Below, one piece after another: positions 1 through 64,000 of a DNA stretch of 64,000 nucleotides (position 1 is its first letter; every line of letters starts with the position of its first letter). The translations under genes were made by a program, and so were the position numbers. Below the pieces are notes generated by a model. That model was not told where the DNA came from. It saw nothing but the letters and a program-made list of their open reading frames with translations, and searched no databases. The DNA is taken from the NCBI RefSeq assembly GCF_003023845.1, contig NZ_PYFT01000001.1, positions 6,448,001-6,512,000 of the forward strand. The letters are read 5' to 3'. This DNA is from Adhaeribacter arboris (GTDB lineage Bacteria > Bacteroidota > Bacteroidia > Cytophagales > Hymenobacteraceae).

Positions 1-4
1 ACTA

Positions 5-949
5 TCAGTAAGTTTTTTCAGGACTTATTTTTACTTGATTGGTTACTTTTTCTCCATTTACATTTAACGATTCAGATGTTTCAGCAAAAGCAGCATTTAC
101 TTTTTCCGGGCGAAGCAAAAGCAGCAAATCCGTTAATTTCTGTTTCAGCTCTTTGCGATGCACGATAAAATCGAGGAAACCATGATCCAGCACAAACTCT
201 GCCCGCTGAAAATCTTTAGGTAAATCTTTGCCAATGGTTTCTTTAATTACCCTTGGACCGGCAAATCCAATTAAGGCACCCGGTTCCGCTATGTTAAAAT
301 CGCCGAGCATCGCAAAAGAAGCCGTAACCCCACCCGTGGTAGGGTCCGTTAAAAGGGAAATGTACGGAATCTTAGCTTCGGAGAGTAAAGCTAACTTAGC
401 CGAAGTTTTAGCCATTTGCATTAAAGAATAACCAGCTTCCATCATGCGGGCGCCACCCGATTTAGAAATCATTAAAAACGGTATTTGGTGCTGACGGGCA
501 TAGTCGATTGCCCGGGAGATTTTTTCGCCGACTACCGAGCCCATGGAGCCGCCAATAAAACTAAAATCCATACAAGCTATTACCAGTTCCAGGTCATGTA
601 GTTTGCCGTGAGCCGTCCGGACAGCATCTTTTAAATGGGTCTTTTTTTGTGAAGCAGCAATGCGGTTAGGATAAGCCTGTGTATCCACAAACTCCAGCGG
701 ATCGGAAGAAGTTAAATTCGCATCGAGTTCTTTAAATTTATTTTCATCAAATAATATTTCAAAATATTCCTCTGAGTTAATTCGATCGTGGTAACCACAG
801 TTATTACACGTGTATAAATTGGCCTTATGCTCGGTGGTGTTGGTAACACGTTTACATTCCGGACATTTATACCAAAGGCCATCGGGTGTTTCTTTTTTCT
901 CTTCGGTAGGGGTTACTATTCCCTTCTCTACTCTTTTAAACCAAGCCAT
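5..949 (-). CDS. accD: Acetyl-CoA carboxylase carboxyltransferase subunit beta
   Basis: With AccA it forms the carboxyltransferase that moves the carboxyl group from biotin to acetyl-CoA, giving malonyl-CoA for fatty acid synthesis in the cytoplasm. The 314-residue product starts with a four-cysteine zinc ribbon (C29, C32, C48, C51), as in bacterial AccD. A crotonase-fold domain follows, with the glycine-rich stretches GGSMGSVVG and SGGARM that line the acyl-CoA site. Length is normal for the family and the stop codon lies at the very edge of the window. It stands alone: the next gene upstream is separated by about 380 bp that holds a strong hairpin. Identification is secure. Confidence 0.97.
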
Positions 950-1259
950 ATTTTTAGATTAACGGCGCTGATGCGCTCTTTACAAACGTATGCAATCTTT
1001 TTATCTGTACCGAATGTTGCAATAAATTTATAGTTTCTGGGGTAGTATTAGAATAATTATATATTCTGAAAACCAGAAAATTAGTGTGCAAATATAGCAG
1101 TTAATTTTACGGGTTAAAAACATTCCTGATTTGTTATAAGGGATTAGGATGGATAGCTAGATTGGGTATTGGTATTTCTGGTTTTACTATTTCAATTAAT
1201 GCCCCCTTCGGCGCTAATTTATAAATTTTGATAAATTAGCTTAAGTGGGTTTTATGATT

Positions 1260-1302
1260 AAAACCATCAGAGCCGACTACAATAGTCGGCTCTGATGGTT
1301 TT
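1260..1302 (-). terminator. Perfect 20-bp hairpin terminator
   Basis: Two perfectly complementary 20-base arms (1260-1279 and 1283-1302) flank a 3-base loop. Read on the minus strand, a T run follows, so it fits as the terminator of the cystathionine gamma-synthase-like gene ending at 1333. The rest of the gene-free stretch 950-1259 shows nothing else I can support beyond presumed accD promoter sequence. Confidence 0.85.
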
Positions 1303-1332
1303 AATGGAGTTTTATTTGGTTAAAGAAATTTT

Positions 1333-2471
1333 TTATGCTAAAGCCTGCTCTAAATCGGCGAGTAAATCTTCAATATCTTCAATACCCACGCTCAAGCGAA
1401 TAAGAGAATCGCTTAGACCCGCTTTTAAACGTTCTTCGCGTGGAATGCTGGCGTGCGTCATACTAGCCGGATGGCCGCAGAGGGATTCGACGCCGCCTAA
1501 AGATTCGGCTAAAGCAAAATAGTGGAATTTTTCTAAGGTTCGGATAGCATCCTGCATATTATTGCCTTTTAGCACAAAAGAAATCATGCCGCCAAAATCG
1601 CGCATCTGTTCCCGGGCTACGGAGTAGTTATTATGATCTTCCAATCCCGGCCAGAATACTTTTTCTACTTTGGGATGATTCTTTAGAAATTCTGCTACTG
1701 CCCGGCCGTTTTCGCAATGGCGCTGCATGCGCACGTGCAAGGTTTTTAATCCCCGCAGCAATAAAAAGCAATCTTGCGGCCCGGGTGTACCACCCGAAGC
1801 ATTCTGCATAAAGGTGAGACGTTGGGCCAATTCATCGTCCTTTACAATTAAAGCGCCCATTACCACATCCGAGTGCCCCCCATGTATTTAGTTAGGGAAT
1901 GCATTACTAAGTCAGCGCCTAAATCCAGGGGCGTTTGCAGGTAAGGAGTAGCAAAAGTATTATCTACCCCCAGTAAAACATTGTATTTTTTAGCAATTTG
2001 AGCTGTCGCGGCAATATCAATAATATTTAAAAGCGGATTCGTGGGGGTTTCTACCCAAATTAACTTTGTTTTTTCCGTTATATACTTTTCAATATTAGCG
2101 GCCTCACTCATGGAAATAAAATGAAACTTGATGCCGTAATTTTGAAATATCTTGGTAAATATCCGGTAGCTGCCGCCGTACAAATCGTTGGTAGCAATTA
2201 CTTCGTCGCCAGGGCTCAATAGTTTAATCAGAGCATCAATGGCCGCCATACCAGAGGCAAAGCACAAGCCGTGCTTCCCATTTTCTAAAGCGGCTAGGGC
2301 ATTTTGTAACTGAGTGCGGGTAGGATTATGCGTGCGCGAATATTCATAACCCTTGTGGTCGCCGGGCGATTTCTGCACGTAGGTAGAAGTTTGATAAATG
2401 GGCGTCATGATAGCGCCGGTACTGGGGTCGGGAAATACTCCCGCGTGTATGGTTTTAGTGCCGAATTTCAT
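1333..2471 (-). pseudogene. Cystathionine gamma-synthase/lyase-like PLP enzyme, broken by a 1-base frameshift
   Basis: Belongs to the Cys/Met metabolism PLP-dependent family (cystathionine gamma-synthase, gamma-lyase or O-succinylhomoserine sulfhydrylase), which works in methionine/cysteine interconversion in the cytoplasm. The N-terminal part starts MKFGTKTIHAG at 2471 and contains the PLP-site stretch HSLTKYMGG with the Schiff-base lysine. The reading frame then breaks at a run of six C (1876-1881; six G on the coding strand). Adding one base restores the family sequence GGHSDVVMGA and a 379-residue protein, normal for the family. The C-terminal part (stop at 1333) is intact. Either a sequencing undercall or a recent inactivation. 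Exact substrate cannot be decided from sequence. Confidence 0.85.
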
Positions 2472-2477
2472 AAGTGA

Positions 2478-2715
2478 GTTGCAAGTTACGGGTTGCAAGT
2501 TACAGGTTTTGCTCTTTAAAAGTTGCAAGAAGTTGCAAGTTGCCAGATTCAGGGAACAAGTTAAAACAGAATGCCGGACGCTCGTTTGCCTACTTCCTTT
2601 ATCATCTTTAAAAGATATTGATTCCGAAGTTCATTTAAGAGCATCCGGTCAAGTTTTATGCACGAATCAAACATTATTTACCCGCAACTAGTAACTTGCA
2701 ACCTGCAACCTGCCA
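2478..2715. repeat. Dispersed GTTGCAAG-type intergenic repeats in inverted arrangement
   Basis: Four copies of GTTGCAAG lie at 2478, 2492, 2522 and 2532 on the plus strand. The complementary form occurs at 2695-2702, with a one-base variant directly after it (2702-2709). They fill the spacer between two divergently transcribed genes and could pair into a large imperfect hairpin. Function unknown. The 5' extensions of both neighbouring reading frames are made of this repeat, which is why I chose the internal starts at 2471 and 2723. Confidence 0.6.
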
Positions 2716-2722
2716 CTTTCTA

Positions 2723-3430
2723 ATGTTAAAGCAACTTTTTCAAAAAAATCTGGGCACATTAATCGCCATGGCTTTACTTGCTGTGGGGCCCGTGTTAATT
2801 AGCTCTACCGTAGCCGTACTGCTCTACCAATACCAGGCTATTTTACAGCAATTAACTCTGGGGCAGATGGTGCTGTATTTTATGGTGGTATCGTTTACCA
2901 TGGCTTTTGCCTTAACTCCTACCACCTTTGTAGCCCTAGTAACGGGTTTTTATTTAGGTTGGCATGGTTTCCCGGGAGTAGTTATTTCGTACGGGGTAGC
3001 TTCCTTAATCGGGTACGGCCTAGCCCAGGTTATCGACCACGGCAAACTTCTCCGATTTATCAGTCATTTCGAAAAAGCGGCCGCTGTGATGGAAGAATTA
3101 AAGCACCAAAGCTGGAGCTTAATTATTTTAACCCGTATTTCTCCGGTTCTGCCTTTTGCCTTGATGACATTTGTATTGGCGATGATGAAAGTAGAAAAGC
3201 GTAAATTCTTTCTGGCTAGTATTGTGGGTATGCTGCCGCGAACTTTATTCTTTTTTTGGTTAGGCACCCAAGCTCAGGATATCATTGCCTTACTACAGAA
3301 CCCCAATACCGGTAAAAGCGGTCAGATTCTAATAATTACGTTGATTTTGGTTTCTTTATTGGGTTTATATGTTCTATTTAACCGAGCACTTAAAAAAGCG
3401 CTTACCAAAAGGGTAGCCGGAAAAATTTAA
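2723..3430 (+). CDS. TVP38/TMEM64 (DedA-like) family membrane protein
   Basis: Predicted inner-membrane protein of the TVP38/TMEM64/VTT-domain group, related to DedA proteins thought to move or flip phospholipid-type lipids. With the start at 2723 (MLKQLFQKNLG) it has 235 residues. There are hydrophobic segments near the N-terminus, at residues about 45-95, and in the C-terminal third. The family-typical region is FALTPTTFVALVTGFYLGW, followed by a loop containing SWSLIILTRISPVLPFALM, where the R/P-rich reentrant loop is expected. The longer in-frame start at 2696 is translated intergenic repeat and is unlikely. Transcribed away from the cystathionine gamma-synthase-like gene. The precise substrate is unknown. 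Confidence 0.85.
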   Translation: MLKQLFQKNLGTLIAMALLAVGPVLISSTVAVLLYQYQAILQQLTLGQMVLYFMVVSFTMAFALTPTTFVALVTGFYLGWHGFPGVVISYGVASLIGYGLAQVIDHGKLLRFISHFEKAAAVMEELKHQSWSLIILTRISPVLPFALMTFVLAMMKVEKRKFFLASIVGMLPRTLFFFWLGTQAQDIIALLQNPNTGKSGQILIITLILVSLLGLYVLFNRALKKALTKRVAGKI

Positions 3431-3449
3431 TAAAAATATGGCAGATAGC

Positions 3450-3481
3450 TTGCGTTTGAACAGACGGTTTATGTATCTTTG
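3450..3481 (+). promoter_or_regulatory. Bacteroidota-type promoter of tRNA-Arg
   Basis: TTG at 3450-3452 and TATCTTTG at 3474-3481 match the Bacteroidota -33/-7 elements (TTG, TAnnTTTG) with a 21-base spacer. The tRNA starts 20 bases downstream of the -7 box. This is inference from the consensus. Confidence 0.6.
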
Positions 3482-3501
3482 CCCACTCAAAACGAGAAAA
3501 T

Positions 3502-3574
3502 GGTCACGTAGCTCAACTGGATAGAGCATCTGACTACGAATCAGAAGGTTTGGGGTTCGACTCCCTACGCGACC
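3502..3574 (+). tRNA. tRNA-Arg (anticodon ACG)
   Basis: A full cloverleaf can be folded. Acceptor stem starts GGTCACG; D arm has GCTC...GAGC; the anticodon arm TCTGA-CTACGAA-TCAGA gives anticodon ACG; the T arm has the TTCGACT loop and discriminator A. The acceptor stem has one A-C mismatch (fifth pair). The gene is intact but its last 11 bases are part of the 14-bp duplicated core of the integrated element, so the 3' end may be supplied by that element. Confidence 0.95.
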
Positions 3575-3577
3575 ACT
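3564..3577 (+). repeat. attL core: 14-bp direct repeat at tRNA-Arg 3' end
   Basis: CCTACGCGACCACT at 3564-3577 recurs exactly at 42222-42235, beside a tyrosine integrase gene. Identical copies of a tRNA 3' end bounding an integrase gene are the classic footprint of site-specific integration. Confidence 0.85.
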
Positions 3578-3578
3578 G

Positions 3579-3612
3579 AAAAGCCCTTAGAAATTTTTCT
3601 AAGGGCTTTTTC
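3579..3612 (+). terminator. tRNA-Arg terminator at left junction
   Basis: The inverted repeat AAAGCCCTTAGAAA/CTAAGGGCTTT is followed by T residues directly after the tRNA. A similar but not identical hairpin follows attR at 42237-42270. The right one is probably the original chromosomal terminator and this one came with the element. Confidence 0.8.
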
Positions 3613-3620
3613 ATTTTACC

Positions 3621-3640
3621 GGGTGCAGTAATGGGTGCAG
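3621..3640 (+). repeat. Paired GGGTGCAG motifs, left end of element
   Basis: GGGTGCAG at 3621-3628 and 3633-3640, 4 bases apart. The same motif pair occurs near the right end at 42085-42105. Candidate arm-type binding sites for the integrase. Confidence 0.55.
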
Positions 3641-4054
3641 ATCTATACTTTAATTTTATATAAATACCCATACTTTCTTAAAAACGAAATGGCCGTAATT
3701 ATTTTCGTATTAAACGAAAGGTGATACTTTCTTTTAAACTTCAACCTCAATACTGCTAGTTGCCGAAACTAGTGCAAACTAGATTGAATAATTAGCATTC
3801 CTTCTTTTATTTAATATTTCTCTTCTTTTATAAGCTATTCGACAATACTAATAGATTCTAATAATATTAAATAATAAATATTTCAATAGTATTTTATTAC
3901 TTTGCTAAATAGTCAATAATTGTCACCTACTAAATGCTATTAAGTTTAATTTGCATATTTTACAATGATTTGATATTGCTGTTTTGCACTTAACTTTCAA
4001 TATATATACATAAGTATATATTATTATATAATTATTTACGTTTATAATTTATAA
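3641..4054. other. AT-rich gene-free stretch
   Basis: About 410 bp of very AT-rich sequence between the left junction and the methyltransferase gene. It must hold that gene's promoter, but the AT-richness makes any single box call unreliable. No RNA gene or repeat family recognised. Confidence 0.5.
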
Positions 4055-6388
4055 ATGAAGGACTTAAGAAATATCTTAACCTGGAAGCAAGATTTTGGAC
4101 TTCTCCCAATTCATCTTTACCCGAATCAAATTGAAAACAATTGCTTCATTATGCTTAATGGAGGGTATGGAGATTTTTGCCTTAAAACAGAAGGATCAGA
4201 CAATAGCTCAATTGATTTTAATTCATTATCCTGGTCTAGCAATACTAAAAATTTTATTGTAATAGGAGATGAAAACGTAAATATTTATAACTGGCAAACT
4301 GACAATCCAGAAATCATAGCAAAAAATAGGGTAGAAAAGAATTTTGAAAAATTTTACAAATATTTAGTTGACAAAAGTTTTAAGTCAAGTAAAGATGTTG
4401 TGCCTTTTGTGATAGATATATTTAAGCAATTTAGGAATTTAACCCAAGAGAAGAATAATGCTGTAGAAGCATTAAATCTATTATTTATTCTTTTAACAAG
4501 TCTTAAAGAGGATATTTCCAACTTTGATTTTAGTAGTTGGGGGTTATCAGAAGTTGAAATTCCATCAAATTTTGATTTATATACCGAAAGATTGAAAAAT
4601 GGGATTTCAGGTATCAAACCAGAATTAGATTTAATTATAAGGCATTCAGCTGGAGCTCTTTTTCAAGAAGCACAAAAAGAAGTACTATTTTTTGATAGGC
4701 AAATTGATTTATGGGGTACATTTTCAAGTAAAATGACTTCTAAATATGTACTTTACTCAAGTATTCATTACACTCCACCTTATTTATCCCGAACTATAGT
4801 TGAAAATGCATTAAAGCAAATAGATTTAAGTCAATCATTCCTCAAAATATTTGATCCCGCTTGTGGCTCTTCTGAATTTTTGATAGAAGCTTTAAAGCAA
4901 CTGCATGAGAAAAGGTACTTGGGCAATGTTATAATTATTGGTTGGGATGTATCTCAAACTGCTATAGATACTTCAAATTTTTTACTGAGTTATGAGAAAA
5001 GAACCGTTTGGAAAGAAAAATTAAATTTTGAAATCAAGCTTGTCACAGATTCTTTGAAAGAAGAATGGAGCAATGATTACGATTTACTTTTAATGAATCC
5101 TCCTTTTGTCTCTTGGGAACAAATGGATAAAGATTCTAGAGAAGCAGTTAGAGGCATTTTTAAAACTAAATTAGAAGGTAGGCCCAACCAAGCAAGTGCA
5201 TTTTTTTATAAATCAGTACAATCTTTAAATAGTGTGGGCGTAATTGGATGTGTTATCCCATCATCCTTACTGACTTTAGATGCATATCAAAATTTAAGGA
5301 ATGAAGTATCTGATCAATTAGAAATTACATTAATTGGGAAATTAGGTAATTTTGTTTTTGAAGACGCTTTAACTGATGTAAGTTTCATCATAGGACACAA
5401 ACCTAAGACCAACATTATTCCCCTTATTTTATGGACAAGAAATGAAAAGGGAATTCCTCAGAATGCCTTACGTGATCTAAGAAAAATGAGTTATTCTGAA
5501 GAATTTAAAATAGTTGAAAAAGATTATAGCGTATACACTCCGTTATCATTTCCCATAACAAAAGAAAACTGGAAGCCGATTTCATTTCAGGAAAATGAAT
5601 TATTTAAAAGAATTGAAAGGTTTGTAATTGAGCAACAGCTAGTAAGAGTCCAAGAGATTTTCAATGTCCAACAAGGAATAAGAACAGGTAATAATGCAGC
5701 TTTTAAAATTTCAGAAGCCGAGTACAATAACCTTCCAAATCTAGAACAAGCATTTTTTAGACCAGCTATAGATAATGATTCAATTAAACGTGGGCAGATC
5801 CAAAGTGTAAATTATGTATGGTATCCATATAATGAAGAAGGGATTATAATTGATAGTGAAGAAGATTTAATTAATAAGGTGCCTATCTTTTATGAAAAAA
5901 TGCTTAGAGATTTTAAAATTAGTTTAACTAATCGAGCTCGGAAAGATGAATCTACATGGTGGCACTTAAGTGAACACAGGGCATGGTTACGTAAGAAACA
6001 ACCGAGATTGGTTTCAACAGAATTTGGGAAATCTGATTCCTTCGCTTTTGATAAAGATGGACACTTTGCTATTGAAAGAGGCAATGCTTGGCTTCCAAAA
6101 AAAGATTTTAAACAACTTGATACATATTACTTTTATCTTGCTTTTTTTTCAAGTCCCTTTTTTGATAAGTTATTATCAATATATTCTAAACAACTTTTAT
6201 CAGGCTGGGATTTAGGGAAAAAGTATACAAAAGAAATACCCATTCCTAATGCTCATTCGAAAGAAATCAGGTATTCCCAAGCCTATGAACAACTGGTTGA
6301 TATAGGGAAAGAACTTTCAGAAGGAGAGTACTATTTAAGGGCGACAACTGATAGTATATTACTCAAGTATATATATCCTGAAATATAG
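4055..6388 (+). CDS. N6-adenine DNA methyltransferase-like protein (Eco57I/type IIG-like)
   Basis: The 777-residue product carries SAM-binding motif I (FDPACGSSEF, from about residue 267) and catalytic motif IV (LLLMNPPF, about residue 345), the signature of N6-adenine DNA methyltransferases. The YTPPYL motif typical of the group comes just before motif I. The C-terminal 350 residues resemble a target-recognition domain. The N-terminal 230 residues are unrecognised and I see no clear PD-(D/E)xK nuclease motif there, so I cannot say it cuts DNA. The next gene starts 10 bp downstream on the same strand, so the two are probably one operon. Both are much more AT-rich than the rest of the window, suggesting recent import. 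A defence role is inference. Confidence 0.8.
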   Translation: MKDLRNILTWKQDFGLLPIHLYPNQIENNCFIMLNGGYGDFCLKTEGSDNSSIDFNSLSWSSNTKNFIVIGDENVNIYNWQTDNPEIIAKNRVEKNFEKFYKYLVDKSFKSSKDVVPFVIDIFKQFRNLTQEKNNAVEALNLLFILLTSLKEDISNFDFSSWGLSEVEIPSNFDLYTERLKNGISGIKPELDLIIRHSAGALFQEAQKEVLFFDRQIDLWGTFSSKMTSKYVLYSSIHYTPPYLSRTIVENALKQIDLSQSFLKIFDPACGSSEFLIEALKQLHEKRYLGNVIIIGWDVSQTAIDTSNFLLSYEKRTVWKEKLNFEIKLVTDSLKEEWSNDYDLLLMNPPFVSWEQMDKDSREAVRGIFKTKLEGRPNQASAFFYKSVQSLNSVGVIGCVIPSSLLTLDAYQNLRNEVSDQLEITLIGKLGNFVFEDALTDVSFIIGHKPKTNIIPLILWTRNEKGIPQNALRDLRKMSYSEEFKIVEKDYSVYTPLSFPITKENWKPISFQENELFKRIERFVIEQQLVRVQEIFNVQQGIRTGNNAAFKISEAEYNNLPNLEQAFFRPAIDNDSIKRGQIQSVNYVWYPYNEEGIIIDSEEDLINKVPIFYEKMLRDFKISLTNRARKDESTWWHLSEHRAWLRKKQPRLVSTEFGKSDSFAFDKDGHFAIERGNAWLPKKDFKQLDTYYFYLAFFSSPFFDKLLSIYSKQLLSGWDLGKKYTKEIPIPNAHSKEIRYSQAYEQLVDIGKELSEGEYYLRATTDSILLKYIYPEI

Positions 6389-6397
6389 ATTTAATCT

Positions 6398-7021
6398 ATG
6401 ATTAACCCTAAAAAAGTTATAGAGGAAATTGCTAAATCATGCAGGCACTATTTTCTAGAATCTACATTTTATTTTCACCACAATAATTATTTTAGATATT
6501 ATATTACTGGTAATAGGATTTCAAAAGCTATAAATAACTACAATGGTGTACAAGAACAGATTGATGTTATTAAATGGTTTGGAGATTTTTGGCTCTATAT
6601 ACATATTAGATTTGAAAAACCTTTTAAAGAATATAATACATTTATCACAATTTCTGTCTTCCAAGGAGAAGAAAATGATGATTACAAAGTTCAGCTATTT
6701 AGAGCAGAATGGGATAATTACGAAAACGAAGAGAATCATCCACAGCCACACTGGCATATTTTATCAAACCAGAGACTTGAAAGGTCATTTGATGAACTTA
6801 TTGATTTATTTGATCTTGACAAAGAGGACAGTTTTGGAGCTGAAATAAAGGAAGAAAAGTTAAAGGGTATTGATATAAAAAAAATTCATTTTTCAATGAA
6901 TGGACATTGGGCTACAAATGGTAGTCATGTTCATAGAATTAATGATGAAGCAACAATTGTAAACTGGTTCAAAGGCTTATTAGGTCATATTAAACTACAG
7001 TTAGAATATGCGATAAGATAA
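6398..7021 (+). CDS. Hypothetical protein, partner of the methyltransferase-like gene
   Basis: A 207-residue protein of a family I do not recognise. It starts 10 bp after the methyltransferase-like gene and shares its strongly AT-rich composition, so co-transcription is likely. Visible features: no signal peptide or membrane segment, a stretch HPQPHWHI near residue 120, HWATNGSHVHR near residue 170, and many aromatic residues. Clustered histidines might bind metal, but that is speculation. Possible roles include nuclease, inhibitor or specificity partner of the methyltransferase-like protein. No function is assigned. Confidence 0.75.
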   Translation: MINPKKVIEEIAKSCRHYFLESTFYFHHNNYFRYYITGNRISKAINNYNGVQEQIDVIKWFGDFWLYIHIRFEKPFKEYNTFITISVFQGEENDDYKVQLFRAEWDNYENEENHPQPHWHILSNQRLERSFDELIDLFDLDKEDSFGAEIKEEKLKGIDIKKIHFSMNGHWATNGSHVHRINDEATIVNWFKGLLGHIKLQLEYAIR

Positions 7022-7167
7022 ATATATATAAAGCTTTTCTGTTCAGATGCTAAATACAGCCAAGTTCATTGTTTAATTTTTCCCTTTTACAAGTTGTTCT
7101 AGGTTATATTTAATACTATGTTGATAATTGTTTATGCTTTATTTAAAAGAAATATACCTGTTACTTT

Positions 7168-7205
7168 CCTTCAGAAATGGTCAGTTCCTTCAGAAATGGT
7201 CAGTT
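7168..7205. repeat. 19-bp perfect tandem duplication at the resolvase 3' end
   Basis: Two exact 19-base units (7168-7186 and 7187-7205) cover the last codons and stop of the resolvase gene. The second copy extends the C-terminus slightly. Probably a local slippage or recombination scar. Confidence 0.8.
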
Positions 7206-7752
7206 GCAGATAGCGATAGCAGGTCGCTCGGGAAATACCCAAGATTCTGGCAATTTCTTCGACCCGCTTACCTGATGCCACAAGCACTGTTGCTGATTTA
7301 GCTTTTTCCATCGCTTCATGCGTTAAACCAGCGGATCTCCCCCCTTTCCGGCCGCGTGCCCTAGCAGCCACTAAGCCAGCTTTGGTTCTTTCCTTAATAA
7401 TCTCCCGCTCAAACTCCGCTAGGGAAGCAAAGATGTTAAAGGTAAATCGACCGGTGGAAGTAGCCGTATTAATCCCATCCTGTAAACTCACAAAGTCTAT
7501 TCCCCTTTTTTGAAACTCGGCGACCAGGTCAATCAAGTCCCGCAAGGATCTACCTAGCCGATCCAGCTTCCATACTACCACGGTATCTCCGGACCGGAGT
7601 TGACTCAGCAGTTTCTCCAGTTCCGGCCGTTCTTTGTTTTTACCGGATTTCTTTTCCTGGAAGACCAGCTCACATCCTTGGTTGGTGAGAGCATCTAATT
7701 GCAATTCTAATTTTTGGTCCTGGGTGCTCACCCGAGCGTAACCGATTTTCAT
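7171..7752 (-). CDS. Serine recombinase, resolvase/invertase family
   Basis: The 193-residue protein begins with YARVSTQDQ, containing the catalytic serine of small serine recombinases. It continues with the family motifs KLDRLGRSLRDL and FASLAEFEREIIKERTKAGL. The C-terminus has a helix-turn-helix (VEEIARILGISRATCYRY). Size fits Tn3-type resolvases and invertases. The upstream spacer carries a 12-bp inverted repeat that may be part of its recombination site. It lies divergent to, and 106 bp from, the left end of an IS1182-like element, but nothing shows that it belongs to that IS. A decayed relative lies at 55185-55603, outside the integrated element. Confidence 0.92.
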   Translation of the reverse strand: MKIGYARVSTQDQKLELQLDALTNQGCELVFQEKKSGKNKERPELEKLLSQLRSGDTVVVWKLDRLGRSLRDLIDLVAEFQKRGIDFVSLQDGINTATSTGRFTFNIFASLAEFEREIIKERTKAGLVAARARGRKGGRSAGLTHEAMEKAKSATVLVASGKRVEEIARILGISRATCYRYLQLTISEGTDHF

Positions 7753-7767
7753 CTTTGTCTCACGAAT

Positions 7768-7823
7768 ACCATCTCAAATATACAAAATTCTTTTTGATTG
7801 GTGAGATGGTCATTTGAGATGGT
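7768..7823. promoter_or_regulatory. Inverted repeat upstream of resolvase, candidate res/operator site
   Basis: ACCATCTCAAAT (7768-7779) and its exact complement ATTTGAGATGGT (7812-7823) are separated by 32 bases. An extra direct copy of GAGATGGT lies in between. Paired sub-sites beside a serine recombinase gene are typical of resolvase crossover or regulatory sites; this is inference from position and symmetry. Confidence 0.5.
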
Positions 7824-7857
7824 TTTTAGCGGAAAAAAGCGTCTTTTCAGAGGCTCT

Positions 7858-9571
7858 GAACTCGTCTCGTGAAACGGTCGTGGCTGTTGCACAACTACCT
7901 GATTAATGGTAGCCGTTAAAGAAGGTTACCAATTAATCTTTGATGTTATGCAAGGCAAGAAGGTATTTGCCGAGGAGAAGGTGCTGCTCTTCTCCCTCTC
8001 GGCGCACGTGCCGGAACACAACTTTTACCGACGGTTGAAACAAGAGGTGGATCTGGATTTTCTCTACGAACTTACCCAGCCCTATTACGGGCGTTGTGGC
8101 CAACAGTCGATTGACCCGGTAGTTTTCTTTAAGCTCTGCTTAGTGGGTTACCTGGAGAATATTGTCTCGGACCGCCAGCTTATCGAACATTGCAGCCTGC
8201 GACTGGACCTGCTTTACTTTCTGGACTATCAGTTAGACGAGCCCTGGCACTCCCCGGTGAGTCGTACCCGTCAGCTCTATCCCGAGGCCCTGTTTGAATC
8301 GTTGTTTGATCAAGTTTTTCGCTTGTGTGTCGAGAAAGGCATGGTAGTCGGTCGTAGGCAGGCCATCGACTCGGCACCGGTCAAGGCTAATGCTTCCATG
8401 GACAGCCTGCTTCTAAAGCAACCGGCTGGGTCTGTGAAAATGTATGTGAATCAGATAACTATAGAGAATAGTTCAGCCGCCGAAGAGTCAAATAGAAATA
8501 AAAACAGCAAACCAGAGCAATTTATTTCTGCTCCCGAGCATCAATTAAGAAAGCTGGAAAAGCACCAAGATAATCTAAAAGAATCTCCTAAAGGTTTGGG
8601 AGGCAATCACGAGAAGGCCCGGCTGGTAAGTAATAAAACTCACTATGGTCCTACTGATGGGGATGCCCGTATATCGATCAAACCAGGTAAGGCTAAAAAA
8701 CTCAATTATCATTGCAGTCTGGCGGTAGATACAGCCAAAGGCGTCATCAGCCATGTGCAGGCCGACTTGGCGGATGGTAGAGATAGCCAGTATCTGCCCG
8801 CTATTACCTTGAAATTGCAGCGGCGGTTACTAGACAATGAGCTGCTTCTACAGGAGTTGTTGGCCGATAGTGGGTATTCTAATGGAAGCAACTACTCCTT
8901 TTTAGAGCAAAGAAAGATAATCGGCTGGATACCCGTGTTTGGCCAGTACAAACCGGAAATTGAAGGCTTCCCTTACAATCAACAGCAGGACCAGTTCACC
9001 TGTCCGGCCGGTAAAATACTCTCCTTTAAAACCTTTGACACCAATGCGGAGGGAGGATTACTAAAAATCTACCGGGCTACCTACCAGGACTGCAAACAGT
9101 GTCCTTTGAAATCCTCTTGTGTTCCTAAAAGCCCATGCCGACAAATTACCCGCACCGCTTACGACCCAGAGTATCGGCGGGCGCTAGAAAGGCAGCAAAG
9201 CAGAAAGGGGAAGCGAATGAAGCGGCTTCGGCAAAGCACCGTGGAGCCCGTCTTCGGCAGCTTAATTCATTATTATGGGCTACGGCAAATAGGGGTGCGG
9301 GGCAAAGCCGGGGCGCACAAGGTGATGTTACTGGCCGCTACTGCCTTCAACCTGAAAAAATACATGAAGTTCAAGCCAGTGAAAGTAGTAAGCCAAGCCC
9401 TTGCACTGGTTAAAGAGCAGCAAAATGTCTTTGCTCGCTATTTTATCGCTTTTACTACCCTCTTTACAACCAGGAAAGTACTCCCGGGGTGGCAATAAGT
9501 TCAGACCGTGAAATCAGTCAGGCTTAAAACAAAGTTGTGCAACAGCCACGACCGTTTTTTGAGACGAGTTC
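7858..9571 (+). mobile_element. IS1182-family insertion sequence, apparently complete
   Basis: About 1.7 kb with nearly perfect 38-bp terminal inverted repeats (7858-7895 and 9534-9571, differing only in the three bases after CTC) around a single full-length transposase gene. I could not identify a convincing target-site duplication in the flanking bases. It sits inside the integrated element, between the AT-rich gene pair/resolvase and the TonB operon. Confidence 0.88.
7906..9498 (+). CDS. IS1182-family transposase
   Basis: DDE transposase of 530 residues. The N-terminal region matches the DUF772-type transposase domain (GRCGQQSIDPVVFFKLCLVGYLENIVSDRQL). RRQAIDSAPVKANAS contains the first catalytic aspartate. 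A central DDE_Tnp_1-type region follows (YHCSLAVDTAKGVISHVQ, LLADSGYSNG). The late cysteine cluster CPAGK...CKQCPLKSSC is typical of IS1182. Length is normal and the frame is open, so the element may be active. The 38-bp inverted repeats lie 11 bp upstream of the start and 36 bp downstream of the stop. Confidence 0.93.
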   Translation: MVAVKEGYQLIFDVMQGKKVFAEEKVLLFSLSAHVPEHNFYRRLKQEVDLDFLYELTQPYYGRCGQQSIDPVVFFKLCLVGYLENIVSDRQLIEHCSLRLDLLYFLDYQLDEPWHSPVSRTRQLYPEALFESLFDQVFRLCVEKGMVVGRRQAIDSAPVKANASMDSLLLKQPAGSVKMYVNQITIENSSAAEESNRNKNSKPEQFISAPEHQLRKLEKHQDNLKESPKGLGGNHEKARLVSNKTHYGPTDGDARISIKPGKAKKLNYHCSLAVDTAKGVISHVQADLADGRDSQYLPAITLKLQRRLLDNELLLQELLADSGYSNGSNYSFLEQRKIIGWIPVFGQYKPEIEGFPYNQQQDQFTCPAGKILSFKTFDTNAEGGLLKIYRATYQDCKQCPLKSSCVPKSPCRQITRTAYDPEYRRALERQQSRKGKRMKRLRQSTVEPVFGSLIHYYGLRQIGVRGKAGAHKVMLLAATAFNLKKYMKFKPVKVVSQALALVKEQQNVFARYFIAFTTLFTTRKVLPGWQ

Positions 9572-9689
9572 GGTCAATGTATTTTAGGACTAAGCATAGC
9601 TTTCTAGAACTAAATAAAATCATTTTATTATTTATATATTAAGTTAGTTTAATTATGTAAGCTAATTTCTACTCATCCTACGCTAGCTG

Positions 9690-9746
9690 ATTTATTCTTA
9701 ATACTTTTATTTAGAATAAATCTAAATAAAAGTATTAAGAATAAAT
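9690..9746. repeat. Perfect 26-bp inverted repeat upstream of the TonB receptor
   Basis: Arms 9690-9715 and 9721-9746 are exactly complementary and flank a 5-base loop. The sequence is AT-only apart from a few bases. It ends 45 bp before the TonB receptor start. It could be a large operator, an mRNA leader hairpin or a remnant insertion end. There is no T-run pattern that clearly marks a terminator. Confidence 0.8.
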
Positions 9747-9791
9747 CTAAATAATTATGTTTGCTTTTGAAATCAACATGTTAAAATAACT

Positions 9792-12152
9792 ATGATCAAG
9801 AAACTTGCATATTTATCCATTGTTTTACTATTACTTTCCTGGGTAGCCAACGCTCAAACCGGCAGCATAACCGGCAAAATCACTTCTTCCGAAAACCAAT
9901 CTGTTCCCTTTGCTACTATCCGAATCAAGGGAACAAATAACGGAGTTGTGTCTAACGAATCCGGTATTTATACCATTCAGAATCTTGCGCTGGGTAGCTA
10001 CACCGTGCAAGTTTCCTTAGTTGGCTTTCTAACGCAAGAAAAACAGGTGTCTATTTCAGAAACAAATATGGCTATTCTGGATTTCGTGCTTATCGAAAAC
10101 GTGAATGAATTACAAACGGTGGAAGTAACGGGAAGAAAGCAAACTTCTTACAAAAACGATAATTCCTTTTCGGCGGCTAAAATCGAGATGCGGATAGCCG
10201 ACATTCCTCAGTCAATTTCTTCCGTTACCAAAGAATTTATCCAGGATAAGCAAGCCGTCAGACTGAATGAAGTCGTACAAAATGTAGCCGGGGTGAATCA
10301 ATTTTCTAACTATGATGATATTACCATGCGTGGCTTTCGAAATTCCGGTAGCAACGGCCGGCTCATTAATGGTCTGCGCACTATTAATACTTACAGCACC
10401 AGTCCTCTGTTGGTAAACATGGAAAAGGTAGAGTTTATCAAAGGGCCCGCTTCCGCCGTTTTCTCCAATACCAATCCCGGCGGCACGGTTAATATGATTA
10501 CTAAAAAACCATTGGACGAAGCCCGGCAGTCCATTCAATTCGGTACCGGTAGCTTCAATACCTTGCGCACCCAGGCAGATTTTACCGGCCCGTTAAATGA
10601 CGATAAGACACTCCTCTATCGCCTGAATATGGGGTTAGAAAATGCGGATACCTACCGAAAAAACATTATTAATAACTCCGTGGCAGTAGCTCCTTCCCTT
10701 TCTTTTCTTCCCCGCGCAGGAACGCGTTTTAATGCTGACTTTTTGTATACTAAACTAAGTACTCAGTTTGACAATGGCCGGACGATTGTAGATGGCACGA
10801 AGGATGTTTTGGCACTCCCCATGGATCTTAATATAGGTCAGCCACAAGATTACTTGCACCAGCAGAACTTCGCGCTTACCTTATCCTTCAGCCAAGCCTT
10901 AGCCAAAGGACTTGATTTAAACATCTCTTATTTAAAAGTAAAAACTAAGGAGACCTTCGGGGGACACGGTGTGAACGAATACATTACGCCAGATAGTGTT
11001 TCTTTAGCTTACGGCGTATCGGACCTAAATCAATACGGCAATAACCTAACCGCTTATATTACTTTCAACGCAACAACTGGTGTGGTAGTCCACACCATCA
11101 TGGGGGGGTACGATTATATTAATGGCGGTTACGTGCAGTTTTATAAAACTGCCGCTGGCCTCGCCGACGGGGTGGAAGACTTTAGTATCCTGCGCCCCTC
11201 GTACACTTTAAGACCCGTAGAAAATTATACTTACCAAGCCGCTAATATTGCTACCTACGGCTCTGATTATTATACTAATGGGGTATACCTGCAAGACCTG
11301 ATTAAATACCAAAGATTAAGTGTATTATTAAGCCTGCGTCAAGAATTTTATACTTATCCTCAATCTACCGACCTCTCCGTACAAGGTACTTTAAGCCGAA
11401 AACTTTCCCAGAAAGCTTTATTACCCCGAATAGGTATTACTTACGGCATTACTAACAACATCAACGTTTATGCTACTTATAATGCCGGCTTTGAAGCGCA
11501 GGATTCTTACTCCATTAGCGCCCCAGGAGCCGGAGGCCCTTTTAATCCGTTAACCAGTACTTTGTACGAGGCAGGGGCCAAAGGTGAATTTTTTCAAAAG
11601 CGTTTATTTGCCGGTTGGGCTATCTATGACTTAACGCAGAACAATGTGCTAGTCAGCGCTAATATTCCGACGCAACCTAACTTGCTTATCCAGCGTGGAC
11701 AAGAACGGGCTAGAGGAGTTGAGGTGGAAGCTGGGGGCTATATCACCCCTAATCTGAGCTTACAAGTAAGTTACGCTTATAACCAGGCCATTATTACCGA
11801 AAGTACCGAGGGCGATCCTGATCAACAGGTCGGACTAACGAAAGAAGGGGCACCTAAGAATGTGAGCGGGAGTTGGATCAAATATTCTATTAGCAAAGGA
11901 ATTTTAAAAGGATTAGGTTTTGGCGCTGGGCATTCGCAGGTAACAAAAAAAGAAACGTACGACCGGGCGCTCCAAATTCCCGGCTACCTTATTTTTAATA
12001 GCGCGGTGTATTACAAGGTAGATCGATTTCAAATCTCTGCTAATCTTAATAATCTTACCAACGCGAGATACCTAATCGGAGGATTTAACTATTACCGCAC
12101 GTTCCCCGGGGCTCCCCGTAATTATATGCTGGGGGTAGGTTATACTTTCTAA
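9792..12152 (+). CDS. TonB-dependent siderophore-type receptor
   Basis: Outer-membrane receptor of 786 residues, probably for an iron-siderophore complex. A signal peptide ends at VANAQ. Next is a carboxypeptidase-regulatory-like domain (SITGKITSSENQSVPFATIRIKG, residues about 25-110) common in Bacteroidota. The plug domain follows (DIPQSISSVTKEFI, KGPASAVFSNTNPGGTVNMITKKP), then a long beta-barrel ending in YTF, with the C-terminal phenylalanine expected of outer-membrane barrels. The next two genes follow at 11 and 31 bp on the same strand, suggesting an iron-uptake operon. No siderophore synthesis gene is visible. The substrate is inferred from family resemblance. Confidence 0.92.
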   Translation: MIKKLAYLSIVLLLLSWVANAQTGSITGKITSSENQSVPFATIRIKGTNNGVVSNESGIYTIQNLALGSYTVQVSLVGFLTQEKQVSISETNMAILDFVLIENVNELQTVEVTGRKQTSYKNDNSFSAAKIEMRIADIPQSISSVTKEFIQDKQAVRLNEVVQNVAGVNQFSNYDDITMRGFRNSGSNGRLINGLRTINTYSTSPLLVNMEKVEFIKGPASAVFSNTNPGGTVNMITKKPLDEARQSIQFGTGSFNTLRTQADFTGPLNDDKTLLYRLNMGLENADTYRKNIINNSVAVAPSLSFLPRAGTRFNADFLYTKLSTQFDNGRTIVDGTKDVLALPMDLNIGQPQDYLHQQNFALTLSFSQALAKGLDLNISYLKVKTKETFGGHGVNEYITPDSVSLAYGVSDLNQYGNNLTAYITFNATTGVVVHTIMGGYDYINGGYVQFYKTAAGLADGVEDFSILRPSYTLRPVENYTYQAANIATYGSDYYTNGVYLQDLIKYQRLSVLLSLRQEFYTYPQSTDLSVQGTLSRKLSQKALLPRIGITYGITNNINVYATYNAGFEAQDSYSISAPGAGGPFNPLTSTLYEAGAKGEFFQKRLFAGWAIYDLTQNNVLVSANIPTQPNLLIQRGQERARGVEVEAGGYITPNLSLQVSYAYNQAIITESTEGDPDQQVGLTKEGAPKNVSGSWIKYSISKGILKGLGFGAGHSQVTKKETYDRALQIPGYLIFNSAVYYKVDRFQISANLNNLTNARYLIGGFNYYRTFPGAPRNYMLGVGYTF

Positions 12153-12163
12153 ATTACGAGCAA

Positions 12164-13378
12164 GTGAGAATAACCTTTAAAAAAGTAATTGGTAAAATTC
12201 ATCTTGGGCTTGGACTGGCGTCTGGGTTAATTATCTTTATTGTTGCCATTACCGGCGCGATATACGTATTTAGCGATGACATTATCACTATTACGGAGAG
12301 TCGCTTTACCCAAGTCTCCGTAGAAAAGACCCAGCCTTTACTTCCTTCGCAACTTACGGCTATTGCCTTAAAAGAGCGGCAACGTTTCCTAGGGCCTAAA
12401 AAAGTGCCAACGTGGGATTGGGCTACCCTATATATTTTTAGAGAAGCCAATAAAGCGGTTCGTTTCTCCTCCCGGCATTACGAAAACCCGAATCAGTTAG
12501 TTGATATTTTTATTAATCCATATTCCGGTAAAGTGCTACATACCCGGGATACTTACGCTCATCCTTTTTGGGACATCGTGGCGGAACTACATGTTTCTTT
12601 AATGCTGGGTGAGGTGGGCTCCTATGTTGTTAGGTATAGTACCCTGCTATTTTTAGTCATGCTTCTTTCTGGCATTATTCTGTGGTGGCCTAAAAACAAA
12701 GCGGCAGCCAAACAACGCTTCTATTTTCGCTGGAAAAAAGGATTAAAATGGAAAAGAAAAAACTATGATCTGCATAACATTTTGGGTTTTTATGCTTCCT
12801 GGATAACGTTGTTTATGGTTATTACGGGCTTAGCCTGGTCGTTTGAGTGGTTTAAAAATATGGTGTATTTGGCGTTGAATAGTAAAGCTCCGGTAGAAAA
12901 TAACTTTCAATTAGCAACTCTTGTTCCTTCTGCGCATAGTTCTACTTTTATTATTGATAAGACCTATACTTTTGTAAGAAAAACCGATACTCAAGCTTAT
13001 TGTTACCACCTTAACTTCGCTACGAAAGATAATGAGCCTTTTAATGTCTATGCCAAACAAACTAACAATTGGGCTCCTGGTAACAATTATTATTTTAACC
13101 CGGTGACGGGTTTATTACTTGCTAAAAAAATGTATGCTGATTTATCCGCCGCAGAAAAATATGATCAGCTCAGCGGAGATATTCATTATGGCTGGATATT
13201 TGGCTGGCCTTCTAAAATAGCCGCCTTCTTAGCTTGTCTTATTACGGCTTCCTTGCCCATAACTGGCTTTTACATTTATTGGGGCAGAAAAAGAAAAGTA
13301 AAGCGAGTTTCTGGTACTTATTCACGGATATTGCCCAAATTCAAGTCTTTTCGGTCATTAAAACAAACGAAGCTTTGA
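12164..13378 (+). CDS. PepSY-domain iron-regulated membrane protein
   Basis: A 404-residue inner-membrane protein of the PepSY-associated TM family (PiuB/YqjW-like), commonly encoded next to siderophore receptors and thought to help reduce or release iron in the periplasm. The first membrane helix is at residues about 15-38 (IHLGLGLASGLIIFIVAITGAIYVF), with the typical H in KIHLGLGL. Further helices lie around 160, 210 and 350. PepSY-like stretches occupy the periplasmic parts. Translation starts at GTG, 11 bp after the TonB receptor stop, which argues for coupling to that gene. No haem ligands beyond conserved histidines can be proven here. Confidence 0.85.
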   Translation: MRITFKKVIGKIHLGLGLASGLIIFIVAITGAIYVFSDDIITITESRFTQVSVEKTQPLLPSQLTAIALKERQRFLGPKKVPTWDWATLYIFREANKAVRFSSRHYENPNQLVDIFINPYSGKVLHTRDTYAHPFWDIVAELHVSLMLGEVGSYVVRYSTLLFLVMLLSGIILWWPKNKAAAKQRFYFRWKKGLKWKRKNYDLHNILGFYASWITLFMVITGLAWSFEWFKNMVYLALNSKAPVENNFQLATLVPSAHSSTFIIDKTYTFVRKTDTQAYCYHLNFATKDNEPFNVYAKQTNNWAPGNNYYFNPVTGLLLAKKMYADLSAAEKYDQLSGDIHYGWIFGWPSKIAAFLACLITASLPITGFYIYWGRKRKVKRVSGTYSRILPKFKSFRSLKQTKL

Positions 13379-13409
13379 TAAAAGCTTTTACACAATTAAG
13401 CAAAACAGA

Positions 13410-14180
13410 ATGGGACGAATTCATCTATTTGAATGGGAAGACCAACCCTGGTTTCCCGCTTTTTTGAGGAATTATGGCACGGATTTTTTACAATTTCTGG
13501 CCAACAAAACCAGAATGTATCAACCTATCTTACCTATTCTCGCCCGAGGATTAACCAAAAGTAAAACCAACCAAATATTGGACCTGGGATCCGGTGGAGG
13601 CGGTGGCCTGATTTGGTTAAACAGCGAATTAAAAAAGCAGGTTCCGGACCTCCAAATTACGCTGACCGACTTTTATCCTAACTTACCCGCCTTTGAACGC
13701 ACGCAGCGGCAAGCAGCTAATTTTGCGTTTATCGAACAAGCCGTTGATGCTCGAAAAGTGCCAGCTGATTTGCCCGGGCTGCGCACCCAGTTTTTGTCTC
13801 TGCACCATTTTAAACCGGGCGATGCCCTTCAGATCTTGCAAAATGCGGTGGATGCTAATCGGTCTATCGCCGTGTTCGAAGCGCAAGAACGTAGTATAAT
13901 TAGCATTGTAGCCATGCTGTTATCGCCCATGAGTGTCTGGCTAACTACTCCGTTCATTCGCCCGTTCAACATCGGCCGCCTTATTTTCACCTACCTGATT
14001 CCTCTAGTTCCTTTGTTTGTTTTATGGGACGGTGTAGTATCCGCCTTGCGCACGTATTCTTTGGCCGAAATGAAACAGCTGGTGGCAAATGTAAAAGGAA
14101 AGGAGAATTATGATTGGGAAATCAATAAGCTAAAATCCGGACCGAGCGTCATCTTGTATCTACTGGGAACAAAAAAGTAG
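13410..14180 (+). CDS. Class I SAM-dependent methyltransferase-like protein
   Basis: A 256-residue protein with the SAM-binding motif ILDLGSGGGGGLIWL near residue 50 and an acidic motif ITLTDFYPN at the end of the second strand. Both are hallmarks of Rossmann-fold methyltransferases. The C-terminal half contains a hydrophobic stretch (IISIVAMLLSPMSVWL and LIFTYLIPLVPLFVLW, about residues 170-210), so it may sit at the membrane. It is third in the TonB receptor/PepSY operon, 31 bp after the previous stop. The substrate is unknown; modification of a siderophore or membrane lipid would fit the context but is a guess. Confidence 0.75.
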   Translation: MGRIHLFEWEDQPWFPAFLRNYGTDFLQFLANKTRMYQPILPILARGLTKSKTNQILDLGSGGGGGLIWLNSELKKQVPDLQITLTDFYPNLPAFERTQRQAANFAFIEQAVDARKVPADLPGLRTQFLSLHHFKPGDALQILQNAVDANRSIAVFEAQERSIISIVAMLLSPMSVWLTTPFIRPFNIGRLIFTYLIPLVPLFVLWDGVVSALRTYSLAEMKQLVANVKGKENYDWEINKLKSGPSVILYLLGTKK

Positions 14181-14259
14181 ATTAAAAAAGCGCTCGCTTT
14201 AACAGCAATTAAAAGGGCACTTTCTTCAGGGGCGAATCCGGGAATAAAATCCATTACAA

Positions 14260-14297
14260 GTTCACTTATATTGTTATCGTTCACTTATATTGTTATC
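14260..14297. repeat. Two perfect 19-bp tandem units
   Basis: The same 19-base unit, starting GTTCACTTATATTG, occurs at 14260-14278 and immediately again at 14279-14297. It lies in the spacer before the serine hydrolase gene and could be a paired regulator site. The rest of 14181-14453 shows nothing I can name. Confidence 0.7.
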
Positions 14298-14453
14298 ATT
14301 ATATAATATATTCGTTTGCCGAGCGACCTAGTTACCTATATATAACACACGGATGTCAGCTAAACGTCATAAGAACGCTTACAGCTTAGTTAACGGCAAC
14401 TACCCAAAGCTAACTACATGGACAAAGATAAATAACCATAACGCCCCTTTTTC

Positions 14454-15506
14454 ATGAAACAATTAGTTAAACTTCTGCCATTTCTTTTATCAGCATTTTT
14501 GGTTGGTAGTCCTTTATTCGCCCAACCAACCGACGACTATGCGGCCAAAATTGACAGTTTAATCCAAACCACTAGTCCCAGAAGTTTTAATGGCGTTATC
14601 TTGATCACCCAAAAGGGGAAAACCAAATACGCCAAGGCTTATGGCTATGCTGATTTTGAGCAGAAAATACCCTTAACCATCAAAGACAATTTCCGGATTC
14701 AGTCGAATAGTAAACAGGTGACCGCGGTGTTAATATTAAAAGAAGTGGAGAAAGGGAAAATAGACCTTCATAGCCCCATTAGAAAATATTTCCCCGAGAT
14801 ACAACAGACTTGGGCCGACACGGTAACCGTGCATCAATTACTCAACTTTTCGGCCGGCATAGCAGAAATTGACCAACCATTAGTTTTTAGACCCGGAACG
14901 GATTTTTTATACAGTGTCATCGCTTACACGATGCTGGGTAACATCCTCGAAAAAGTAACCGGAAAAACCTATATCCAAGCCGCCAATAACTTGTTTAAAG
15001 AACTGAAAATGCATAATACTTTTTGCTACGAAGAAGCTAAAAATCACAATAGGGTAGTCAGAGGATATACTAGCTCGAAAAGTGGATTCAAGATATCTAA
15101 CGTTCCCATGACCGAGAAAGAAAGGCTGGACTTTATTCCTGCCGGAGGCATTATCTCCAATGTAGAAGACCTGCACAAATGGGACACCAAACTGCATCAT
15201 GGGCAAATTTTAAAACCGGAAAACTACCAACTAATGACCACTTATACAATTATGGCGCAGCATGAAGCGCATGGCCCGGAAAAGATTGGCTATGGTTATG
15301 GCGTTCGCATTAGTGACAAAACATCCATTAAACACATCGGGCATTCCGGAAAGGGGTTAGGCTCCGCCTCCATTAAACTTTATTTTCCGGAAAAAGATGT
15401 CGATATGATTGTATTAGAAAATCAGTATAGTGAGGATAGTAGCCTGCATTACTATTTTGAAATAAAGATAAGAGAAATAGTCATGAATAGTAGTCTTGTA
15501 AGATAG
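14454..15506 (+). CDS. Serine hydrolase, class C beta-lactamase/penicillin-binding-protein fold
   Basis: Exported 350-residue enzyme: a signal peptide ends at LFAQ, followed by a beta-lactamase-related domain. The catalytic SxxK is S84-N-S-K87. The usual YxN region appears as the variant YSVIAY around residue 155, and HSGKGLG near residue 300 replaces the KTG box, as in many family members. Probably a peptidase or esterase acting on peptidoglycan-type or small amide substrates in the periplasm. It is not necessarily a resistance enzyme. Stands alone between spacers. Confidence 0.85.
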   Translation: MKQLVKLLPFLLSAFLVGSPLFAQPTDDYAAKIDSLIQTTSPRSFNGVILITQKGKTKYAKAYGYADFEQKIPLTIKDNFRIQSNSKQVTAVLILKEVEKGKIDLHSPIRKYFPEIQQTWADTVTVHQLLNFSAGIAEIDQPLVFRPGTDFLYSVIAYTMLGNILEKVTGKTYIQAANNLFKELKMHNTFCYEEAKNHNRVVRGYTSSKSGFKISNVPMTEKERLDFIPAGGIISNVEDLHKWDTKLHHGQILKPENYQLMTTYTIMAQHEAHGPEKIGYGYGVRISDKTSIKHIGHSGKGLGSASIKLYFPEKDVDMIVLENQYSEDSSLHYYFEIKIREIVMNSSLVR

Positions 15507-15856
15507 TGTAACTGCCGCCTTAGGAAAAGCGAGCGCAATTAACACAATAGACAGAAACAATAGTGCCAAACGGAGCAACAGCTATTCTCTTCTCGCTCTT
15601 CCTAAATACTACAACCGTTGTCATTTTCTATTGTATTAAACCCAGAAGTCAACCTTTATTTAATATATTAGTATCGGAAAAACACGCTTATAATACTGCT
15701 AAGCGCATATTATTCGAGAGCTTTGTGTGGTACTTTTACTGGATACTACCCTTGGCTTTTAATGATTCTGGTAAGAAAGAGTTCGTGCATTCCTTACCAG
15801 GATTGATACCAGGCAACTTGTACGGAGTAAAAGGCATCTTAAGGAAAACCCTCCTT

Positions 15857-16792
15857 ATGAAAAACCTCTTTCTGCTACTACTCTTTCTGCCTGTTTTCTG
15901 TTCCGCCCAGACTCCCAACTATTTAAACTATCATCACCAAATCATTCAAGCTGAAGAGTACCTAGTAGCGAGGCAATTTCCGGAAAGCTTAAAAATCTAT
16001 CGCCAGCTAACCGCTACCTATCCGCACGTTTTCTTACGGGATATGAAGGTGGCCGCTCAACTGGCCGCTTACACCAAAGATACCGCCAATCTATACTTCT
16101 TTTTAGAAAAAGCCATGCAAAAGGGTTGGACTGCGAAACAGATCCTAAAAAGAGAAAATCTCCAGCCGTTTAAATCCGATGATCGATTCCAAAAGCTACT
16201 GGCCGGCGAGGATCAATTCCATAAAACATTCGAAAATAAGATTAATTTAACTCTCCGAAAGGAGATCAAGCAAATGCTGGCCGCGGACCAGAAACGAGCG
16301 CTCCGCGTGGCCCTGACACCCGGAAAGAAGTGGCGGCAGCAGTACACGATGAAAAAGTTTGTGCCCCAAAACCGCGTGCAAGTGAGACGGATTAATCAAA
16401 TCATGGATCAGGTAGGCTACCCGGGCGAAAAGATCATTGGGGATCACTCCTGGGCGACGGTGCTGATCAGCCACAATGAGCATGATTACATTTACCAGCA
16501 GTTACGACCCAAGCTCTACGCGGCCCTGAAGCGTGGGGAGATCTCTGCCATTGAGCTGGCGATCGTGGAGTCCTGGCGCCGAGTAGTGGACACCAACGGG
16601 CAAGAAAAAGCTTTTGTGATTTGGGAGCAGGAAGTTAGCCAAGAAGAAGCTGCTCACGCGGATTCTTTAAGAAGCTCTATTGGGCTGCGCAGCATTGCTT
16701 TAAACAATAAATTACTGGACCTGGAAAAAGAATTAAAGATGAAATTTTATCTCTCTCCTTCCCATGGCGGACGAATCATCGTGAAACCATAA
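15857..16792 (+). CDS. Exported DUF6624-type protein of unknown function
   Basis: With the start at 15857 (preceded by AAGGAAAACC and followed by the signal peptide MKNLFLLLLFLPVFCSAQ) the product has 311 residues. The frame is open upstream to 15563, but that extension lacks a ribosome site and would bury the signal peptide. Middle residues (YLVARQFPESLKIYRQLTATYP) look like a tetratricopeptide-type helix pair. The C-terminal half (HSWATVLISHNEHDYIYQQLRP, followed by AIELAIVESWRRVVDTNGQ) resembles the DUF6624 family found in exported Bacteroidota proteins. No catalytic function can be assigned. Confidence 0.7.
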   Translation: MKNLFLLLLFLPVFCSAQTPNYLNYHHQIIQAEEYLVARQFPESLKIYRQLTATYPHVFLRDMKVAAQLAAYTKDTANLYFFLEKAMQKGWTAKQILKRENLQPFKSDDRFQKLLAGEDQFHKTFENKINLTLRKEIKQMLAADQKRALRVALTPGKKWRQQYTMKKFVPQNRVQVRRINQIMDQVGYPGEKIIGDHSWATVLISHNEHDYIYQQLRPKLYAALKRGEISAIELAIVESWRRVVDTNGQEKAFVIWEQEVSQEEAAHADSLRSSIGLRSIALNNKLLDLEKELKMKFYLSPSHGGRIIVKP

Positions 16793-16894
16793 GCATGACC
16801 AGTCAGCTACGATAAGTCTGGTTATACAAAATAAAGCCGGTTCATTCGTAGAACTCTGTCGTTTTGCGAGCTTTTTAAATCTTTGATTCTGCTT

Positions 16895-19258
16895 TTATTC
16901 ATTCTTTAAGCTTTTCACGGGATTAACCATAGCCGCTTTGATAGACTCATAGCTGACCGTCAAGCCGGCGATTACAAGCGCCGTGAGACAGGCGGCCACG
17001 AGAACTATCCCGCTCACCCCCACGCGGTAAGCGTAATTCTCGAGCCAGCTGTGCATCGCCCACCAGGAAAGCGGAACAGCAATCAAAATAGCAATCACCA
17101 GCAGCTTCGTAAAATTTTTAGACAGTAAGTACACGATATCGAACACGGAAGCTCCTAAAACTTTGCGTACCCCAATTTCTTTGGTGCGCTGTTCGGCCAT
17201 AAAAGCCGATAAACCGTACAGTCCCAAGCACGAAATAAATATGGCTAGCAAAGCAAATCCGTTAAAGAGACGACCCAAGCGTTGCTCACTTTGATAAAGG
17301 TTAGCAAGGTCCTGGTCGAGGAAGTTATAGGTAAAGGGAAAAGCGGGATTAAGTTGCTGGTGTATTTTCGCTAAAGCTTGAATAGTAGCTGCGGTACTGC
17401 CGGGCGGCGTGCGCACCACGATGATTTCATTCTGGGGACGGTAGTACAACACCAAAGGTTCGATGGCCTGCTGCATGGGCCGAAAGTTAAAGTCCTGCAC
17501 GACACCAATGATTGTCCCCTTTACCCCACTAAAAGTAAGTGATTTTCCGATGGCGGTCGTAAGGTCCATGCCCATCAGGCGCAGGGCCGTTTCATTCACC
17601 AGGTAATTGGCCGTGTCCGATTGCAAGCTTTTGGAAAAGTTTCGCCCGCCGAGCAACTTCATTTTAAAAACCGATATAAAATCAGCATCAACCGCTATTT
17701 CCGAAAAAGTAGGTTGCCAGGCCGGCGCTTTTCCTTCCCAATACACATCAATGCTGCCACTCGTCAGGTTAGTGGGTAAATCCGAAATCGTAGTAAAGTG
17801 GCTGGTAAGCGGGTTTTGTTTTAAAACAAACCGTAAAATTTGCGGCTTCTCCTGGAGTTCGCCGGTCAAGGGCAAGTGCACCAGATTTTCTTTTTCGAAG
17901 CCCAAATGCTTGTTTTGAAGGTAGTCTAGTTGTTGATATACCACAGCGGTACCTATTAGCAACACAATCGACACCACAAACTGCGTGACTACTAAGCTAT
18001 GGCGGAAAAAAATACTGCCGATTCCCATTTTAAAAGCTCCTTTTAGCACTTTCACCGGTTGAAAACCAGAGAGAAAAATAGCGGGATAGCTACCCGATAA
18101 TAAACCGGTGATCAGCGCGATACCCAACAACCTAACTATTAATTTCCCGTCCTGGAAATTAATAGTTAGATCTTTATTAGCTAAGTGATTAAAAGAGGGT
18201 AGTAAGGCCCACACGAGAATTAGCGCCAACAATAAGGCTAAAAAGGAAATAATAAGGGATTCGCCCAGGAACTGCCCGATAAGTTGATGGCGTTGCGCCC
18301 CGATTACTTTGCGCAATCCTACTTCTTTGGCCCGACGGGTGGAGCGCGCCGTGGCCAGGTTCATAAAGTTAATACAAGCCACGGCCAGAATAAAGACGGC
18401 TACTACCGAAAAGATGCGTACGTACTGGATGCTGCCCTGACCGGGCAAATCGCTGCGTAAGTTGGAATGTAAATGGATGCTGGTAACCGGTTGCAACTGG
18501 AAGTTAATCTGGAGCTTGTCGTAATGCTTTCGTAAAAATCTATTGACCTGTTGGTTTAGCTTTTGGAAAGATAGGGGTGAAATAATGGCGTTTTCGTGCA
18601 GTTGCACGTAGGTGTAAAAGTTAAAGTTACCCCAGCTGTTGTCTTTTAAATCTTGGTTCGTTTGGCCGATAAACGAAATAGGTAAGATAAAATCAAACTG
18701 GAGGTGCGAGTTAGTTGGTAAATTGACTAATACCCCGGTAACTACAAAATTAGCCCGGTTGTCTAACCGGATAAGCTGCCCGAGGGCTTGCTGCTGACCA
18801 AAATATTTCTCCGCCATAGCCTTGGTGATAAGTATACCATCGGGCCGTTGGAGGGCAGTCTTCGGGTCACCTTGTTGCAGCGGAAAAGAAAACAGAGACA
18901 GGAAAGAAGCATCGGCAAAAAACACCCGTTTTTCTTCGAATTTGCGCTCCCCGACGCTAAATATATTTGTAGAACGCCATAATCGCGCGGTATTCTTCAC
19001 CTCGGGTATTCCGGCCCGGAGGGCAGCTCCCATGGGCGCGGCGCTCACCGCCGCTTTAATATCCGGCATGCTGACGGTAATGCGGTACAGCTGGTCCGCA
19101 TGAGCATGAAAGCGGTCGTAACTTAGCTCATCTTGCACCCAAAACAGAATAAGGATGCTACAAGCCATGCCGATGGCTAGGCCAAAGATATTAATAAAGG
19201 AAAAGGCTTTTTGCCGAAACAAATTGCGTAAGGCAATTTTAAAGTAGTTGTACCACAT
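16895..19258 (-). CDS. FtsX/MacB-type ABC transporter permease
   Basis: A 787-residue inner-membrane permease of the large FtsX family of Bacteroidota. An N-terminal helix (residues about 21-41, GMACSILILFW) and a periplasmic MacB-type core domain are followed by a first FtsX domain with the signature ATARSTRRAKEVGLRKVIGAQR near residue 310. A second periplasmic domain comes next, then a second FtsX domain with EQRTKEIGVRKVLGAS near residue 690. No ATPase gene is adjacent, so it must pair with one elsewhere. A paralogue with the same architecture lies at 25214-27616. Family members move lipoproteins, peptides or drugs, or act as mechanotransmitters; the substrate here is unknown. Confidence 0.92.
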   Translation of the reverse strand: MWYNYFKIALRNLFRQKAFSFINIFGLAIGMACSILILFWVQDELSYDRFHAHADQLYRITVSMPDIKAAVSAAPMGAALRAGIPEVKNTARLWRSTNIFSVGERKFEEKRVFFADASFLSLFSFPLQQGDPKTALQRPDGILITKAMAEKYFGQQQALGQLIRLDNRANFVVTGVLVNLPTNSHLQFDFILPISFIGQTNQDLKDNSWGNFNFYTYVQLHENAIISPLSFQKLNQQVNRFLRKHYDKLQINFQLQPVTSIHLHSNLRSDLPGQGSIQYVRIFSVVAVFILAVACINFMNLATARSTRRAKEVGLRKVIGAQRHQLIGQFLGESLIISFLALLLALILVWALLPSFNHLANKDLTINFQDGKLIVRLLGIALITGLLSGSYPAIFLSGFQPVKVLKGAFKMGIGSIFFRHSLVVTQFVVSIVLLIGTAVVYQQLDYLQNKHLGFEKENLVHLPLTGELQEKPQILRFVLKQNPLTSHFTTISDLPTNLTSGSIDVYWEGKAPAWQPTFSEIAVDADFISVFKMKLLGGRNFSKSLQSDTANYLVNETALRLMGMDLTTAIGKSLTFSGVKGTIIGVVQDFNFRPMQQAIEPLVLYYRPQNEIIVVRTPPGSTAATIQALAKIHQQLNPAFPFTYNFLDQDLANLYQSEQRLGRLFNGFALLAIFISCLGLYGLSAFMAEQRTKEIGVRKVLGASVFDIVYLLSKNFTKLLVIAILIAVPLSWWAMHSWLENYAYRVGVSGIVLVAACLTALVIAGLTVSYESIKAAMVNPVKSLKNE

Positions 19259-19676
19259 CCTTCTAACTTCTTTATAATGTTATGGACCTTCCGTTGTAAA
19301 AGGAAAAAGTTTACCAAATTCTGGTCTAATAAGAAAAGTAGTAGTAAGAATAATGCCACGGCCATAACTAATTGTCTATAAACAATTTAATTAATAAATT
19401 TTATAGAAATATGTCCGATTATAGTACAATAAATTGTTCGCTTCTGTAGCAAATGCTCCTACTCCGTCAAGCACGTCTTATAAGTATACATTATGATAAT
19501 AAGGCTTTTTCATTCTTCTCTACAACGTCCTCTACCTAAACTTTTACGACCATGGTAGGATCACCAGGCGACCCGGACCATCTCGAATAATTCAAATTTA
19601 AACTTCAAAACAAAAAGCTAAATCAAAAATTTTCAAAGTCCTTATATATCAAAGTGAGATAATGGATATTTTATTA
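19259..19676. other. Gene-free stretch between divergent genes
   Basis: About 420 bp upstream of both the FtsX permease (minus) and the DUF2975/HTH pair (plus). Apart from the promoter/operator region that follows at 19677, I see no gene, RNA or repeat in it. Confidence 0.5.
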
Positions 19677-19722
19677 ATATAACAAATGCTTATTGATAAT
19701 CAACAAATATTTGTTATATTTG
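19677..19722 (+). promoter_or_regulatory. Promoter overlapped by an 11-bp inverted repeat (likely operator)
   Basis: TTG at 19693-19695 and TATATTTG at 19715-19722, spaced 19 bases, fit the Bacteroidota promoter consensus exactly. The 11-base arms ATATAACAAAT (19677-19687) and ATTTGTTATAT (19709-19719) are exact complements and cover the -7 box. A 14-bp palindrome AACAAATATTTGTT (19702-19715) also lies inside. Likely autoregulated by the HTH protein encoded downstream. Confidence 0.6.
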
Positions 19723-19750
19723 TCTTGCTATCTAAACTCATTACCTCCTT

Positions 19751-20230
19751 ATGAAAAAAATCTCCATCTTATTTCTGCAAGCCGTCCTCGTGCTGATTGG
19801 CCTGGTAGCGCTGGCCATTTTGATTCGGTTTCCTTTAATCGAAGGGAGAGCCGCCAATCTAGACTGGTTCCGCATTTACTCCGACCCATTCATCTTGTAT
19901 GGATACGCCGTCTCCAGCGCTTTTTTTGTGGCGTTGTATAAGGGAGTCCAATTATTGAGTTACATCCGCCAAAATATCTTGTTTTCCCTAAATGCGGTAA
20001 GAACGGTCAGAAGCATAAAATACTGCACCATCCTATTATGCCTTTCTATTGCGCTGGCCGGATGCTACATCCTGCTATTTCATCCGGAAGAGGAGGACCC
20101 AGCGGGTTTTCTGGCTATGTGTATCGTCGTAACTTTTATATGCAGTGCTGGGGCAACGGGTGTGGCCGTGCTGGAAAAGATCCTGCAAAATGCCGTGGAT
20201 ATGAAATCGGAAAATGACTTAACCATTTAA
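19751..20230 (+). CDS. DUF2975 membrane protein
   Basis: A 159-residue inner-membrane protein with four hydrophobic segments (residues about 5-27, 50-66, 95-112, 123-142), the layout of DUF2975 proteins. These are commonly encoded directly before a small Cro/CI-type regulator, as here: the HTH gene starts 4 bp after this stop. The pair is thought to work as a membrane sensor or inhibitor controlling the regulator, but the biochemical role is not known. Expression is probably controlled at the palindromic promoter region at 19677-19722. Confidence 0.82.
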   Translation: MKKISILFLQAVLVLIGLVALAILIRFPLIEGRAANLDWFRIYSDPFILYGYAVSSAFFVALYKGVQLLSYIRQNILFSLNAVRTVRSIKYCTILLCLSIALAGCYILLFHPEEEDPAGFLAMCIVVTFICSAGATGVAVLEKILQNAVDMKSENDLTI

Positions 20231-20233
20231 GCG

Positions 20234-20470
20234 ATGCCCATTATTGTAAACTTAGACGTAATGATGGCTAAGCGAAAGATGTCGCTCAATGAACTTTCTC
20301 AAAGAGTGGATTTGACCTTATCGAACCTGTCAATTTTGAAGACGGGGAAGGCGAAAGCCATTCGTTTTAGTACCTTAGCGGCTATTTGTAAAGCATTAGA
20401 CTGCCAACCAAGTGACATTTTGGAATATGTACAGGACCAGGAAAAACAACCCATCCTTAATCAGACATAA
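20234..20470 (+). CDS. Small Cro/CI-type HTH regulator (YozG-like)
   Basis: A 78-residue DNA-binding protein with a helix-turn-helix in the first 65 residues (MSLNELSQRVDLTLSNLSILKTGKAKAIRF) and the typical end ALDCQPSDILEYV. This is the short YozG-like regulator that accompanies DUF2975 proteins. It starts 4 bp after the DUF2975 gene, so the two are co-transcribed and probably translationally coupled. It likely binds the inverted repeat over its own promoter. Confidence 0.88.
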   Translation: MPIIVNLDVMMAKRKMSLNELSQRVDLTLSNLSILKTGKAKAIRFSTLAAICKALDCQPSDILEYVQDQEKQPILNQT

Positions 20471-20531
20471 ACATCAGCCTTCGGCTAACAGCCTTGCTTT
20501 TAGTTAGCGGGAAATTAAAATCAGTTCGATT

Positions 20532-21284
20532 ATGATTTATCATATTTTAAACGGAGACGCGCTGGCTTACAGTTTTCCGGACGCTAAAATTCCAGGAGCT
20601 ATTATTGTTGTTCGGGAAGCTTTAATAGATGGAAATCTATCCGGTAACCATTTGCCAGACTTCTGGCAAGTAAGAGCAAAATACATGGCATTAACCGCAA
20701 CGGAATACCAGAGCCAAGTGGTAAAAGAATTTGAAAAAATCATGCAGGCGCCGGATGATTCTGAATTCAACCTTTGGTTTGAGTATGACTTGTTTTGTCA
20801 AGTGAATATGTGGTTTGTTCTTTCCCTTATCCATCGTTTGCCCATCCAGAAAAAAGTTTTTGCGGTTTATACTTCTTATTTAAACGAAACCAGTAAACAT
20901 TTTTGGAATGGCTTTGGACCCGCCAATTCCGCTGAGTTACAGGTTTGTTACGCCAATAGAATTTCTTTAACTGAAACGGACCTCCCTTTCGGGCAGGAAT
21001 TGTGGGAAGCTTACAAAAAGGGTAATCTGGAAGAATTGACCAATCTTTCCAAGAAGCAATCTTTCGCTTTTCCGTACTTACAAGAGGTAGTAGAGGCGCA
21101 GGTGGATCGTTTTCCGCAAGATGGTACCAAAGGCAGACCGGAAAGGGTTATGGAAGACATCCTAAAAAGTATTTCCACTGACTTTCCGAAAGTGTTCCAA
21201 GAATTTTGGAACCGAGAAAGCATTTATGGCTTTGGAGACACGCAATTAAAAAGGCTCTATGACAAAGTCATACACTCCCGCTAA
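20532..21284 (+). CDS. DUF1835-domain protein
   Basis: A 250-residue cytoplasmic protein beginning MIYHILNGDALAYSFP, the typical start of the DUF1835 family in Bacteroidota and Firmicutes. No signal peptide or membrane helix. The conserved aspartates and the GDALA stretch near the N-terminus recall nucleotide-binding folds, but no activity is established. It follows the DUF2975/HTH pair on the same strand after a 61-bp gap and could be read from the same promoter. Confidence 0.78.
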   Translation: MIYHILNGDALAYSFPDAKIPGAIIVVREALIDGNLSGNHLPDFWQVRAKYMALTATEYQSQVVKEFEKIMQAPDDSEFNLWFEYDLFCQVNMWFVLSLIHRLPIQKKVFAVYTSYLNETSKHFWNGFGPANSAELQVCYANRISLTETDLPFGQELWEAYKKGNLEELTNLSKKQSFAFPYLQEVVEAQVDRFPQDGTKGRPERVMEDILKSISTDFPKVFQEFWNRESIYGFGDTQLKRLYDKVIHSR

Positions 21285-21679
21285 CTAAAGGAGCTGTACA
21301 CGGTATGGGGCTATAGTTCTAGAATTTAAAACCCATTTTCAGTTTCCCTTGGTTGCTAGCTGTCTGGCAGAATCCTTCCGCAAAGAACTCTCCCAGATTA
21401 ATATCTGGCGGACAAGTCTAAACAACTTGGCATAAACGTATTTCCTTAGGTTCTTCTCTCCTTCTCCGCTAACCAAGTCTTCCATGCGGTAGGTTCTTAA
21501 AATAGTAGTCCAATAAGTGAATATATATTCAATAGACGCTGGTAGAACAAATAGCTCTGCTATTAGCAATAATTATTTATTAAGTGCCAAAATGAGCTAC
21601 GGCAGCTTCGTTTGGTTTAAATTTTATTAATAGATGTAACCTATAACTTATCGGCCGGTTACCCTCTGAAAAGAATAAG
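21285..21679. other. Gene-free stretch
   Basis: About 395 bp between the DUF1835 gene and the amidohydrolase. A 76-codon minus-strand frame exists here (21339-21569), but it has no recognisable family, ribosome site or neighbour support, so I do not call it. Confidence 0.45.
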
Positions 21680-23041
21680 ATGAAACTTTGCCCTCTATTA
21701 TTTCTGCTGATGGTACTCATCCTCTTATTTGGTTGTGTGCCTTCCCCTCCGTCTCCTAAGACCTATTACTTAACCCATATTACCGTTATTGATGTTATTC
21801 AGGGGAATTCCTTACCCGATAGAACAGTAGCTATCACGGATAGTATGATCACCGCCCTTGGGGCAGCCGAGGAGATTTTTATTCCCCGGCAAGCCCAAAT
21901 AATTAATTGTCAAGGGAAATTCCTGCTGCCCGGACTCTGGGACATGCACGTGCATCTGGGGAATGCCACTCGTACAGCTTTACCGCTCTTTGTGGCCAAT
22001 GGCATAACCGGCGTCAGAGATATGGGTTCGAAGAGTTTTGATTCCATCCAAATCTGGCGCAAGCAGATCCGTTCTGGCCAGTTGACCGGACCCAGGATTG
22101 TTTCTCCCGGCCCCATTTTGAACGGCGGCCACCCCGAGCAGGAGTATCAAATTGGCGTAAATACGGTAGCCGAGGCCAGACGGATGGTGGATTCTCTAGC
22201 TGGATTGGGCGTGGATTTTATTAAAGTGCATGGTGGCCTGACCCGGGAAACTTATTATGCCATTGCTCAGGAAGCAACCCGGCGGCATCTCCCTTTTGCG
22301 GGCCATGTGCCGATCTCCAATAGTAGTATTACCGTCACGGGGGAAGAAGCGGCCCAAGCGGGGCAGCGCTCCCTGGAGCATATGTTGGGCATTCCTTTTG
22401 CCCGGGACACGATCAAAGCCTTCCAGCACATGTATCCGACCCCGGAAAGTCTGCACCAGCTTTTTAGCGTTCTTGTCCAGAACCACACCTATGTCACGCC
22501 TACGCTTTCCGTTTACCAGATCCCGGCTGATTACCAAGCCCTATCTCTCAAACAGGATTCGTTGTTAAAGTATGTTGCCCCGGAACTCCAAGCTTTTTGG
22601 AAAAGTCAAATCCAGGACTGGCCGAATCGCAATAAAGCATTTATGAACTGGTTGCTGACCGCCCGAAAGAATATGATTCCCTCGTTGCACGATGCCGGCA
22701 TTCCTTTGCTGGCGGGCACCGATACCGGGTTCCCCTTTGTGTTGCCCGGCTTTGGTTTGCATGAAGAGTTGCAGTACTTAGTCGAGGCCGGCCTTACGCC
22801 CTTAGAAGCCCTGCAAACCGCTACCATTAACCCGGCTACCTTCCTGGGGAAACAGGGCAAATTAGGTAGTGTGGAGAAAGGAAAACTAGCTGATTTGGTC
22901 ATCCTCAATGCGGATCCTACTATAAGCATTCAAAATCTACATCTTATTGAAGCAGTTATGGTCAATGGCAAGTGGTATGACCGTTCCACTCTGAACCAGG
23001 AGTTGAAGCAGGTAGCCCATCAGGTAAAACGGATTCGGTAA
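21680..23041 (+). CDS. Amidohydrolase-family lipoprotein
   Basis: A 453-residue metal-dependent hydrolase anchored as a lipoprotein (signal peptide with lipobox LFGC, C19). The first metal pair is H90/H92 in WDMHVH. The next elements are the bridging-lysine region FIKVHGG, histidine regions FAGHV and SLEHM, and the catalytic aspartate in LAGTDTGFPF. This ordering is typical of imidazolonepropionase/prolidase-like amidohydrolases. The likely substrate is a small amide or dipeptide in the periplasm; it cannot be named from sequence. It stands alone with no obvious operon partner. Confidence 0.88.
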   Translation: MKLCPLLFLLMVLILLFGCVPSPPSPKTYYLTHITVIDVIQGNSLPDRTVAITDSMITALGAAEEIFIPRQAQIINCQGKFLLPGLWDMHVHLGNATRTALPLFVANGITGVRDMGSKSFDSIQIWRKQIRSGQLTGPRIVSPGPILNGGHPEQEYQIGVNTVAEARRMVDSLAGLGVDFIKVHGGLTRETYYAIAQEATRRHLPFAGHVPISNSSITVTGEEAAQAGQRSLEHMLGIPFARDTIKAFQHMYPTPESLHQLFSVLVQNHTYVTPTLSVYQIPADYQALSLKQDSLLKYVAPELQAFWKSQIQDWPNRNKAFMNWLLTARKNMIPSLHDAGIPLLAGTDTGFPFVLPGFGLHEELQYLVEAGLTPLEALQTATINPATFLGKQGKLGSVEKGKLADLVILNADPTISIQNLHLIEAVMVNGKWYDRSTLNQELKQVAHQVKRIR

Positions 23042-23639
23042 GAATCCCGATGCTTTTCGGTACACCAACACGGTTAATGCGGTTACCACATTAAACCATT
23101 ATTAGGTAATTAATTATTGGGGGTTACTTCTAGCTAAGTTCAATGGCATTACCAATTCTTATAACCAAGACTATGTAAAACGGCTTAGATTTCATCTCTT
23201 TTTTGGTCCTTTTACGAGACGGATGGTCAACGCATTTCCGGACTAACAGCAAATTTCTTGTAGCTTTAAGCTTGGTACTTCTTAGATTTATCCTTTTAGG
23301 AAAAGTGGAGCGACTGAAGAAATAACCTTTTTGGTTCTTTCTTGAGAGCATGTTCAACTAAAAAAACCGGCAGAGTAGCCCTGCCGGTTTAATTACTTTT
23401 AATGAAAACACCATTATACCAGGTGCACCTCTCTATACGTAAATTAAGCTTGAAAGGAAAATACTTGAAGGGGAAATAAAAACCAGCCAGGATACCTGAC
23501 TGGTTTAATAATTCGTGCAATTTTTACTTCTAGCTAAGCTACTATAATTATTAAACAATCGAGCTGCCCGGATATTAAAAACCGGTAAAATGCTGGTTTA
23601 AATTCTTTGCTGGCAGCAGTACTTTCTGTAATTTGGGTG
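23042..23639. other. Gene-free stretch with two hairpins and a 15-bp direct repeat
   Basis: About 600 bp. It holds a 10-bp perfect hairpin at 23364-23390 (T run on the minus strand), a related imperfect hairpin at 23480-23506, and the exact 15-bp repeat TTACTTCTAGCTAAG at 23124-23138 and 23524-23538, exactly 400 bp apart. No gene is convincing; a minus-strand 75-codon frame (23130-23357) has no support. The stretch could be a small non-coding mobile unit. Confidence 0.5.
23364..23390 (-). terminator. Hairpin terminator
   Basis: AAACCGGCAG and CTGCCGGTTT flank a 7-base loop. On the minus strand it is followed by seven T. It may also end the amidohydrolase transcript on the plus strand, though the tail there is weaker. 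Confidence 0.6.
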
Positions 23640-25067
23640 ATGATGCTCCCTCAGCTACCCTATAGAAAATTACTCTTGTTCGGTTTATTTTTTTGGCAGC
23701 TTGGTTGCTTTTCTCAGAGTAGTAATCCGGCTCTACCGCTTTTACCGCGAGCGGCCCTGCGGCACGATTTTGACATTTTGCGCCAAACCTTACAAGAAGC
23801 TCATCCAGGATTTTATTGGTACTCCCGGAAAGATTCTCTCGATCGCTTTTGGGACCATCAGAGAACCTTCATTAATCAGGACATGACTCGACTGGAGTTC
23901 TTTAAATTACTGCTCCCTCTTATTGCTCAGGTAAAATGCGTGCACACCCGCCTGCAATTACCCGCTAACCTAATTACGAATCCGTTCACCTCTTTACTCC
24001 CCTTTGACTTTCTTTGCCAGAACGGGCGCTTGTTTATTCGTAGAAATTGGAACGGGGAAGCCTATGTGGGAGCAGAAGTGCTGGCGATCAACCACGTTGA
24101 AACGAAGCACATTCTGCGAACACTCCTGGGCAGCATACCTGCCGATGGCGACAATGAAACCTTTAAATTTCAGCGGTTAAGTCAAGGCGCTTTTCGGGAG
24201 GGGTATGCTTTATTTTACGGTCAGCCGGAACATTTTACGATTCAAGTTAGGGATAGTACCCAGCCGCAAGCTTATTCTTTTCCAGTCCAAGCCCTATCTC
24301 CGAAAAGGCTGGTAGCTAACCAAACTTATCCCTCGCCTTTCCTTTTGCATTTCCGGCAAAACACGGCGGTTCTTGCCGTCAATACCTTTGAAGGTAACAC
24401 GGCGCAGTTTCAGGATAGTGTCGCCACCCTCTTTCAGAAAATACAAGCAAAAGGAGCCAAACATTTGATTATGGACCTGCGCCAAAATGGAGGCGGGGCT
24501 AACGACAATGTCTCCACCTTATACTCGTATATTGCAGCGGCGCCCTTTCGGCACTTAAGGAAAGCGGAAAGGAATGCTACCGAGCTCACCTACCGGCAAT
24601 TTATAGCGAATGCAGAAAGTTTTAGAAAGAGAACGGATATCCCGGTAAGCGAGGGGAAATACCTGGTCAATGACCAGTATGCCGGAACAAGTTGGAAGAA
24701 GCCAGCGGATCAGACAGGGTTTAGGGGCGACGTAGTTTTGTTAATTTTCGGCCAGACTACCTCCGCAGCGGCGGAGTTTGCCGCTTTAGCTCATTATCTA
24801 AAACGAGCCACCATCGTAGGAGAAGAAACCGGTGGTGGTTACTACGGCGCCACGGGAGGATCTTATCTCACCTTAAAGCTGCCGCATAGTGGCTTAGAAG
24901 TAAGAATTCCCACTATCCGGATTTTTATGGCTGTGGCAGAAGATTACGAGCACCAGCCAAAAGGCCGGGGAACCTTGCCCGATTACCCAGTAGAGCCCAC
25001 GATTGCAGAGGTGCTCTCCGGGAAAGACATTCCGCTCGAAAAGGCTTTAAACCTGCTACATCCTTAA
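23640..25067 (+). CDS. Exported S41-family peptidase
   Basis: A periplasmic or outer-membrane-anchored serine peptidase of the S41 (C-terminal processing peptidase-like) family, 475 residues from the chosen ATG at 23640. A TTG 33 bp upstream would give 11 more residues but is less likely. The signal peptide ends in the lipobox-like LGC. The tail-specific protease domain shows LIMDLRQNGGG and then LIFGQTTSAAAEFAALA, with the catalytic serine in TTSAAAEF, and GEETGGGYYGATGG after it. No PDZ motif is obvious. Its substrate is unknown. The neighbours are convergent FtsX-type permease genes. Confidence 0.88.
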   Translation: MMLPQLPYRKLLLFGLFFWQLGCFSQSSNPALPLLPRAALRHDFDILRQTLQEAHPGFYWYSRKDSLDRFWDHQRTFINQDMTRLEFFKLLLPLIAQVKCVHTRLQLPANLITNPFTSLLPFDFLCQNGRLFIRRNWNGEAYVGAEVLAINHVETKHILRTLLGSIPADGDNETFKFQRLSQGAFREGYALFYGQPEHFTIQVRDSTQPQAYSFPVQALSPKRLVANQTYPSPFLLHFRQNTAVLAVNTFEGNTAQFQDSVATLFQKIQAKGAKHLIMDLRQNGGGANDNVSTLYSYIAAAPFRHLRKAERNATELTYRQFIANAESFRKRTDIPVSEGKYLVNDQYAGTSWKKPADQTGFRGDVVLLIFGQTTSAAAEFAALAHYLKRATIVGEETGGGYYGATGGSYLTLKLPHSGLEVRIPTIRIFMAVAEDYEHQPKGRGTLPDYPVEPTIAEVLSGKDIPLEKALNLLHP

Positions 25068-25080
25068 TTAAATTCTAGCT

Positions 25081-25170
25081 CTAAGTTTGCAAAGAAGTCC
25101 CCGGGTTCATTTTGGCCGCACGGGTAGCGGGATAACTGACCCTAAGTAGGGTCAAGTTTAAAAGGTTGCT
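25081..25170 (-). pseudogene. Remnant of an FtsX permease C-terminus
   Basis: On the minus strand, ending at a TAG at 25081-25083, the sequence reads RVSYPATRAAKMNPGTSLQT. This matches the last residues of FtsX permeases; the two intact paralogues in this window end in similar SYESIKAAMVNP and IQSVKAALSNP stretches. It lies just downstream of the intact paralogue on the same strand and has no body left. Best read as the tail of a third, lost tandem permease gene. Confidence 0.7.
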
Positions 25171-25213
25171 CCAAATTAATTTTTGCTTAATTTAATTCAA
25201 CCGGTAAGTTCAT

Positions 25214-27616
25214 TCACTCCGACCTCAAATTTTGTACGGGGTTGCTTAACGCGGCTTTTACGGATTGGATGGTCATCGTTAAAACGGCTAAAGCTAATAC
25301 GAATGCAGTTGTTACTAGAAATACCGAAGGTAGAATGGGCGTTCTATACGCAAACTCTTCTAACCATTTGCTCATCACATACCAGGTAATGGGGGTTGCT
25401 ATTAGTGAAGCCAATAGCACGGGCTTGATAAATTGCTTTAGTAATTCGGCCGTAATACTCAGTACAGTGGCGCCTAATACCTTTCTAATGGCAATTTCTT
25501 TAATCCTTAGCTGAATGGTATACAAGGAAAGGCCTAGAATGCCCAAGCAAGCAATAAAGATAGCTAAGAATGAAAAATAGCTGAATATGACCCCTAATTT
25601 TGTTTCACTGGTATACATGGCGTTTAAGGTATCATCCAAAAACGTATATTCCAGTGATTGCTTTGGGGCAAAGCTGGTAAATTTTTTAGCTACTTCTTTT
25701 AGGACCTGATCGGCATTTTTTTGGTTAAAACGCAAGTATAAATATTGCAACCTATCGGCGGCATAGTGCATGACTAAGGGCTGAACAGCAGTTTTTAGCG
25801 GGGTTATATTAAAGTTTTGGACCACGCCCACTACCTTTCCCTTTTTCAATACGGTATTAGGCTGTACCCATTGAATAGTGGTACCAATGGCTGCTTCTGA
25901 TTTTTGATACCCTAGCTTTTTTACGGCTTCTTCATTGATGAGGAAACCTTCCGTTTTATCTAATGCCATTTTCTCACTAAAATCCCTGCCTGCCACAATT
26001 TTCATTTTCATGGTGCGGATAAAGTCCAGGTCAGTAAAGAGCATTTGCATCGATTGGGCTTGGCTTAGATTAGAACTACCATCGTTCACCTGGTTAATCG
26101 GAATATTGGCACTTGGAATAGAGGAGGAGGCACTTACGGAATAAACTGAGCCATCTGCTAGTAACGAGTTTTTGAAAGTAGCCAAGCGGGTGGAATCCAT
26201 ATCCTTGGGTAGCGTTAGAATAACTACATTTTCCCTATCGAATCCCAGGTTTTTACTCTTCAAAAAATTAAGCTGATGATTGACTAAAAAGGTACCGGCA
26301 ATAAGCCCCATGGACACTACAAATTGAACTGTAACGAGTAAAAACCGAAGCGATAGTCCTTTCCTAGAATTACTAAACTTGCCTTTGAGTACTTCCGTGG
26401 GTTTAAAAGCGGAGAGTATTACCGCCGGATAAAGGCCGGCCAAAACACCTACGGCTATGACTAGGCCAATCAATACGAAGGTAAGTAAGGGATTATGGAC
26501 AAAATCGATCGTTAAGCTGCGCTCCGCCACGCGGTTGAATAAGGGCAAGGCCAAATAAGCCATAGCAATAGCTATAATCAAAGCTAATAGGGCAAAGAGG
26601 GTAGTCTCCGTTAAAAACTGTTGTAGCAGTTGCCTTTTCTCCGCTCCCACTACTTTTCGGAGCCCCACTTCTTTGGCTCGGGTCAGGGAGCGGGCCGTAG
26701 ACAAATTGGTAAAGTTAAAACAGGCTAGAAGTAAGACAAACAAGGCAACACAAGCAAACGCATAGACATAGGTTATATTTCCATTCGTTCCTATTTCCCC
26801 GACCAGGTTGGAGCGTAAATGAATATCGGTCAAAGGCTGTAAATGGATGTCCTGTTTGCCATCGGCACTAGGATTGTTCAAAATGTACCGCTTCACAAAA
26901 GCAGGAAATTTGTTTTCTAAGCTGTTAGCGGCTGTGTTACTATTTAGTACTACATAACTCTGAAACATGTGAAAGGACCATAATCCGCTTAGGTCTCCCA
27001 GCGTTGCCAGGGATACCAGAGAACTGAACGCAAAATGGGAATTAGCCGGCATTGGCCTGGCTAGAGCAGTTACTTCTACCGTAAGGTTTCTGCCAAAAGA
27101 GTTGATGCTAAGGGTTTTTCCAATGGGATTCGTATGGCCAAAATACTTTTTAGCGGTCTCACTAGTTAAGATGATGCTATTAGGACGTTCCAGTGCCTGT
27201 TTTACATCTCCCTTCTCCAAACTAATAGTAAAAACATCGAAAAGGGTGGAATCGGCATAAAGCAAATTGGTTTCAAAAAATTGTTGTTCGCCAGGCGGTC
27301 CGATCAATGCTTTTTCGTCTTTTAAAAGTCGGGTGTAACTTTTAATTTCCGGGTAATCCTTTTTCATTAGGGGTGCCCAAGGAGCGGGAGTAACGGCTAA
27401 ATGGGTACTACCATTACTCCCGGCCATAACTGATGTTATTCGGTAAATATCCTTGGCGTGATGGTTAAAGCGATCATAGCTCCGCTCGTGTTGAATAAAA
27501 AGAAACATGAGGATACAGCACGCCAGACCAACCGATAGGCCTAGTATATTAATCAGGGAAAAAACCTTGTTTTTCCACAGGGTACGACTAGCGATTAGTA
27601 AATAGTTTTTCCACAT
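25214..27616 (-). CDS. FtsX/MacB-type ABC transporter permease
   Basis: An 800-residue permease with the same layout as the one at 16895-19258. An N-terminal helix (GLACCILMFLFI, residues about 30-41) and a MacB-type periplasmic domain lead to a first FtsX domain with the signature STARSLTRAKEVGLRKVVGAEKRQLLQQF near residue 310. Then come a second periplasmic region and a second FtsX domain with LRIKEIAIRKVLGATV near residue 705. The two copies are clearly paralogous but diverged. No ATPase partner is nearby. The start MWKNYLLIASRTLWKNK is the standard family start. A small exported protein lies 26 bp upstream on the same strand and may be co-transcribed. Confidence 0.92.
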   Translation of the reverse strand: MWKNYLLIASRTLWKNKVFSLINILGLSVGLACCILMFLFIQHERSYDRFNHHAKDIYRITSVMAGSNGSTHLAVTPAPWAPLMKKDYPEIKSYTRLLKDEKALIGPPGEQQFFETNLLYADSTLFDVFTISLEKGDVKQALERPNSIILTSETAKKYFGHTNPIGKTLSINSFGRNLTVEVTALARPMPANSHFAFSSLVSLATLGDLSGLWSFHMFQSYVVLNSNTAANSLENKFPAFVKRYILNNPSADGKQDIHLQPLTDIHLRSNLVGEIGTNGNITYVYAFACVALFVLLLACFNFTNLSTARSLTRAKEVGLRKVVGAEKRQLLQQFLTETTLFALLALIIAIAMAYLALPLFNRVAERSLTIDFVHNPLLTFVLIGLVIAVGVLAGLYPAVILSAFKPTEVLKGKFSNSRKGLSLRFLLVTVQFVVSMGLIAGTFLVNHQLNFLKSKNLGFDRENVVILTLPKDMDSTRLATFKNSLLADGSVYSVSASSSIPSANIPINQVNDGSSNLSQAQSMQMLFTDLDFIRTMKMKIVAGRDFSEKMALDKTEGFLINEEAVKKLGYQKSEAAIGTTIQWVQPNTVLKKGKVVGVVQNFNITPLKTAVQPLVMHYAADRLQYLYLRFNQKNADQVLKEVAKKFTSFAPKQSLEYTFLDDTLNAMYTSETKLGVIFSYFSFLAIFIACLGILGLSLYTIQLRIKEIAIRKVLGATVLSITAELLKQFIKPVLLASLIATPITWYVMSKWLEEFAYRTPILPSVFLVTTAFVLALAVLTMTIQSVKAALSNPVQNLRSE

Positions 27617-27642
27617 ACTTAAAGCAATTATAAGTAAATAAT

Positions 27643-28167
27643 TTAGGGTACTATTTTCTTAAAAAAGAATTGGTCCGTGGTCAAGTCTCCAATTTTAATA
27701 GAGTTGGGAAGGACGATGCCCAACCCAAAAACAGTGGTTCCATTATCCTTCTTATGGATAAAAGCGCCTTCCCAAACTTCCTCTTGGCCATTGTGCTTTT
27801 TCAGGGTGGCGTTGAAGTAAGCGTCTTGTATTTGAACCAAATCGGAAGTGACCTTCCTGGAATCAGGATAGCTGAGAATGGCTCGGAAATTATCTCCCAT
27901 ATCCCTTATTAATTCTAGTCGCGTTCCTCGATTTTCATCGACGTAATGGCCTAGATAAACGGAGAGGTCGTTACTGATAACGGGAGTCGATTGAATGACC
28001 CTGCTTTTTTCTTTGACAATGCCATATTTTTCTTCCCTCTTGTATTTAGATTTGCTAAAGGTATTACTGGCAAAGAAGGCCGCTTTTTCTTTGGGGCTCA
28101 AATCTTGGCTAATGGCATCAGAGTGGGTCAGAAGAAAAGTAATAAGTCCCATAAAGAAGATTTTCAT
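27643..28167 (-). CDS. Exported hypothetical protein upstream of FtsX permease
   Basis: A 174-residue protein with an N-terminal signal peptide (MKIFFMGLITFLLTHSDAISQ). It is followed by a beta-rich region (LGHYVDENRGTRLELIRDMGDNFRAILSYP and VWEGAFIHKKDN) that looks like the lipocalin-like C-terminal domain seen after some serine hydrolases. I do not recognise a defined family. It precedes the FtsX permease by 26 bp on the same strand, so a periplasmic partner role is possible but unproven. Confidence 0.65.
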   Translation of the reverse strand: MKIFFMGLITFLLTHSDAISQDLSPKEKAAFFASNTFSKSKYKREEKYGIVKEKSRVIQSTPVISNDLSVYLGHYVDENRGTRLELIRDMGDNFRAILSYPDSRKVTSDLVQIQDAYFNATLKKHNGQEEVWEGAFIHKKDNGTTVFGLGIVLPNSIKIGDLTTDQFFFKKIVP

Positions 28168-28307
28168 ATACTTATCTTTAAATGAATGAATATACTATCG
28201 GATGCCAACAAGCTGATTGGATGGATATGCCAAATAGGAAGCCCATAATTTATGCCAAATAAAACTAATTGATTGTCATTGGTTTATATTGCATATAGGG
28301 TAAAGGA

Positions 28308-28348
28308 TTGTATCACTTCCGAACAGTTTTTGTTCGAAAGTGATACAA
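28308..28348. repeat. 18-bp inverted repeat with 5-base loop
   Basis: Arms 28308-28325 and 28331-28348 match at 17 of 18 positions (core TTGTATCACTT). It lies in the spacer between the cargo genes and the mobile core, in a stretch (28168-28435) with no gene. It could be an operator or hairpin; no T run follows on either strand. Confidence 0.6.
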
Positions 28349-28435
28349 AGGAGATGGTACAATGAGTCCGAAAAAGATTTGCTCGGATTAGGAACTTGAA
28401 AAGTCATTACTGGGAATGAAGGAAATATTTTTTAT

Positions 28436-28478
28436 AAAACAAAAGCCGCTCTGGTAAATGCAGAGCGGCTTTTGTTTT
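28436..28478 (-). terminator. Strong terminator at the end of the minus-strand accessory operon
   Basis: Perfect 18-base arms (28436-28453, 28461-28478) with a 7-base loop and a T-rich minus-strand tail, directly at the stop codon of the 92-residue gene. It marks the left limit of the mobile-core transcription unit. Confidence 0.88.
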
Positions 28479-28755
28479 ATAAAGATTGATGGGGATTCTG
28501 GTGTCGGCGAATACGTAAGAGAAAAACGCGGAGGAACTGCATGAGGTCAAACTCTTTCTCCCAGGCGTCTCGATCGGTGCCGCTAATCAAAGCGGTGGCT
28601 TCCAGGTTGTCTAGATATTGCTGGAGTAAGTGTACCTGGTCCTTGATCCCATCCAGCAACTCGATGAAAGCAGCGAGTGTGTCCTCGGTTAGCTGGGGTT
28701 GATTAACAATGGTCAGGAGGGTTTGGCCATTTTCTTCTTTACGGGTGATGCTCAT
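28477..28755 (-). CDS. Hypothetical protein, last gene of accessory operon
   Basis: Unrecognised small protein. I use the start at 28755 (MSITRKEENGQ), giving 92 residues; it overlaps the upstream gene's end by 17 bp, which suggests translational coupling. A 105-residue version from 28794 would overlap further. The sequence is helix-rich and charged (LAAFIELLDGIKDQVHLLQQYLDNLE) and probably coiled-coil, with no signal peptide. It ends at a strong terminator. Acts presumably with the preceding gene in the element's accessory operon. Confidence 0.6.
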   Translation of the reverse strand: MSITRKEENGQTLLTIVNQPQLTEDTLAAFIELLDGIKDQVHLLQQYLDNLEATALISGTDRDAWEKEFDLMQFLRVFLLRIRRHQNPHQSL

Positions 28756-29026
28756 GGCCGGTAGATTTATATTCTGCCAGATTACTAAAGACATCTTTCA
28801 TCTCGAACAGGAACCCCAGCGTATTCTTCAGGTCCAAGGGCTCGGTATCCCGGTCAAAAGATTGGCTGACAAAGCGGATCGTGTTTTCAAACCGTTCGGC
28901 CAGGTAAGCGGGATTGTTGGCGCATCTTTCTTTTAAGTAATGGGTAAGCGGCTGGATGTTCAGGTAACGATTCGTCTCGGGGTTAAGTACCAGCAGGGGT
29001 TGGCCTTTACAGGTAGTATCTTTCAT
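28739..29026 (-). CDS. Hypothetical protein of accessory operon
   Basis: A 95-residue cytoplasmic protein of no family I recognise. Start MKDTTCKGQPLLVLNPETNRYLNIQPLTHYL overlaps the stop of a 31-codon upstream frame as ATGA and its own 3' end overlaps the next gene by 17 bp. All three therefore appear tightly coupled. Helical C-terminal half, no signal peptide. Its position in a mobile core, downstream of KilA-N genes, suggests a phage- or satellite-related small protein. Confidence 0.6.
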   Translation of the reverse strand: MKDTTCKGQPLLVLNPETNRYLNIQPLTHYLKERCANNPAYLAERFENTIRFVSQSFDRDTEPLDLKNTLGFLFEMKDVFSNLAEYKSTGHEHHP

Positions 29027-29118
29027 GATTGGGAGGAGTTAGCGGTGAATTTCTGGCCGGGTAGTAAGTGCCAGTGACCTACCGGCGCCAGCACTTTAGT
29101 TAGCAATTTCTGTTTCAT
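29023..29118 (-). CDS. 31-residue small ORF coupled to the next gene
   Basis: A short frame starts at 29118 (MKQKLLTKVLAPVGHWH), preceded by the A/G-rich AGAAAAGAG, and stops at 29023-29025. Its TGA overlaps the ATG of the 95-residue gene in the four bases ATGA. This looks like a translationally coupled small protein or leader peptide. No homology is known to me; it may be fortuitous. Confidence 0.4.
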   Translation of the reverse strand: MKQKLLTKVLAPVGHWHLLPGQKFTANSSQS

Positions 29119-29180
29119 ATACTCTTTTCTGGTAGCAGCTGGTTTAAAGGGATAGCACCCCGAAGTAAACTGCTTGCTTT

Positions 29181-29654
29181 TTAGTTAGCAGTCCTTCTCC
29201 TTTTACTTCTTCTAACCTCGGCTCGAATGGCATTTCTGGTTTCCAGTACCCAGCATTCTAAGAGCGTGCTGCCGAGAAAAGTAGCCAGGCGCAGGGCTAA
29301 AAAGGCGTTTACCCAAACCAAGCCCTCGCTTATTTGCAGCACCAGATCAATTTTATTTTCGGGTAGACCGGTCCAAGGTAGGTTAGAGTTCAGGCAGAGT
29401 ACCTGGTAGGTTTTGGGGTAAGCCAGGTGCGCGGCAATGACTTCTTGGATTTGGGGAGTCCGTAAGAAAAGCGCCGGATCCTGTCCGAATAGACGCGCCA
29501 TGGCGGTGGCATTGTAGAGCAGGTAATTAGAAGAGAAATCAATCTCTAAGCAATGCCGGTGGAGGGAGTAAATACGGCGAGTAAGGGGAGGAAAAGACGC
29601 AGTTTTCTCCGCGTTAATCCCGGCCGGAACCTTGGTTTGTTTATTAATTTGCAT
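29181..29654 (-). CDS. KilA-N-domain-like protein
   Basis: I place the start at 29654 (MQINKQTK, just after AAATGTATGC), giving 157 residues. The longer frame to 29714 runs through a hairpin. The body follows the KilA-N pattern: LLYNATAMARLFGQDPALFLRTPQIQEVI near residue 40, then a WVNAFLALRLATFLGSTLLECWV region near the end that matches the usual GGTW-HP-LALEFA-WLSPEF-W core in diverged form. KilA-N domains are DNA-binding modules of phage antirepressors and related proteins. One of four such genes in a row in this element. More diverged than its neighbour at 29728-30264. Confidence 0.7.
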   Translation of the reverse strand: MQINKQTKVPAGINAEKTASFPPLTRRIYSLHRHCLEIDFSSNYLLYNATAMARLFGQDPALFLRTPQIQEVIAAHLAYPKTYQVLCLNSNLPWTGLPENKIDLVLQISEGLVWVNAFLALRLATFLGSTLLECWVLETRNAIRAEVRRSKRRRTAN

Positions 29655-29697
29655 ACATTTGAACTGTAAAATGGTTTGACATGAATTTGTTGAACTG

Positions 29698-29725
29698 GCC
29701 CGATGTTCCCGCATCGGGCTTTTTT
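29698..29725 (+). terminator. Hairpin with T run on the plus strand
   Basis: GCCCGATG/CATCGGGC with a 6-base loop followed by six T on the plus strand. No plus-strand gene ends here; it sits between two minus-strand KilA-N genes. Possibly it ends an antisense transcript or is a leftover of a lost gene. Confidence 0.5.
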
Positions 29726-29727
29726 AT

Positions 29728-30264
29728 TTATAAAGTATTTATTCTAAATAATTCCAATTGGTTTTTATGGCCTTTACTCCTTCGATAATTTGCTTGTCGC
29801 TCTTCCAATTCCAACCGTTCTAACTCTTGATATTCTGGACTACTTTGCAAAGACTTTCTAATTTCTTCTATTCGGTTCTTTCTTTGAGCACTTTCCTTTA
29901 AGCTCTCCTCTATTTGCCGATAACTTCCAAACAGGATTTCATCAATGGTAGAATACACCCACAGTTCAAACTCGGGATTTAACCAAGCCGCAAATTTTAG
30001 AGCTAAGATACGGTGCATCCAGGTACCTGATTTCTGTTTAGAAATGACCATATCTTCCTCTTTCGCGACCATTATATTAGGGGAATTCCCATATTTTAAA
30101 CAAATCTCAATAAAGGTTTTCGTCTGGTCTAGCCTTAGAAAGTCAGCGGGTAGTTTATGGAAAGCTTTAGCCATTTCCGTGGCATTTACCATAAGATTCT
30201 TGGTGGTCATGTCGAACGCTATCTCTTGACCATCATACCTGAAAATCTGAATTCCAAATTCCAT
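29728..30264 (-). CDS. KilA-N-domain protein
   Basis: The 178-residue product contains a complete KilA-N domain. It has FRYDGQEIAFDMTTKNLMVNATEMAKAFHKLPADFLRLDQT at the start, then SGTWMHRILALKFAAWLNPEFELWVYSTIDEILFG in the middle (the family core GxTWMHxxLALxFAxWLxPxFxxW). A charged coiled-coil tail (EESLKESAQRKNRIEEIRKSLQ) follows. KilA-N proteins are typically encoded by phages and phage-derived elements and act as DNA-binding antirepressors or anti-sense regulators. It lies between another KilA-N gene and a P22-type antirepressor gene on the same strand. Confidence 0.9.
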   Translation of the reverse strand: MEFGIQIFRYDGQEIAFDMTTKNLMVNATEMAKAFHKLPADFLRLDQTKTFIEICLKYGNSPNIMVAKEEDMVISKQKSGTWMHRILALKFAAWLNPEFELWVYSTIDEILFGSYRQIEESLKESAQRKNRIEEIRKSLQSSPEYQELERLELEERQANYRRSKGHKNQLELFRINTL

Positions 30265-30284
30265 TTTATGTTATTTGTATTTAT

Positions 30285-30809
30285 TCAGAATTGGCGATGA
30301 TTGGCCAGCCAGTACTCGAAAGTGGTGTCTTTGATAACATTGAGCCGAGTGGTAGCTTCTTTTAAGGTTTTCTGCGTGTTGCGAAAATCGGAGCGTACTT
30401 CCTGTTCTTTTTCCAACTGCAGCTCCAAGGCTTTTTGCTTTTGTTCCAGAAAATCGCTCTGATCGGAGAAGTGGCGGAAGAGCACTTCGTAGCACTGGGT
30501 CCGGTAGCGGCTTACGGCTTCTTGCGCTTCGGGCTTTACGTTCTTGGGGTTGATGGTAAACAGCCAGCCAAAGACATATTTGTAGGGAATACAGGTCATT
30601 TCATAGATCTTATTATCTGCTCCAGTTGAGGGGCTCAGCACCGCAACTGAGTTTAAAAATTCATCACTTTCTATCTTCTCCCGCTGACTTTTTGAGTCAA
30701 TTCCTAAAGCGTCGCAGATCGGGCGGATTGGTATTAATTTCTCTCCATTCTCAATTATTAAAATGGGAATATTATTAACTGTAGCGATTGTTGTGGTTTG
30801 TGTTTTCAT
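30285..30809 (-). CDS. Phage antirepressor (P22 Ant N-terminal-like), intact copy
   Basis: A 174-residue protein with the P22_AR_N-type antirepressor N-terminal domain. It has IPILIIENGEKLIPIRPICDALGIDSKSQREKIESDEF near the start and YEMTCIPYKYVFGWLFTINPKNVKPEAQEAVSRYRTQCYEVLF in the middle, the conserved core. The C-terminus is coiled-coil (LEQKQKALELQLEKEQEV). Antirepressors of this family bind and inactivate phage repressors. The minus-strand transcription unit begins in the divergent region 30810-30947. Two decaying copies of the same gene follow at 31080-31358 and 31469-31620. Confidence 0.88.
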   Translation of the reverse strand: MKTQTTTIATVNNIPILIIENGEKLIPIRPICDALGIDSKSQREKIESDEFLNSVAVLSPSTGADNKIYEMTCIPYKYVFGWLFTINPKNVKPEAQEAVSRYRTQCYEVLFRHFSDQSDFLEQKQKALELQLEKEQEVRSDFRNTQKTLKEATTRLNVIKDTTFEYWLANHRQF

Positions 30810-30947
30810 GAAGTATATACATTATTTACATCATTTGTTTATTAAAATGTTTATGCAACAAATGTTATAAATGTTTACAACAAAAACAACACTTACAGTA
30901 AAAATTATTTTTACATTTGTTACATACATTAATGTACACACAAAACT
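30810..30947. promoter_or_regulatory. Divergent promoter/operator region with repeated AAATGTTTA motifs
   Basis: 138 bp separating the antirepressor (minus) from the small 55-residue gene (plus). It contains repeated elements: AAATGTTTATGCAACA and AAATGTTTACAACA about 24 bp apart, plus ACAAATGTT and ACATTTGTTACATACATT. Direct repeats of this kind between divergent genes are typical binding sites for a regulator. Confidence 0.5.
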
Positions 30948-31115
30948 ATGGCAGCAGTAACCCTAAGAAAACTCCCGGACGACTTGCATCTAAAAATCAG
31001 AAGGTTGCAATTAGATTTAGAGCTCGAGGGAAAAAAGATTAATCTTGAAGACTTGTATATAATGCTTATCGAAAAAGGATTAGTAGTTTACCAAAAAGAA
31101 AACCCCAGCAAATAG
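30948..31115 (+). CDS. 55-residue ribbon-helix-helix-like small protein
   Basis: Starts at ATG 30948 and reads MAAVTLRKLPDDLHLKIRRL, then 25 further residues, ending VVYQKENPSK. The pattern VTLRKLPDDLHLKIR followed by two short helices is what one expects of Arc/ParD-type ribbon-helix-helix DNA-binding proteins. It is divergent from the intact antirepressor and its stop codon sits in a GGGG-type hairpin. A decayed duplicate of its C-terminal half lies at 31354-31443. It could be a small repressor of the antirepressor promoter or an antitoxin; this is inference. Confidence 0.7.
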   Translation: MAAVTLRKLPDDLHLKIRRLQLDLELEGKKINLEDLYIMLIEKGLVVYQKENPSK

Positions 31116-31358
31116 CCGGGGTTTAAATCTGCGAAAAAGCACTTCGCAATACGGGGAGTGGCAGCGGCTCACAGCTTCCTGCGTTTCAAGCTTTACATTC
31201 TTGGGGTTGATGGCAAACAGCCAGCTAACGACAAAGTTGTATGGAATACAGGTCATTTCATAGTTCTTATTATCTGCTCCAGTTGCCATGCTGAGCATTG
31301 TAACTGCAGTGCTGAGCACCGCAGTTGATTTTAAGATTTCATCCTTTAAGATATTCAC
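31080..31358 (-). pseudogene. Truncated second copy of the P22-type antirepressor
   Basis: Reads MNILKDEILKST and then TGADNKNYEMTCIPYNFVVSWLFAINPKNVKLETQEAVSRC, clearly a copy of residues about 48-110 of the intact antirepressor. It has lost the N-terminal domain and the coiled-coil C-terminus and ends in an unrelated tail. It overlaps the 3' end of the 55-residue plus-strand gene. An open frame remains, but it is best read as decaying. Confidence 0.75.
31100..31124 (+). terminator. Hairpin at the 3' end of the 55-residue gene
   Basis: AAACCCC (31100-31106) pairs with GGGGTTT (31118-31124) around the stop codon of the small plus-strand gene. A degraded version of the same hairpin occurs about 328 bp downstream, after the decayed gene copy. 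Confidence 0.55.
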
Positions 31359-31443
31359 ACCTCATGAATCTTTGCTAATTGTGAGAGATTTGATTTATAA
31401 GGCTTTAGGTATAGAGCCGGAAAAAGAAAATCCCAGCAAATAG
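31354..31443 (+). pseudogene. Decayed copy of the 55-residue gene
   Basis: The plus strand reads HESLLIVRDLIYKALGIEPE and ends KENPSK then TAG at 31441-31443, matching the C-terminal half and stop region of the intact small protein. The N-terminal half and promoter are missing. Confidence 0.65.
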
Positions 31444-31468
31444 CCGGGGATAAATCTATAATAAAGAC

Positions 31469-31620
31469 GGAAAAGCACTTCATAACACTAGAAGCGATAG
31501 CAGCTCATAGCTTCCTGCACTTAAGACTTTACATTCTTGGGATTAATGCCAAACAGCCAGCTAAAGACATATTTTATTGGAAGATACGTTATTTAATAGT
31601 TCTTTCCATCCATTCCAGTT
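31469..31620 (-). pseudogene. Third, heavily decayed antirepressor copy
   Basis: The minus strand, read through stops, gives IKYVFSWLFGINPKNVKS, then VQEAMSCYRF and CYEVLF, with in-frame stops before and between these pieces. It aligns to the same core region as the two copies to its left. It is non-functional and marks a tandem amplification of the antirepressor unit. Confidence 0.7.
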
Positions 31621-31656
31621 GCGGGCTTCAGGCCCGTAACTTTCCATTTTTTTCTT

Positions 31657-32364
31657 TTAAGCATTTAGCTGCATTCTTTTTTCAATTTCCTGATTCTGGA
31701 CTTCTCTTACCTGTACCTCTAAGTGGCGAGAAGGTATTTTTCTGGATTTAGAAATGTAAGCTCGGTTGTTGAGCAGGAGCCGGAGCATGTCCGCCTCCCT
31801 TTCCGGAATCTGGTTGATAGCGGCTTTTTCCAAATCATTGTTGACCGTGTCTCTGCCCGGGCTCTTACCGTACTTTTCTTGGTGAACCTGAGCCAAGGCT
31901 ACTTTATATTTCTGGAGGTTACTTCTTTCCTGAACCAGGTTTCTTTGGGATTGCTCGATTAACTGCTCCAGCAATAATTCCTGCTGGTTCAACTGCCCAT
32001 TATTTCTCTGATTTGGAAAGAAAAAGCGGCGCTGCTGCCGCCACCACAAAAGAAAAGCCTGTTTCTTCTGGCGCTGCTGCTGGGTTCTGTCTTGGTCGGG
32101 TACGCCGTGGATCCAGGGCTCTACTTCTTCGGCCGGCAAACACAACATTTTTCGCTGGTCGCCCTCCCCAGTACGCGCCCTGGTGGTTTTAAGTAGGCTC
32201 GAAAAAAAAGGACTTTCTTGCAGGGTCTTTGCTTGCCATCTATACTCGAGTTCCAGCAGCTCACATATTACTTTCACCGGGATTAAGTTCTGATGGTCTA
32301 AAGTGATAATGCCGATAATCTTATCCTCAAATTCTAACTTTTCGATTGGTGCTTGTTCTCTCAT
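31657..32364 (-). CDS. Diverged phage antirepressor-like protein
   Basis: A 235-residue protein. Its N-terminal region (IGIITLDHQNLIPVKVICELLELEYRWQAKTLQESPFF) aligns in pattern with the P22-type antirepressor at 30285-30809. The core that follows (KMLCLPAEEVEPWIHGV) corresponds to the MTCIPYKYVFGWLF segment. Then comes a charged helical tail. Probably a paralogue that diverged before the recent tandem copies. No signal peptide; acts presumably on a repressor, which cannot be verified. Confidence 0.65.
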   Translation of the reverse strand: MREQAPIEKLEFEDKIIGIITLDHQNLIPVKVICELLELEYRWQAKTLQESPFFSSLLKTTRARTGEGDQRKMLCLPAEEVEPWIHGVPDQDRTQQQRQKKQAFLLWWRQQRRFFFPNQRNNGQLNQQELLLEQLIEQSQRNLVQERSNLQKYKVALAQVHQEKYGKSPGRDTVNNDLEKAAINQIPEREADMLRLLLNNRAYISKSRKIPSRHLEVQVREVQNQEIEKRMQLNA

Positions 32365-32905
32365 AATTTAAATACGAAGGTTAAGGTTCTTATTTTAGCT
32401 ACTCGGGTGGGTAGGACCTAATCCCAGTTTTATTGCCGCTTAAAATAGGTCAAATTTGAGTCAGGTACTAGGTTTAAAAACGGAAACAGAAACCTCCAAT
32501 CCATAGCCGAGGTTCCTCAAGTAAGAGTTGGTTTTTGCTCTTTTAATTACTCCCGTTTTCTAAATTATTGCCACCTAAAGGCCCACTTTCCTACTGGCAA
32601 TAACCGGAAAAAAGCCAGTCTCAAAAATATTTTGCAAAAATAGCGTTTCCAGCCACTGAGCTGCGTTTTTGCCTTCAAAAATATATCTCACAGTCTCAAA
32701 TTCCGTGAGTTCTCCCGTTGCTGCACTATCCCGGCCCGGCAATTTTCACCCGGCAATTTTTACGATATATGACCAGAGCTAAGGAGCAAAAAGGCCGAAT
32801 AGAGCAAACTGGCCGAGGAATGACCCGGCAATTTCCAGGCTAGCTGGCTCGCCTTTGCCTGTCAACCGCTTAACGTTTACTCCGGCTGGACCAGGTTGCC
32901 TCTGC
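32365..32905. other. Gene-free stretch with three CCCGGCAATTT repeats
   Basis: About 540 bp between the antirepressor-like gene and the serine recombinase. CCCGGCAATTT occurs at 32735, 32749 and 32824, the first two 14 bp apart. They lie 72-171 bp from the recombinase stop and could be recombination sites or a remnant of an origin. No coding frame or RNA gene is convincing. Confidence 0.5.
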
Positions 32906-33547
32906 TTACTTTCCAGTCGCAGGAGCTAAAGCTTTCTTCACCTTCTGTACGGTGACGGTAGACACCTCACTCAGCTTAGCTACTTGGCGGATGCTGTAGT
33001 TACTCTTGAGTAGCTTAACTACCTGTGGGTATTCTTGCAGCACCTGGCCGGCGTTCTTGGTGGTACCCGTCGGCCGGCCAATGTTCTTGCCCAGAGAACG
33101 GGCTTGCTGCTGACCCGAGCGGATGCGGTCCGCTAAGCCTTCGGCTTCCACCCGGGCCAGCTCGGCAAACACTAGAAAAATCAGGGAAGCGGCTGGATTA
33201 CGCTTGCCATTGGGCAAGAGCGTTTCCAGGCCAAAGTTCTGGGAGTAGATGGATACGTTTAATTCGGTAAGCTGCTCAATCAACTCCAGGGTTTCGGCCG
33301 GCCTTCTCCCCAGGCGGGAAACTTCCGTCACGAGCAGCTTGGTGATCTTACCCAAGCGGGCTAGCTGCAGGAGCTGCTCCAGCTCCGGCCTCTGCAACCG
33401 CTTACGCCGGGTAGCGCTACCGACTTCCTGGATCACCTCCACCACCTGGTAATTATTTCTTTTGGCGTAGGCTTGCAGGTCGTTGATTTGGCGCTGATTA
33501 TCCTGCCGGCGCGTAGAAACCCGCACGAAGATGGCCACGGGGAGCAA
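32906..33547 (-). CDS. Serine recombinase (resolvase family) with extended C-terminus
   Basis: A 213-residue protein starting MLPVAIFVRVSTRRQDNQRQ, with the catalytic serine in FVRVST and the downstream motif RRPELEQLL-type region (LQRPELEQLLQLARLGKITKLLVTEVSRLGRRP). LIFLVFAELARVEAEGLADR follows, and a C-terminal HTH-like region (YSIRQVAKLSEVSTVTVQKVKKAL). Distinct from the resolvase at 7171-7752. It sits in the mobile core, upstream of the antirepressor array. Possible role: dimer resolution of the replicating element or inversion; not determined. Confidence 0.9.
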   Translation of the reverse strand: MLPVAIFVRVSTRRQDNQRQINDLQAYAKRNNYQVVEVIQEVGSATRRKRLQRPELEQLLQLARLGKITKLLVTEVSRLGRRPAETLELIEQLTELNVSIYSQNFGLETLLPNGKRNPAASLIFLVFAELARVEAEGLADRIRSGQQQARSLGKNIGRPTGTTKNAGQVLQEYPQVVKLLKSNYSIRQVAKLSEVSTVTVQKVKKALAPATGK

Positions 33548-33754
33548 AGGTGTAGTTAAGGAAGAGATAGTCGTATAATTTGTTTTTAATATACGAATTA
33601 TCCGGCACTAAACGATTTTGGGAAGGGGTAAAACGAGGGAAGCAGTACCATTATTTCCGCCTCTTAAGTCTATTTCCGGAAAAAAAAACAGCAAAAACAG
33701 GCTTTTCCTCCTTAATTTATCTGACTGGCGGAGTAGGGGACAAACGCGGAACCT

Positions 33755-34306
33755 TTAAGCGGGTAGCTGGACAACCTTTTTGAGTTTTTTACGGGAAGTC
33801 AGCACCTTCAGCAGGCACAAGTAGGGGAGCAGATGAGCTATTTTAAGGGGCAAGATCCCCAGCTTTTCTTGCTGGATGCGGTAACGCTGGTAAGCCTTCT
33901 TGATCGTTTCAAACTTGATATCGCACTCATCCAAATTATACTTGGCCATAAAAGCTTCGATGGCATAGCGCTGCTCGATGGCGTGTGCTTCCAGATTTTC
34001 GATGTAAGCGCAAAACTCCTGCTGGAACAGGTCTTCGACCAGGTTGTTCAACTGAATGCTGGTGTAGTCGTCCAGGTTGCGGCACCCACGTTTCCAAAAG
34101 TCTTTGGAGGAAACAATAATGGGATAAATAGCTGAGTATTGTTCCATGCGTTTGGATGCCCGGCGCTCGGTAGCAGGCCGGCGTAACATCTGGTACAAGA
34201 CAATGCCAATCGCGTCGCGTTTACTGATTTGGTAGATAGTACCGTAACGGGCAATCAAGTATTTCTGAACGTAAGGTTTAACGGGAACTTTGAGCGTGAT
34301 CTGCAT
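33755..34306 (-). CDS. Hypothetical protein of the mobile core
   Basis: A 183-residue basic, mostly helical protein of no family I can name. It has ARYGTIYQISKRDAIGIVLYQMLRR near residue 20 and a C-terminal region rich in lysine and arginine (LTSRKKLKKVVQL), suggesting nucleic-acid binding. It lies between the serine recombinase and the iteron array, downstream of the primase on the same strand. A replication-associated role is plausible from position only. Confidence 0.6.
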   Translation of the reverse strand: MQITLKVPVKPYVQKYLIARYGTIYQISKRDAIGIVLYQMLRRPATERRASKRMEQYSAIYPIIVSSKDFWKRGCRNLDDYTSIQLNNLVEDLFQQEFCAYIENLEAHAIEQRYAIEAFMAKYNLDECDIKFETIKKAYQRYRIQQEKLGILPLKIAHLLPYLCLLKVLTSRKKLKKVVQLPA

Positions 34307-34773
34307 CTATTCTGGTCGGGAATATACTAAAAGTAGCATCTTTCCGCTGCACTCAGAAGGACATTTGCCTCAGAAAAATTCCAAAGCAATTAGTTTAGAA
34401 AAAGCAAACCTTTTTGGGATCGACTTGGCTTAAATAAGGCTTCCAAAAGGAGAGAAGTGTATCAAAATAAGTGTAGTGAATTTCTAAGCTTAAAAGGTGG
34501 GTTTCTAGCCTATTTTCCAATTGCTAATCTTCCGGCGAATGTGATGCGAAAAGCTACTGTTTATTATTAAACACTTTTTTTATTTATCAACTGTTTGTAA
34601 TGCTTCGATTGATTTTTCGGGATCGTCACCAATTATAATATACATCTGGCTAGCATAAGGGTATCTACCCACAAATAATTCAATTTTGTTTATGGTTTAG
34701 TCAAAGCAGGGCTTGCTTGATTGATTGAGTACTTTTTGAAAAAAGTGTAAATATCAGAATAGTTGATTTTCGT
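34307..34773. other. Gene-free stretch leading to the iteron array
   Basis: About 470 bp without a convincing gene between the 183-residue gene and the iterons. It is AT-rich but shows no repeats of note until 34774. Confidence 0.5.
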
Positions 34774-35035
34774 GTTTCCCAGTTTCCCAGTTTCCCCGTC
34801 TTTGATTATCAGTTAGTTACAAAATATTAGGTGGGAAAAAAGGGGAAACTGGGGGAAACTGGGGGAAACTCCAGGCCCACTTTCCCCTTTTTTCGGAGTC
34901 AGTTTCCCCGAGTTTCCCCTAGTTTCCCACCTGTTTCCCCGAAGAAAATAGAACTATTCTTTCTGTAATATTATATAACTGTTTGATAATTAAATATATA
35001 ATCATTGTTTTAATAGAAAGGGGAAAGTGGGAAAC
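34774..35035. repeat. GTTTCCC/GGGAAAC iteron array with AT-rich segment: candidate replication origin
   Basis: Eleven exact copies of GTTTCCC or its complement lie within 262 bp. Plus-strand copies are at 34774, 34782 and 34790 (8-bp steps). Complementary copies are at 34843, 34853 and 34863 (10-bp steps). More plus-strand copies are at 34902, 34912, 34922 and 34933 (10, 10, 11). A last complementary copy is at 35029. A very AT-rich stretch (34941-35018) separates the last two groups. It ends 31 bp before the stop of the primase-helicase gene. Iterons around an AT-rich unwinding region next to a replication gene are the usual plan of a replicator origin. Confidence 0.7.
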
Positions 35036-35066
35036 TCAAATACGTGTTTAGAGGGGGTCAAAATTT

Positions 35067-38000
35067 CTAAAAATATTGCTTAAATCGTACCATGGTACCC
35101 GATTTATCCGAAAAGTCATATTGCCGGCCAGGTGCCATTTGGGCATTTTGATTAATGGCTTCCATAAACTTGTCTTTAGCCATCTTCGGACTTTTATTAT
35201 AATTAAAGTCGGCTAGCAACTCCTCGGTGCTCAGCCATTGATCAAGTGGCTGCGCTTGCACGAACTCCGTTATCAACTCCGGTGCATTGCCATTTAGTTT
35301 GATGAGCCGGGAAAGCTTCGCACTCGGATCATCTTCCGAGGTTAATTGCTGCAGATTGGCTTTGGTTTGGAATTCGATGCCTTGCCGGCGCAGCAGATCG
35401 TAGTTGAGCACGATGGCGCTGGTAGTGTTGGCCAGCTCCGGAAAATGCACGCCTCTTTCTCGGGCTTCCAAAAAGGACCGGTGCTTTTCCAAATAAACCC
35501 GGATGGTACTGATGCCTAAAGGCGTAATGTTTTGCGTTCGGGCCGTGGCTAGGTAAAAGTTATGAACCGCTTTGGTACGCAAGAAAAGTTTGGTCACCCC
35601 ATCGGCCTCCCTTTGTATTTTATAATGTTCTCCCTCCCGCACTTCCCGGATAGATTGTAATACAAATAAATACTGTTCCACATCATCCGAAACGGTTTGT
35701 ATTTCAACTTGCAATTTTACCCGGGAAATGAGTTCCTGTTGGATATCTTCGTAGGTAAACGGAAACTTTACCTGGCCCTGCTCGGATAAGATTTGATAAG
35801 TAGTCAGCAGGGTGCTGATGTTTAAAACGGCCCGGTCATCCGGGGGGAACTCGAGCACTTCCCGGCACTTCGCTCGAATCTGCTGGCTCACCGATGGTTC
35901 CACCTGACGATAGTGTTTCATGTAGCTGCGGTATTGGAGCATCTGGCAGGTGACACTAGTGGTATAACCGTCTTTCTCCAGTTGTTTTAACTCCTGGTAA
36001 GCCTCCCCGCTAGTCTGCTTGGATTGCTCATTGAACTCCGATATAATGGTCCGGGATAATAAAGCCGGATCCTTGGTGGGTAGATCCTGACCACAGAGCA
36101 AGGCGGCGGATTGCGGTTTATAGTTCTTGGTTTCGTTGCCCCCAGTGGCCCGGCCGGTCATCTTGCCGCTCCCGTCGGCAATGCCTTTCAGCATGCCGAT
36201 CAGATGATCGGAAGCCGTATTCTTGTACTCGTTCAGCCAAATCAAGCCGTTGCGCACCGAGGCCAGGTAGCGCCGGATCCCCGTGGCGGTGCTGCCCCCT
36301 TCCAGGTTCACCCCATCTTCGGGGTATTCGCCGAACATAGCGGCTAAAGATTCGGCGCCCTTACTCTTACCGGCTCCCCGAGGACCAAAGTGGTCTAGCA
36401 AGGGAAAGTAGTTACTGTTTTCTTTAAAGATGATGTCCCGGTACAAGGCCGCCAGAAAAAAGCACACCATGACTTTCCCGTTGTTACCGTAAGCTTCTAC
36501 CAGGAGCCTTGACCAACGCTCGAAAGTAAGGCCTGGTTTCTCAAAGTGCCGGAACATTCGTTCCAGTTCGTAAGTATCATCTTCCTCCGGGTTTAACTTA
36601 AGCGTAGTTGAAAAAGGCAGGTAATAGTACGAGAGCTGGTACACCCTACCAGCCGGTAAATACTCCTGTAATTTTTCCACCTTAAATTGAGCAAGGAATT
36701 CATTGTAGGTCCGGAAGAAAAACAATTGGCCATTAACTTCCACTTGACTATCGGAGCTTAATTGGGATAGTTCTTCCAACGTTTTAACTGGTATTTTTAA
36801 GGGTACGATGCCGTACTTATCAGACTTGATGAAATGACCGTTGTAGAACAAGCCGTTGGCCCAGGTGTAAAAATCTCCATGGGAGTTATAACCCATATAG
36901 CGCGGCTGCACCGCTTCAATCACCCCGTCAAAGAGCTTCATTTTGATCTTATTCAGGTGGGTTTCCGTCCCGTCAAAGATAAAGGCGCCGAGTTTACCAA
37001 TGGCCCGCTTGAAAGTGCCCACGCCCGTAAAATCATCGGTGGATACGGCCGTGGTGCGGACCTTGCCAAACATATTGCGGAAGATACACACGTACTTAGG
37101 CTCATTTTCCGAAAGCACAAAGTAGAGGATCTCGATAGTAAAGTTACAGATCATTACTTCCTGCTTTTTCTCGTAGGTATAATAGCAGCCGTCTTTTTCG
37201 TAGTAGCCAAAATCAAAATAAGCCGCCCGCGTGGTCGATTCCAGCTTGGCCAGTTCCTGCGTATCGGTGTCGGACTTTCGCTTTTGCAGCTTGTAGTTCT
37301 TTTTGAAATCTGGCCAGCGCTCACAAACTTCATCAAAATAGGTGTTCCGGAGGATGTCTTTCTCGATGAGCTCCAATACTTCGCCCATCCGCGTGATTTG
37401 TTCTGCTTTCTCGTGCGGGGATAAGCAGCCTTGCGCTTGGCATTCTTCCAGCAAGTAGCCGGAAATGTATTCCTTGGTTTCCCTAAGCCACTTCCCTATT
37501 TTCTCGGGGGTTATTAATTTTCTAATCTGCTCATCCGGATCCCGTTCTTTCCCGGGCAAAAGGACCCGCACGATAAAGCCTTGTTCGATTAGCAGCTGCG
37601 CATTCTTGTGCAAGGCTTTTAAGCCAGCCATATCGTGATCCGGTACCATCACCACCGTATCTGTGTATTTTTTTAAAAGCTGACACTGGTTTAAGGTGAA
37701 GGCGGTGCCACAGGGAGCGACAGTATTCCGGAGATCCGCCTGATAAAAGCTCAGCACGTCCACGTTGCCTTCCACTAGGTAAGCGAATTGTTTTTCCTGG
37801 ATCGCTTTGGTGGCTAGGTGGAGCCCGTACAGGTGATCGCCCTTGGTCCAGACACTATCCGGCGAATTCAAGTACTTGGGTGGTTTATAGGTAGCATCCG
37901 GTGCTGGCTCAGTCACTAGCCGACCTGTGAAGGCTACTAACTGGCCGCGGTAATTATGGATGGGAAAAAGAATACGATCCTGAAAGTAATCGTAAGCAAC

Positions 38001-38588
38001 TGTTGTATTTTCCAGGTTTACTTCCCGGGCAAGCCCGGCCGGTATAAGTTGATCCGGAGGGTAGCCGGCGGCAATAGCATCTTGGTAAAATTGATTTTTC
38101 CCGGCCAAGGCGTAAGCAACTTTAAAGTCCAATAAAGTCGTTTCTTGTAAGCGTCTTTGTTTCATCCAGGTCGGAGGAATATCGTGGGCCTGGTAGTAAG
38201 CTAAGGCGTACTCGAGTAATAATTGGCGGGATTTACGTTCTTGGTAGGCTTGCTGGGCTTCTTGCTGCTGTTCTGCCGAAAAATCTTCGTACTCTAGGGA
38301 AATACCATTTTTTTGCGCTATTTCCTGCACCGCCTCATAAAAGCCAAGATTTTCTTTTTTCTGCACGAAAGCAATGCCGTCACCGACGGCACCACAACCG
38401 AAACATTTAAAGATTTGCTTTGAAGCATTGACTGAAAAGGAAGGGGTCTTTTCGGCGTGAAAAGGGCAGCAGGCTTGGTGCCGGGTTCCTTTGGTTTTGA
38501 GGGGTAAGTAAGCCCCCACCACCGAAACAATATCTACTTGTTTTACTTTTTGAATACTATCATTACTGATCCGTTTATTGTAACTCAT
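35067..38588 (-). CDS. Primase-helicase fusion (CHC2 zinc finger, Toprim, SF3-type/phage ATPase)
   Basis: A 1173-residue replication protein. The N-terminus is a CHC2 zinc finger (C41-x2-H44 and C62-x2-C65). A Toprim-type primase core follows (YLVEGNVDVLSFY near residue 270 and VVMVPDHDMAGLKAL). The C-terminal half carries an ATPase: Walker A GPRGAGKSK near residue 735 and Walker B-like LIWLNEYKN near residue 780. This combination of DnaG-like primase and a phage/plasmid helicase-type ATPase is typical of replication proteins of phages, satellites and integrative elements. It starts the minus-strand operon and its 3' end adjoins the iteron array, so it probably initiates replication there. 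Confidence 0.9.
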   Translation of the reverse strand: MSYNKRISNDSIQKVKQVDIVSVVGAYLPLKTKGTRHQACCPFHAEKTPSFSVNASKQIFKCFGCGAVGDGIAFVQKKENLGFYEAVQEIAQKNGISLEYEDFSAEQQQEAQQAYQERKSRQLLLEYALAYYQAHDIPPTWMKQRRLQETTLLDFKVAYALAGKNQFYQDAIAAGYPPDQLIPAGLAREVNLENTTVAYDYFQDRILFPIHNYRGQLVAFTGRLVTEPAPDATYKPPKYLNSPDSVWTKGDHLYGLHLATKAIQEKQFAYLVEGNVDVLSFYQADLRNTVAPCGTAFTLNQCQLLKKYTDTVVMVPDHDMAGLKALHKNAQLLIEQGFIVRVLLPGKERDPDEQIRKLITPEKIGKWLRETKEYISGYLLEECQAQGCLSPHEKAEQITRMGEVLELIEKDILRNTYFDEVCERWPDFKKNYKLQKRKSDTDTQELAKLESTTRAAYFDFGYYEKDGCYYTYEKKQEVMICNFTIEILYFVLSENEPKYVCIFRNMFGKVRTTAVSTDDFTGVGTFKRAIGKLGAFIFDGTETHLNKIKMKLFDGVIEAVQPRYMGYNSHGDFYTWANGLFYNGHFIKSDKYGIVPLKIPVKTLEELSQLSSDSQVEVNGQLFFFRTYNEFLAQFKVEKLQEYLPAGRVYQLSYYYLPFSTTLKLNPEEDDTYELERMFRHFEKPGLTFERWSRLLVEAYGNNGKVMVCFFLAALYRDIIFKENSNYFPLLDHFGPRGAGKSKGAESLAAMFGEYPEDGVNLEGGSTATGIRRYLASVRNGLIWLNEYKNTASDHLIGMLKGIADGSGKMTGRATGGNETKNYKPQSAALLCGQDLPTKDPALLSRTIISEFNEQSKQTSGEAYQELKQLEKDGYTTSVTCQMLQYRSYMKHYRQVEPSVSQQIRAKCREVLEFPPDDRAVLNISTLLTTYQILSEQGQVKFPFTYEDIQQELISRVKLQVEIQTVSDDVEQYLFVLQSIREVREGEHYKIQREADGVTKLFLRTKAVHNFYLATARTQNITPLGISTIRVYLEKHRSFLEARERGVHFPELANTTSAIVLNYDLLRRQGIEFQTKANLQQLTSEDDPSAKLSRLIKLNGNAPELITEFVQAQPLDQWLSTEELLADFNYNKSPKMAKDKFMEAINQNAQMAPGRQYDFSDKSGTMVRFKQYF

Positions 38589-38667
38589 GTGGGCTTACCT
38601 AAGAGAATTTTATGAGTGAAGAATTGGTTTTTGATTGGGCATCATTGATTTAAATAGGAAATTCTAG

Positions 38668-38970
38668 TTAAGTAAATAAGTCTAACTGGGTATCTCGATA
38701 GCATTTACCGTAGCGGCGGGCCATTTGACTAGCCCTCCGATCGTAAGTAAAATGGCATTTCTGACAAGCGGCTTTATAGTCTTCCCAAGAATTAGCTTCT
38801 AAGGTATGCTTGACGTGGATCGCTTGCAGATAGACCATCGAACCAGTAGTGGGGTGTGGTTTTCCGTGCTCAGCCCCGCAGAACTCACACTTGCCTTTCG
38901 CCCGCGTAAACCGAACAAAGTAGCTGATTAAATTCCAGTTTTTGGGGTAGCGACTACGATCAATGGGCAT
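38668..38970 (-). CDS. HNH endonuclease-like zinc protein
   Basis: A 100-residue protein with two CxxC pairs: CEFCGAEHG at the start of the core and CQKCHFTYDRRAS near the end, with AIHVKHT between. This is the histidine-asparagine-histidine/zinc-ribbon pattern of small HNH proteins. Catalytic residues cannot be confirmed, so it could be a nuclease or just a zinc finger. It is in the primase operon; phages and satellites often carry an HNH gene beside replication or packaging genes. Confidence 0.72.
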   Translation of the reverse strand: MPIDRSRYPKNWNLISYFVRFTRAKGKCEFCGAEHGKPHPTTGSMVYLQAIHVKHTLEANSWEDYKAACQKCHFTYDRRASQMARRYGKCYRDTQLDLFT

Positions 38971-38977
38971 AAGACTT

Positions 38978-39208
38978 TTAACGGATCAGGGTAGCAAAAG
39001 AAAGCGCTGGATCAAGGGCAGCTAAGTCGTGTTGCATCCGCTGTAGGGTAGCTGTAATCTCAGCCATATCTTTTTCGTAATTACCAGCGGTGGTTTTATC
39101 CCCAAATAACTCGGCCGCTTCTTTTCTAAGTTCGAGATCGAGTAACTCCGTCTGCAAAAAAGCAATATCTTGCTCCAGGTTTTTTATTCTGTGATCAAGC
39201 TTTATCAT
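38978..39208 (-). CDS. Small coiled-coil protein
   Basis: A 76-residue protein that is almost entirely helical and charged (IKNLEQDIAFLQTELLDLELRKEAAELFG), which predicts a coiled coil. No family recognised. It is followed by the HNH-like gene after 7 bp, so they are co-transcribed. Likely a small structural or regulatory protein of the element. Confidence 0.65.
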   Translation of the reverse strand: MIKLDHRIKNLEQDIAFLQTELLDLELRKEAAELFGDKTTAGNYEKDMAEITATLQRMQHDLAALDPALSFATLIR

Positions 39209-39292
39209 CTTGTATGAAAATTTAAATTATAGTTTGAAGAGACTAGAAAATGCTGGTTTCGCTTCAGCGTATGCTGGGCTCTATTATTACCT

Positions 39293-39628
39293 TCACCCAC
39301 TTTTATTTATAGTTTTTTTTGGACCGGCTGGGATACAACCTTTGATTTTGCCAAAGGCAATGAGGGTGCTGCGCAATACCCGGTAATTACTAGGGGAAAA
39401 TTGTTCCGCTTCCAGTTTATAAACCTTCCCGAAACGATCTTTCTTCCCTTCTTTAATCCAACTGCGCACGGTCTTATCACTATGGCCGGTAAAATCTATT
39501 ATTTCCTGAATGGTTAAATACCGATCTTGGCTATTAGCCAGAACTGGCTTTAGTCCATCTAACATCCCTTTTATTTCTAACTTAAAATCATTCAGGTGTC
39601 CCACGGTTAATAGGTCGTTTGCAGTCAT
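39293..39628 (-). CDS. Excisionase-like HTH protein
   Basis: A 111-residue protein with a MerR/excisionase-type helix-turn-helix: YLTIQEIIDFTGHSDKTVRSWIKEGKKDRFGKVYKL in the middle. Two such small winged-helix genes in mobile elements usually encode AlpA/Xis-type factors that control excision and activate the early operon. It lies downstream of another small gene in the divergent operon facing the repressor. Role inferred from position and fold. Confidence 0.75.
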   Translation of the reverse strand: MTANDLLTVGHLNDFKLEIKGMLDGLKPVLANSQDRYLTIQEIIDFTGHSDKTVRSWIKEGKKDRFGKVYKLEAEQFSPSNYRVLRSTLIAFGKIKGCIPAGPKKTINKSG

Positions 39629-39712
39629 GCGGGCTCAACTTTTAATTCAAATTAATACTTAATTTATTATAAATGTTATTTGTATATATAATTGAAATTA
39701 TATATATTTACC

Positions 39713-40042
39713 TCAGATGCTAGCGTTTGTTTGCTTTCCCAGCCGCTTTTGGTGTTTATCATACTTTCGCTCTAATTCGTACACCGTTGGCCTTATTGGG
39801 GGTTTGTGGCAGAATAAATCAGCCAAGTTACAACCAAACATATCGGCGAAAAATTGGAGAATCTCGTCACTGAGAAGGTCTTTGTTGAGATCTCGATAAA
39901 AAGCGCGATCGCCTAAACCAAAAGTTTTTTCGTGTTCAGCGCGAAGCAGCATTTTTTGATCGTCATTCAGCTTTTCGTACCGAAGTCTAATATTGAATTT
40001 AGGGGTATCCCGGAGTGCTTTTTTGCGAGCTACTTTTGCCAT
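39713..40042 (-). CDS. Small regulatory-type protein divergent from the repressor
   Basis: A 109-residue basic protein with no close family match known to me. Its C-terminal part (DEILQFFADMFGCNLADLF) resembles the end of Cro/CI-type HTH domains. It is the first gene of the minus-strand operon, divergent from the repressor at 40181, the place where satellites and phages encode an early activator or anti-repressor. That function is inferred from position only. Confidence 0.6.
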   Translation of the reverse strand: MAKVARKKALRDTPKFNIRLRYEKLNDDQKMLLRAEHEKTFGLGDRAFYRDLNKDLLSDEILQFFADMFGCNLADLFCHKPPIRPTVYELERKYDKHQKRLGKQTNASI

Positions 40043-40180
40043 TTGTATCAGTTTTATTGTACATTAGATTGTTAATAGTAGACAAGTATACTATTGTTAA
40101 GTAATATTGTCAAGTAATACTATAATATATTATAGTAACATATTTTATACTCTTGACTATCAGCCACAAAATTTTATCAG
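40043..40180. promoter_or_regulatory. Divergent control region with 20-bp palindrome and repeated AAGTA-ACTAT motifs
   Basis: The spacer between the divergent regulators contains a perfect 20-bp palindrome (40118-40137) around ATAT. It also has two copies of the direct motif AAGTA(t/at)ACTAT (40083-40095 and 40112-40123 region). Such palindromes between a repressor and an early operon are expected operators. Confidence 0.65.
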
Positions 40181-40621
40181 ATGATTGGGCAAACGATTAA
40201 GAAAGCCATTGAAGCTTCCAGCTTATCCGCAGATCAAGTGGCCGCACACGCCGAAATGAGTGTCGCTAATTTGTACAAGATCTATAAGCGGGATTCGGTG
40301 GAGAGTAGATATCTCATTAAGATAGCTGAAGCCCTCCATTTACCAGTAGAGCATTTTCTTTATGACCAGGTTGCGGAAGAAAAAGCTATTTATAATATCA
40401 GGCAAAATGGCATCGGCAACGCGGGTAGTAATAGCTATAATCAAAAAATTACGCATACTGGTAATCAAGATACTACTACTCCAGGATCAGTTAGTATGGA
40501 AGAATTAACTACTAAACTTTTGATCTGTGAATCAGAAAAGGCGGGCTTACTGGAGCAATTAAAACTCAAAGACCAATTATTGGCAATGAAGGATGAACTG
40601 ATTCAGCAACTTAAAAAATAG
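40181..40621 (+). CDS. Cro/CI-type repressor of the element
   Basis: A 146-residue protein with an N-terminal HTH (TIKKAIEASSLSADQVAAHAEMSVANLYKIYKRDSVESRYLIKIAEALHLP, residues 4-55) and a C-terminal coiled coil (LLICESEKAGLLEQLKLKDQL, then LIQQLKK) for dimerisation. It is transcribed divergently from the early operon across a palindrome-rich region and sits directly before the integrase gene. This is the expected place and design of the master repressor. No autoprotease (LexA-like) domain is present, so release probably needs an antirepressor, which fits the antirepressor genes in the same element. Confidence 0.8.
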   Translation: MIGQTIKKAIEASSLSADQVAAHAEMSVANLYKIYKRDSVESRYLIKIAEALHLPVEHFLYDQVAEEKAIYNIRQNGIGNAGSNSYNQKITHTGNQDTTTPGSVSMEELTTKLLICESEKAGLLEQLKLKDQLLAMKDELIQQLKK

Positions 40622-40679
40622 ACTGTGGTTAAAAATCAATTAGAGTAGGGAGAAGGGAGGCTAGACCTCCTAAGTTAAC

Positions 40680-42080
40680 ATGGAAATAAATCGTTACCCA
40701 CGTAAAGACAGGATAGATAAAGAAGGAAAAGCACCGATCCGCATAATGGTGCATTATTATAATAAAAGGCTACCTATTCCAACCGGTGAAAAAGTACTTT
40801 ATCCGGATGGCTGGGATGAAGAAAAGCAGAAAGTAAAGCACCGCCAGCCTTTTGCCTCAGTAATTAATCAAAAGCTCGCTAACATTGAGAAAACTATACA
40901 GTTTGTTTTTAAGGTTAGTAACGATTGTAGAATTGAACTCACTAATGCAAATTTTAAGTTGTTGTATGAAAAAGTCTATGCCGAAATACTGGCTAGTGGC
41001 ACTTCAGAAATCCAAGACGATTTTACCAACTTGCAGTTGCAGCAAGCTTATGAATCCTACCAGTTAAGTTTACAGGGGGCAATGCTGGTTGTGAAGCCAG
41101 AGCCAGACCCGAAACCCACCCTAATTGCGTTAATGCACCTATGGGTAAACGAAGAAAAAGAGCGCATAGTAGAGGCGACCGGTCGGGTGATGTCTCCCAA
41201 TACTATTAAAGGGTTAAATTCTACAGTTAAAAGGTTTATTGCCTTTGAACAATTCCGAAGCGAACCGCTTACCCTGGAGGGAATGGATAAACACTTCTAC
41301 GCGGCCTTCCGGGAATACATGTTAAAGGAATTAAAGCAAGGAGTAAACAATTTTGGCAAGCATGTGCGCCGGCTGAAACAGTTTCTTAGCTGGTGTGAGG
41401 ATCACGATGAAGAATTAAAGATTAATCCCAAGTACGTGCGTTTTTCGGCGCCATCACGCTATCGAGGAGTTGATTTTTTGCTGTTGGATGAATTAATCGC
41501 CATTGAGAAACTTGATTTTAATTCAGAATCGCTCCGCAGCAAGTTATACTTTTCTTACTCCAACAAATTAAACGAAGAATTAGAGCAAGCTGCTTTTGAA
41601 CTATATACTTTTCAGTTGGAGTTAGCTAGAGATATTTTCTTAATGTGCTGCTATACGGGATTGCGGATAAGCGATGCCCAGCGCCTGGCACATAGTGATA
41701 TCAAAAAAGAATTAATTATTATTGACACCCAAAAAACCGGCGAATACTGTTATATCCCATTCTTCGATGATGCTATTTTTAAACCGGTTGCCATGGTACA
41801 TAGATACCGCAGCTCGGACCGGTTGGTTTTTCCTAAATGCCCGAAGATCAATCATCATCTAAAGCTAATTCAAAAGTTAGCCGGCATTGATCGGATTGTA
41901 TTGAGCACGAAGGTAGGCCGGAAAACTTTCGCCACTACCAAAGTATACCAAGGAGTACCTCGCCATCTAGTCATGCAGGCTACAGGTCATAAAACCGAGG
42001 CTTCCTTTAACCGGTACATCGGGATAGATGAACAAGAATTAATTAGTATATTTAAACAGCAATCCCAAAGAGCCTCGTAG
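40680..42080 (+). CDS. int: Tyrosine recombinase/integrase
   Basis: The 466-residue integrase inserts the element at tRNA-Arg. N-terminal arm-binding-like region, a SAM-like core-binding domain (residues about 145-255), then the catalytic domain. It has CCYTGLRISDAQRL with the first catalytic arginine, then RKTFATTKV, then RHLVMQATGHKTEASFNRYIG with the H-x-x-R-type histidine region and the nucleophilic tyrosine. Size is typical of Bacteroidota phage and element integrases. It ends 142 bp before attR and starts 58 bp after the repressor, so the two may be co-transcribed. Confidence 0.95.
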   Translation: MEINRYPRKDRIDKEGKAPIRIMVHYYNKRLPIPTGEKVLYPDGWDEEKQKVKHRQPFASVINQKLANIEKTIQFVFKVSNDCRIELTNANFKLLYEKVYAEILASGTSEIQDDFTNLQLQQAYESYQLSLQGAMLVVKPEPDPKPTLIALMHLWVNEEKERIVEATGRVMSPNTIKGLNSTVKRFIAFEQFRSEPLTLEGMDKHFYAAFREYMLKELKQGVNNFGKHVRRLKQFLSWCEDHDEELKINPKYVRFSAPSRYRGVDFLLLDELIAIEKLDFNSESLRSKLYFSYSNKLNEELEQAAFELYTFQLELARDIFLMCCYTGLRISDAQRLAHSDIKKELIIIDTQKTGEYCYIPFFDDAIFKPVAMVHRYRSSDRLVFPKCPKINHHLKLIQKLAGIDRIVLSTKVGRKTFATTKVYQGVPRHLVMQATGHKTEASFNRYIGIDEQELISIFKQQSQRAS

Positions 42081-42084
42081 AAAT

Positions 42085-42105
42085 GGGTGCAGGTTTTGGG
42101 TGCAG
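42085..42105 (+). repeat. Paired GGGTGCAG motifs, right end of element
   Basis: GGGTGCAG at 42085-42092 and 42098-42105, 5 bases apart, immediately after the integrase stop. Same motif pair as at 3621-3640 near attL. Confidence 0.55.
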
Positions 42106-42221
42106 AAGTTATAGTAACAGTAACCTTTGGTTACTATCTGTTTCTCTCATAAATTGCTACTATAAACTTTAAACACTGTTTTTGCTAGTAACTGCTAGTA
42201 ACTGGTATTCCCGGAAAAGTT

Positions 42222-42235
42222 CCTACGCGACCACT
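42222..42235 (+). repeat. attR core: 14-bp direct repeat of tRNA-Arg 3' end
   Basis: Exact copy of the attL core at 3564-3577, lying 142 bp after the integrase stop. Together the two copies define the element ends. Sequence to the right (from about 42236) is chromosomal. Confidence 0.85.
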
Positions 42236-42236
42236 T

Positions 42237-42270
42237 GAAAGCCCCTTAGCAGCATGCTGAGGGGCTTTTT
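42237..42270 (+). terminator. Hairpin after attR (former tRNA terminator)
   Basis: GCCCC...GGGGC hairpin with a T run, resembling the tRNA terminator at 3579-3612. Presumably the original downstream terminator of tRNA-Arg before insertion. Confidence 0.75.
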
Positions 42271-42441
42271 TGTTTTATTTGAAAATATTTCGGGCAATAA
42301 TTTCACGTAGTAAATTCATATATTTACCATTTTTTATAAGATCTAATAAGACTTTCAGCCATTCATCCGGTATTAAATCAGGAAGTATATGGATGGTTGA
42401 GCTTTAAACTTTTTTCGATAATTTATAAGAGGCACATTTAA

Positions 42442-43305
<864 letters not shown>

Positions 43306-43413
43306 GGGGATGGGTTTAATAATCCTTCAACCACATCTTATTTAATACGCGTTCCTGAATTTAAAATTTTTACCAAAAAATTGGTTTCCGAACTTTAATA
43401 CCCATTAAACTAC

Positions 43414-43935
43414 ATGAAAAAATCTTTAGTAAATATTTCCTTACTGGTAGCGGCTTGGCTAATGAGCTTTTCTGCCTTGGCCCAATCAGATTTCAGCAGT
43501 AAGTTGATCGGTTCCGGCGTAGTGGTGTCGGATATAGATAAGTCTTTAGACTTTTATGTAAACGGTATAGGCATGGTAAAAGCCTTTAACTTTACCATTA
43601 ATGCTGATTTTGGGAAACGTTCCGGCCTTTCGAACGGGGTTGCTACGGAAGTAACCGTGTTAAAATTGGAGAATAGCCCGGAGGCTAACGAGTGGAAACT
43701 AATGAGCTTCGGCAAAAAGGGCAGCCATCCCAAACAAAACTTTATTCAAGATGACACTGGGGTACAATACATTACCATTAATGTGAAAGCCTTAAAACCG
43801 GTAATAGAAAGATTAAAAGCCAAGCAGGTAAAGTTCCTGGGAAGTACACCCATCCTATTAGACCAGAAATCGCACTTTGTTCTGGTGCAAGATCCCGATG
43901 GAACATTCATTGAGTTAATAGGACCAATGGAGTAA
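43414..43935 (+). CDS. Exported VOC-family (glyoxalase-like) protein
   Basis: A 173-residue protein with a signal peptide (ending ALAQ) and a vicinal-oxygen-chelate fold: VVVSDIDKSLDFYVNGIGMVKAF at the start, and a second beta-alpha motif near the end with VLVQDPDGTFIELIGP. The C-terminal glutamate in FIELIGP fits a metal ligand. A periplasmic location is unusual but not rare in this phylum. The substrate is unknown. It lies 109 bp after the esterase and 93 bp before the GH43 gene on the same strand. Confidence 0.82.
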   Translation: MKKSLVNISLLVAAWLMSFSALAQSDFSSKLIGSGVVVSDIDKSLDFYVNGIGMVKAFNFTINADFGKRSGLSNGVATEVTVLKLENSPEANEWKLMSFGKKGSHPKQNFIQDDTGVQYITINVKALKPVIERLKAKQVKFLGSTPILLDQKSHFVLVQDPDGTFIELIGPME

Positions 43936-44028
43936 AAAAGTGGTTATAGGGTTATTTAGCCACTGTAATCGAATATAAAATATAACTTCTCAGTATTAAT
44001 TTATTTGGACGTGGCCTTTCCTATACGC

Positions 44029-45603
44029 ATGAACCAGAAATCATTACGACTTGGTTTTCTTACCCTTATTTACCTCTATCTGACATTTGCCACTCAAGGA
44101 CAAAGCGCTTGGAACCCGATTATTTTTGCCGATGTGCCCGATATTTCGATTATTCGGGTAGGAAGTGTGTATTACATGAGCAGTACCACCATGCACCTGA
44201 GTCCGGGGATACCCATCATGAAATCAACTGATCTGGTAAACTGGGGGCTGGTGAATTACGCATACGATACATTGGCGAGCAAGGATGAGCTGAATTTGGA
44301 AAACGGAAAAAGTACGTACGGTAAAGGTTCCTGGGCCAGTAGTTTACGCTTTCATAACGGCACTTACTATGTGTCTACATTTGCCCAAACTACGGGCAAA
44401 ACGCATATTTACTCCACCAAAAATTTGCAAAAAGGCCCTTGGAAAGCAGTTTCTTTTCCGCCCTCCTACCACGATAATTCTTTATTCTTCGATGATGACG
44501 ACCGGGTATACCTGATATATGGCGGTGGTAAGCTTAAAATGGTAGAATTAACGGCTGATGTTTCCGGTGTAAAACCAGGCACAACGGAACAAGTGATTAT
44601 AGAAAATGCCAGTGCTCCTTCGGGTAACGGCGGCCTCCCGGCTGAAGGTTCTCAGTTGTTTAAAGTTAAAGGCAAATACTACCTGTTTAACATTACCTGG
44701 CCCCAAGGCGGCATGCGCACGGTGGTCATTCATCGGGCAGATAAAATTACCGGACCCTACGAAGGCCACATTGGTTTGCAGGATATAGGAGTAGCGCAAG
44801 GCGGCTTAATAGATGATGCCAAAGGTAACTGGTACGCTTATTTGTTCCGCGATTACGGGGCGGTAGGGCGTATTCCGTACTTAGTGCCGGTGAAATGGGA
44901 AGACGGTTGGCCGATAATTGGGATTAATGGCAAGGTACCGGAAGCGCTTAACCTGCCAGCCAGTAAAGGATTAATTCCGGGCATTGTGGCCTCCGATGAA
45001 TTTACCCGGAAAGCGGGCGAACCAGCTTTGCCGTTGGTGTGGCAGTGGAATCATAACCCCAATAATAAACTTTGGTCGGTTAAGGAAAGACCAGGTTACC
45101 TGCGTCTGAAAACTGGAAGAATAGATACTTCCTTTGTATTTGCAAAAAATACCTTAACCCAACGCACCATCGGTCCGGTATCTTCGGGCAGTACCGCATT
45201 GGATGTTTCGAACCTGAAGGATGGTGACTTTGCCGGCTTGGCCTTATTGCAGAAAAATTATGGATTAGTGGGGGTTAAAGTAAATGGTACCAGCAAAGCT
45301 ATTGTAATGATTAATGCTAGCACCGGTAAACCCGTAGAAGCACAAAGCATTCCACTTACGCAAAAAATAATTTACTTCAAGGCGGAATGCAATTTCACCG
45401 ACAAAAAAGACGTAGCTAATTTCTTTTACAGCCTCGATGGTAAAACGTGGAAATCTATCGGAACCCAACTAAAAATGGCTTATACTATTCCCCACTTTAT
45501 GGGTTACCGGTTTGGGTTGTTTACCTATGCTACCAAAGTTACGGGCGGATACGCTGATTTCGATTTCTTCCATATTGAGGAAAAAATTTCCACCAAAAAT
45601 TAA
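44029..45603 (+). CDS. Glycoside hydrolase family 43 (beta-xylosidase/arabinofuranosidase-type)
   Basis: I use the ATG at 44029 (MNQKSLRLGFLTLIYLYLTFATQGQ), 524 residues, because the TTG 24 bp upstream would put extra residues before the signal peptide. The five-bladed propeller starts NPIIFADVPDISIIRVGSVYYMSSTTM (catalytic aspartate in the DVPD stretch) and continues with PAEGSQLFKVKGKYYLF, containing the likely general-acid glutamate. The C-terminal 200 residues form a concanavalin-like beta-sandwich. Exported to the periplasm or outer membrane. The likely substrate is a xylan or arabinoxylan side chain; exact linkage not determinable. Confidence 0.88.
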   Translation: MNQKSLRLGFLTLIYLYLTFATQGQSAWNPIIFADVPDISIIRVGSVYYMSSTTMHLSPGIPIMKSTDLVNWGLVNYAYDTLASKDELNLENGKSTYGKGSWASSLRFHNGTYYVSTFAQTTGKTHIYSTKNLQKGPWKAVSFPPSYHDNSLFFDDDDRVYLIYGGGKLKMVELTADVSGVKPGTTEQVIIENASAPSGNGGLPAEGSQLFKVKGKYYLFNITWPQGGMRTVVIHRADKITGPYEGHIGLQDIGVAQGGLIDDAKGNWYAYLFRDYGAVGRIPYLVPVKWEDGWPIIGINGKVPEALNLPASKGLIPGIVASDEFTRKAGEPALPLVWQWNHNPNNKLWSVKERPGYLRLKTGRIDTSFVFAKNTLTQRTIGPVSSGSTALDVSNLKDGDFAGLALLQKNYGLVGVKVNGTSKAIVMINASTGKPVEAQSIPLTQKIIYFKAECNFTDKKDVANFFYSLDGKTWKSIGTQLKMAYTIPHFMGYRFGLFTYATKVTGGYADFDFFHIEEKISTKN

Positions 45604-46291
45604 CTACTCGTTTAAAGGAAGCAAAATAAAACTGGTAATCTGTTCCTGAATAATACTTTGGAATGAGCAATTAGTGCGTCAACTTTTACCTCAAGCATGC
45701 CCAATTAAAACTCCATAAAACATATAATTCTACCTTTTCCGAAATAAACTTGGGCGATATTTAAGCCAGTTTTTATAAGGGTAAATGGCAATTAAGAGCT
45801 TTAATACTTGTAAACGCAACGTTGGTTTTAAAGTCAGACAATTACCTTCAAGTGGCCAAAAAATTTAAATATCTAAAATTTTTTTGTTTTCTCAATATTA
45901 ACTGTACTTTACACACTTGTTAAAATTTTATTCGGTAGAACTAAAATTTTTTGCTTTTTTTATAATTGTTGTTTTTACACTTTAAATAAAGTGGTTTCTT
46001 TTTAAAGTTTGTACAAACAAATGTAATCCTTTAAATCATGTTCCCATCCATGTTCTTAAACAATGCAGAGATGTAGGATAAGGGTAGTTTAATAATGAAA
46101 ATGGTCTAGGATTTAAAATTAGAGGTTTCACATGTACAATTCCTAATAGGATAGATAGCATCTGTTTTTAGAAGAAAGAGAACAGGAAAACTGATAAATT
46201 CCTTCGATGGTGTAAATGAAATATTGAAAAAATATCGGGGTAAACTAAATTTTAAAATTGATCGCTACCTAAATACTTTACGTGTATTCCT
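45604..46291. other. Gene-free stretch of about 690 bp
   Basis: AT-rich spacer between the GH43 and GH95 genes. I see no convincing gene, RNA, long repeat or terminator. It presumably includes a promoter for the GH95 gene. Confidence 0.5.
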
Positions 46292-48763
46292 ATGAGAAGC
46301 ATACTATTGTTTTTTTTACTTTTAAGTACCTTCGTCGGCTTTTCCCAAACTAAAACCGGTTTAAAGCTGTGGTACAAAACCCCGTCGGGCACTACCTGGG
46401 AAAATGCCTTACCCATTGGCAATGGCCGGCTGGGCGCCATGGTTTACGGGAATGTAGAGCAAGAAATTATTCAGCTAAACGAGCATACCGTTTGGAGCGG
46501 CAGTCCCAACCGGAACGATAACCCGATGCCGCTGGATTCTTTAGCCAGAATTCGCCAATTAATTTTTGCCGGCAAACAAAAAGAAGCCGAAAAAATAGCC
46601 AACCAGGCTATTATCACCAAAAAGTCGCACGGGCAAATGTTTCAGCCGGTGGGTAATCTGCAGCTTACCTTCAGCGGTCACGAGAACTATTCTAATTATT
46701 ACCGGGAACTGGATATTGAAAAAGCGGTTACGAAAACTAGCTACACGGCCAATGGCGTAACCTATACCCGCGAAGCCTTAGCTTCTTTCCCGGACCGGGT
46801 AGTGGTGATGCGCTTAACGGCCAGTAAACCAGGTAGTCTTTCTTTTAACACATCCTTTACCAAGCCCTTACCCAAAACCGTCGTACAGACCACCGCTGCC
46901 AAGGAGCTAACCACTGCCGGTACCACCTCGGACCAGGACGGGGTAAAAGGAATGGTAAATTTTAAAGGCATTGCCCGGATTAAACTGGATGGGGGCGCCC
47001 TTACCACCAACGATACTTCGCTGATTATTAAAAATGCCAACACCGCTACCATATACATTTCCATTGCCACCAACTTTAACAATTACCACGATATCAGCGG
47101 CGACGCTAACAAACGGGCAGCCGATTATTTAAATAAAGCTTACCCGAAATCTTACGCGGCTATTTTACCGGCGCACGTTGCCGCCTACCAGAAATACTTT
47201 AACCGGGTAAAGCTGGACCTGGGTAGTACCGAATCCGCCAATTTGCCCACCGACGAACGGTTAAAACAATTTGCTACCGTGAATGACCCGCAGATGGTAA
47301 CCTTATATTATCAGTTTGGCCGGTACTTGTTAATTTCTTCGTCGCAGCCGGGTGGGCAGGCGGCTAACCTGCAGGGCATCTGGAACAATAAAGTGCGGCC
47401 TCCTTGGGATAGTAAATACACCATTAACATTAACGCCCAAATGAATTACTGGCCCGCCGAAAAAACCAACTTGGCGGAGTTGCACGAACCCTTTCTGCAA
47501 TTGGTAAAAGATTTAGCCGTTACGGGCCGGCAAACGGCCAAAGAAATGTACGGGGCCCGCGGCTGGGCCGCGCACCACAACACCGATATCTGGCGGTTTA
47601 CCGGAGCCATTGACGGCGCTACCTGGGGCATCTGGAACGGCGCCGGCGGCTGGACCAGCCAGCATTTGTGGGAACATTATTTATACAGCGGCGATAAAGC
47701 TTTTCTGGCCTCGGTGTACCCGGTTTTAAAAGAAGCTTCTACTTTTTACGTGGATTTCTTAGTCGAGCATCCTACTAAAAAGTGGCTGGTTATCAACCCC
47801 GATATGTCGCCGGAAAATGCCCCAGCGGCCCACCAGAACTCCTCCCTGGACGCGGGTACTACCATGACCAACCAGATTGTGTTTGACATATTCAGCACCA
47901 CTATAAAAGCGGCCGAAATTTTAAAAAAAGATGTTGCTTTCGCCGATACCTTAAAACAAATGCGGAAACGTTTGCCCCCGATGCAAGTTGGGAAGCACGG
48001 CCAGTTACAGGAATGGCTCGACGATATTGATGACCCGCAGGATAAGCACCGGCATATTTCGCACCTTTACGGTTTATACCCTTCTAACCAGATTTCGCCG
48101 TACCGTACCCCTCAGTTATACAGTGCCGCTAAAACCACATTAACGCACCGCGGCGATGTGTCTACGGGCTGGAGTATGGGCTGGAAAGTAAACTGGTGGG
48201 CCCGATTACTGGATGGGAACCACGCGTATAAATTAATTCAGGCGCAGCTATCACCGGTAAAAATAAGTGAAAGACAGTTTGGAGAAGGTGGCGGTACTTA
48301 TAATAATTTATTTGACGCTCACCCGCCCTTCCAGATCGACGGCAATTTTGGCTGTACTTCCGGCATTACCGAAATGCTGCTGCAAAGTGCCAACGGCGAA
48401 GTGCACTTAATTCCGGCCCTACCGGATGTATGGCAGGCTAGTGGCAGCATCAGCGGTTTGCGGGCCATTGGCGGTTTCGAAATTGAAAGCCTGCAATGGA
48501 AAAATGGCCAAGTGGTAAAAGCAGTGGTTAAATCTAAACTGGGCGGAAATCTGCGGTTGCGGGTGCCCAATGCGCTTGCATTAGCCGGTGGCACCTTGAA
48601 AAAAGCTACTGGTACCAATCCTAATTCTTTTTACTCCGTGGAGGAAACACCTGCCGCCTTACTAGCTACCCAAGCCACCATCACTCCGGTGAATTTAAAA
48701 GAAACGTTGCTGTACGATGTGCCCACACAGGCCGGTAAAACTTACACGTTAACCGCGCAATAA
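46292..48763 (+). CDS. Glycoside hydrolase family 95 (alpha-L-fucosidase-type)
   Basis: An 823-residue exported enzyme with a signal peptide ending GFSQ. The N-terminal sandwich has WYKTPSGTTWENALPIGNGRLGAMVYG and LNEHTVWSGSPNRNDNP. The catalytic (alpha/alpha)6 barrel has INAQMNYWPAEKTNLAELHEPF, ENAPAAHQNSSLDAGTTMTNQ, and DGNFGCTSGITEMLLQS near the C-terminus. These are diagnostic of GH95. Family members remove alpha-L-fucose or alpha-L-galactose residues from plant polysaccharide side chains (for example xyloglucan). Fits a xylan or hemicellulose cluster. Confidence 0.93.
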   Translation: MRSILLFFLLLSTFVGFSQTKTGLKLWYKTPSGTTWENALPIGNGRLGAMVYGNVEQEIIQLNEHTVWSGSPNRNDNPMPLDSLARIRQLIFAGKQKEAEKIANQAIITKKSHGQMFQPVGNLQLTFSGHENYSNYYRELDIEKAVTKTSYTANGVTYTREALASFPDRVVVMRLTASKPGSLSFNTSFTKPLPKTVVQTTAAKELTTAGTTSDQDGVKGMVNFKGIARIKLDGGALTTNDTSLIIKNANTATIYISIATNFNNYHDISGDANKRAADYLNKAYPKSYAAILPAHVAAYQKYFNRVKLDLGSTESANLPTDERLKQFATVNDPQMVTLYYQFGRYLLISSSQPGGQAANLQGIWNNKVRPPWDSKYTININAQMNYWPAEKTNLAELHEPFLQLVKDLAVTGRQTAKEMYGARGWAAHHNTDIWRFTGAIDGATWGIWNGAGGWTSQHLWEHYLYSGDKAFLASVYPVLKEASTFYVDFLVEHPTKKWLVINPDMSPENAPAAHQNSSLDAGTTMTNQIVFDIFSTTIKAAEILKKDVAFADTLKQMRKRLPPMQVGKHGQLQEWLDDIDDPQDKHRHISHLYGLYPSNQISPYRTPQLYSAAKTTLTHRGDVSTGWSMGWKVNWWARLLDGNHAYKLIQAQLSPVKISERQFGEGGGTYNNLFDAHPPFQIDGNFGCTSGITEMLLQSANGEVHLIPALPDVWQASGSISGLRAIGGFEIESLQWKNGQVVKAVVKSKLGGNLRLRVPNALALAGGTLKKATGTNPNSFYSVEETPAALLATQATITPVNLKETLLYDVPTQAGKTYTLTAQ

Positions 48764-48804
48764 AGCCTTTTTTTTTAAAAAAAGATACTGGCTTTCCGGT
48801 GCCC

Positions 48805-48839
48805 CCATAATTAATTGCCATTATGACAATTAATTATGG
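48805..48839. repeat. 13-bp perfect inverted repeat
   Basis: CCATAATTAATTG (48805-48817) and its complement (48827-48839) with a 9-base loop, in the spacer between the GH95 and the second GH43 gene. No T run follows, so it is more likely an operator or small hairpin than a terminator. Confidence 0.55.
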
Positions 48840-48899
48840 AGTACTTTATTGTATTTTTTACAATTACTCTTTACATTGCTTGATAGCTTCATGTAAATA

Positions 48900-50645
48900 A
48901 TGAAAAATCACAGGTTTAATTTTGCTTTTTTGCTCAAGCCCTATTTAGGCGTATTTCTGGTTACTATTTGCTACGCTTCTTCCGCTTTCGCGCAAGGCAC
49001 CAAAAAGAGCGCCAAAGATGCTCCGGTTTTCTCGCAGTTTTCTTATAAAGGCGCCGACGCTATTTACCAGAACAATCCGCTGCAGCCCGACGAGTTTTAT
49101 ACTCCTATTCTGCAAGGCTGTTATCCCGATCCCAGCATTGTGCGGAAAGGAAAAGATTATTACCTGGTAAATTCTTCTTTCGCCATGTTTCCGGGCGTGC
49201 CCATTTTCCATTCCCAAGACCTGGTAAACTGGAAACAAATTGGCCATGTCCTAGACCGGACTACGCAGTTAAAAGTAGAAACCTCGGGTATTTCGGCCGG
49301 CGTGTACGCGCCTGATATCAAATACAACAAGAACAACGATACTTTTTACATGATCACTACCCAGTTTTCCGGAGGGATGGGGAACATCGTGGTAAAAACT
49401 AAAGACCCGGCAAAAGGCTGGAGCGACCCGGTGAAACAGCAATTTAACGGCATTGACCCCTCGCTGTTTTTCGAGGATAACGGAAAAGCCTACGTGGTAC
49501 ACAACGATGCGCCGCCCAAAGGTACCGAACAGTACGAGGGCCACCGGGTAATTAAAATCTGGGAGTACGATGTGCAAAAAGACCAGGTAGTAGCCGGCAC
49601 CGACAGAATTATTGTGAATGGCGGTACCGATATTACCCAAAAACCCATCTGGATTGAAGCGCCGCATATTTACAAAAAGAACAACCGCTACTATTTAATG
49701 TGCGCCCAGGGCGGTACCGGCGATAACCACACCGAAGTAATTTTTTCCAGTGACAACGTAATGGGGCCTTATATACCCGCTAAAAACAACCCGATTCTCA
49801 CCCAACGGTATTTTCCGAAGAACCGGCCGAACAAAATGGACTGGACCGGCCACGCCGATTTAACGGAAGGTCCAGACGGGAAGTATTACGCCGTATTTTT
49901 AGGTATCCGGCCTAACGAAAAAGACCGCGTAAACGCCGGCCGAGAAACCTTTATACTGCCCGTAGACTGGAGCGGCGAGTTTCCGGTATTCGAAAACGGT
50001 TTGGTGCCTTTAAAACCGAAATTAAAAGTACCGGCCGGGATAAAAAACCAAACCGGGCAAAACGGTTTCTTCCCGAACGGTAACTTTACCTTCACCGACA
50101 ACTTTACCGCTAAAACCCTGGATTACCGCTGGATTGGCATGCGCGGCCCGCGCGAAGAGTTTATTAGCACCGGCCAAACCGGCTTGCAAATCACGCCTTT
50201 TGCTAAAAGCGTTAAAGAAGTAGCCCCTATTTCGGCGTTGTGGTACCGGCAGCAACATAACAATTTCGAAACCACGGTAACTTTAAAATACGCGCCCAAA
50301 TCCGAAAAAGATTTGGCCGGACTGGCTTGTTACCAAAGCGAAAAATTTAATTACGTGTTAGGTCTTACTAAAAAGGGCAACGAAAACTACCTGGTGCTGG
50401 CCCGCACCGAAAAAGGCAACACCACCATGCTGGCCAGCGAAAAAGTGGATGTTCGGAAACCCATTCAGTTACAGGTATTGGCGCAGGGCGATGATTATCA
50501 GTTTGGTTACAGCACGGATAGCCAAACTTTTAAAAATATCGGCGGTACCGTTTCCGGGGATATTCTTTCCACCAATGTAGCCGGTGGGTTTACCGGGTCA
50601 TTGATTGGTTTGTACGCCACCTCTGCTAACGATATTCAGCCATAA
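48900..50645 (+). CDS. Glycoside hydrolase family 43
   Basis: A 581-residue secreted enzyme with signal peptide ending AFAQ. The catalytic triad positions of GH43 can be seen: YPDPSIVRKGKDYYLV (nucleophile-side aspartate), GIDPSLFFEDNGKAYVVH, and IEAPHIYKKNNRYYL (general-acid glutamate). A C-terminal beta-sandwich follows, as in beta-xylosidases of subfamilies with a C-terminal domain. Transcribed in the same direction as the neighbouring CE1-like esterase genes, which it precedes by only 28 bp. The substrate is likely a xylan oligosaccharide. Confidence 0.92.
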   Translation: MKNHRFNFAFLLKPYLGVFLVTICYASSAFAQGTKKSAKDAPVFSQFSYKGADAIYQNNPLQPDEFYTPILQGCYPDPSIVRKGKDYYLVNSSFAMFPGVPIFHSQDLVNWKQIGHVLDRTTQLKVETSGISAGVYAPDIKYNKNNDTFYMITTQFSGGMGNIVVKTKDPAKGWSDPVKQQFNGIDPSLFFEDNGKAYVVHNDAPPKGTEQYEGHRVIKIWEYDVQKDQVVAGTDRIIVNGGTDITQKPIWIEAPHIYKKNNRYYLMCAQGGTGDNHTEVIFSSDNVMGPYIPAKNNPILTQRYFPKNRPNKMDWTGHADLTEGPDGKYYAVFLGIRPNEKDRVNAGRETFILPVDWSGEFPVFENGLVPLKPKLKVPAGIKNQTGQNGFFPNGNFTFTDNFTAKTLDYRWIGMRGPREEFISTGQTGLQITPFAKSVKEVAPISALWYRQQHNNFETTVTLKYAPKSEKDLAGLACYQSEKFNYVLGLTKKGNENYLVLARTEKGNTTMLASEKVDVRKPIQLQVLAQGDDYQFGYSTDSQTFKNIGGTVSGDILSTNVAGGFTGSLIGLYATSANDIQP

Positions 50646-50673
50646 TACATCATCCACTCCTAAACTATAACCC

Positions 50674-51915
50674 ATGAAAATTAAAATTTTAGCAAGCTTA
50701 GCGGTTGCTGCCTTCACCAGTAGTTTGGCGCTGGCGCAAGACCAGGCCGCCGTAAAAGACGATTTTAAACCGTCTGCTTTTAACCAGCCCTTTCAGGAAT
50801 ATCCCCAGGTAAACTCCCAGGGGTATGTCCGTTTCCGGATAGTAGCGCCCCAGGCCGACAGCGTGCGTGTAACCCTGGGCTTGGGCGGTCGGGGCGGGAC
50901 CCGATTAACCAAAGGCGCGGATGGGGCCTTTACCGGAACCACCGCCGGTCCGATGGATGAAGGCTTTCACTACTACCACTTAGTCGTGGATGGCGGCATT
51001 TATAATGATCCTGGCACCGGCAACTTTTATGGCTCGCAACGTTGGGAAAGCGGTGTGGAAATACCAGCCAAAGATCAGGACTTTTATGCCTTGAAAGATG
51101 TGCCACACGGCCATGTGCACCAAGTACTATTTCCTTCCAAAAGCACGAAAACTTCCCGGGTTGCTAATGTGTATACGCCGCCGGGGTACGAAAAAGGCAA
51201 TACCAAATATCCGGTATTATACCTGCAACACGGGTGGGGTGAAAATGAAACATCCTGGGCGATTCAAGGCAAGACGAATCTGATTATGGACAACATGATT
51301 GCCGAAGGCCGCATAAAACCATTTATCGTGGTGATGACCTATGGCATGACGAATACCGGTGGTAGACCAGGACCACCACGTCCGGCGGCCAATGCCACGG
51401 CGGCGGGTACCACTCCGCCGGCAGCTGGTGCTGCTCCGGCTCCACGTCCTGGTATGGGCGCACCTGGTGTAGTGCCCAATGGCGTAACAGCCGGCGAACC
51501 TACGGGTGTGGCCGCTTTTCAGACAGTTTTACTAGATGAGTTAATACCTTACGTGGATTCTCATTTCCGCACTATCGCGAACCGCGACAATCGGGCCATG
51601 GCTGGTCTTTCCATGGGCGGGTTCGAAACCCACACAATCACTTTAAATAAACCAGAAGTTTTTGGTTACTGGGGATTAATGAGTGGGGGTAACTATAAGC
51701 CGGATGAGCTACAAGGCAAAATGAAACCGAAGCTTTTGTTTATTACTTACGGTAGCAAAGAAACCCGCGGAGCCGAAGCACTGCCCCAAGTGGAAGCGGA
51801 TTTAAAAGCGGCCAGCTACAAAGTAAGCACTTATGTTTCTCCGGGAACCGCGCACGAGTTTCAAACCTGGCGCCGTAGCCTTTACCAAATGGCTCCGCTG
51901 CTATTTAACAAATAA
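50674..51915 (+). CDS. CE1-like secreted esterase with N-terminal immunoglobulin-type domain
   Basis: A 413-residue protein. The signal peptide ends LALAQ. Residues about 35-145 form the E-set/CBM48-like domain often found before feruloyl- and acetyl-xylan esterases. The alpha/beta-hydrolase domain follows, with the nucleophile S313 in GLSMGG and a C-terminal histidine in TAHEFQTW. An unusual proline/alanine/glycine-rich insertion occupies residues about 226-275 inside the hydrolase domain. It starts 28 bp after the GH43 gene and probably shares its transcript. Acts on ester bonds of xylan side chains, by inference. Confidence 0.88.
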   Translation: MKIKILASLAVAAFTSSLALAQDQAAVKDDFKPSAFNQPFQEYPQVNSQGYVRFRIVAPQADSVRVTLGLGGRGGTRLTKGADGAFTGTTAGPMDEGFHYYHLVVDGGIYNDPGTGNFYGSQRWESGVEIPAKDQDFYALKDVPHGHVHQVLFPSKSTKTSRVANVYTPPGYEKGNTKYPVLYLQHGWGENETSWAIQGKTNLIMDNMIAEGRIKPFIVVMTYGMTNTGGRPGPPRPAANATAAGTTPPAAGAAPAPRPGMGAPGVVPNGVTAGEPTGVAAFQTVLLDELIPYVDSHFRTIANRDNRAMAGLSMGGFETHTITLNKPEVFGYWGLMSGGNYKPDELQGKMKPKLLFITYGSKETRGAEALPQVEADLKAASYKVSTYVSPGTAHEFQTWRRSLYQMAPLLFNK

Positions 51916-52030
51916 TTAAACCTGAAGCCAACCTTCATCAAGCAAGTGCTTTGTCTATTATATTTTCAATGACAATACCTGTCACCATTTTGGCTCTTTT
52001 AAATTTTTGTGTTTACTACCTTGTAACATC

Positions 52031-53160
52031 ATGCATAAAAAGCTTCTCGTAAAATTACTGTGTCGGGTAGCCCTATGGGCTATACCCAGCCTGGTTTTGG
52101 GTCAAGGTATTAATACGCCCGTTGTAGTTTCGCCCGAAGTGCACCCGGACAATACGGTTACCTTCCGGTATCTGGCGCCCGCAGCCAAAGAAGTAAAATT
52201 AAACGCCCAGTTTGAAAAAAACCTGTATCAATGACCAAAGACGCGGCCGGAATCTGGAGCGTAACAGTTGGTACCGTTAAACCCGATATGTACCCGTACA
52301 GCTTTGTGGTAGATGGTACTACAGTGGCCGACCCTAAAAACTCCGCCATTTTCCCCAACGAAGGTTTTCAGAACAGTGTCGTGGAGATTACCGGTAAAAC
52401 GCCTTTGGTACATACGCTGCGAAATGTGCCGCACGGTACCCTGGCATACCGCTATTGTAATTCCAAGGAATTAGGTACCCGACCGGTCGTGATTTATACG
52501 CCGCCGGGTTACGAGAAAGAACAAGTTATGAAATACCCAGTTTTTTCCCTCTTGCACGGCACCACCGACACCGAAGAAACCTGGACCAAAGTAGGTCGCG
52601 CTAACCTGAACCTGGATAACCTGATTGCCCAAAGTAAGGCGCAGCCCATGATTATTGTGATGCCTTACGGTCGGGCGTATCCGGTAATCAGTAAATCGTC
52701 TGGTAGCCTCCGGAATTGGGAAAATCTACAAGAATTTAAAAAAGACTTCCAGAATAACCTGCTGCCTTTTGTGGAGCAAAATTATCGCGTGAAGAAAGAC
52801 AAGAACAGTCGGGCCATTGCCGGCTTTTCGGGCGGTGGCGGCGAAACCTTGTATTTGGGCCTGAACAATCCGGAAATGTTTGGCTGGGTTTGCGGTTTTG
52901 CACCGGGCATGCTCAAAGAAGAATTCGACCGCAACAATGCCGTGGCCTTTGCTAATCCAGCGCAAACCAACCAACAGTTAAAATTATTTTGGATTGGAGT
53001 AGGGAAAGAAGATATGTTGTACCCGGTAGTTACAGATTACCTGAAAGTGCTGGATGAAAAGAAAATCAAACACGAAACATTTATTTCGGAAGGCGGCCAT
53101 ACTTGGATGAATTGTAAATTGTTCCTGGCTAGTTCTTTACCGCAATTATTTAAGAATTAA
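52031..53160 (+). pseudogene. CE1-like esterase broken by a 1-base frameshift
   Basis: The N-terminal part starts at 52031 (MHKKLLVKLLC, signal peptide ending VLGQ) and reads to a stop at 52232. The second part starts in another frame at 52231 with MTKDAAGIWSVTVG. The break is a run of seven A (52215-52221). One more A restores QFEKKPVSMTKD and a single 376-residue protein, with the esterase nucleophile in GFSGGGGE and the late histidine in GGHTW. Structure and neighbours match the esterase at 50674-51915. Either a sequencing undercall or a real inactivation. Confidence 0.82.
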
Positions 53161-53233
53161 ATCGCTAAAGTCTTTCGGGTACCGCTGAGGCCAGTATTAC
53201 CGGGATGTTTTTTAAAAGTCTGCTAAAAACTAA

Positions 53234-55159
<1,926 letters not shown>

Positions 55160-55184
55160 AAAAGTAAGACTGAATAACAAGGGA

Positions 55185-55603
55185 TATGGTTAAAGAAGCG
55201 GCTTGATTTGGAGAAAAAGTTAGAGTATCTCCGGTATTCGCTCCAAGATTTAATTGCTGGTAGCTGATTTTTATAAAAGAGGAGTGGGCCTTGTGAATCT
55301 ACAAGACGGGACTAATACCGCTACTTCCACCGAATATTTTACCTTTAACATGCTGCTTCTTTAGCCGAGTTTCTATAGGAGATCATTAAAAAAGGATCAA
55401 AGCTGGCTTAGTAGAGGCCAAAGCACGTGAGCTGGCAGGAAGGAAACCCGGTTTTTTAACGCATTTCGCCCAAGAAAAAAGCGAAGTTGGCAAGAGTACT
55501 TTTGGGATCAAGTAAAAGGCCGGAAGAAAAAGCGAAGATTCAGGGTATTTCCTGGGCTACTTGTTTTCGTTACCTAGATTGTACGGCTACAGAAGAGAAA
55601 TAA
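55185..55603 (+). pseudogene. Decayed serine recombinase gene
   Basis: Not an open frame, but pieces in several frames align to the resolvase at 7171-7752. RYSLQDLIA matches RSLRDLID; KRGVGLVNLQDGTNTATSTE matches KRGIDFVSLQDGINTATSTG; FTFNM matches FTFNI; and the end SWATCFRYLDCTATEEK matches SRATCYRYLQLTISEG. Several stops and frameshifts make it dead. It shows that resolvase-carrying elements have visited this locus more than once, here outside the tRNA-Arg element. Confidence 0.75.
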
Positions 55604-55629
55604 TGACAAAGCAGTTTAGCCGGTAGCAC

Positions 55630-56658
55630 ATGAATCGTATCATCCAGGTAGTAGGAATATCTTTAATCATTGGAACCGTTTTCGGGCTCTATTTCTATTG
55701 GACTAATCCAAATAAGAGTAGCGTTATTATTTTAAATTCTATCTTTTCCAGTGTCTCTATCGGTTCCCTGATGATGTTGTTTATCTACCAACGGCAGGTA
55801 GTTTTGCGAGGTATCCGACTGGAATCGCTCCGGCTATTGGGGATGATGCTGTTGCTGGTACTAGCCGCTATTTTAGGTACCGAGTTAGCGCATTGGTTGC
55901 GGGAAGTGGTGCTGTTTCATCGGGAATTTCACTTTACCCAAAACCAGAACATTTACTTTCTAAACATTATCATTGTATTTGTTACGGGCATTCCCATTTA
56001 TCAGCAGGAAGTTTGGAAAGAACATACGAATGCTAGAATTCAAAAACAGCAATTTGAGCTCCTGCAGTTAAAGCAACTCCAAACGCAAACCGAACTGGAA
56101 ATGCTGCGAGCGAAAATTAATCCGCATTTTCTTTACAACGTTCACAACACGATTGCCGGACTCATCTATTCTGCTCCCGGACAGGCCGAACAAATGGTGC
56201 TGCTTTTATCGAAGTTCTTCCGCTTTACGCTGAACAAAACCAGCAACACCTTTCATACGGTGCAGGAAGAAGTAGAGATTAGCCAGACCTATTTAAAACT
56301 GCAGCAAATTCGTTTTGGAGAACGGCTGCAAACGCGCTGGGATATTGCCCAAAATTGTACGAACGAACAAGTGCCCTCCTTTATGCTGCAGCCCCTCGTG
56401 GAAAATGCCGTTAAGTATAGTATTGAACAAGTGCCCGGTCCCGGTAAAATTGACGTACAGGTTTTTAAGGATAATGAATGGCTGGTGTTGCGGGTGGCTG
56501 ATGAAGGACCCGCTTATAAAGAACCCCTCCCATATGGTTTTGGTTTACAAAGTATCCTGGATAAGCTTAACCTGCTTTACCCTGATAAGTATACTTTTAC
56601 CCTTCATAATCATCCCGATAAGTATGTCCAAATCCGACTTTACTCCCCGGTCACTTAA
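55630..56658 (+). CDS. LytS-type sensor histidine kinase
   Basis: A 342-residue membrane kinase. Four hydrophobic helices lie in residues 1-130 (IIQVVGISLIIGTVFGLYFY, SVIILNSIFSSVSIGSLMMLF and others). A coiled-coil linker and then a His_kinase domain follow, with the phosphorylated histidine in INPHFLYNVHNT and an ATP-binding region with PSFMLQPLVENAVKYSI. It works with the LytTR regulator that overlaps its 3' end by 35 bp. The signal is unknown. The overlap shows the two are co-translated. Confidence 0.9.
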   Translation: MNRIIQVVGISLIIGTVFGLYFYWTNPNKSSVIILNSIFSSVSIGSLMMLFIYQRQVVLRGIRLESLRLLGMMLLLVLAAILGTELAHWLREVVLFHREFHFTQNQNIYFLNIIIVFVTGIPIYQQEVWKEHTNARIQKQQFELLQLKQLQTQTELEMLRAKINPHFLYNVHNTIAGLIYSAPGQAEQMVLLLSKFFRFTLNKTSNTFHTVQEEVEISQTYLKLQQIRFGERLQTRWDIAQNCTNEQVPSFMLQPLVENAVKYSIEQVPGPGKIDVQVFKDNEWLVLRVADEGPAYKEPLPYGFGLQSILDKLNLLYPDKYTFTLHNHPDKYVQIRLYSPVT

Positions 56659-57406
56659 AAGAAGCGTTCTGCTGGTAGACGATGAGGCGATTGCGCGACA
56701 CCGGTTACGGCAACTCTTGCAACCTTACCATGCCCAAATAGAAATAATTGGCGAAGCGAGTAACGGCGATGAGGCCCAGCAACAAATAGAACGGTGGCGG
56801 CCTGATGTCGTGTTTTTGGATATTGAAATGCCGGGTAAAAGTGGCTTGCAGGTAGTGAAAGAATTGCAATTCCAACCTTTAATCATATTCGTAACGGCGT
56901 ATGAACAATATGCCATAAAAGCCTTCGAAGAAAATTCTCTGGATTACTTGCTCAAACCCGTAGAACCAGAGCGACTAGCCCGGACCATTCAACGGTTGTT
57001 CGAGCGGCAGCAACCAAATCCGCTCTCGCCGGCTCAGCTACAGGCACTCTTGGAGCAATTACAGCCAGTTAAGGAATTGAAAGTAATTCCGGTAAAAACG
57101 GGGGAGCAAATTATCCTGGTGCCAGTAAAAGAAATTGTTTTTTTAGAAGCGAAAGATAAGTATGTAACCGTGCATTTAGTAAAGAAAAAGTATTTGCTGG
57201 ACCAGCCGCTTTCGTATTTAGAAGAACGCCTACCCGCGGATTTTATCCGGGTTCAACGCGCTTACCTTATCAATCAAAATCACATCCAGGAAATACGCAA
57301 ATACTTCAACGGGGGCTTCGTCTTTACCATGGCCGATGCCGCGGCAACTACCATTAAAAGTGGCAGTACCTACCAAGGGGAATTAAAGCGGCTGTTCGAA
57401 ATTTAA
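56624..57406 (+). CDS. LytTR-type response regulator
   Basis: A 260-residue regulator starting at 56624 (MSKSDFTPRSLKRSVLLVDDE). The longer frame to 56315 is shadow sequence of the kinase gene. A receiver domain (LLVDDEAIAR, phosphoacceptor aspartate in DVVFLDIEMPGKSG, signature lysine in LLKP) is followed by a LytTR DNA-binding domain (PVKTGEQIILVPVKEIVFLEAKDKYVTVH and FIRVQRAYLINQNHIQEI). The ATG overlaps the 3' end of the kinase gene, so they form one unit. LytTR regulators often control cell-envelope or competence-like genes; target not known here. Confidence 0.92.
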   Translation: MSKSDFTPRSLKRSVLLVDDEAIARHRLRQLLQPYHAQIEIIGEASNGDEAQQQIERWRPDVVFLDIEMPGKSGLQVVKELQFQPLIIFVTAYEQYAIKAFEENSLDYLLKPVEPERLARTIQRLFERQQPNPLSPAQLQALLEQLQPVKELKVIPVKTGEQIILVPVKEIVFLEAKDKYVTVHLVKKKYLLDQPLSYLEERLPADFIRVQRAYLINQNHIQEIRKYFNGGFVFTMADAAATTIKSGSTYQGELKRLFEI

Positions 57407-57541
57407 GAGATAGTTCTTTGTATTAATTCCCGGAACCTGTCCCTTTTATTTAGTAGTTCATCCTCTTAAACCCAGCGTTCATCTGATTAAACTGGATGAA
57501 GGCGCCTCTTTTAGCTTTACTTACGGGGAAAAAGTTAAAAT

Positions 57542-58216
57542 ATGGAAACTTTACACCGCCTCAACATTAGCTTACACATCCTAGCGGGAACCTTGGCCTT
57601 AATTACGGGGTTCGTGGTACTCTTTCTGGCCAAGGGAAATCAGAAGCACATTCGGTACGGGCGTTATTTTCTTTGGACTTTAAGTGTCGTTATTCTCACG
57701 GGTTTATTTGGCGTTATTGTTTTTAGAAGGAATACTTTTTTACTAATTATTACGCTTTTAAGTGGCTATACAGCTTTTAGTGGCGTGAGAACGCTGCGCT
57801 TAAAAGGCCGGAGGCCACAATTACTGGATGGGTTAGTACCGGTAGGGATAATGAGTGCCGCCGGCTATTACCTCTATTACATTCAATCTATTGGTATGTT
57901 TTGGGCGCCTGTTATCATCTATTCAACTCTGGGAGCACTCTTTTGGGTAACTCTCTATGACTTAAGTAGATTTTTTCTTTCCCGGGTCACGCGGCAAAAG
58001 CTGTATATAACGGAGCATATCTATAAGCTGGTTAGCTCTTTCATTGCAATTACTTCCGCCTTTACCGGAACGGTTTTACCCCAATATCAACCCTATAGTC
58101 AAATTCTACCCACGGTTTTTGGCATTACTTATATCGTAGTAGCGGCGGTTTATTTCTATAAAAAGCCTTTAAATCGGCCGGTTTGCCTTCCTGTTGCTGA
58201 TAACCAGCAAGTATAA
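57542..58216 (+). CDS. Hypothetical membrane protein
   Basis: A 224-residue integral membrane protein with about seven hydrophobic segments (residues roughly 12-30, 43-60, 65-80, 95-115, 118-137, 160-178, 190-208). It looks like a DUF2306-type membrane protein, but I am not certain of the family. Encoded alone, 135 bp after the LytTR regulator, and might belong to its regulon. No function assigned. Confidence 0.7.
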   Translation: METLHRLNISLHILAGTLALITGFVVLFLAKGNQKHIRYGRYFLWTLSVVILTGLFGVIVFRRNTFLLIITLLSGYTAFSGVRTLRLKGRRPQLLDGLVPVGIMSAAGYYLYYIQSIGMFWAPVIIYSTLGALFWVTLYDLSRFFLSRVTRQKLYITEHIYKLVSSFIAITSAFTGTVLPQYQPYSQILPTVFGITYIVVAAVYFYKKPLNRPVCLPVADNQQV

Positions 58217-58599
58217 GTTTGATTTACCTGAATTAAAGGAGCCTTTACTAAACGTAAAATGAGCAAACTGTGAAAGGAATTTTAACGGGGAGTAACAAAT
58301 AGAACAGTAAACAAAAAGTTCTGACCCTAGCCAGAGCTTTTTGTTTACTGTTCTATTTGTAGGTAATGCTCACGCACTTGAACTTACAAAGGGGAGAACA
58401 TAAACTAAGGGGTTAAATCCTCTTAGTAATAGGGTGTACCAACGGGGTACAATTTACCGTAAGAATACTTATCCATTTTAAATGGATTAGAAGAATGAAC
58501 TAAGTATACCCAAAAGTAAAAGCCGTTCTTAAACTAGTTTAAGATTTATTTACTTTTCGTTTTTGACCTTTGTAGTATCAAAATTTAATTCTATCAAAA
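58217..58599. other. Gene-free stretch with a long inverted repeat
   Basis: About 380 bp. A near-perfect inverted repeat spans 58296-58359 (28-base arms with one or two mismatches and a short loop). The rest shows a promoter-like AT-rich end before the AhpD-like gene but nothing else. Confidence 0.55.
58296..58359. repeat. Long inverted repeat, arms of about 28 bp
   Basis: The left arm 58296-58323 pairs with the right arm ending at 58359. It may end the membrane-protein transcript or be a small non-coding repeat element; no convincing terminator tail. Confidence 0.6.
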
Positions 58600-59046
58600 A
58601 TGAAAAGAGTAAATATTAACCAAACCGAACCGCAAGCCTATAAAGCCATGTACGCTTTGGAAGCTTATTTAGCGACCACCCAATTAACCAAAACGCACAA
58701 AGATTTGATAAAAATTCGTGCTTCTCAAATGAATGGCTGCGCTTATTGTATTGATCTCCACACCAAAGATGCCCTTAAAAACGGCGAAACCCCGCAACGT
58801 ATTTTTTTACTGAATGCCTGGCGAGAAACGGATTTATTTACGGAGGAAGAAAAAGTAATTTTAGCCATTACAGAAGAAGTTACATTAATACACAACCACG
58901 GATTATCCGAGGAAACGTACAAAAAGGCAGAACAAGCTTTCGAGCCAAACTATATTGCCCAAATGATAATGGCCGTAGCAGTTATAAATGCCTGGAACCG
59001 AATTGCCATCAGCACGCACATGACTCCTGCTCCTGCATCATATTAA
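58600..59046 (+). CDS. Carboxymuconolactone-decarboxylase/AhpD-like protein
   Basis: A 148-residue protein of the CMD superfamily with the redox motif CAYCIDLHTKDA (CxxC around residues 47-50 and the conserved histidine). Family members act as alkylhydroperoxidase-type reductases or as decarboxylases of aromatic intermediates. Start MKRVNINQTEPQAYKAMYALE is standard. It precedes an HD-domain gene and a Crp-type regulator, so a small stress-response group is likely. Confidence 0.88.
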   Translation: MKRVNINQTEPQAYKAMYALEAYLATTQLTKTHKDLIKIRASQMNGCAYCIDLHTKDALKNGETPQRIFLLNAWRETDLFTEEEKVILAITEEVTLIHNHGLSEETYKKAEQAFEPNYIAQMIMAVAVINAWNRIAISTHMTPAPASY

Positions 59047-59128
59047 AATAGAGGTGATATTGTGGGTAGCTGAATCCAGATTCCTGGTATTTATCTGCCC
59101 AGCTTTTTTCCTTTAAAAATGAAAGATT

Positions 59129-59779
59129 ATGGTAGTAAAAAATCCGAAGGTTGTTGCTGGTATACAAATTCCTGACAGCACGATAGCCACTCAGGCTACC
59201 GAATTATTGTTCGAACATGGTAAGGAATTTCTTTATAATCATTCCTTACGCGCTTTTTTATTCGCTTCTTTGCAGGGGCAGCAAAATAAAATTCTCTACG
59301 ATCCTGAACTCCTGTTTGTAAGCGCAGTTTTTCATGACCTGGGACTCACACCGCATTACAGCAGTCCGGATAAGAGGTTTGAAGTAGACGGAGCCAATGC
59401 CGCCCGCGATTTCTTGAAGAGTCATGGACTTTCACAACCGGCGCTTCAGTTGGTCTGGGACTCGGTTGCCTTACATACCACGCCGGGCATTGCTGAATTT
59501 AAAGAAGCGGAAGTGGCTTTATTAAATTTTGGAGTAGCATTGGATGTGGTTGGTAGAGGTTATGAGCATGTATCGGAAAAGCACCGGGAGGCTATTATCC
59601 AACAATTTCCCCGGACTGATTTCAAGAAAAAGGTGATACCTACTTTTTTTGAAGGCTTTAAACATAAAACGGATACCACCTATGGCAGTATTAATGCCGA
59701 TATATGTGCATTTATGATTCCGCATTTTCACAGAAAAGATTTCTGCGACTCTATTTTACATTCTCCCTGGAGCGAATAG
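59129..59779 (+). CDS. HD-domain phosphohydrolase-like protein
   Basis: A 216-residue protein with an HD-type metal-binding domain: HSLRAF at about residue 38, VSAVFHDLGLTP at about residue 70 (HD doublet), and later LHTTPG and HSPW-type positions. Similar to cyanamide hydratase-like HD proteins. The substrate cannot be assigned. It lies 82 bp after the AhpD-like gene on the same strand and could be co-transcribed. Confidence 0.8.
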   Translation: MVVKNPKVVAGIQIPDSTIATQATELLFEHGKEFLYNHSLRAFLFASLQGQQNKILYDPELLFVSAVFHDLGLTPHYSSPDKRFEVDGANAARDFLKSHGLSQPALQLVWDSVALHTTPGIAEFKEAEVALLNFGVALDVVGRGYEHVSEKHREAIIQQFPRTDFKKKVIPTFFEGFKHKTDTTYGSINADICAFMIPHFHRKDFCDSILHSPWSE

Positions 59780-59904
59780 AGAAAACTTAAAAAAGGCAGG
59801 GCGTTCGGCGTTAAAAAAGTACGAAGGGTTTTATTCATCTACTATCAGCATGACAAAGGTAAGGCTCAAGAGTACAAATAACTTTCATTAATCACAGCAA
59901 ATTT

Positions 59905-60473
59905 ATGACGGAACTGGAGCAATATATTACTTCTTACTTTGGCTTAAACCATCAAGATTTAGAAAAGATTAGCCTCTCCTTTCAGCTGACTACTATAAAG
60001 AAAGGTGACTTTTTTTAAAGACCGGTCAAGTTTGTAATCAATTAGGCTTCCATAAATCCGGGTACATCCGGGTTTACGTGGCCACCCCCGAGAAAGAAGT
60101 TACGCAGTGGATTTCGACGAAAGGTTATTTTGTAACGGACCTAGCCGGAATTATATTCCATCAGCCTACCCGGTGGAATATTCAAGCGCTCACAAATTGC
60201 GAACTGTATACTATCCAAAAAACGGACTACAATAATTTAGGCCAACTAATCCCTGAATGGCACCACTTAGAAAAATTATTTATTGCGCGTTGTTTTACCT
60301 TTCTGGAAGATAGAATATTTGCCTTACTTTCTATGACCGCAGAAGAACGTTACCGGCATTTATTTAAACAAAGTCCGGAATTGTTTAACCAGGTGCCATT
60401 GCAATATTTAGCTTCGATGATGGGGATGATGCCCGAGACCTTAAGCAGGTTGAGAAAGAGAATAGTTTTTTGA
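59905..60473 (+). pseudogene. Crp/Fnr-family regulator, broken by a 1-base frameshift
   Basis: The N-terminal part starts at 59905 (MTELEQYITSYFGLNHQDLE) and stops after a run of seven T (60010-60016). One more T restores KKGDFFLKTGQVCNQLGFHKSGYIRVYV and joins it to the C-terminal part. The full protein would have 189 residues, typical of Bacteroidota Crp/Fnr regulators, with a cyclic-nucleotide-type N-terminal barrel and a short HTH (LASMMGMMPETLSRLRKRI). Either sequencing error or loss of function. Probably the regulator of nearby genes if real. Confidence 0.82.
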
Positions 60474-60565
60474 ATTCTTGATTTTTGTCAAGTGGAAAGA
60501 TTGGTTTTTTAATGATGTTTGTTTAAGTAAATTATTTAGAAACAATTACTTAAAAGACTAACAAA

Positions 60566-61024
60566 ATGACAGCAATCAATTGGAAAGCTCCGGTAGTATG
60601 TAGTAAAAAAATAATAGTGGAAGCTCATCCCGGGCAGGTTTGGTCCCGGTTAGCTGACATTGCTAATTGGAGCACCTGGTTAACAACCGTTAGTACCGCC
60701 CAACTGAATGGGCCATTGGAGCCGAATACTACTTTTGACTGGAAAACAGGCGGTATGAAAATTCATTCTACCTTGCATACGGTAAATCCTAATCAACAAT
60801 TTGGCTGGACCGGAAAGGTTTACGGCATTTTTGCCATTCATAACTGGACTTTTAAGGCGGTAGGCGAGCACACCCAAGTAGAAGTAAGCGAAAGCATGGA
60901 AGGCCTGTTAGCGAGTCTACTACAGAATTGGTTTAATAAAACCCTGGAGCGAGATATGGCTAAATCCCTTATGTTGTTGAAAGAAGCCTGCGAAAAAGAA
61001 GTGGATTCTCTCCTTCCTTGTTAA
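60566..61024 (+). CDS. SRPBCC-family protein
   Basis: A 152-residue protein with the START/SRPBCC fold pattern: IIVEAHPGQVWSRLADIANWSTW at the start, FDWKTGGMKIHSTLHTV in the middle and a C-terminal helix (LERDMAKSLMLLKEACEKE). Such proteins bind hydrophobic ligands or act as small hydrolases. It lies 92 bp after the Crp-type regulator on the same strand. No substrate is predicted. Confidence 0.85.
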   Translation: MTAINWKAPVVCSKKIIVEAHPGQVWSRLADIANWSTWLTTVSTAQLNGPLEPNTTFDWKTGGMKIHSTLHTVNPNQQFGWTGKVYGIFAIHNWTFKAVGEHTQVEVSESMEGLLASLLQNWFNKTLERDMAKSLMLLKEACEKEVDSLLPC

Positions 61025-61086
61025 TAGCTATCCCTAGAAGGCTTAACGTTAAAAATAACTCGCGCAGCTGGATTAGTAAAAATTCT

Positions 61087-61674
61087 TTACCGCATTCTTC
61101 GCCTGATTAGGTCTTCGGCGTAGTGTTCGTTTTTCCAACCAAGAATACGTGCTTTCTGGCTGGGATTAGAATGGGCAAACCATTGGGTAATTATTTCTTT
61201 AATCTCCGGATATTTTCGGTTAAAGGTGGCGTAATCCGTAGCATCCATAATTTGCTGGGTGGGTTTAGCGGGTACGGCAATTACCTTGGGGTCAGGCAAT
61301 CCGTCGCGCTCCAGCAATAAAATACCCAGCGGTAGCACTTCCATTACCGTTCCACTGGGTTGACTTTCAGAAAGTACCAGAATATCCAAAGGTTGTTCAT
61401 CGCCGGCTCCATTGCCGGCCGTTTGGGTAGAGGGAACAAAACCGTAGTTGCCGGGATAAGGCAAATAATGAACAAATCGGTCGGTGGTATTGCTAAATTC
61501 TTGGGTTTTGGGATCGTATTTTATTAATTGATTCGTGCCGGCAGGTATTTCAATGACAGCTTGCAGGAGTTTCTTATCGGTAAAAGCGGGTAGATTTTCA
61601 TAATCTGTTTTACAAGCAACTACTCCGAAAGAGAGAATTACCCAGCAAGTAAAACCAAACCGAAATCGGATCAT
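61087..61674 (-). CDS. Exported inorganic-pyrophosphatase-like lipoprotein
   Basis: A 195-residue protein of the family I inorganic pyrophosphatase fold: IEIPAGTNQLIKYDP, YPGNYGFVP, then GDEQPLDILVL and a GLPDPKVIAV stretch that matches the metal-binding DxxxDxK region. The N-terminus is a lipoprotein-like signal (GVVACKTD with a cysteine), so it appears to be exported, unlike the usual cytoplasmic enzyme. One glutamate of the canonical KYE motif appears as aspartate (KYD). It overlaps the upstream M1 peptidase gene by ATGA, so the two are co-translated. Confidence 0.85.
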   Translation of the reverse strand: MIRFRFGFTCWVILSFGVVACKTDYENLPAFTDKKLLQAVIEIPAGTNQLIKYDPKTQEFSNTTDRFVHYLPYPGNYGFVPSTQTAGNGAGDEQPLDILVLSESQPSGTVMEVLPLGILLLERDGLPDPKVIAVPAKPTQQIMDATDYATFNRKYPEIKEIITQWFAHSNPSQKARILGWKNEHYAEDLIRRRMR

Positions 61675-64000
61675 TGTTTTAAGGTATTGGTAATAAATTG
61701 AAAAGGATTATACCCCGCTAAATTTAAAGAAAAACGGATGTTACGAGTAAAATCTTTAAAACTGGCCGGGAAATTATGGGTATAATTGCTGCCTATTACC
61801 GGAAAGTAAAACTGTAAAATCTTGCTGCCGCGCAAACTAAAACCACTGCCATAATAAAAATTGGTTTCCGAGCTTACTACTCCTGGAACGGACGAATTTG
61901 TAAAAGAGGCCAGTCCAACATCGGCATATAAACGAAAAGGAGTAACCGGTAAATCAGCGGCCAGGTTTAAAGTAGTTAACCAACGGTTAGCATATACCGG
62001 CAAGTAATTTTTAAAGGCTCCTTCTTGGTCATCCGTTTGGTGCTCAAAAGCCGCAAGGGCGTGGCTGCGTTGGGACCGATCCAGGAAAACGGTTTCCTTT
62101 TTATAATCCTGACTACCGCTCAAACCTAACCAGAATTGTTCGTAGCCGATACCTTGGGGTTTATTACCGAAAAACTTGCCCGCAAAAAACCGGGTTTGTA
62201 GTTTTTTGCCTTTGCGGTACTCGCGGTCGTATTCTAAGGTAATTTTGCCTAAAACGGGTTTATTTTCGGTAGAAACGTTTCGGTTTATAATAAATAAATC
62301 AGCTTCCGCCCGCGCTGCTATTCGGGTTACCGCGTTTTTACTGCTTATACTGTATTGCACCGATGGAATGGTATAGGCAAAGGTATACTCAAAATAATTT
62401 TCCGGCCTGTCTAATTCCACATGCTGCAGGGTGCTCACGTGAGTGGAACTAAAGCGTAATTGATTTTCCGGAGCATAGCCGCTGCTTTTTGGCAGATTAA
62501 TGGTTAAAAAAGGCTCGTACTTGGTAAAGCGCTCGAACCGGGAAACCTGAAAGCCCAATATAGTACTGCCGCTTTTCTTCCGGGATAATACGTTCAAGTT
62601 GATGTTACCTATACCGTTTAATTTATTTTGCCCGAAACTATACATGGGGAAAACGGCGTAATTTACCTTTTTCTGAATAAGCGAACTGTTGTAAACGCCC
62701 AGGCCCAGCATAAATTTATCGTAAGTATTCGCGCCAATTACGGGCACGTAGTATAATTGCTTGCGATCTGGTTGTTCTATTCCGGCCAAAAATTGGAGTT
62801 TCCGTTTCTCTTGTAAGGGAAACGAACGGGTTAACTGGTACTGGTTATTGGTCCGGTTGATTTCGGGAACCACGTGTTCCGGGTCAATTATTATTTTGCT
62901 CGCTCCAGCGGCATTTTCAAAAATTAGTTGTTCGTCGTGTACCATAAGCCCGGTCCAGTGCAGTTCCAGGATTTTGTTATCCGCACTTATTGCGGCAACC
63001 GGTACCGGAACGGGAAAAGCCGAACGGTTTTGAACGGTAACTTGTAAGTTAGACCCGGAAGTAGAAACCTTGGTTACGGCTGCATCTACCGGTGAAGTAG
63101 TTTGAATTAAATTGTAAAAAAACCAATCCAATTTTTCGCCGGTTTCCTGCTCCATTATGGCTTGTAAATCTTCGGGGTAAGGATGCCGGAATTGCCATTT
63201 TTGAAAATACGCTTGTATGGCTTTATCAAATCGTTCCTGACCCAGGTAAGCCGCCAGGTATTTAAATAAAATACCTGTTTTTAAGTACACAATCGCCCCG
63301 TAATTGGTAGAGGTAAATTTTTCCGATGGATACTGCACCGGTTGATCCAAGCCCCGGCTAGCTACCATTTGATACAATAATAAATTTAAAGCATTGGCAT
63401 GCACGTTTTCCAAACCGAATAGTTTTCGGAGTTTTTTATTGTTTACTAAAAATGCTAGTTGGCTATAGTTAGGATCTGCTTGTTCGGCTACCCGGAACTC
63501 GTAATACGAATTAATGCCTTCGTCCATCCAGGCGTGATTTCGTTCGTTGGTAGCCAAAATACCATAAAACCAGTTATGCCCTATTTCGTGCACAATAGCT
63601 TCCGGATCGGTAACAGTTACCATGGGGTATTCCATGCCCGATCCCGCGCTTAATGCTCCGTCTACGGCGGTGACGTGCTCGTACGGGTATTCGCCTATCC
63701 ACTCCGAATAATTTTTTACCGCTTGGTTAATGTCTTTTACCCCGTTCACCCAGGTAGCAGCATTTCTATTTAAAAACAAGAGCCAGGTAGTAACTGTACG
63801 GTTTGAGTTTGGTAGGCTTACTTGGTTTTTTAAGACGTTAAAACGCTTATCGGCGAACCAGGCAAAATCATGAATGTTATCTTGTACATACCGCAAGGTT
63901 TTAGTTTCGGAAGCGGAAGCAGGAAAAGATAAATCTTGGGTAAAAGTAGTTTTAGTTGCTGTTTCGGCGGCTAAGGCGTTCATTCGGGCTTGTTCTTCGG
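61671..64000 (-). CDS. M1-family metallopeptidase, partial
   Basis: Runs off the right edge; the first visible residues are EEQARMNALA, so the true start lies outside. The zinc-binding motif is HEIGHNWF plus the distant glutamate 18 residues later (HExxH-x18-E, in the stretch GILATNERNHAWMDEGIN), and GSGMEYPMV replaces GAMEN, as in some bacterial members. A long beta-rich C-terminal half follows. This is a large extracellular or periplasmic aminopeptidase-type enzyme. It is translationally coupled to the pyrophosphatase-like lipoprotein (4-bp overlap). Partial by truncation at the window end, not by mutation. Confidence 0.9.
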   Translation of the reverse strand, partial: EEQARMNALAAETATKTTFTQDLSFPASASETKTLRYVQDNIHDFAWFADKRFNVLKNQVSLPNSNRTVTTWLLFLNRNAATWVNGVKDINQAVKNYSEWIGEYPYEHVTAVDGALSAGSGMEYPMVTVTDPEAIVHEIGHNWFYGILATNERNHAWMDEGINSYYEFRVAEQADPNYSQLAFLVNNKKLRKLFGLENVHANALNLLLYQMVASRGLDQPVQYPSEKFTSTNYGAIVYLKTGILFKYLAAYLGQERFDKAIQAYFQKWQFRHPYPEDLQAIMEQETGEKLDWFFYNLIQTTSPVDAAVTKVSTSGSNLQVTVQNRSAFPVPVPVAAISADNKILELHWTGLMVHDEQLIFENAAGASKIIIDPEHVVPEINRTNNQYQLTRSFPLQEKRKLQFLAGIEQPDRKQLYYVPVIGANTYDKFMLGLGVYNSSLIQKKVNYAVFPMYSFGQNKLNGIGNINLNVLSRKKSGSTILGFQVSRFERFTKYEPFLTINLPKSSGYAPENQLRFSSTHVSTLQHVELDRPENYFEYTFAYTIPSVQYSISSKNAVTRIAARAEADLFIINRNVSTENKPVLGKITLEYDREYRKGKKLQTRFFAGKFFGNKPQGIGYEQFWLGLSGSQDYKKETVFLDRSQRSHALAAFEHQTDDQEGAFKNYLPVYANRWLTTLNLAADLPVTPFRLYADVGLASFTNSSVPGVVSSETNFYYGSGFSLRGSKILQFYFPVIGSNYTHNFPASFKDFTRNIRFSLNLAGYNPFQFITNTLKQ

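Follow-up and report, generated by a model that had tools for sequence, protein, structure and literature searches.

A mobile gene pair of an adenine methyltransferase and a protein of unassigned family in Adhaeribacter arboris, a candidate restriction-modification-like system

Introduction

Adenine methyltransferases exist as solitary enzymes, and in BREX, a system that needs several further genes, phage DNA is proposed to be blocked rather than cut. Restriction enzymes draw on a handful of catalytic folds and some fit none of them, so that type II enzymes outside every known family are an accepted class, and even HNH residues are rarely recognizable by eye (PMC4081073). One enzyme with a fold of its own is R.PabI, described as a restriction glycosylase that removes bases, with a HALFPIPE fold and the catalytic residues Y68, H211, and D214 (PMC10273834).

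Here we describe a methyltransferase gene and a small gene directly behind it in Adhaeribacter arboris, and we compare this pair with these systems. The window, by which we mean the whole stretch of DNA that was analyzed, is 64,000 nucleotides long.

Results

An AT-rich gene pair at the end of an integrative element

The pair and the element that carries it comprise the following features:

3502-3576, plus strand: tRNA-Arg gene (anticodon ACG), the integration site of the element (ARAGORN; Rfam tRNA, 64.1 bits)
3564-3577, plus strand: attL, the 14-bp CCTACGCGACCACT at the end of the tRNA-Arg gene, a direct repeat with 42222-42235
4055-6388, plus strand: ORF1, an intact 777-aa gamma-class N6-adenine DNA methyltransferase (MTase) with Pfam N6_Mtase and Eco57I matches above cut-off
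6398-7021, plus strand: ORF2, the 207-aa partner of the MTase and proposed restriction effector, paired with it in 45 of 48 loci and modeled with AlphaFold2
40680-42080, plus strand: tyrosine integrase of the element, 466 aa (PF00589 at genome positions 6489628-6490032, window positions 41628-42032)
42222-42235, plus strand: attR, the 14-bp repeat of the tRNA end, 141 bases past the integrase

ORF2 starts 9 bases past the ORF1 stop on the same strand, which agrees with an initial annotation of this DNA that had described an unrecognized 207-residue gene close behind a methyltransferase gene. That annotation had also called the two genes far more AT-rich than the rest and had placed them just inside attL, and both points hold. 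GC content is 30.6% in the pair versus 43.5% in the rest of the window, in which the lowest value for any other 2967-base stretch is 38.2%. The 14-bp repeat at the tRNA-Arg end, together with the integrase by attR, locates both ends of an integrative element of 38.7 kb (3564-42235), and the MTase gene and ORF2 are the first genes inside it, with a resolvase and a transposase coming after.

The 22-base end of the tRNA occurs once in the whole genome, as it should if the two ends have only 14 bases in common. Since the same repeat comparison also gave two chance 13-base repeats, the case for the att sites rests on placement at the tRNA end and on the integrase, and not on length alone. A promoter scan returned 16 promoter-like sites versus 20.5 in shuffled sequences, a terminator scan returned none, and an Rfam search over 3400-7900 found the tRNA only.

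Elsewhere in the element, several small ORFs on the minus strand (29181-32364) look by eye like KilA-N/BRO-type phage antirepressors, and near them lie a second serine recombinase-like ORF (32906-33547) and a large primase-like ORF (35067-38588). At 1333-2528 on the minus strand, a gene that by eye is cystathionine gamma-synthase-like is split over the overlapping frames 1333-1866 and 1860-2528, through either a frameshift or a sequencing error.

An intact adenine methyltransferase with a family-specific N-terminal region

ORF1 matched the Pfam families N6_Mtase (E 2e-12) and Eco57I (E 1.2e-9), both over cut-off, and in a search of PDB sequences residues 235-738, the catalytic and C-terminal part, could be aligned with BseCI (E 3.7e-13). 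When a profile of 42 family members was compared with the PDB, it matched site-specific adenine MTases of 577-578 aa (E 1.6e-36), which we take to be the solitary CamA of Clostridioides. Three parts of the protein matter for what follows:

4055-4759, plus strand: N-terminal region, residues 1-235, family-specific and without a Pfam match above cut-off
4853-4867, plus strand: DPACG, residues 267-271, cofactor motif I; read in translation, columns conserved across the family
5096-5107, plus strand: NPPF, residues 348-351, catalytic motif IV; read in translation, columns conserved across the family

The initial annotation had described this gene as an MTase without a recognized nuclease, and we likewise found an intact MTase with no conserved known nuclease motif. 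A Pfam scan of 42 MTases returned no nuclease family, and an alignment of 44 MTases revealed no conserved nuclease site in the N-terminal region, where W10, L34, G36, W60, S61, W80, R127, R196, and H197 are invariant. We considered a PD-(D/E)XK-type nuclease in this region (D40 ... N/D63-x-K65) and rejected it because two members carried on plasmids (L062 and L063) have neither D40 nor K65. Across the 44 sequences, D40 is present in 38 and position 63 is N in 34, D in 6, and S in 4; K65 is replaced by P in both plasmid members.

ORF1 also has a weak similarity to BREX PglX models (PADLOC, E 8.9e-13; NCBIfam, E 1.1e-13 with a score of 50.1 against a cut-off of 500 bits). Searches with the MTase gave a single 42% match in phages, a halovirus type IIG enzyme, and two matches at 22-23% in viral contigs.

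The two genes form a conserved pair

The two genes are a conserved pair, obligate across phyla. We collected 48 ORF2 loci by a scan of species genomes that required one of two peptide patterns, so this set holds fairly close members only. In 45 of these 48 loci ORF2 is immediately preceded by the MTase gene, encoded on the same strand. Of the other three, two lie at contig ends, with the record starting in or at ORF2 (L014 and L025), and the third (L051) is a deletion remnant that joins residues 1-45 of the MTase to residues 84-203 of ORF2. Four of the 45 paired loci have an incomplete MTase, two of them at contig ends (L022 and L041) and two with a frameshift (L015 and L049); the latter two are metagenome assemblies in which ORF2 is intact and the MTase frame is broken. 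Spacing between the two genes, by ORF calls, is -50 to +11 in 40 of the 41 loci with a full-length MTase, and the sole exception (L029) is a start-choice artifact.

Evenly drawn samples gave the same picture from both sides. ORF2 was present in 2 of 395 genomes from the phylum and in 3 of 390 from the order, with its own genome counted in each. Two more weak matches in the 395-genome search (G331, E 2e-4; G255, E 9e-4) contain internal stops and overlap other frames, and we rejected them as chance. Searching with the MTase instead, at E<=1e-30 in the phylum sample and E<=1e-20 in the order sample, gave 2 of 395 and 4 of 390 genomes, and the full-length MTases recovered this way (2 of 395 and 3 of 390 genomes, own included, and two plasmids) are all trailed by ORF2 or a diverged form of it. 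The unpaired match in this search (G627) is a distant MTase that matches over residues 235-731 only. The samples overlap in part, in that loci L033, L039, and L040 are the contigs of the G587, G011, and G740 finds. By tblastn ORF2 itself was found in no phage and no plasmid, and viral contigs gave no match either.

No broadly shared third gene emerged from the flanks, where no ORF family beyond the MTase occurred in more than 3 of the 48 loci. The initial annotation had suggested a search for conserved pairs, and had named as evidence against a two-gene module an ORF2 relative standing alone or with unrelated partners, or a nuclease domain in the large protein; we observed no such relative and no nuclease motif in the large protein.

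Diverged relatives in Alphaproteobacteria

The two plasmid members of the MTase family come from Sphingomonas sp. NY01 (28.1% identity) and Sinorhizobium mexicanum (26.8%), in both cases over 98-99%, and on each plasmid the end of the MTase gene is overlapped by the gene for a second protein, of 245-260 aa. When 408 proteins were searched with an ORF2-family profile, both of these partners were recovered (E 3.9e-7 and 2.7e-4), and hhalign joins the ORF2 family to them at E 3.2e-6 and probability 88. Residues kept in both branches include Q99, R102, E104, W105, P117, H118, W119, F146, H164, A166, W171, and W190; in the alphaproteobacterial branch H120 has become Q and D106 is lost.

On the Sphingomonas plasmid, a small protein (positions 5528-5974 of that record) overlaps the MTase start and has a weak MerR match (E 0.0028, under cut-off); it would fit a controller gene and may possibly be one. 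Another record (L066, 745-3969) holds a different MTase of 880 aa, which matches at E 1.2e-22 over residues 235-731 and differs at its N-terminus; 3 bases on comes the gene for a 192-aa protein whose PHLHI and HFALN stretches are reminiscent of ORF2. We rejected this locus as a third ORF2 branch and treat it as no more than a lead, given that the 192-aa protein is not among the profile matches listed (to E 2.4) and gave no alignment; it has no match in plasmids, viral contigs, or the 395 genomes.

The pair is mobile and the distances of its two members correlate

The pair is horizontally mobile. Its GC content is below that of its flanks in 37 of the 39 loci with enough flank, and by more than 5 points in 22. 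On the MTase tree (44 rows, with host orders assigned by hand from record titles and 13 rows unlabeled), host orders are mixed and need 14 changes where the minimum is 4, yet some order signal remains, with shuffled labels averaging 18.0 and never giving 14 or fewer in 200 trials, so not every spread is a transfer. In L039, L040, and L044, whose hosts are a Bacteroidetes metagenome bin, Algoriphagus, and Marinifilum, the MTases are nearly alike, which points to a recent move from one order to another. The records labeled archaeal and desulfobacterial are metagenome contigs of only 4402 and 5713 bases and may be misbinned.

MTase and ORF2 distances are correlated (r 0.83 over 42 pairs, a value uncorrected for shared descent), with 2000 label shuffles reaching at most 0.25. 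ORF2 diverges faster, at a mean identity of 39% versus 50% for the MTase. Restriction genes tend to diverge faster.

Several neighbors of the pair resemble known defense genes. Among selected near neighbors (141 of 142), PADLOC matches at E<=1e-10 included type IIG, AbiE, retron/reverse-transcriptase, DpdF, and bSEFIR models, as seen in the best 25 of 120 families. When 30 hand-picked neighbors were scanned singly, 23 did not match PADLOC defense models and 7, at 5 loci, did: DpdF (L014), a type IIG enzyme (L038), a retron effector (L045), a type IIG enzyme and bSEFIR (L052), and an MTase and a Fic protein (L058). Coming from a hand-picked set, these neighbors are a hint only.

The partner protein has few fixed residues and an alpha-beta model

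ORF2 belongs to a family of proteins of about 200-260 aa. It had no match in NCBIfam or PADLOC at E<=1, none in PHROGs at E<=0.1, no significant match among PDB sequences, and a single Pfam line at E 0.12, far below its cut-off. For ORF2 and its 47 relatives together, Pfam gave 10 families at E<=0.1, each in at most 2 of the 48 members, and HNH, PD-(D/E)XK, GIY-YIG, and other nuclease families were absent from these matches. A keyword search of the literature, limited in extent, returned nothing on the MTase-ORF2 pair, which may still be published.

The histidine clusters that the initial annotation had pointed out in ORF2 are real, but only two of these histidines, H118 and H164, are the same in all 48 rows of the alignment, with H114 and H120 conserved at 90% or above and H177 and H179 lower. 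The conserved stretches are as follows:

6692-6715, plus strand: QLFRAEWD, residues 99-106, in the final strand of the sheet; the alphaproteobacterial branch shares R102 and E104
6743-6757, plus strand: QPHWH, residues 116-120; P117, H118, and W119 kept in the alphaproteobacterial branch too
6887-6898, plus strand: HFSM, residues 164-167, reading HFAM in most members; H164 common to both branches

As to known patterns, no lysine occurs among the columns conserved at 90% or above, where a PD-(D/E)XK pattern was sought, and the fixed residues include no invariant tyrosine and no H-x-x-D. The fixed R102, E104, H118, and H164, along with the tryptophans, suggest an active site, and we propose that these four residues form it.

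The AlphaFold2 model (48 sequences; pLDDT 85.1, pTM 0.81) describes an alpha-beta fold in which a helix precedes a meander of seven antiparallel strands (residues 24-106) and another helix forms the C-terminus (184-206), while the histidine-rich part (111-180) is weaker, with block pLDDT of 61-77. In this model R102 and E104, two apart on the last strand, would lie on the same face, ahead of H118 and H164. Foldseek gave no significant match in the PDB (best E 0.086). VIA-align placed CapZ at the top, with Z 7.2 over 107 residues at 3.8 A, below the level at which the tool is trusted, and a DR_1245-like shape matched weakly (Z 6.2). The R.PabI family was not among the best 50 matches listed of either fold search, and the HNH beta-beta-alpha-metal site has no Pfam match in ORF2, whose histidine-rich region is modeled at moderate confidence only.

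Two structural candidates were rejected. CapZ, an actin capping protein, was discarded as kin on its scores (Z 8.0 with a 4-sequence model, Z 7.2 with the better model, Foldseek E 0.086), and the best match in a viral structure library had an E of 0.02 but a TM-score of 0.28.

Discussion

Proposed function and alternatives

The reading we consider most likely, and to which we give an about even chance, is that the locus is a mobile two-gene restriction-modification-like system with a restriction partner from an unassigned family. The methylation, DNA attack, restriction, and anti-phage action that we infer for the pair would proceed as follows. Judging from its family, the MTase would methylate adenine in a defined sequence and so mark self DNA. 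ORF2, made from the same operon, would be the restriction partner and would act on unmarked DNA, alone or bound to the MTase, which would supply target recognition. Its predicted active site would consist of R102, E104, H118, and H164, in a protein built from an alpha-beta meander and an appended histidine-rich region.

A modification gene with a restriction gene is favored by the pairing and by the fixed residues of ORF2; against this count the lack of a nuclease motif or fold match in ORF2 and the fact that most scanned neighbors (23 of 30) are not defense genes. Unless they stem from assembly errors, the two loci with a broken MTase and an intact ORF2 argue against a self-toxic nuclease that works on its own; an ORF2 dependent on the MTase for its action would fit them. 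More tentatively, ORF2 could be a restriction enzyme whose fold, and possibly chemistry, is new, with a meander sheet and an R-E-H-H center, perhaps recruited by the MTase to unmethylated sites and working without a PD-(D/E)XK, HNH, GIY-YIG, phospholipase-D, or HALFPIPE site. If so, it would add a further catalytic type among restriction enzymes, distributed across Bacteroidota with diverged cousins in Alphaproteobacteria.

It is also conceivable, although we think it rather doubtful, that defense depends on methylation and has no nuclease of its own, with ORF2 serving the MTase as a structural or accessory subunit, such as a DNA clamp or a stimulating or specificity partner, and with phage DNA blocked and not cut. 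Such a subunit would suit the missing nuclease signature in both ORF2 and the MTase N-terminal region, the weak match of the MTase to BREX PglX models, the weak CapZ-like and DR_1245-like shapes (Z 7.2 and 6.2; both CapZ and DR_1245 are non-enzymes), and the tolerance of an intact ORF2 beside a broken MTase in L015 and L049. However, a fixed R, E, and two H would seem to resemble a reaction center more than a binding surface, and a BREX-like arrangement is at odds with flanking ORFs in which no third gene recurs.

We regard as unlikely a role outside defense, in which an epigenetic MTase and a dedicated chaperone or regulator, ORF2, have been spread by mobile elements. The nearest PDB profile matches are indeed site-specific adenine MTases of 577-578 aa, and the shape of ORF2 is weakly chaperone-like, but the pair is mobile and patchy (2 of 395 genomes across the phylum), defense genes adjoin it in at least 5 of 48 loci among hand-picked neighbors, and a housekeeping epigenetic gene would be expected to follow host descent more closely than the MTase tree does. 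Similarly improbable is an ordinary type II system in which ORF2 has a known nuclease fold, most likely that of HNH, but has diverged too far to be recognized: HNH residues can seldom be made out by eye (PMC4081073), and residues 111-180 at pLDDT 61-77 leave room for a small unseen catalytic fold, yet no nuclease family appears in the Pfam matches of the 48 members at E<=0.1 and Foldseek found no significant PDB match (best E 0.086).

Whichever of these holds, the pair offers a clean test case, a small protein that accompanies a single MTase family in different phyla and offers few fixed residues to probe. If ORF2 attacks DNA, it would be a new kind of restriction enzyme, and if it does not, a mobile DNA methylase would have an obligate subunit that lacks an explanation.

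Comparison with known systems

The pair shares features with several described systems. Like type IIG enzymes, the MTase has an N-terminal region ahead of an Eco57I-type MTase; unlike them, it does not join nuclease and MTase in one chain as judged by the Pfam scan of 42 MTases and the N-terminal alignment, the only PD-(D/E)XK candidate (D40, K65) being lost in the alphaproteobacterial members. The likeness to BREX lies in the weak similarity of the MTase to PglX, whose models are about 1100-1400 residues long; the NCBIfam score of 50.1 stands against a cut-off of 500, and no BREX partner genes or further genes recur at the 48 loci. The R.PabI family (PMC10273834) resembles ORF2 in being a small restriction protein with its own fold, paired with an MTase and without the usual nuclease motifs, but differs in its catalytic residues, since ORF2 has no invariant tyrosine or H-x-x-D, and no sequence match was seen between the two.

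Closest are the type II systems with gamma-class adenine MTases (relatives of BseCI, TaqI, and Eco57I), which share the catalytic and C-terminal part of the MTase and a partner behind it, whereas the MTase here has a 235-residue N-terminal region that those enzymes do not show and ORF2 matches no known restriction-enzyme family. As in a type II system, the locus combines an MTase with intact motifs and a constant adjacent partner (45 of 48), although that partner is not recognizable as a restriction endonuclease in Pfam, NCBIfam, PADLOC, PDB sequence, or Foldseek searches. Given that unassigned type II enzymes exist, a partner of this kind is compatible with membership in the type II class.
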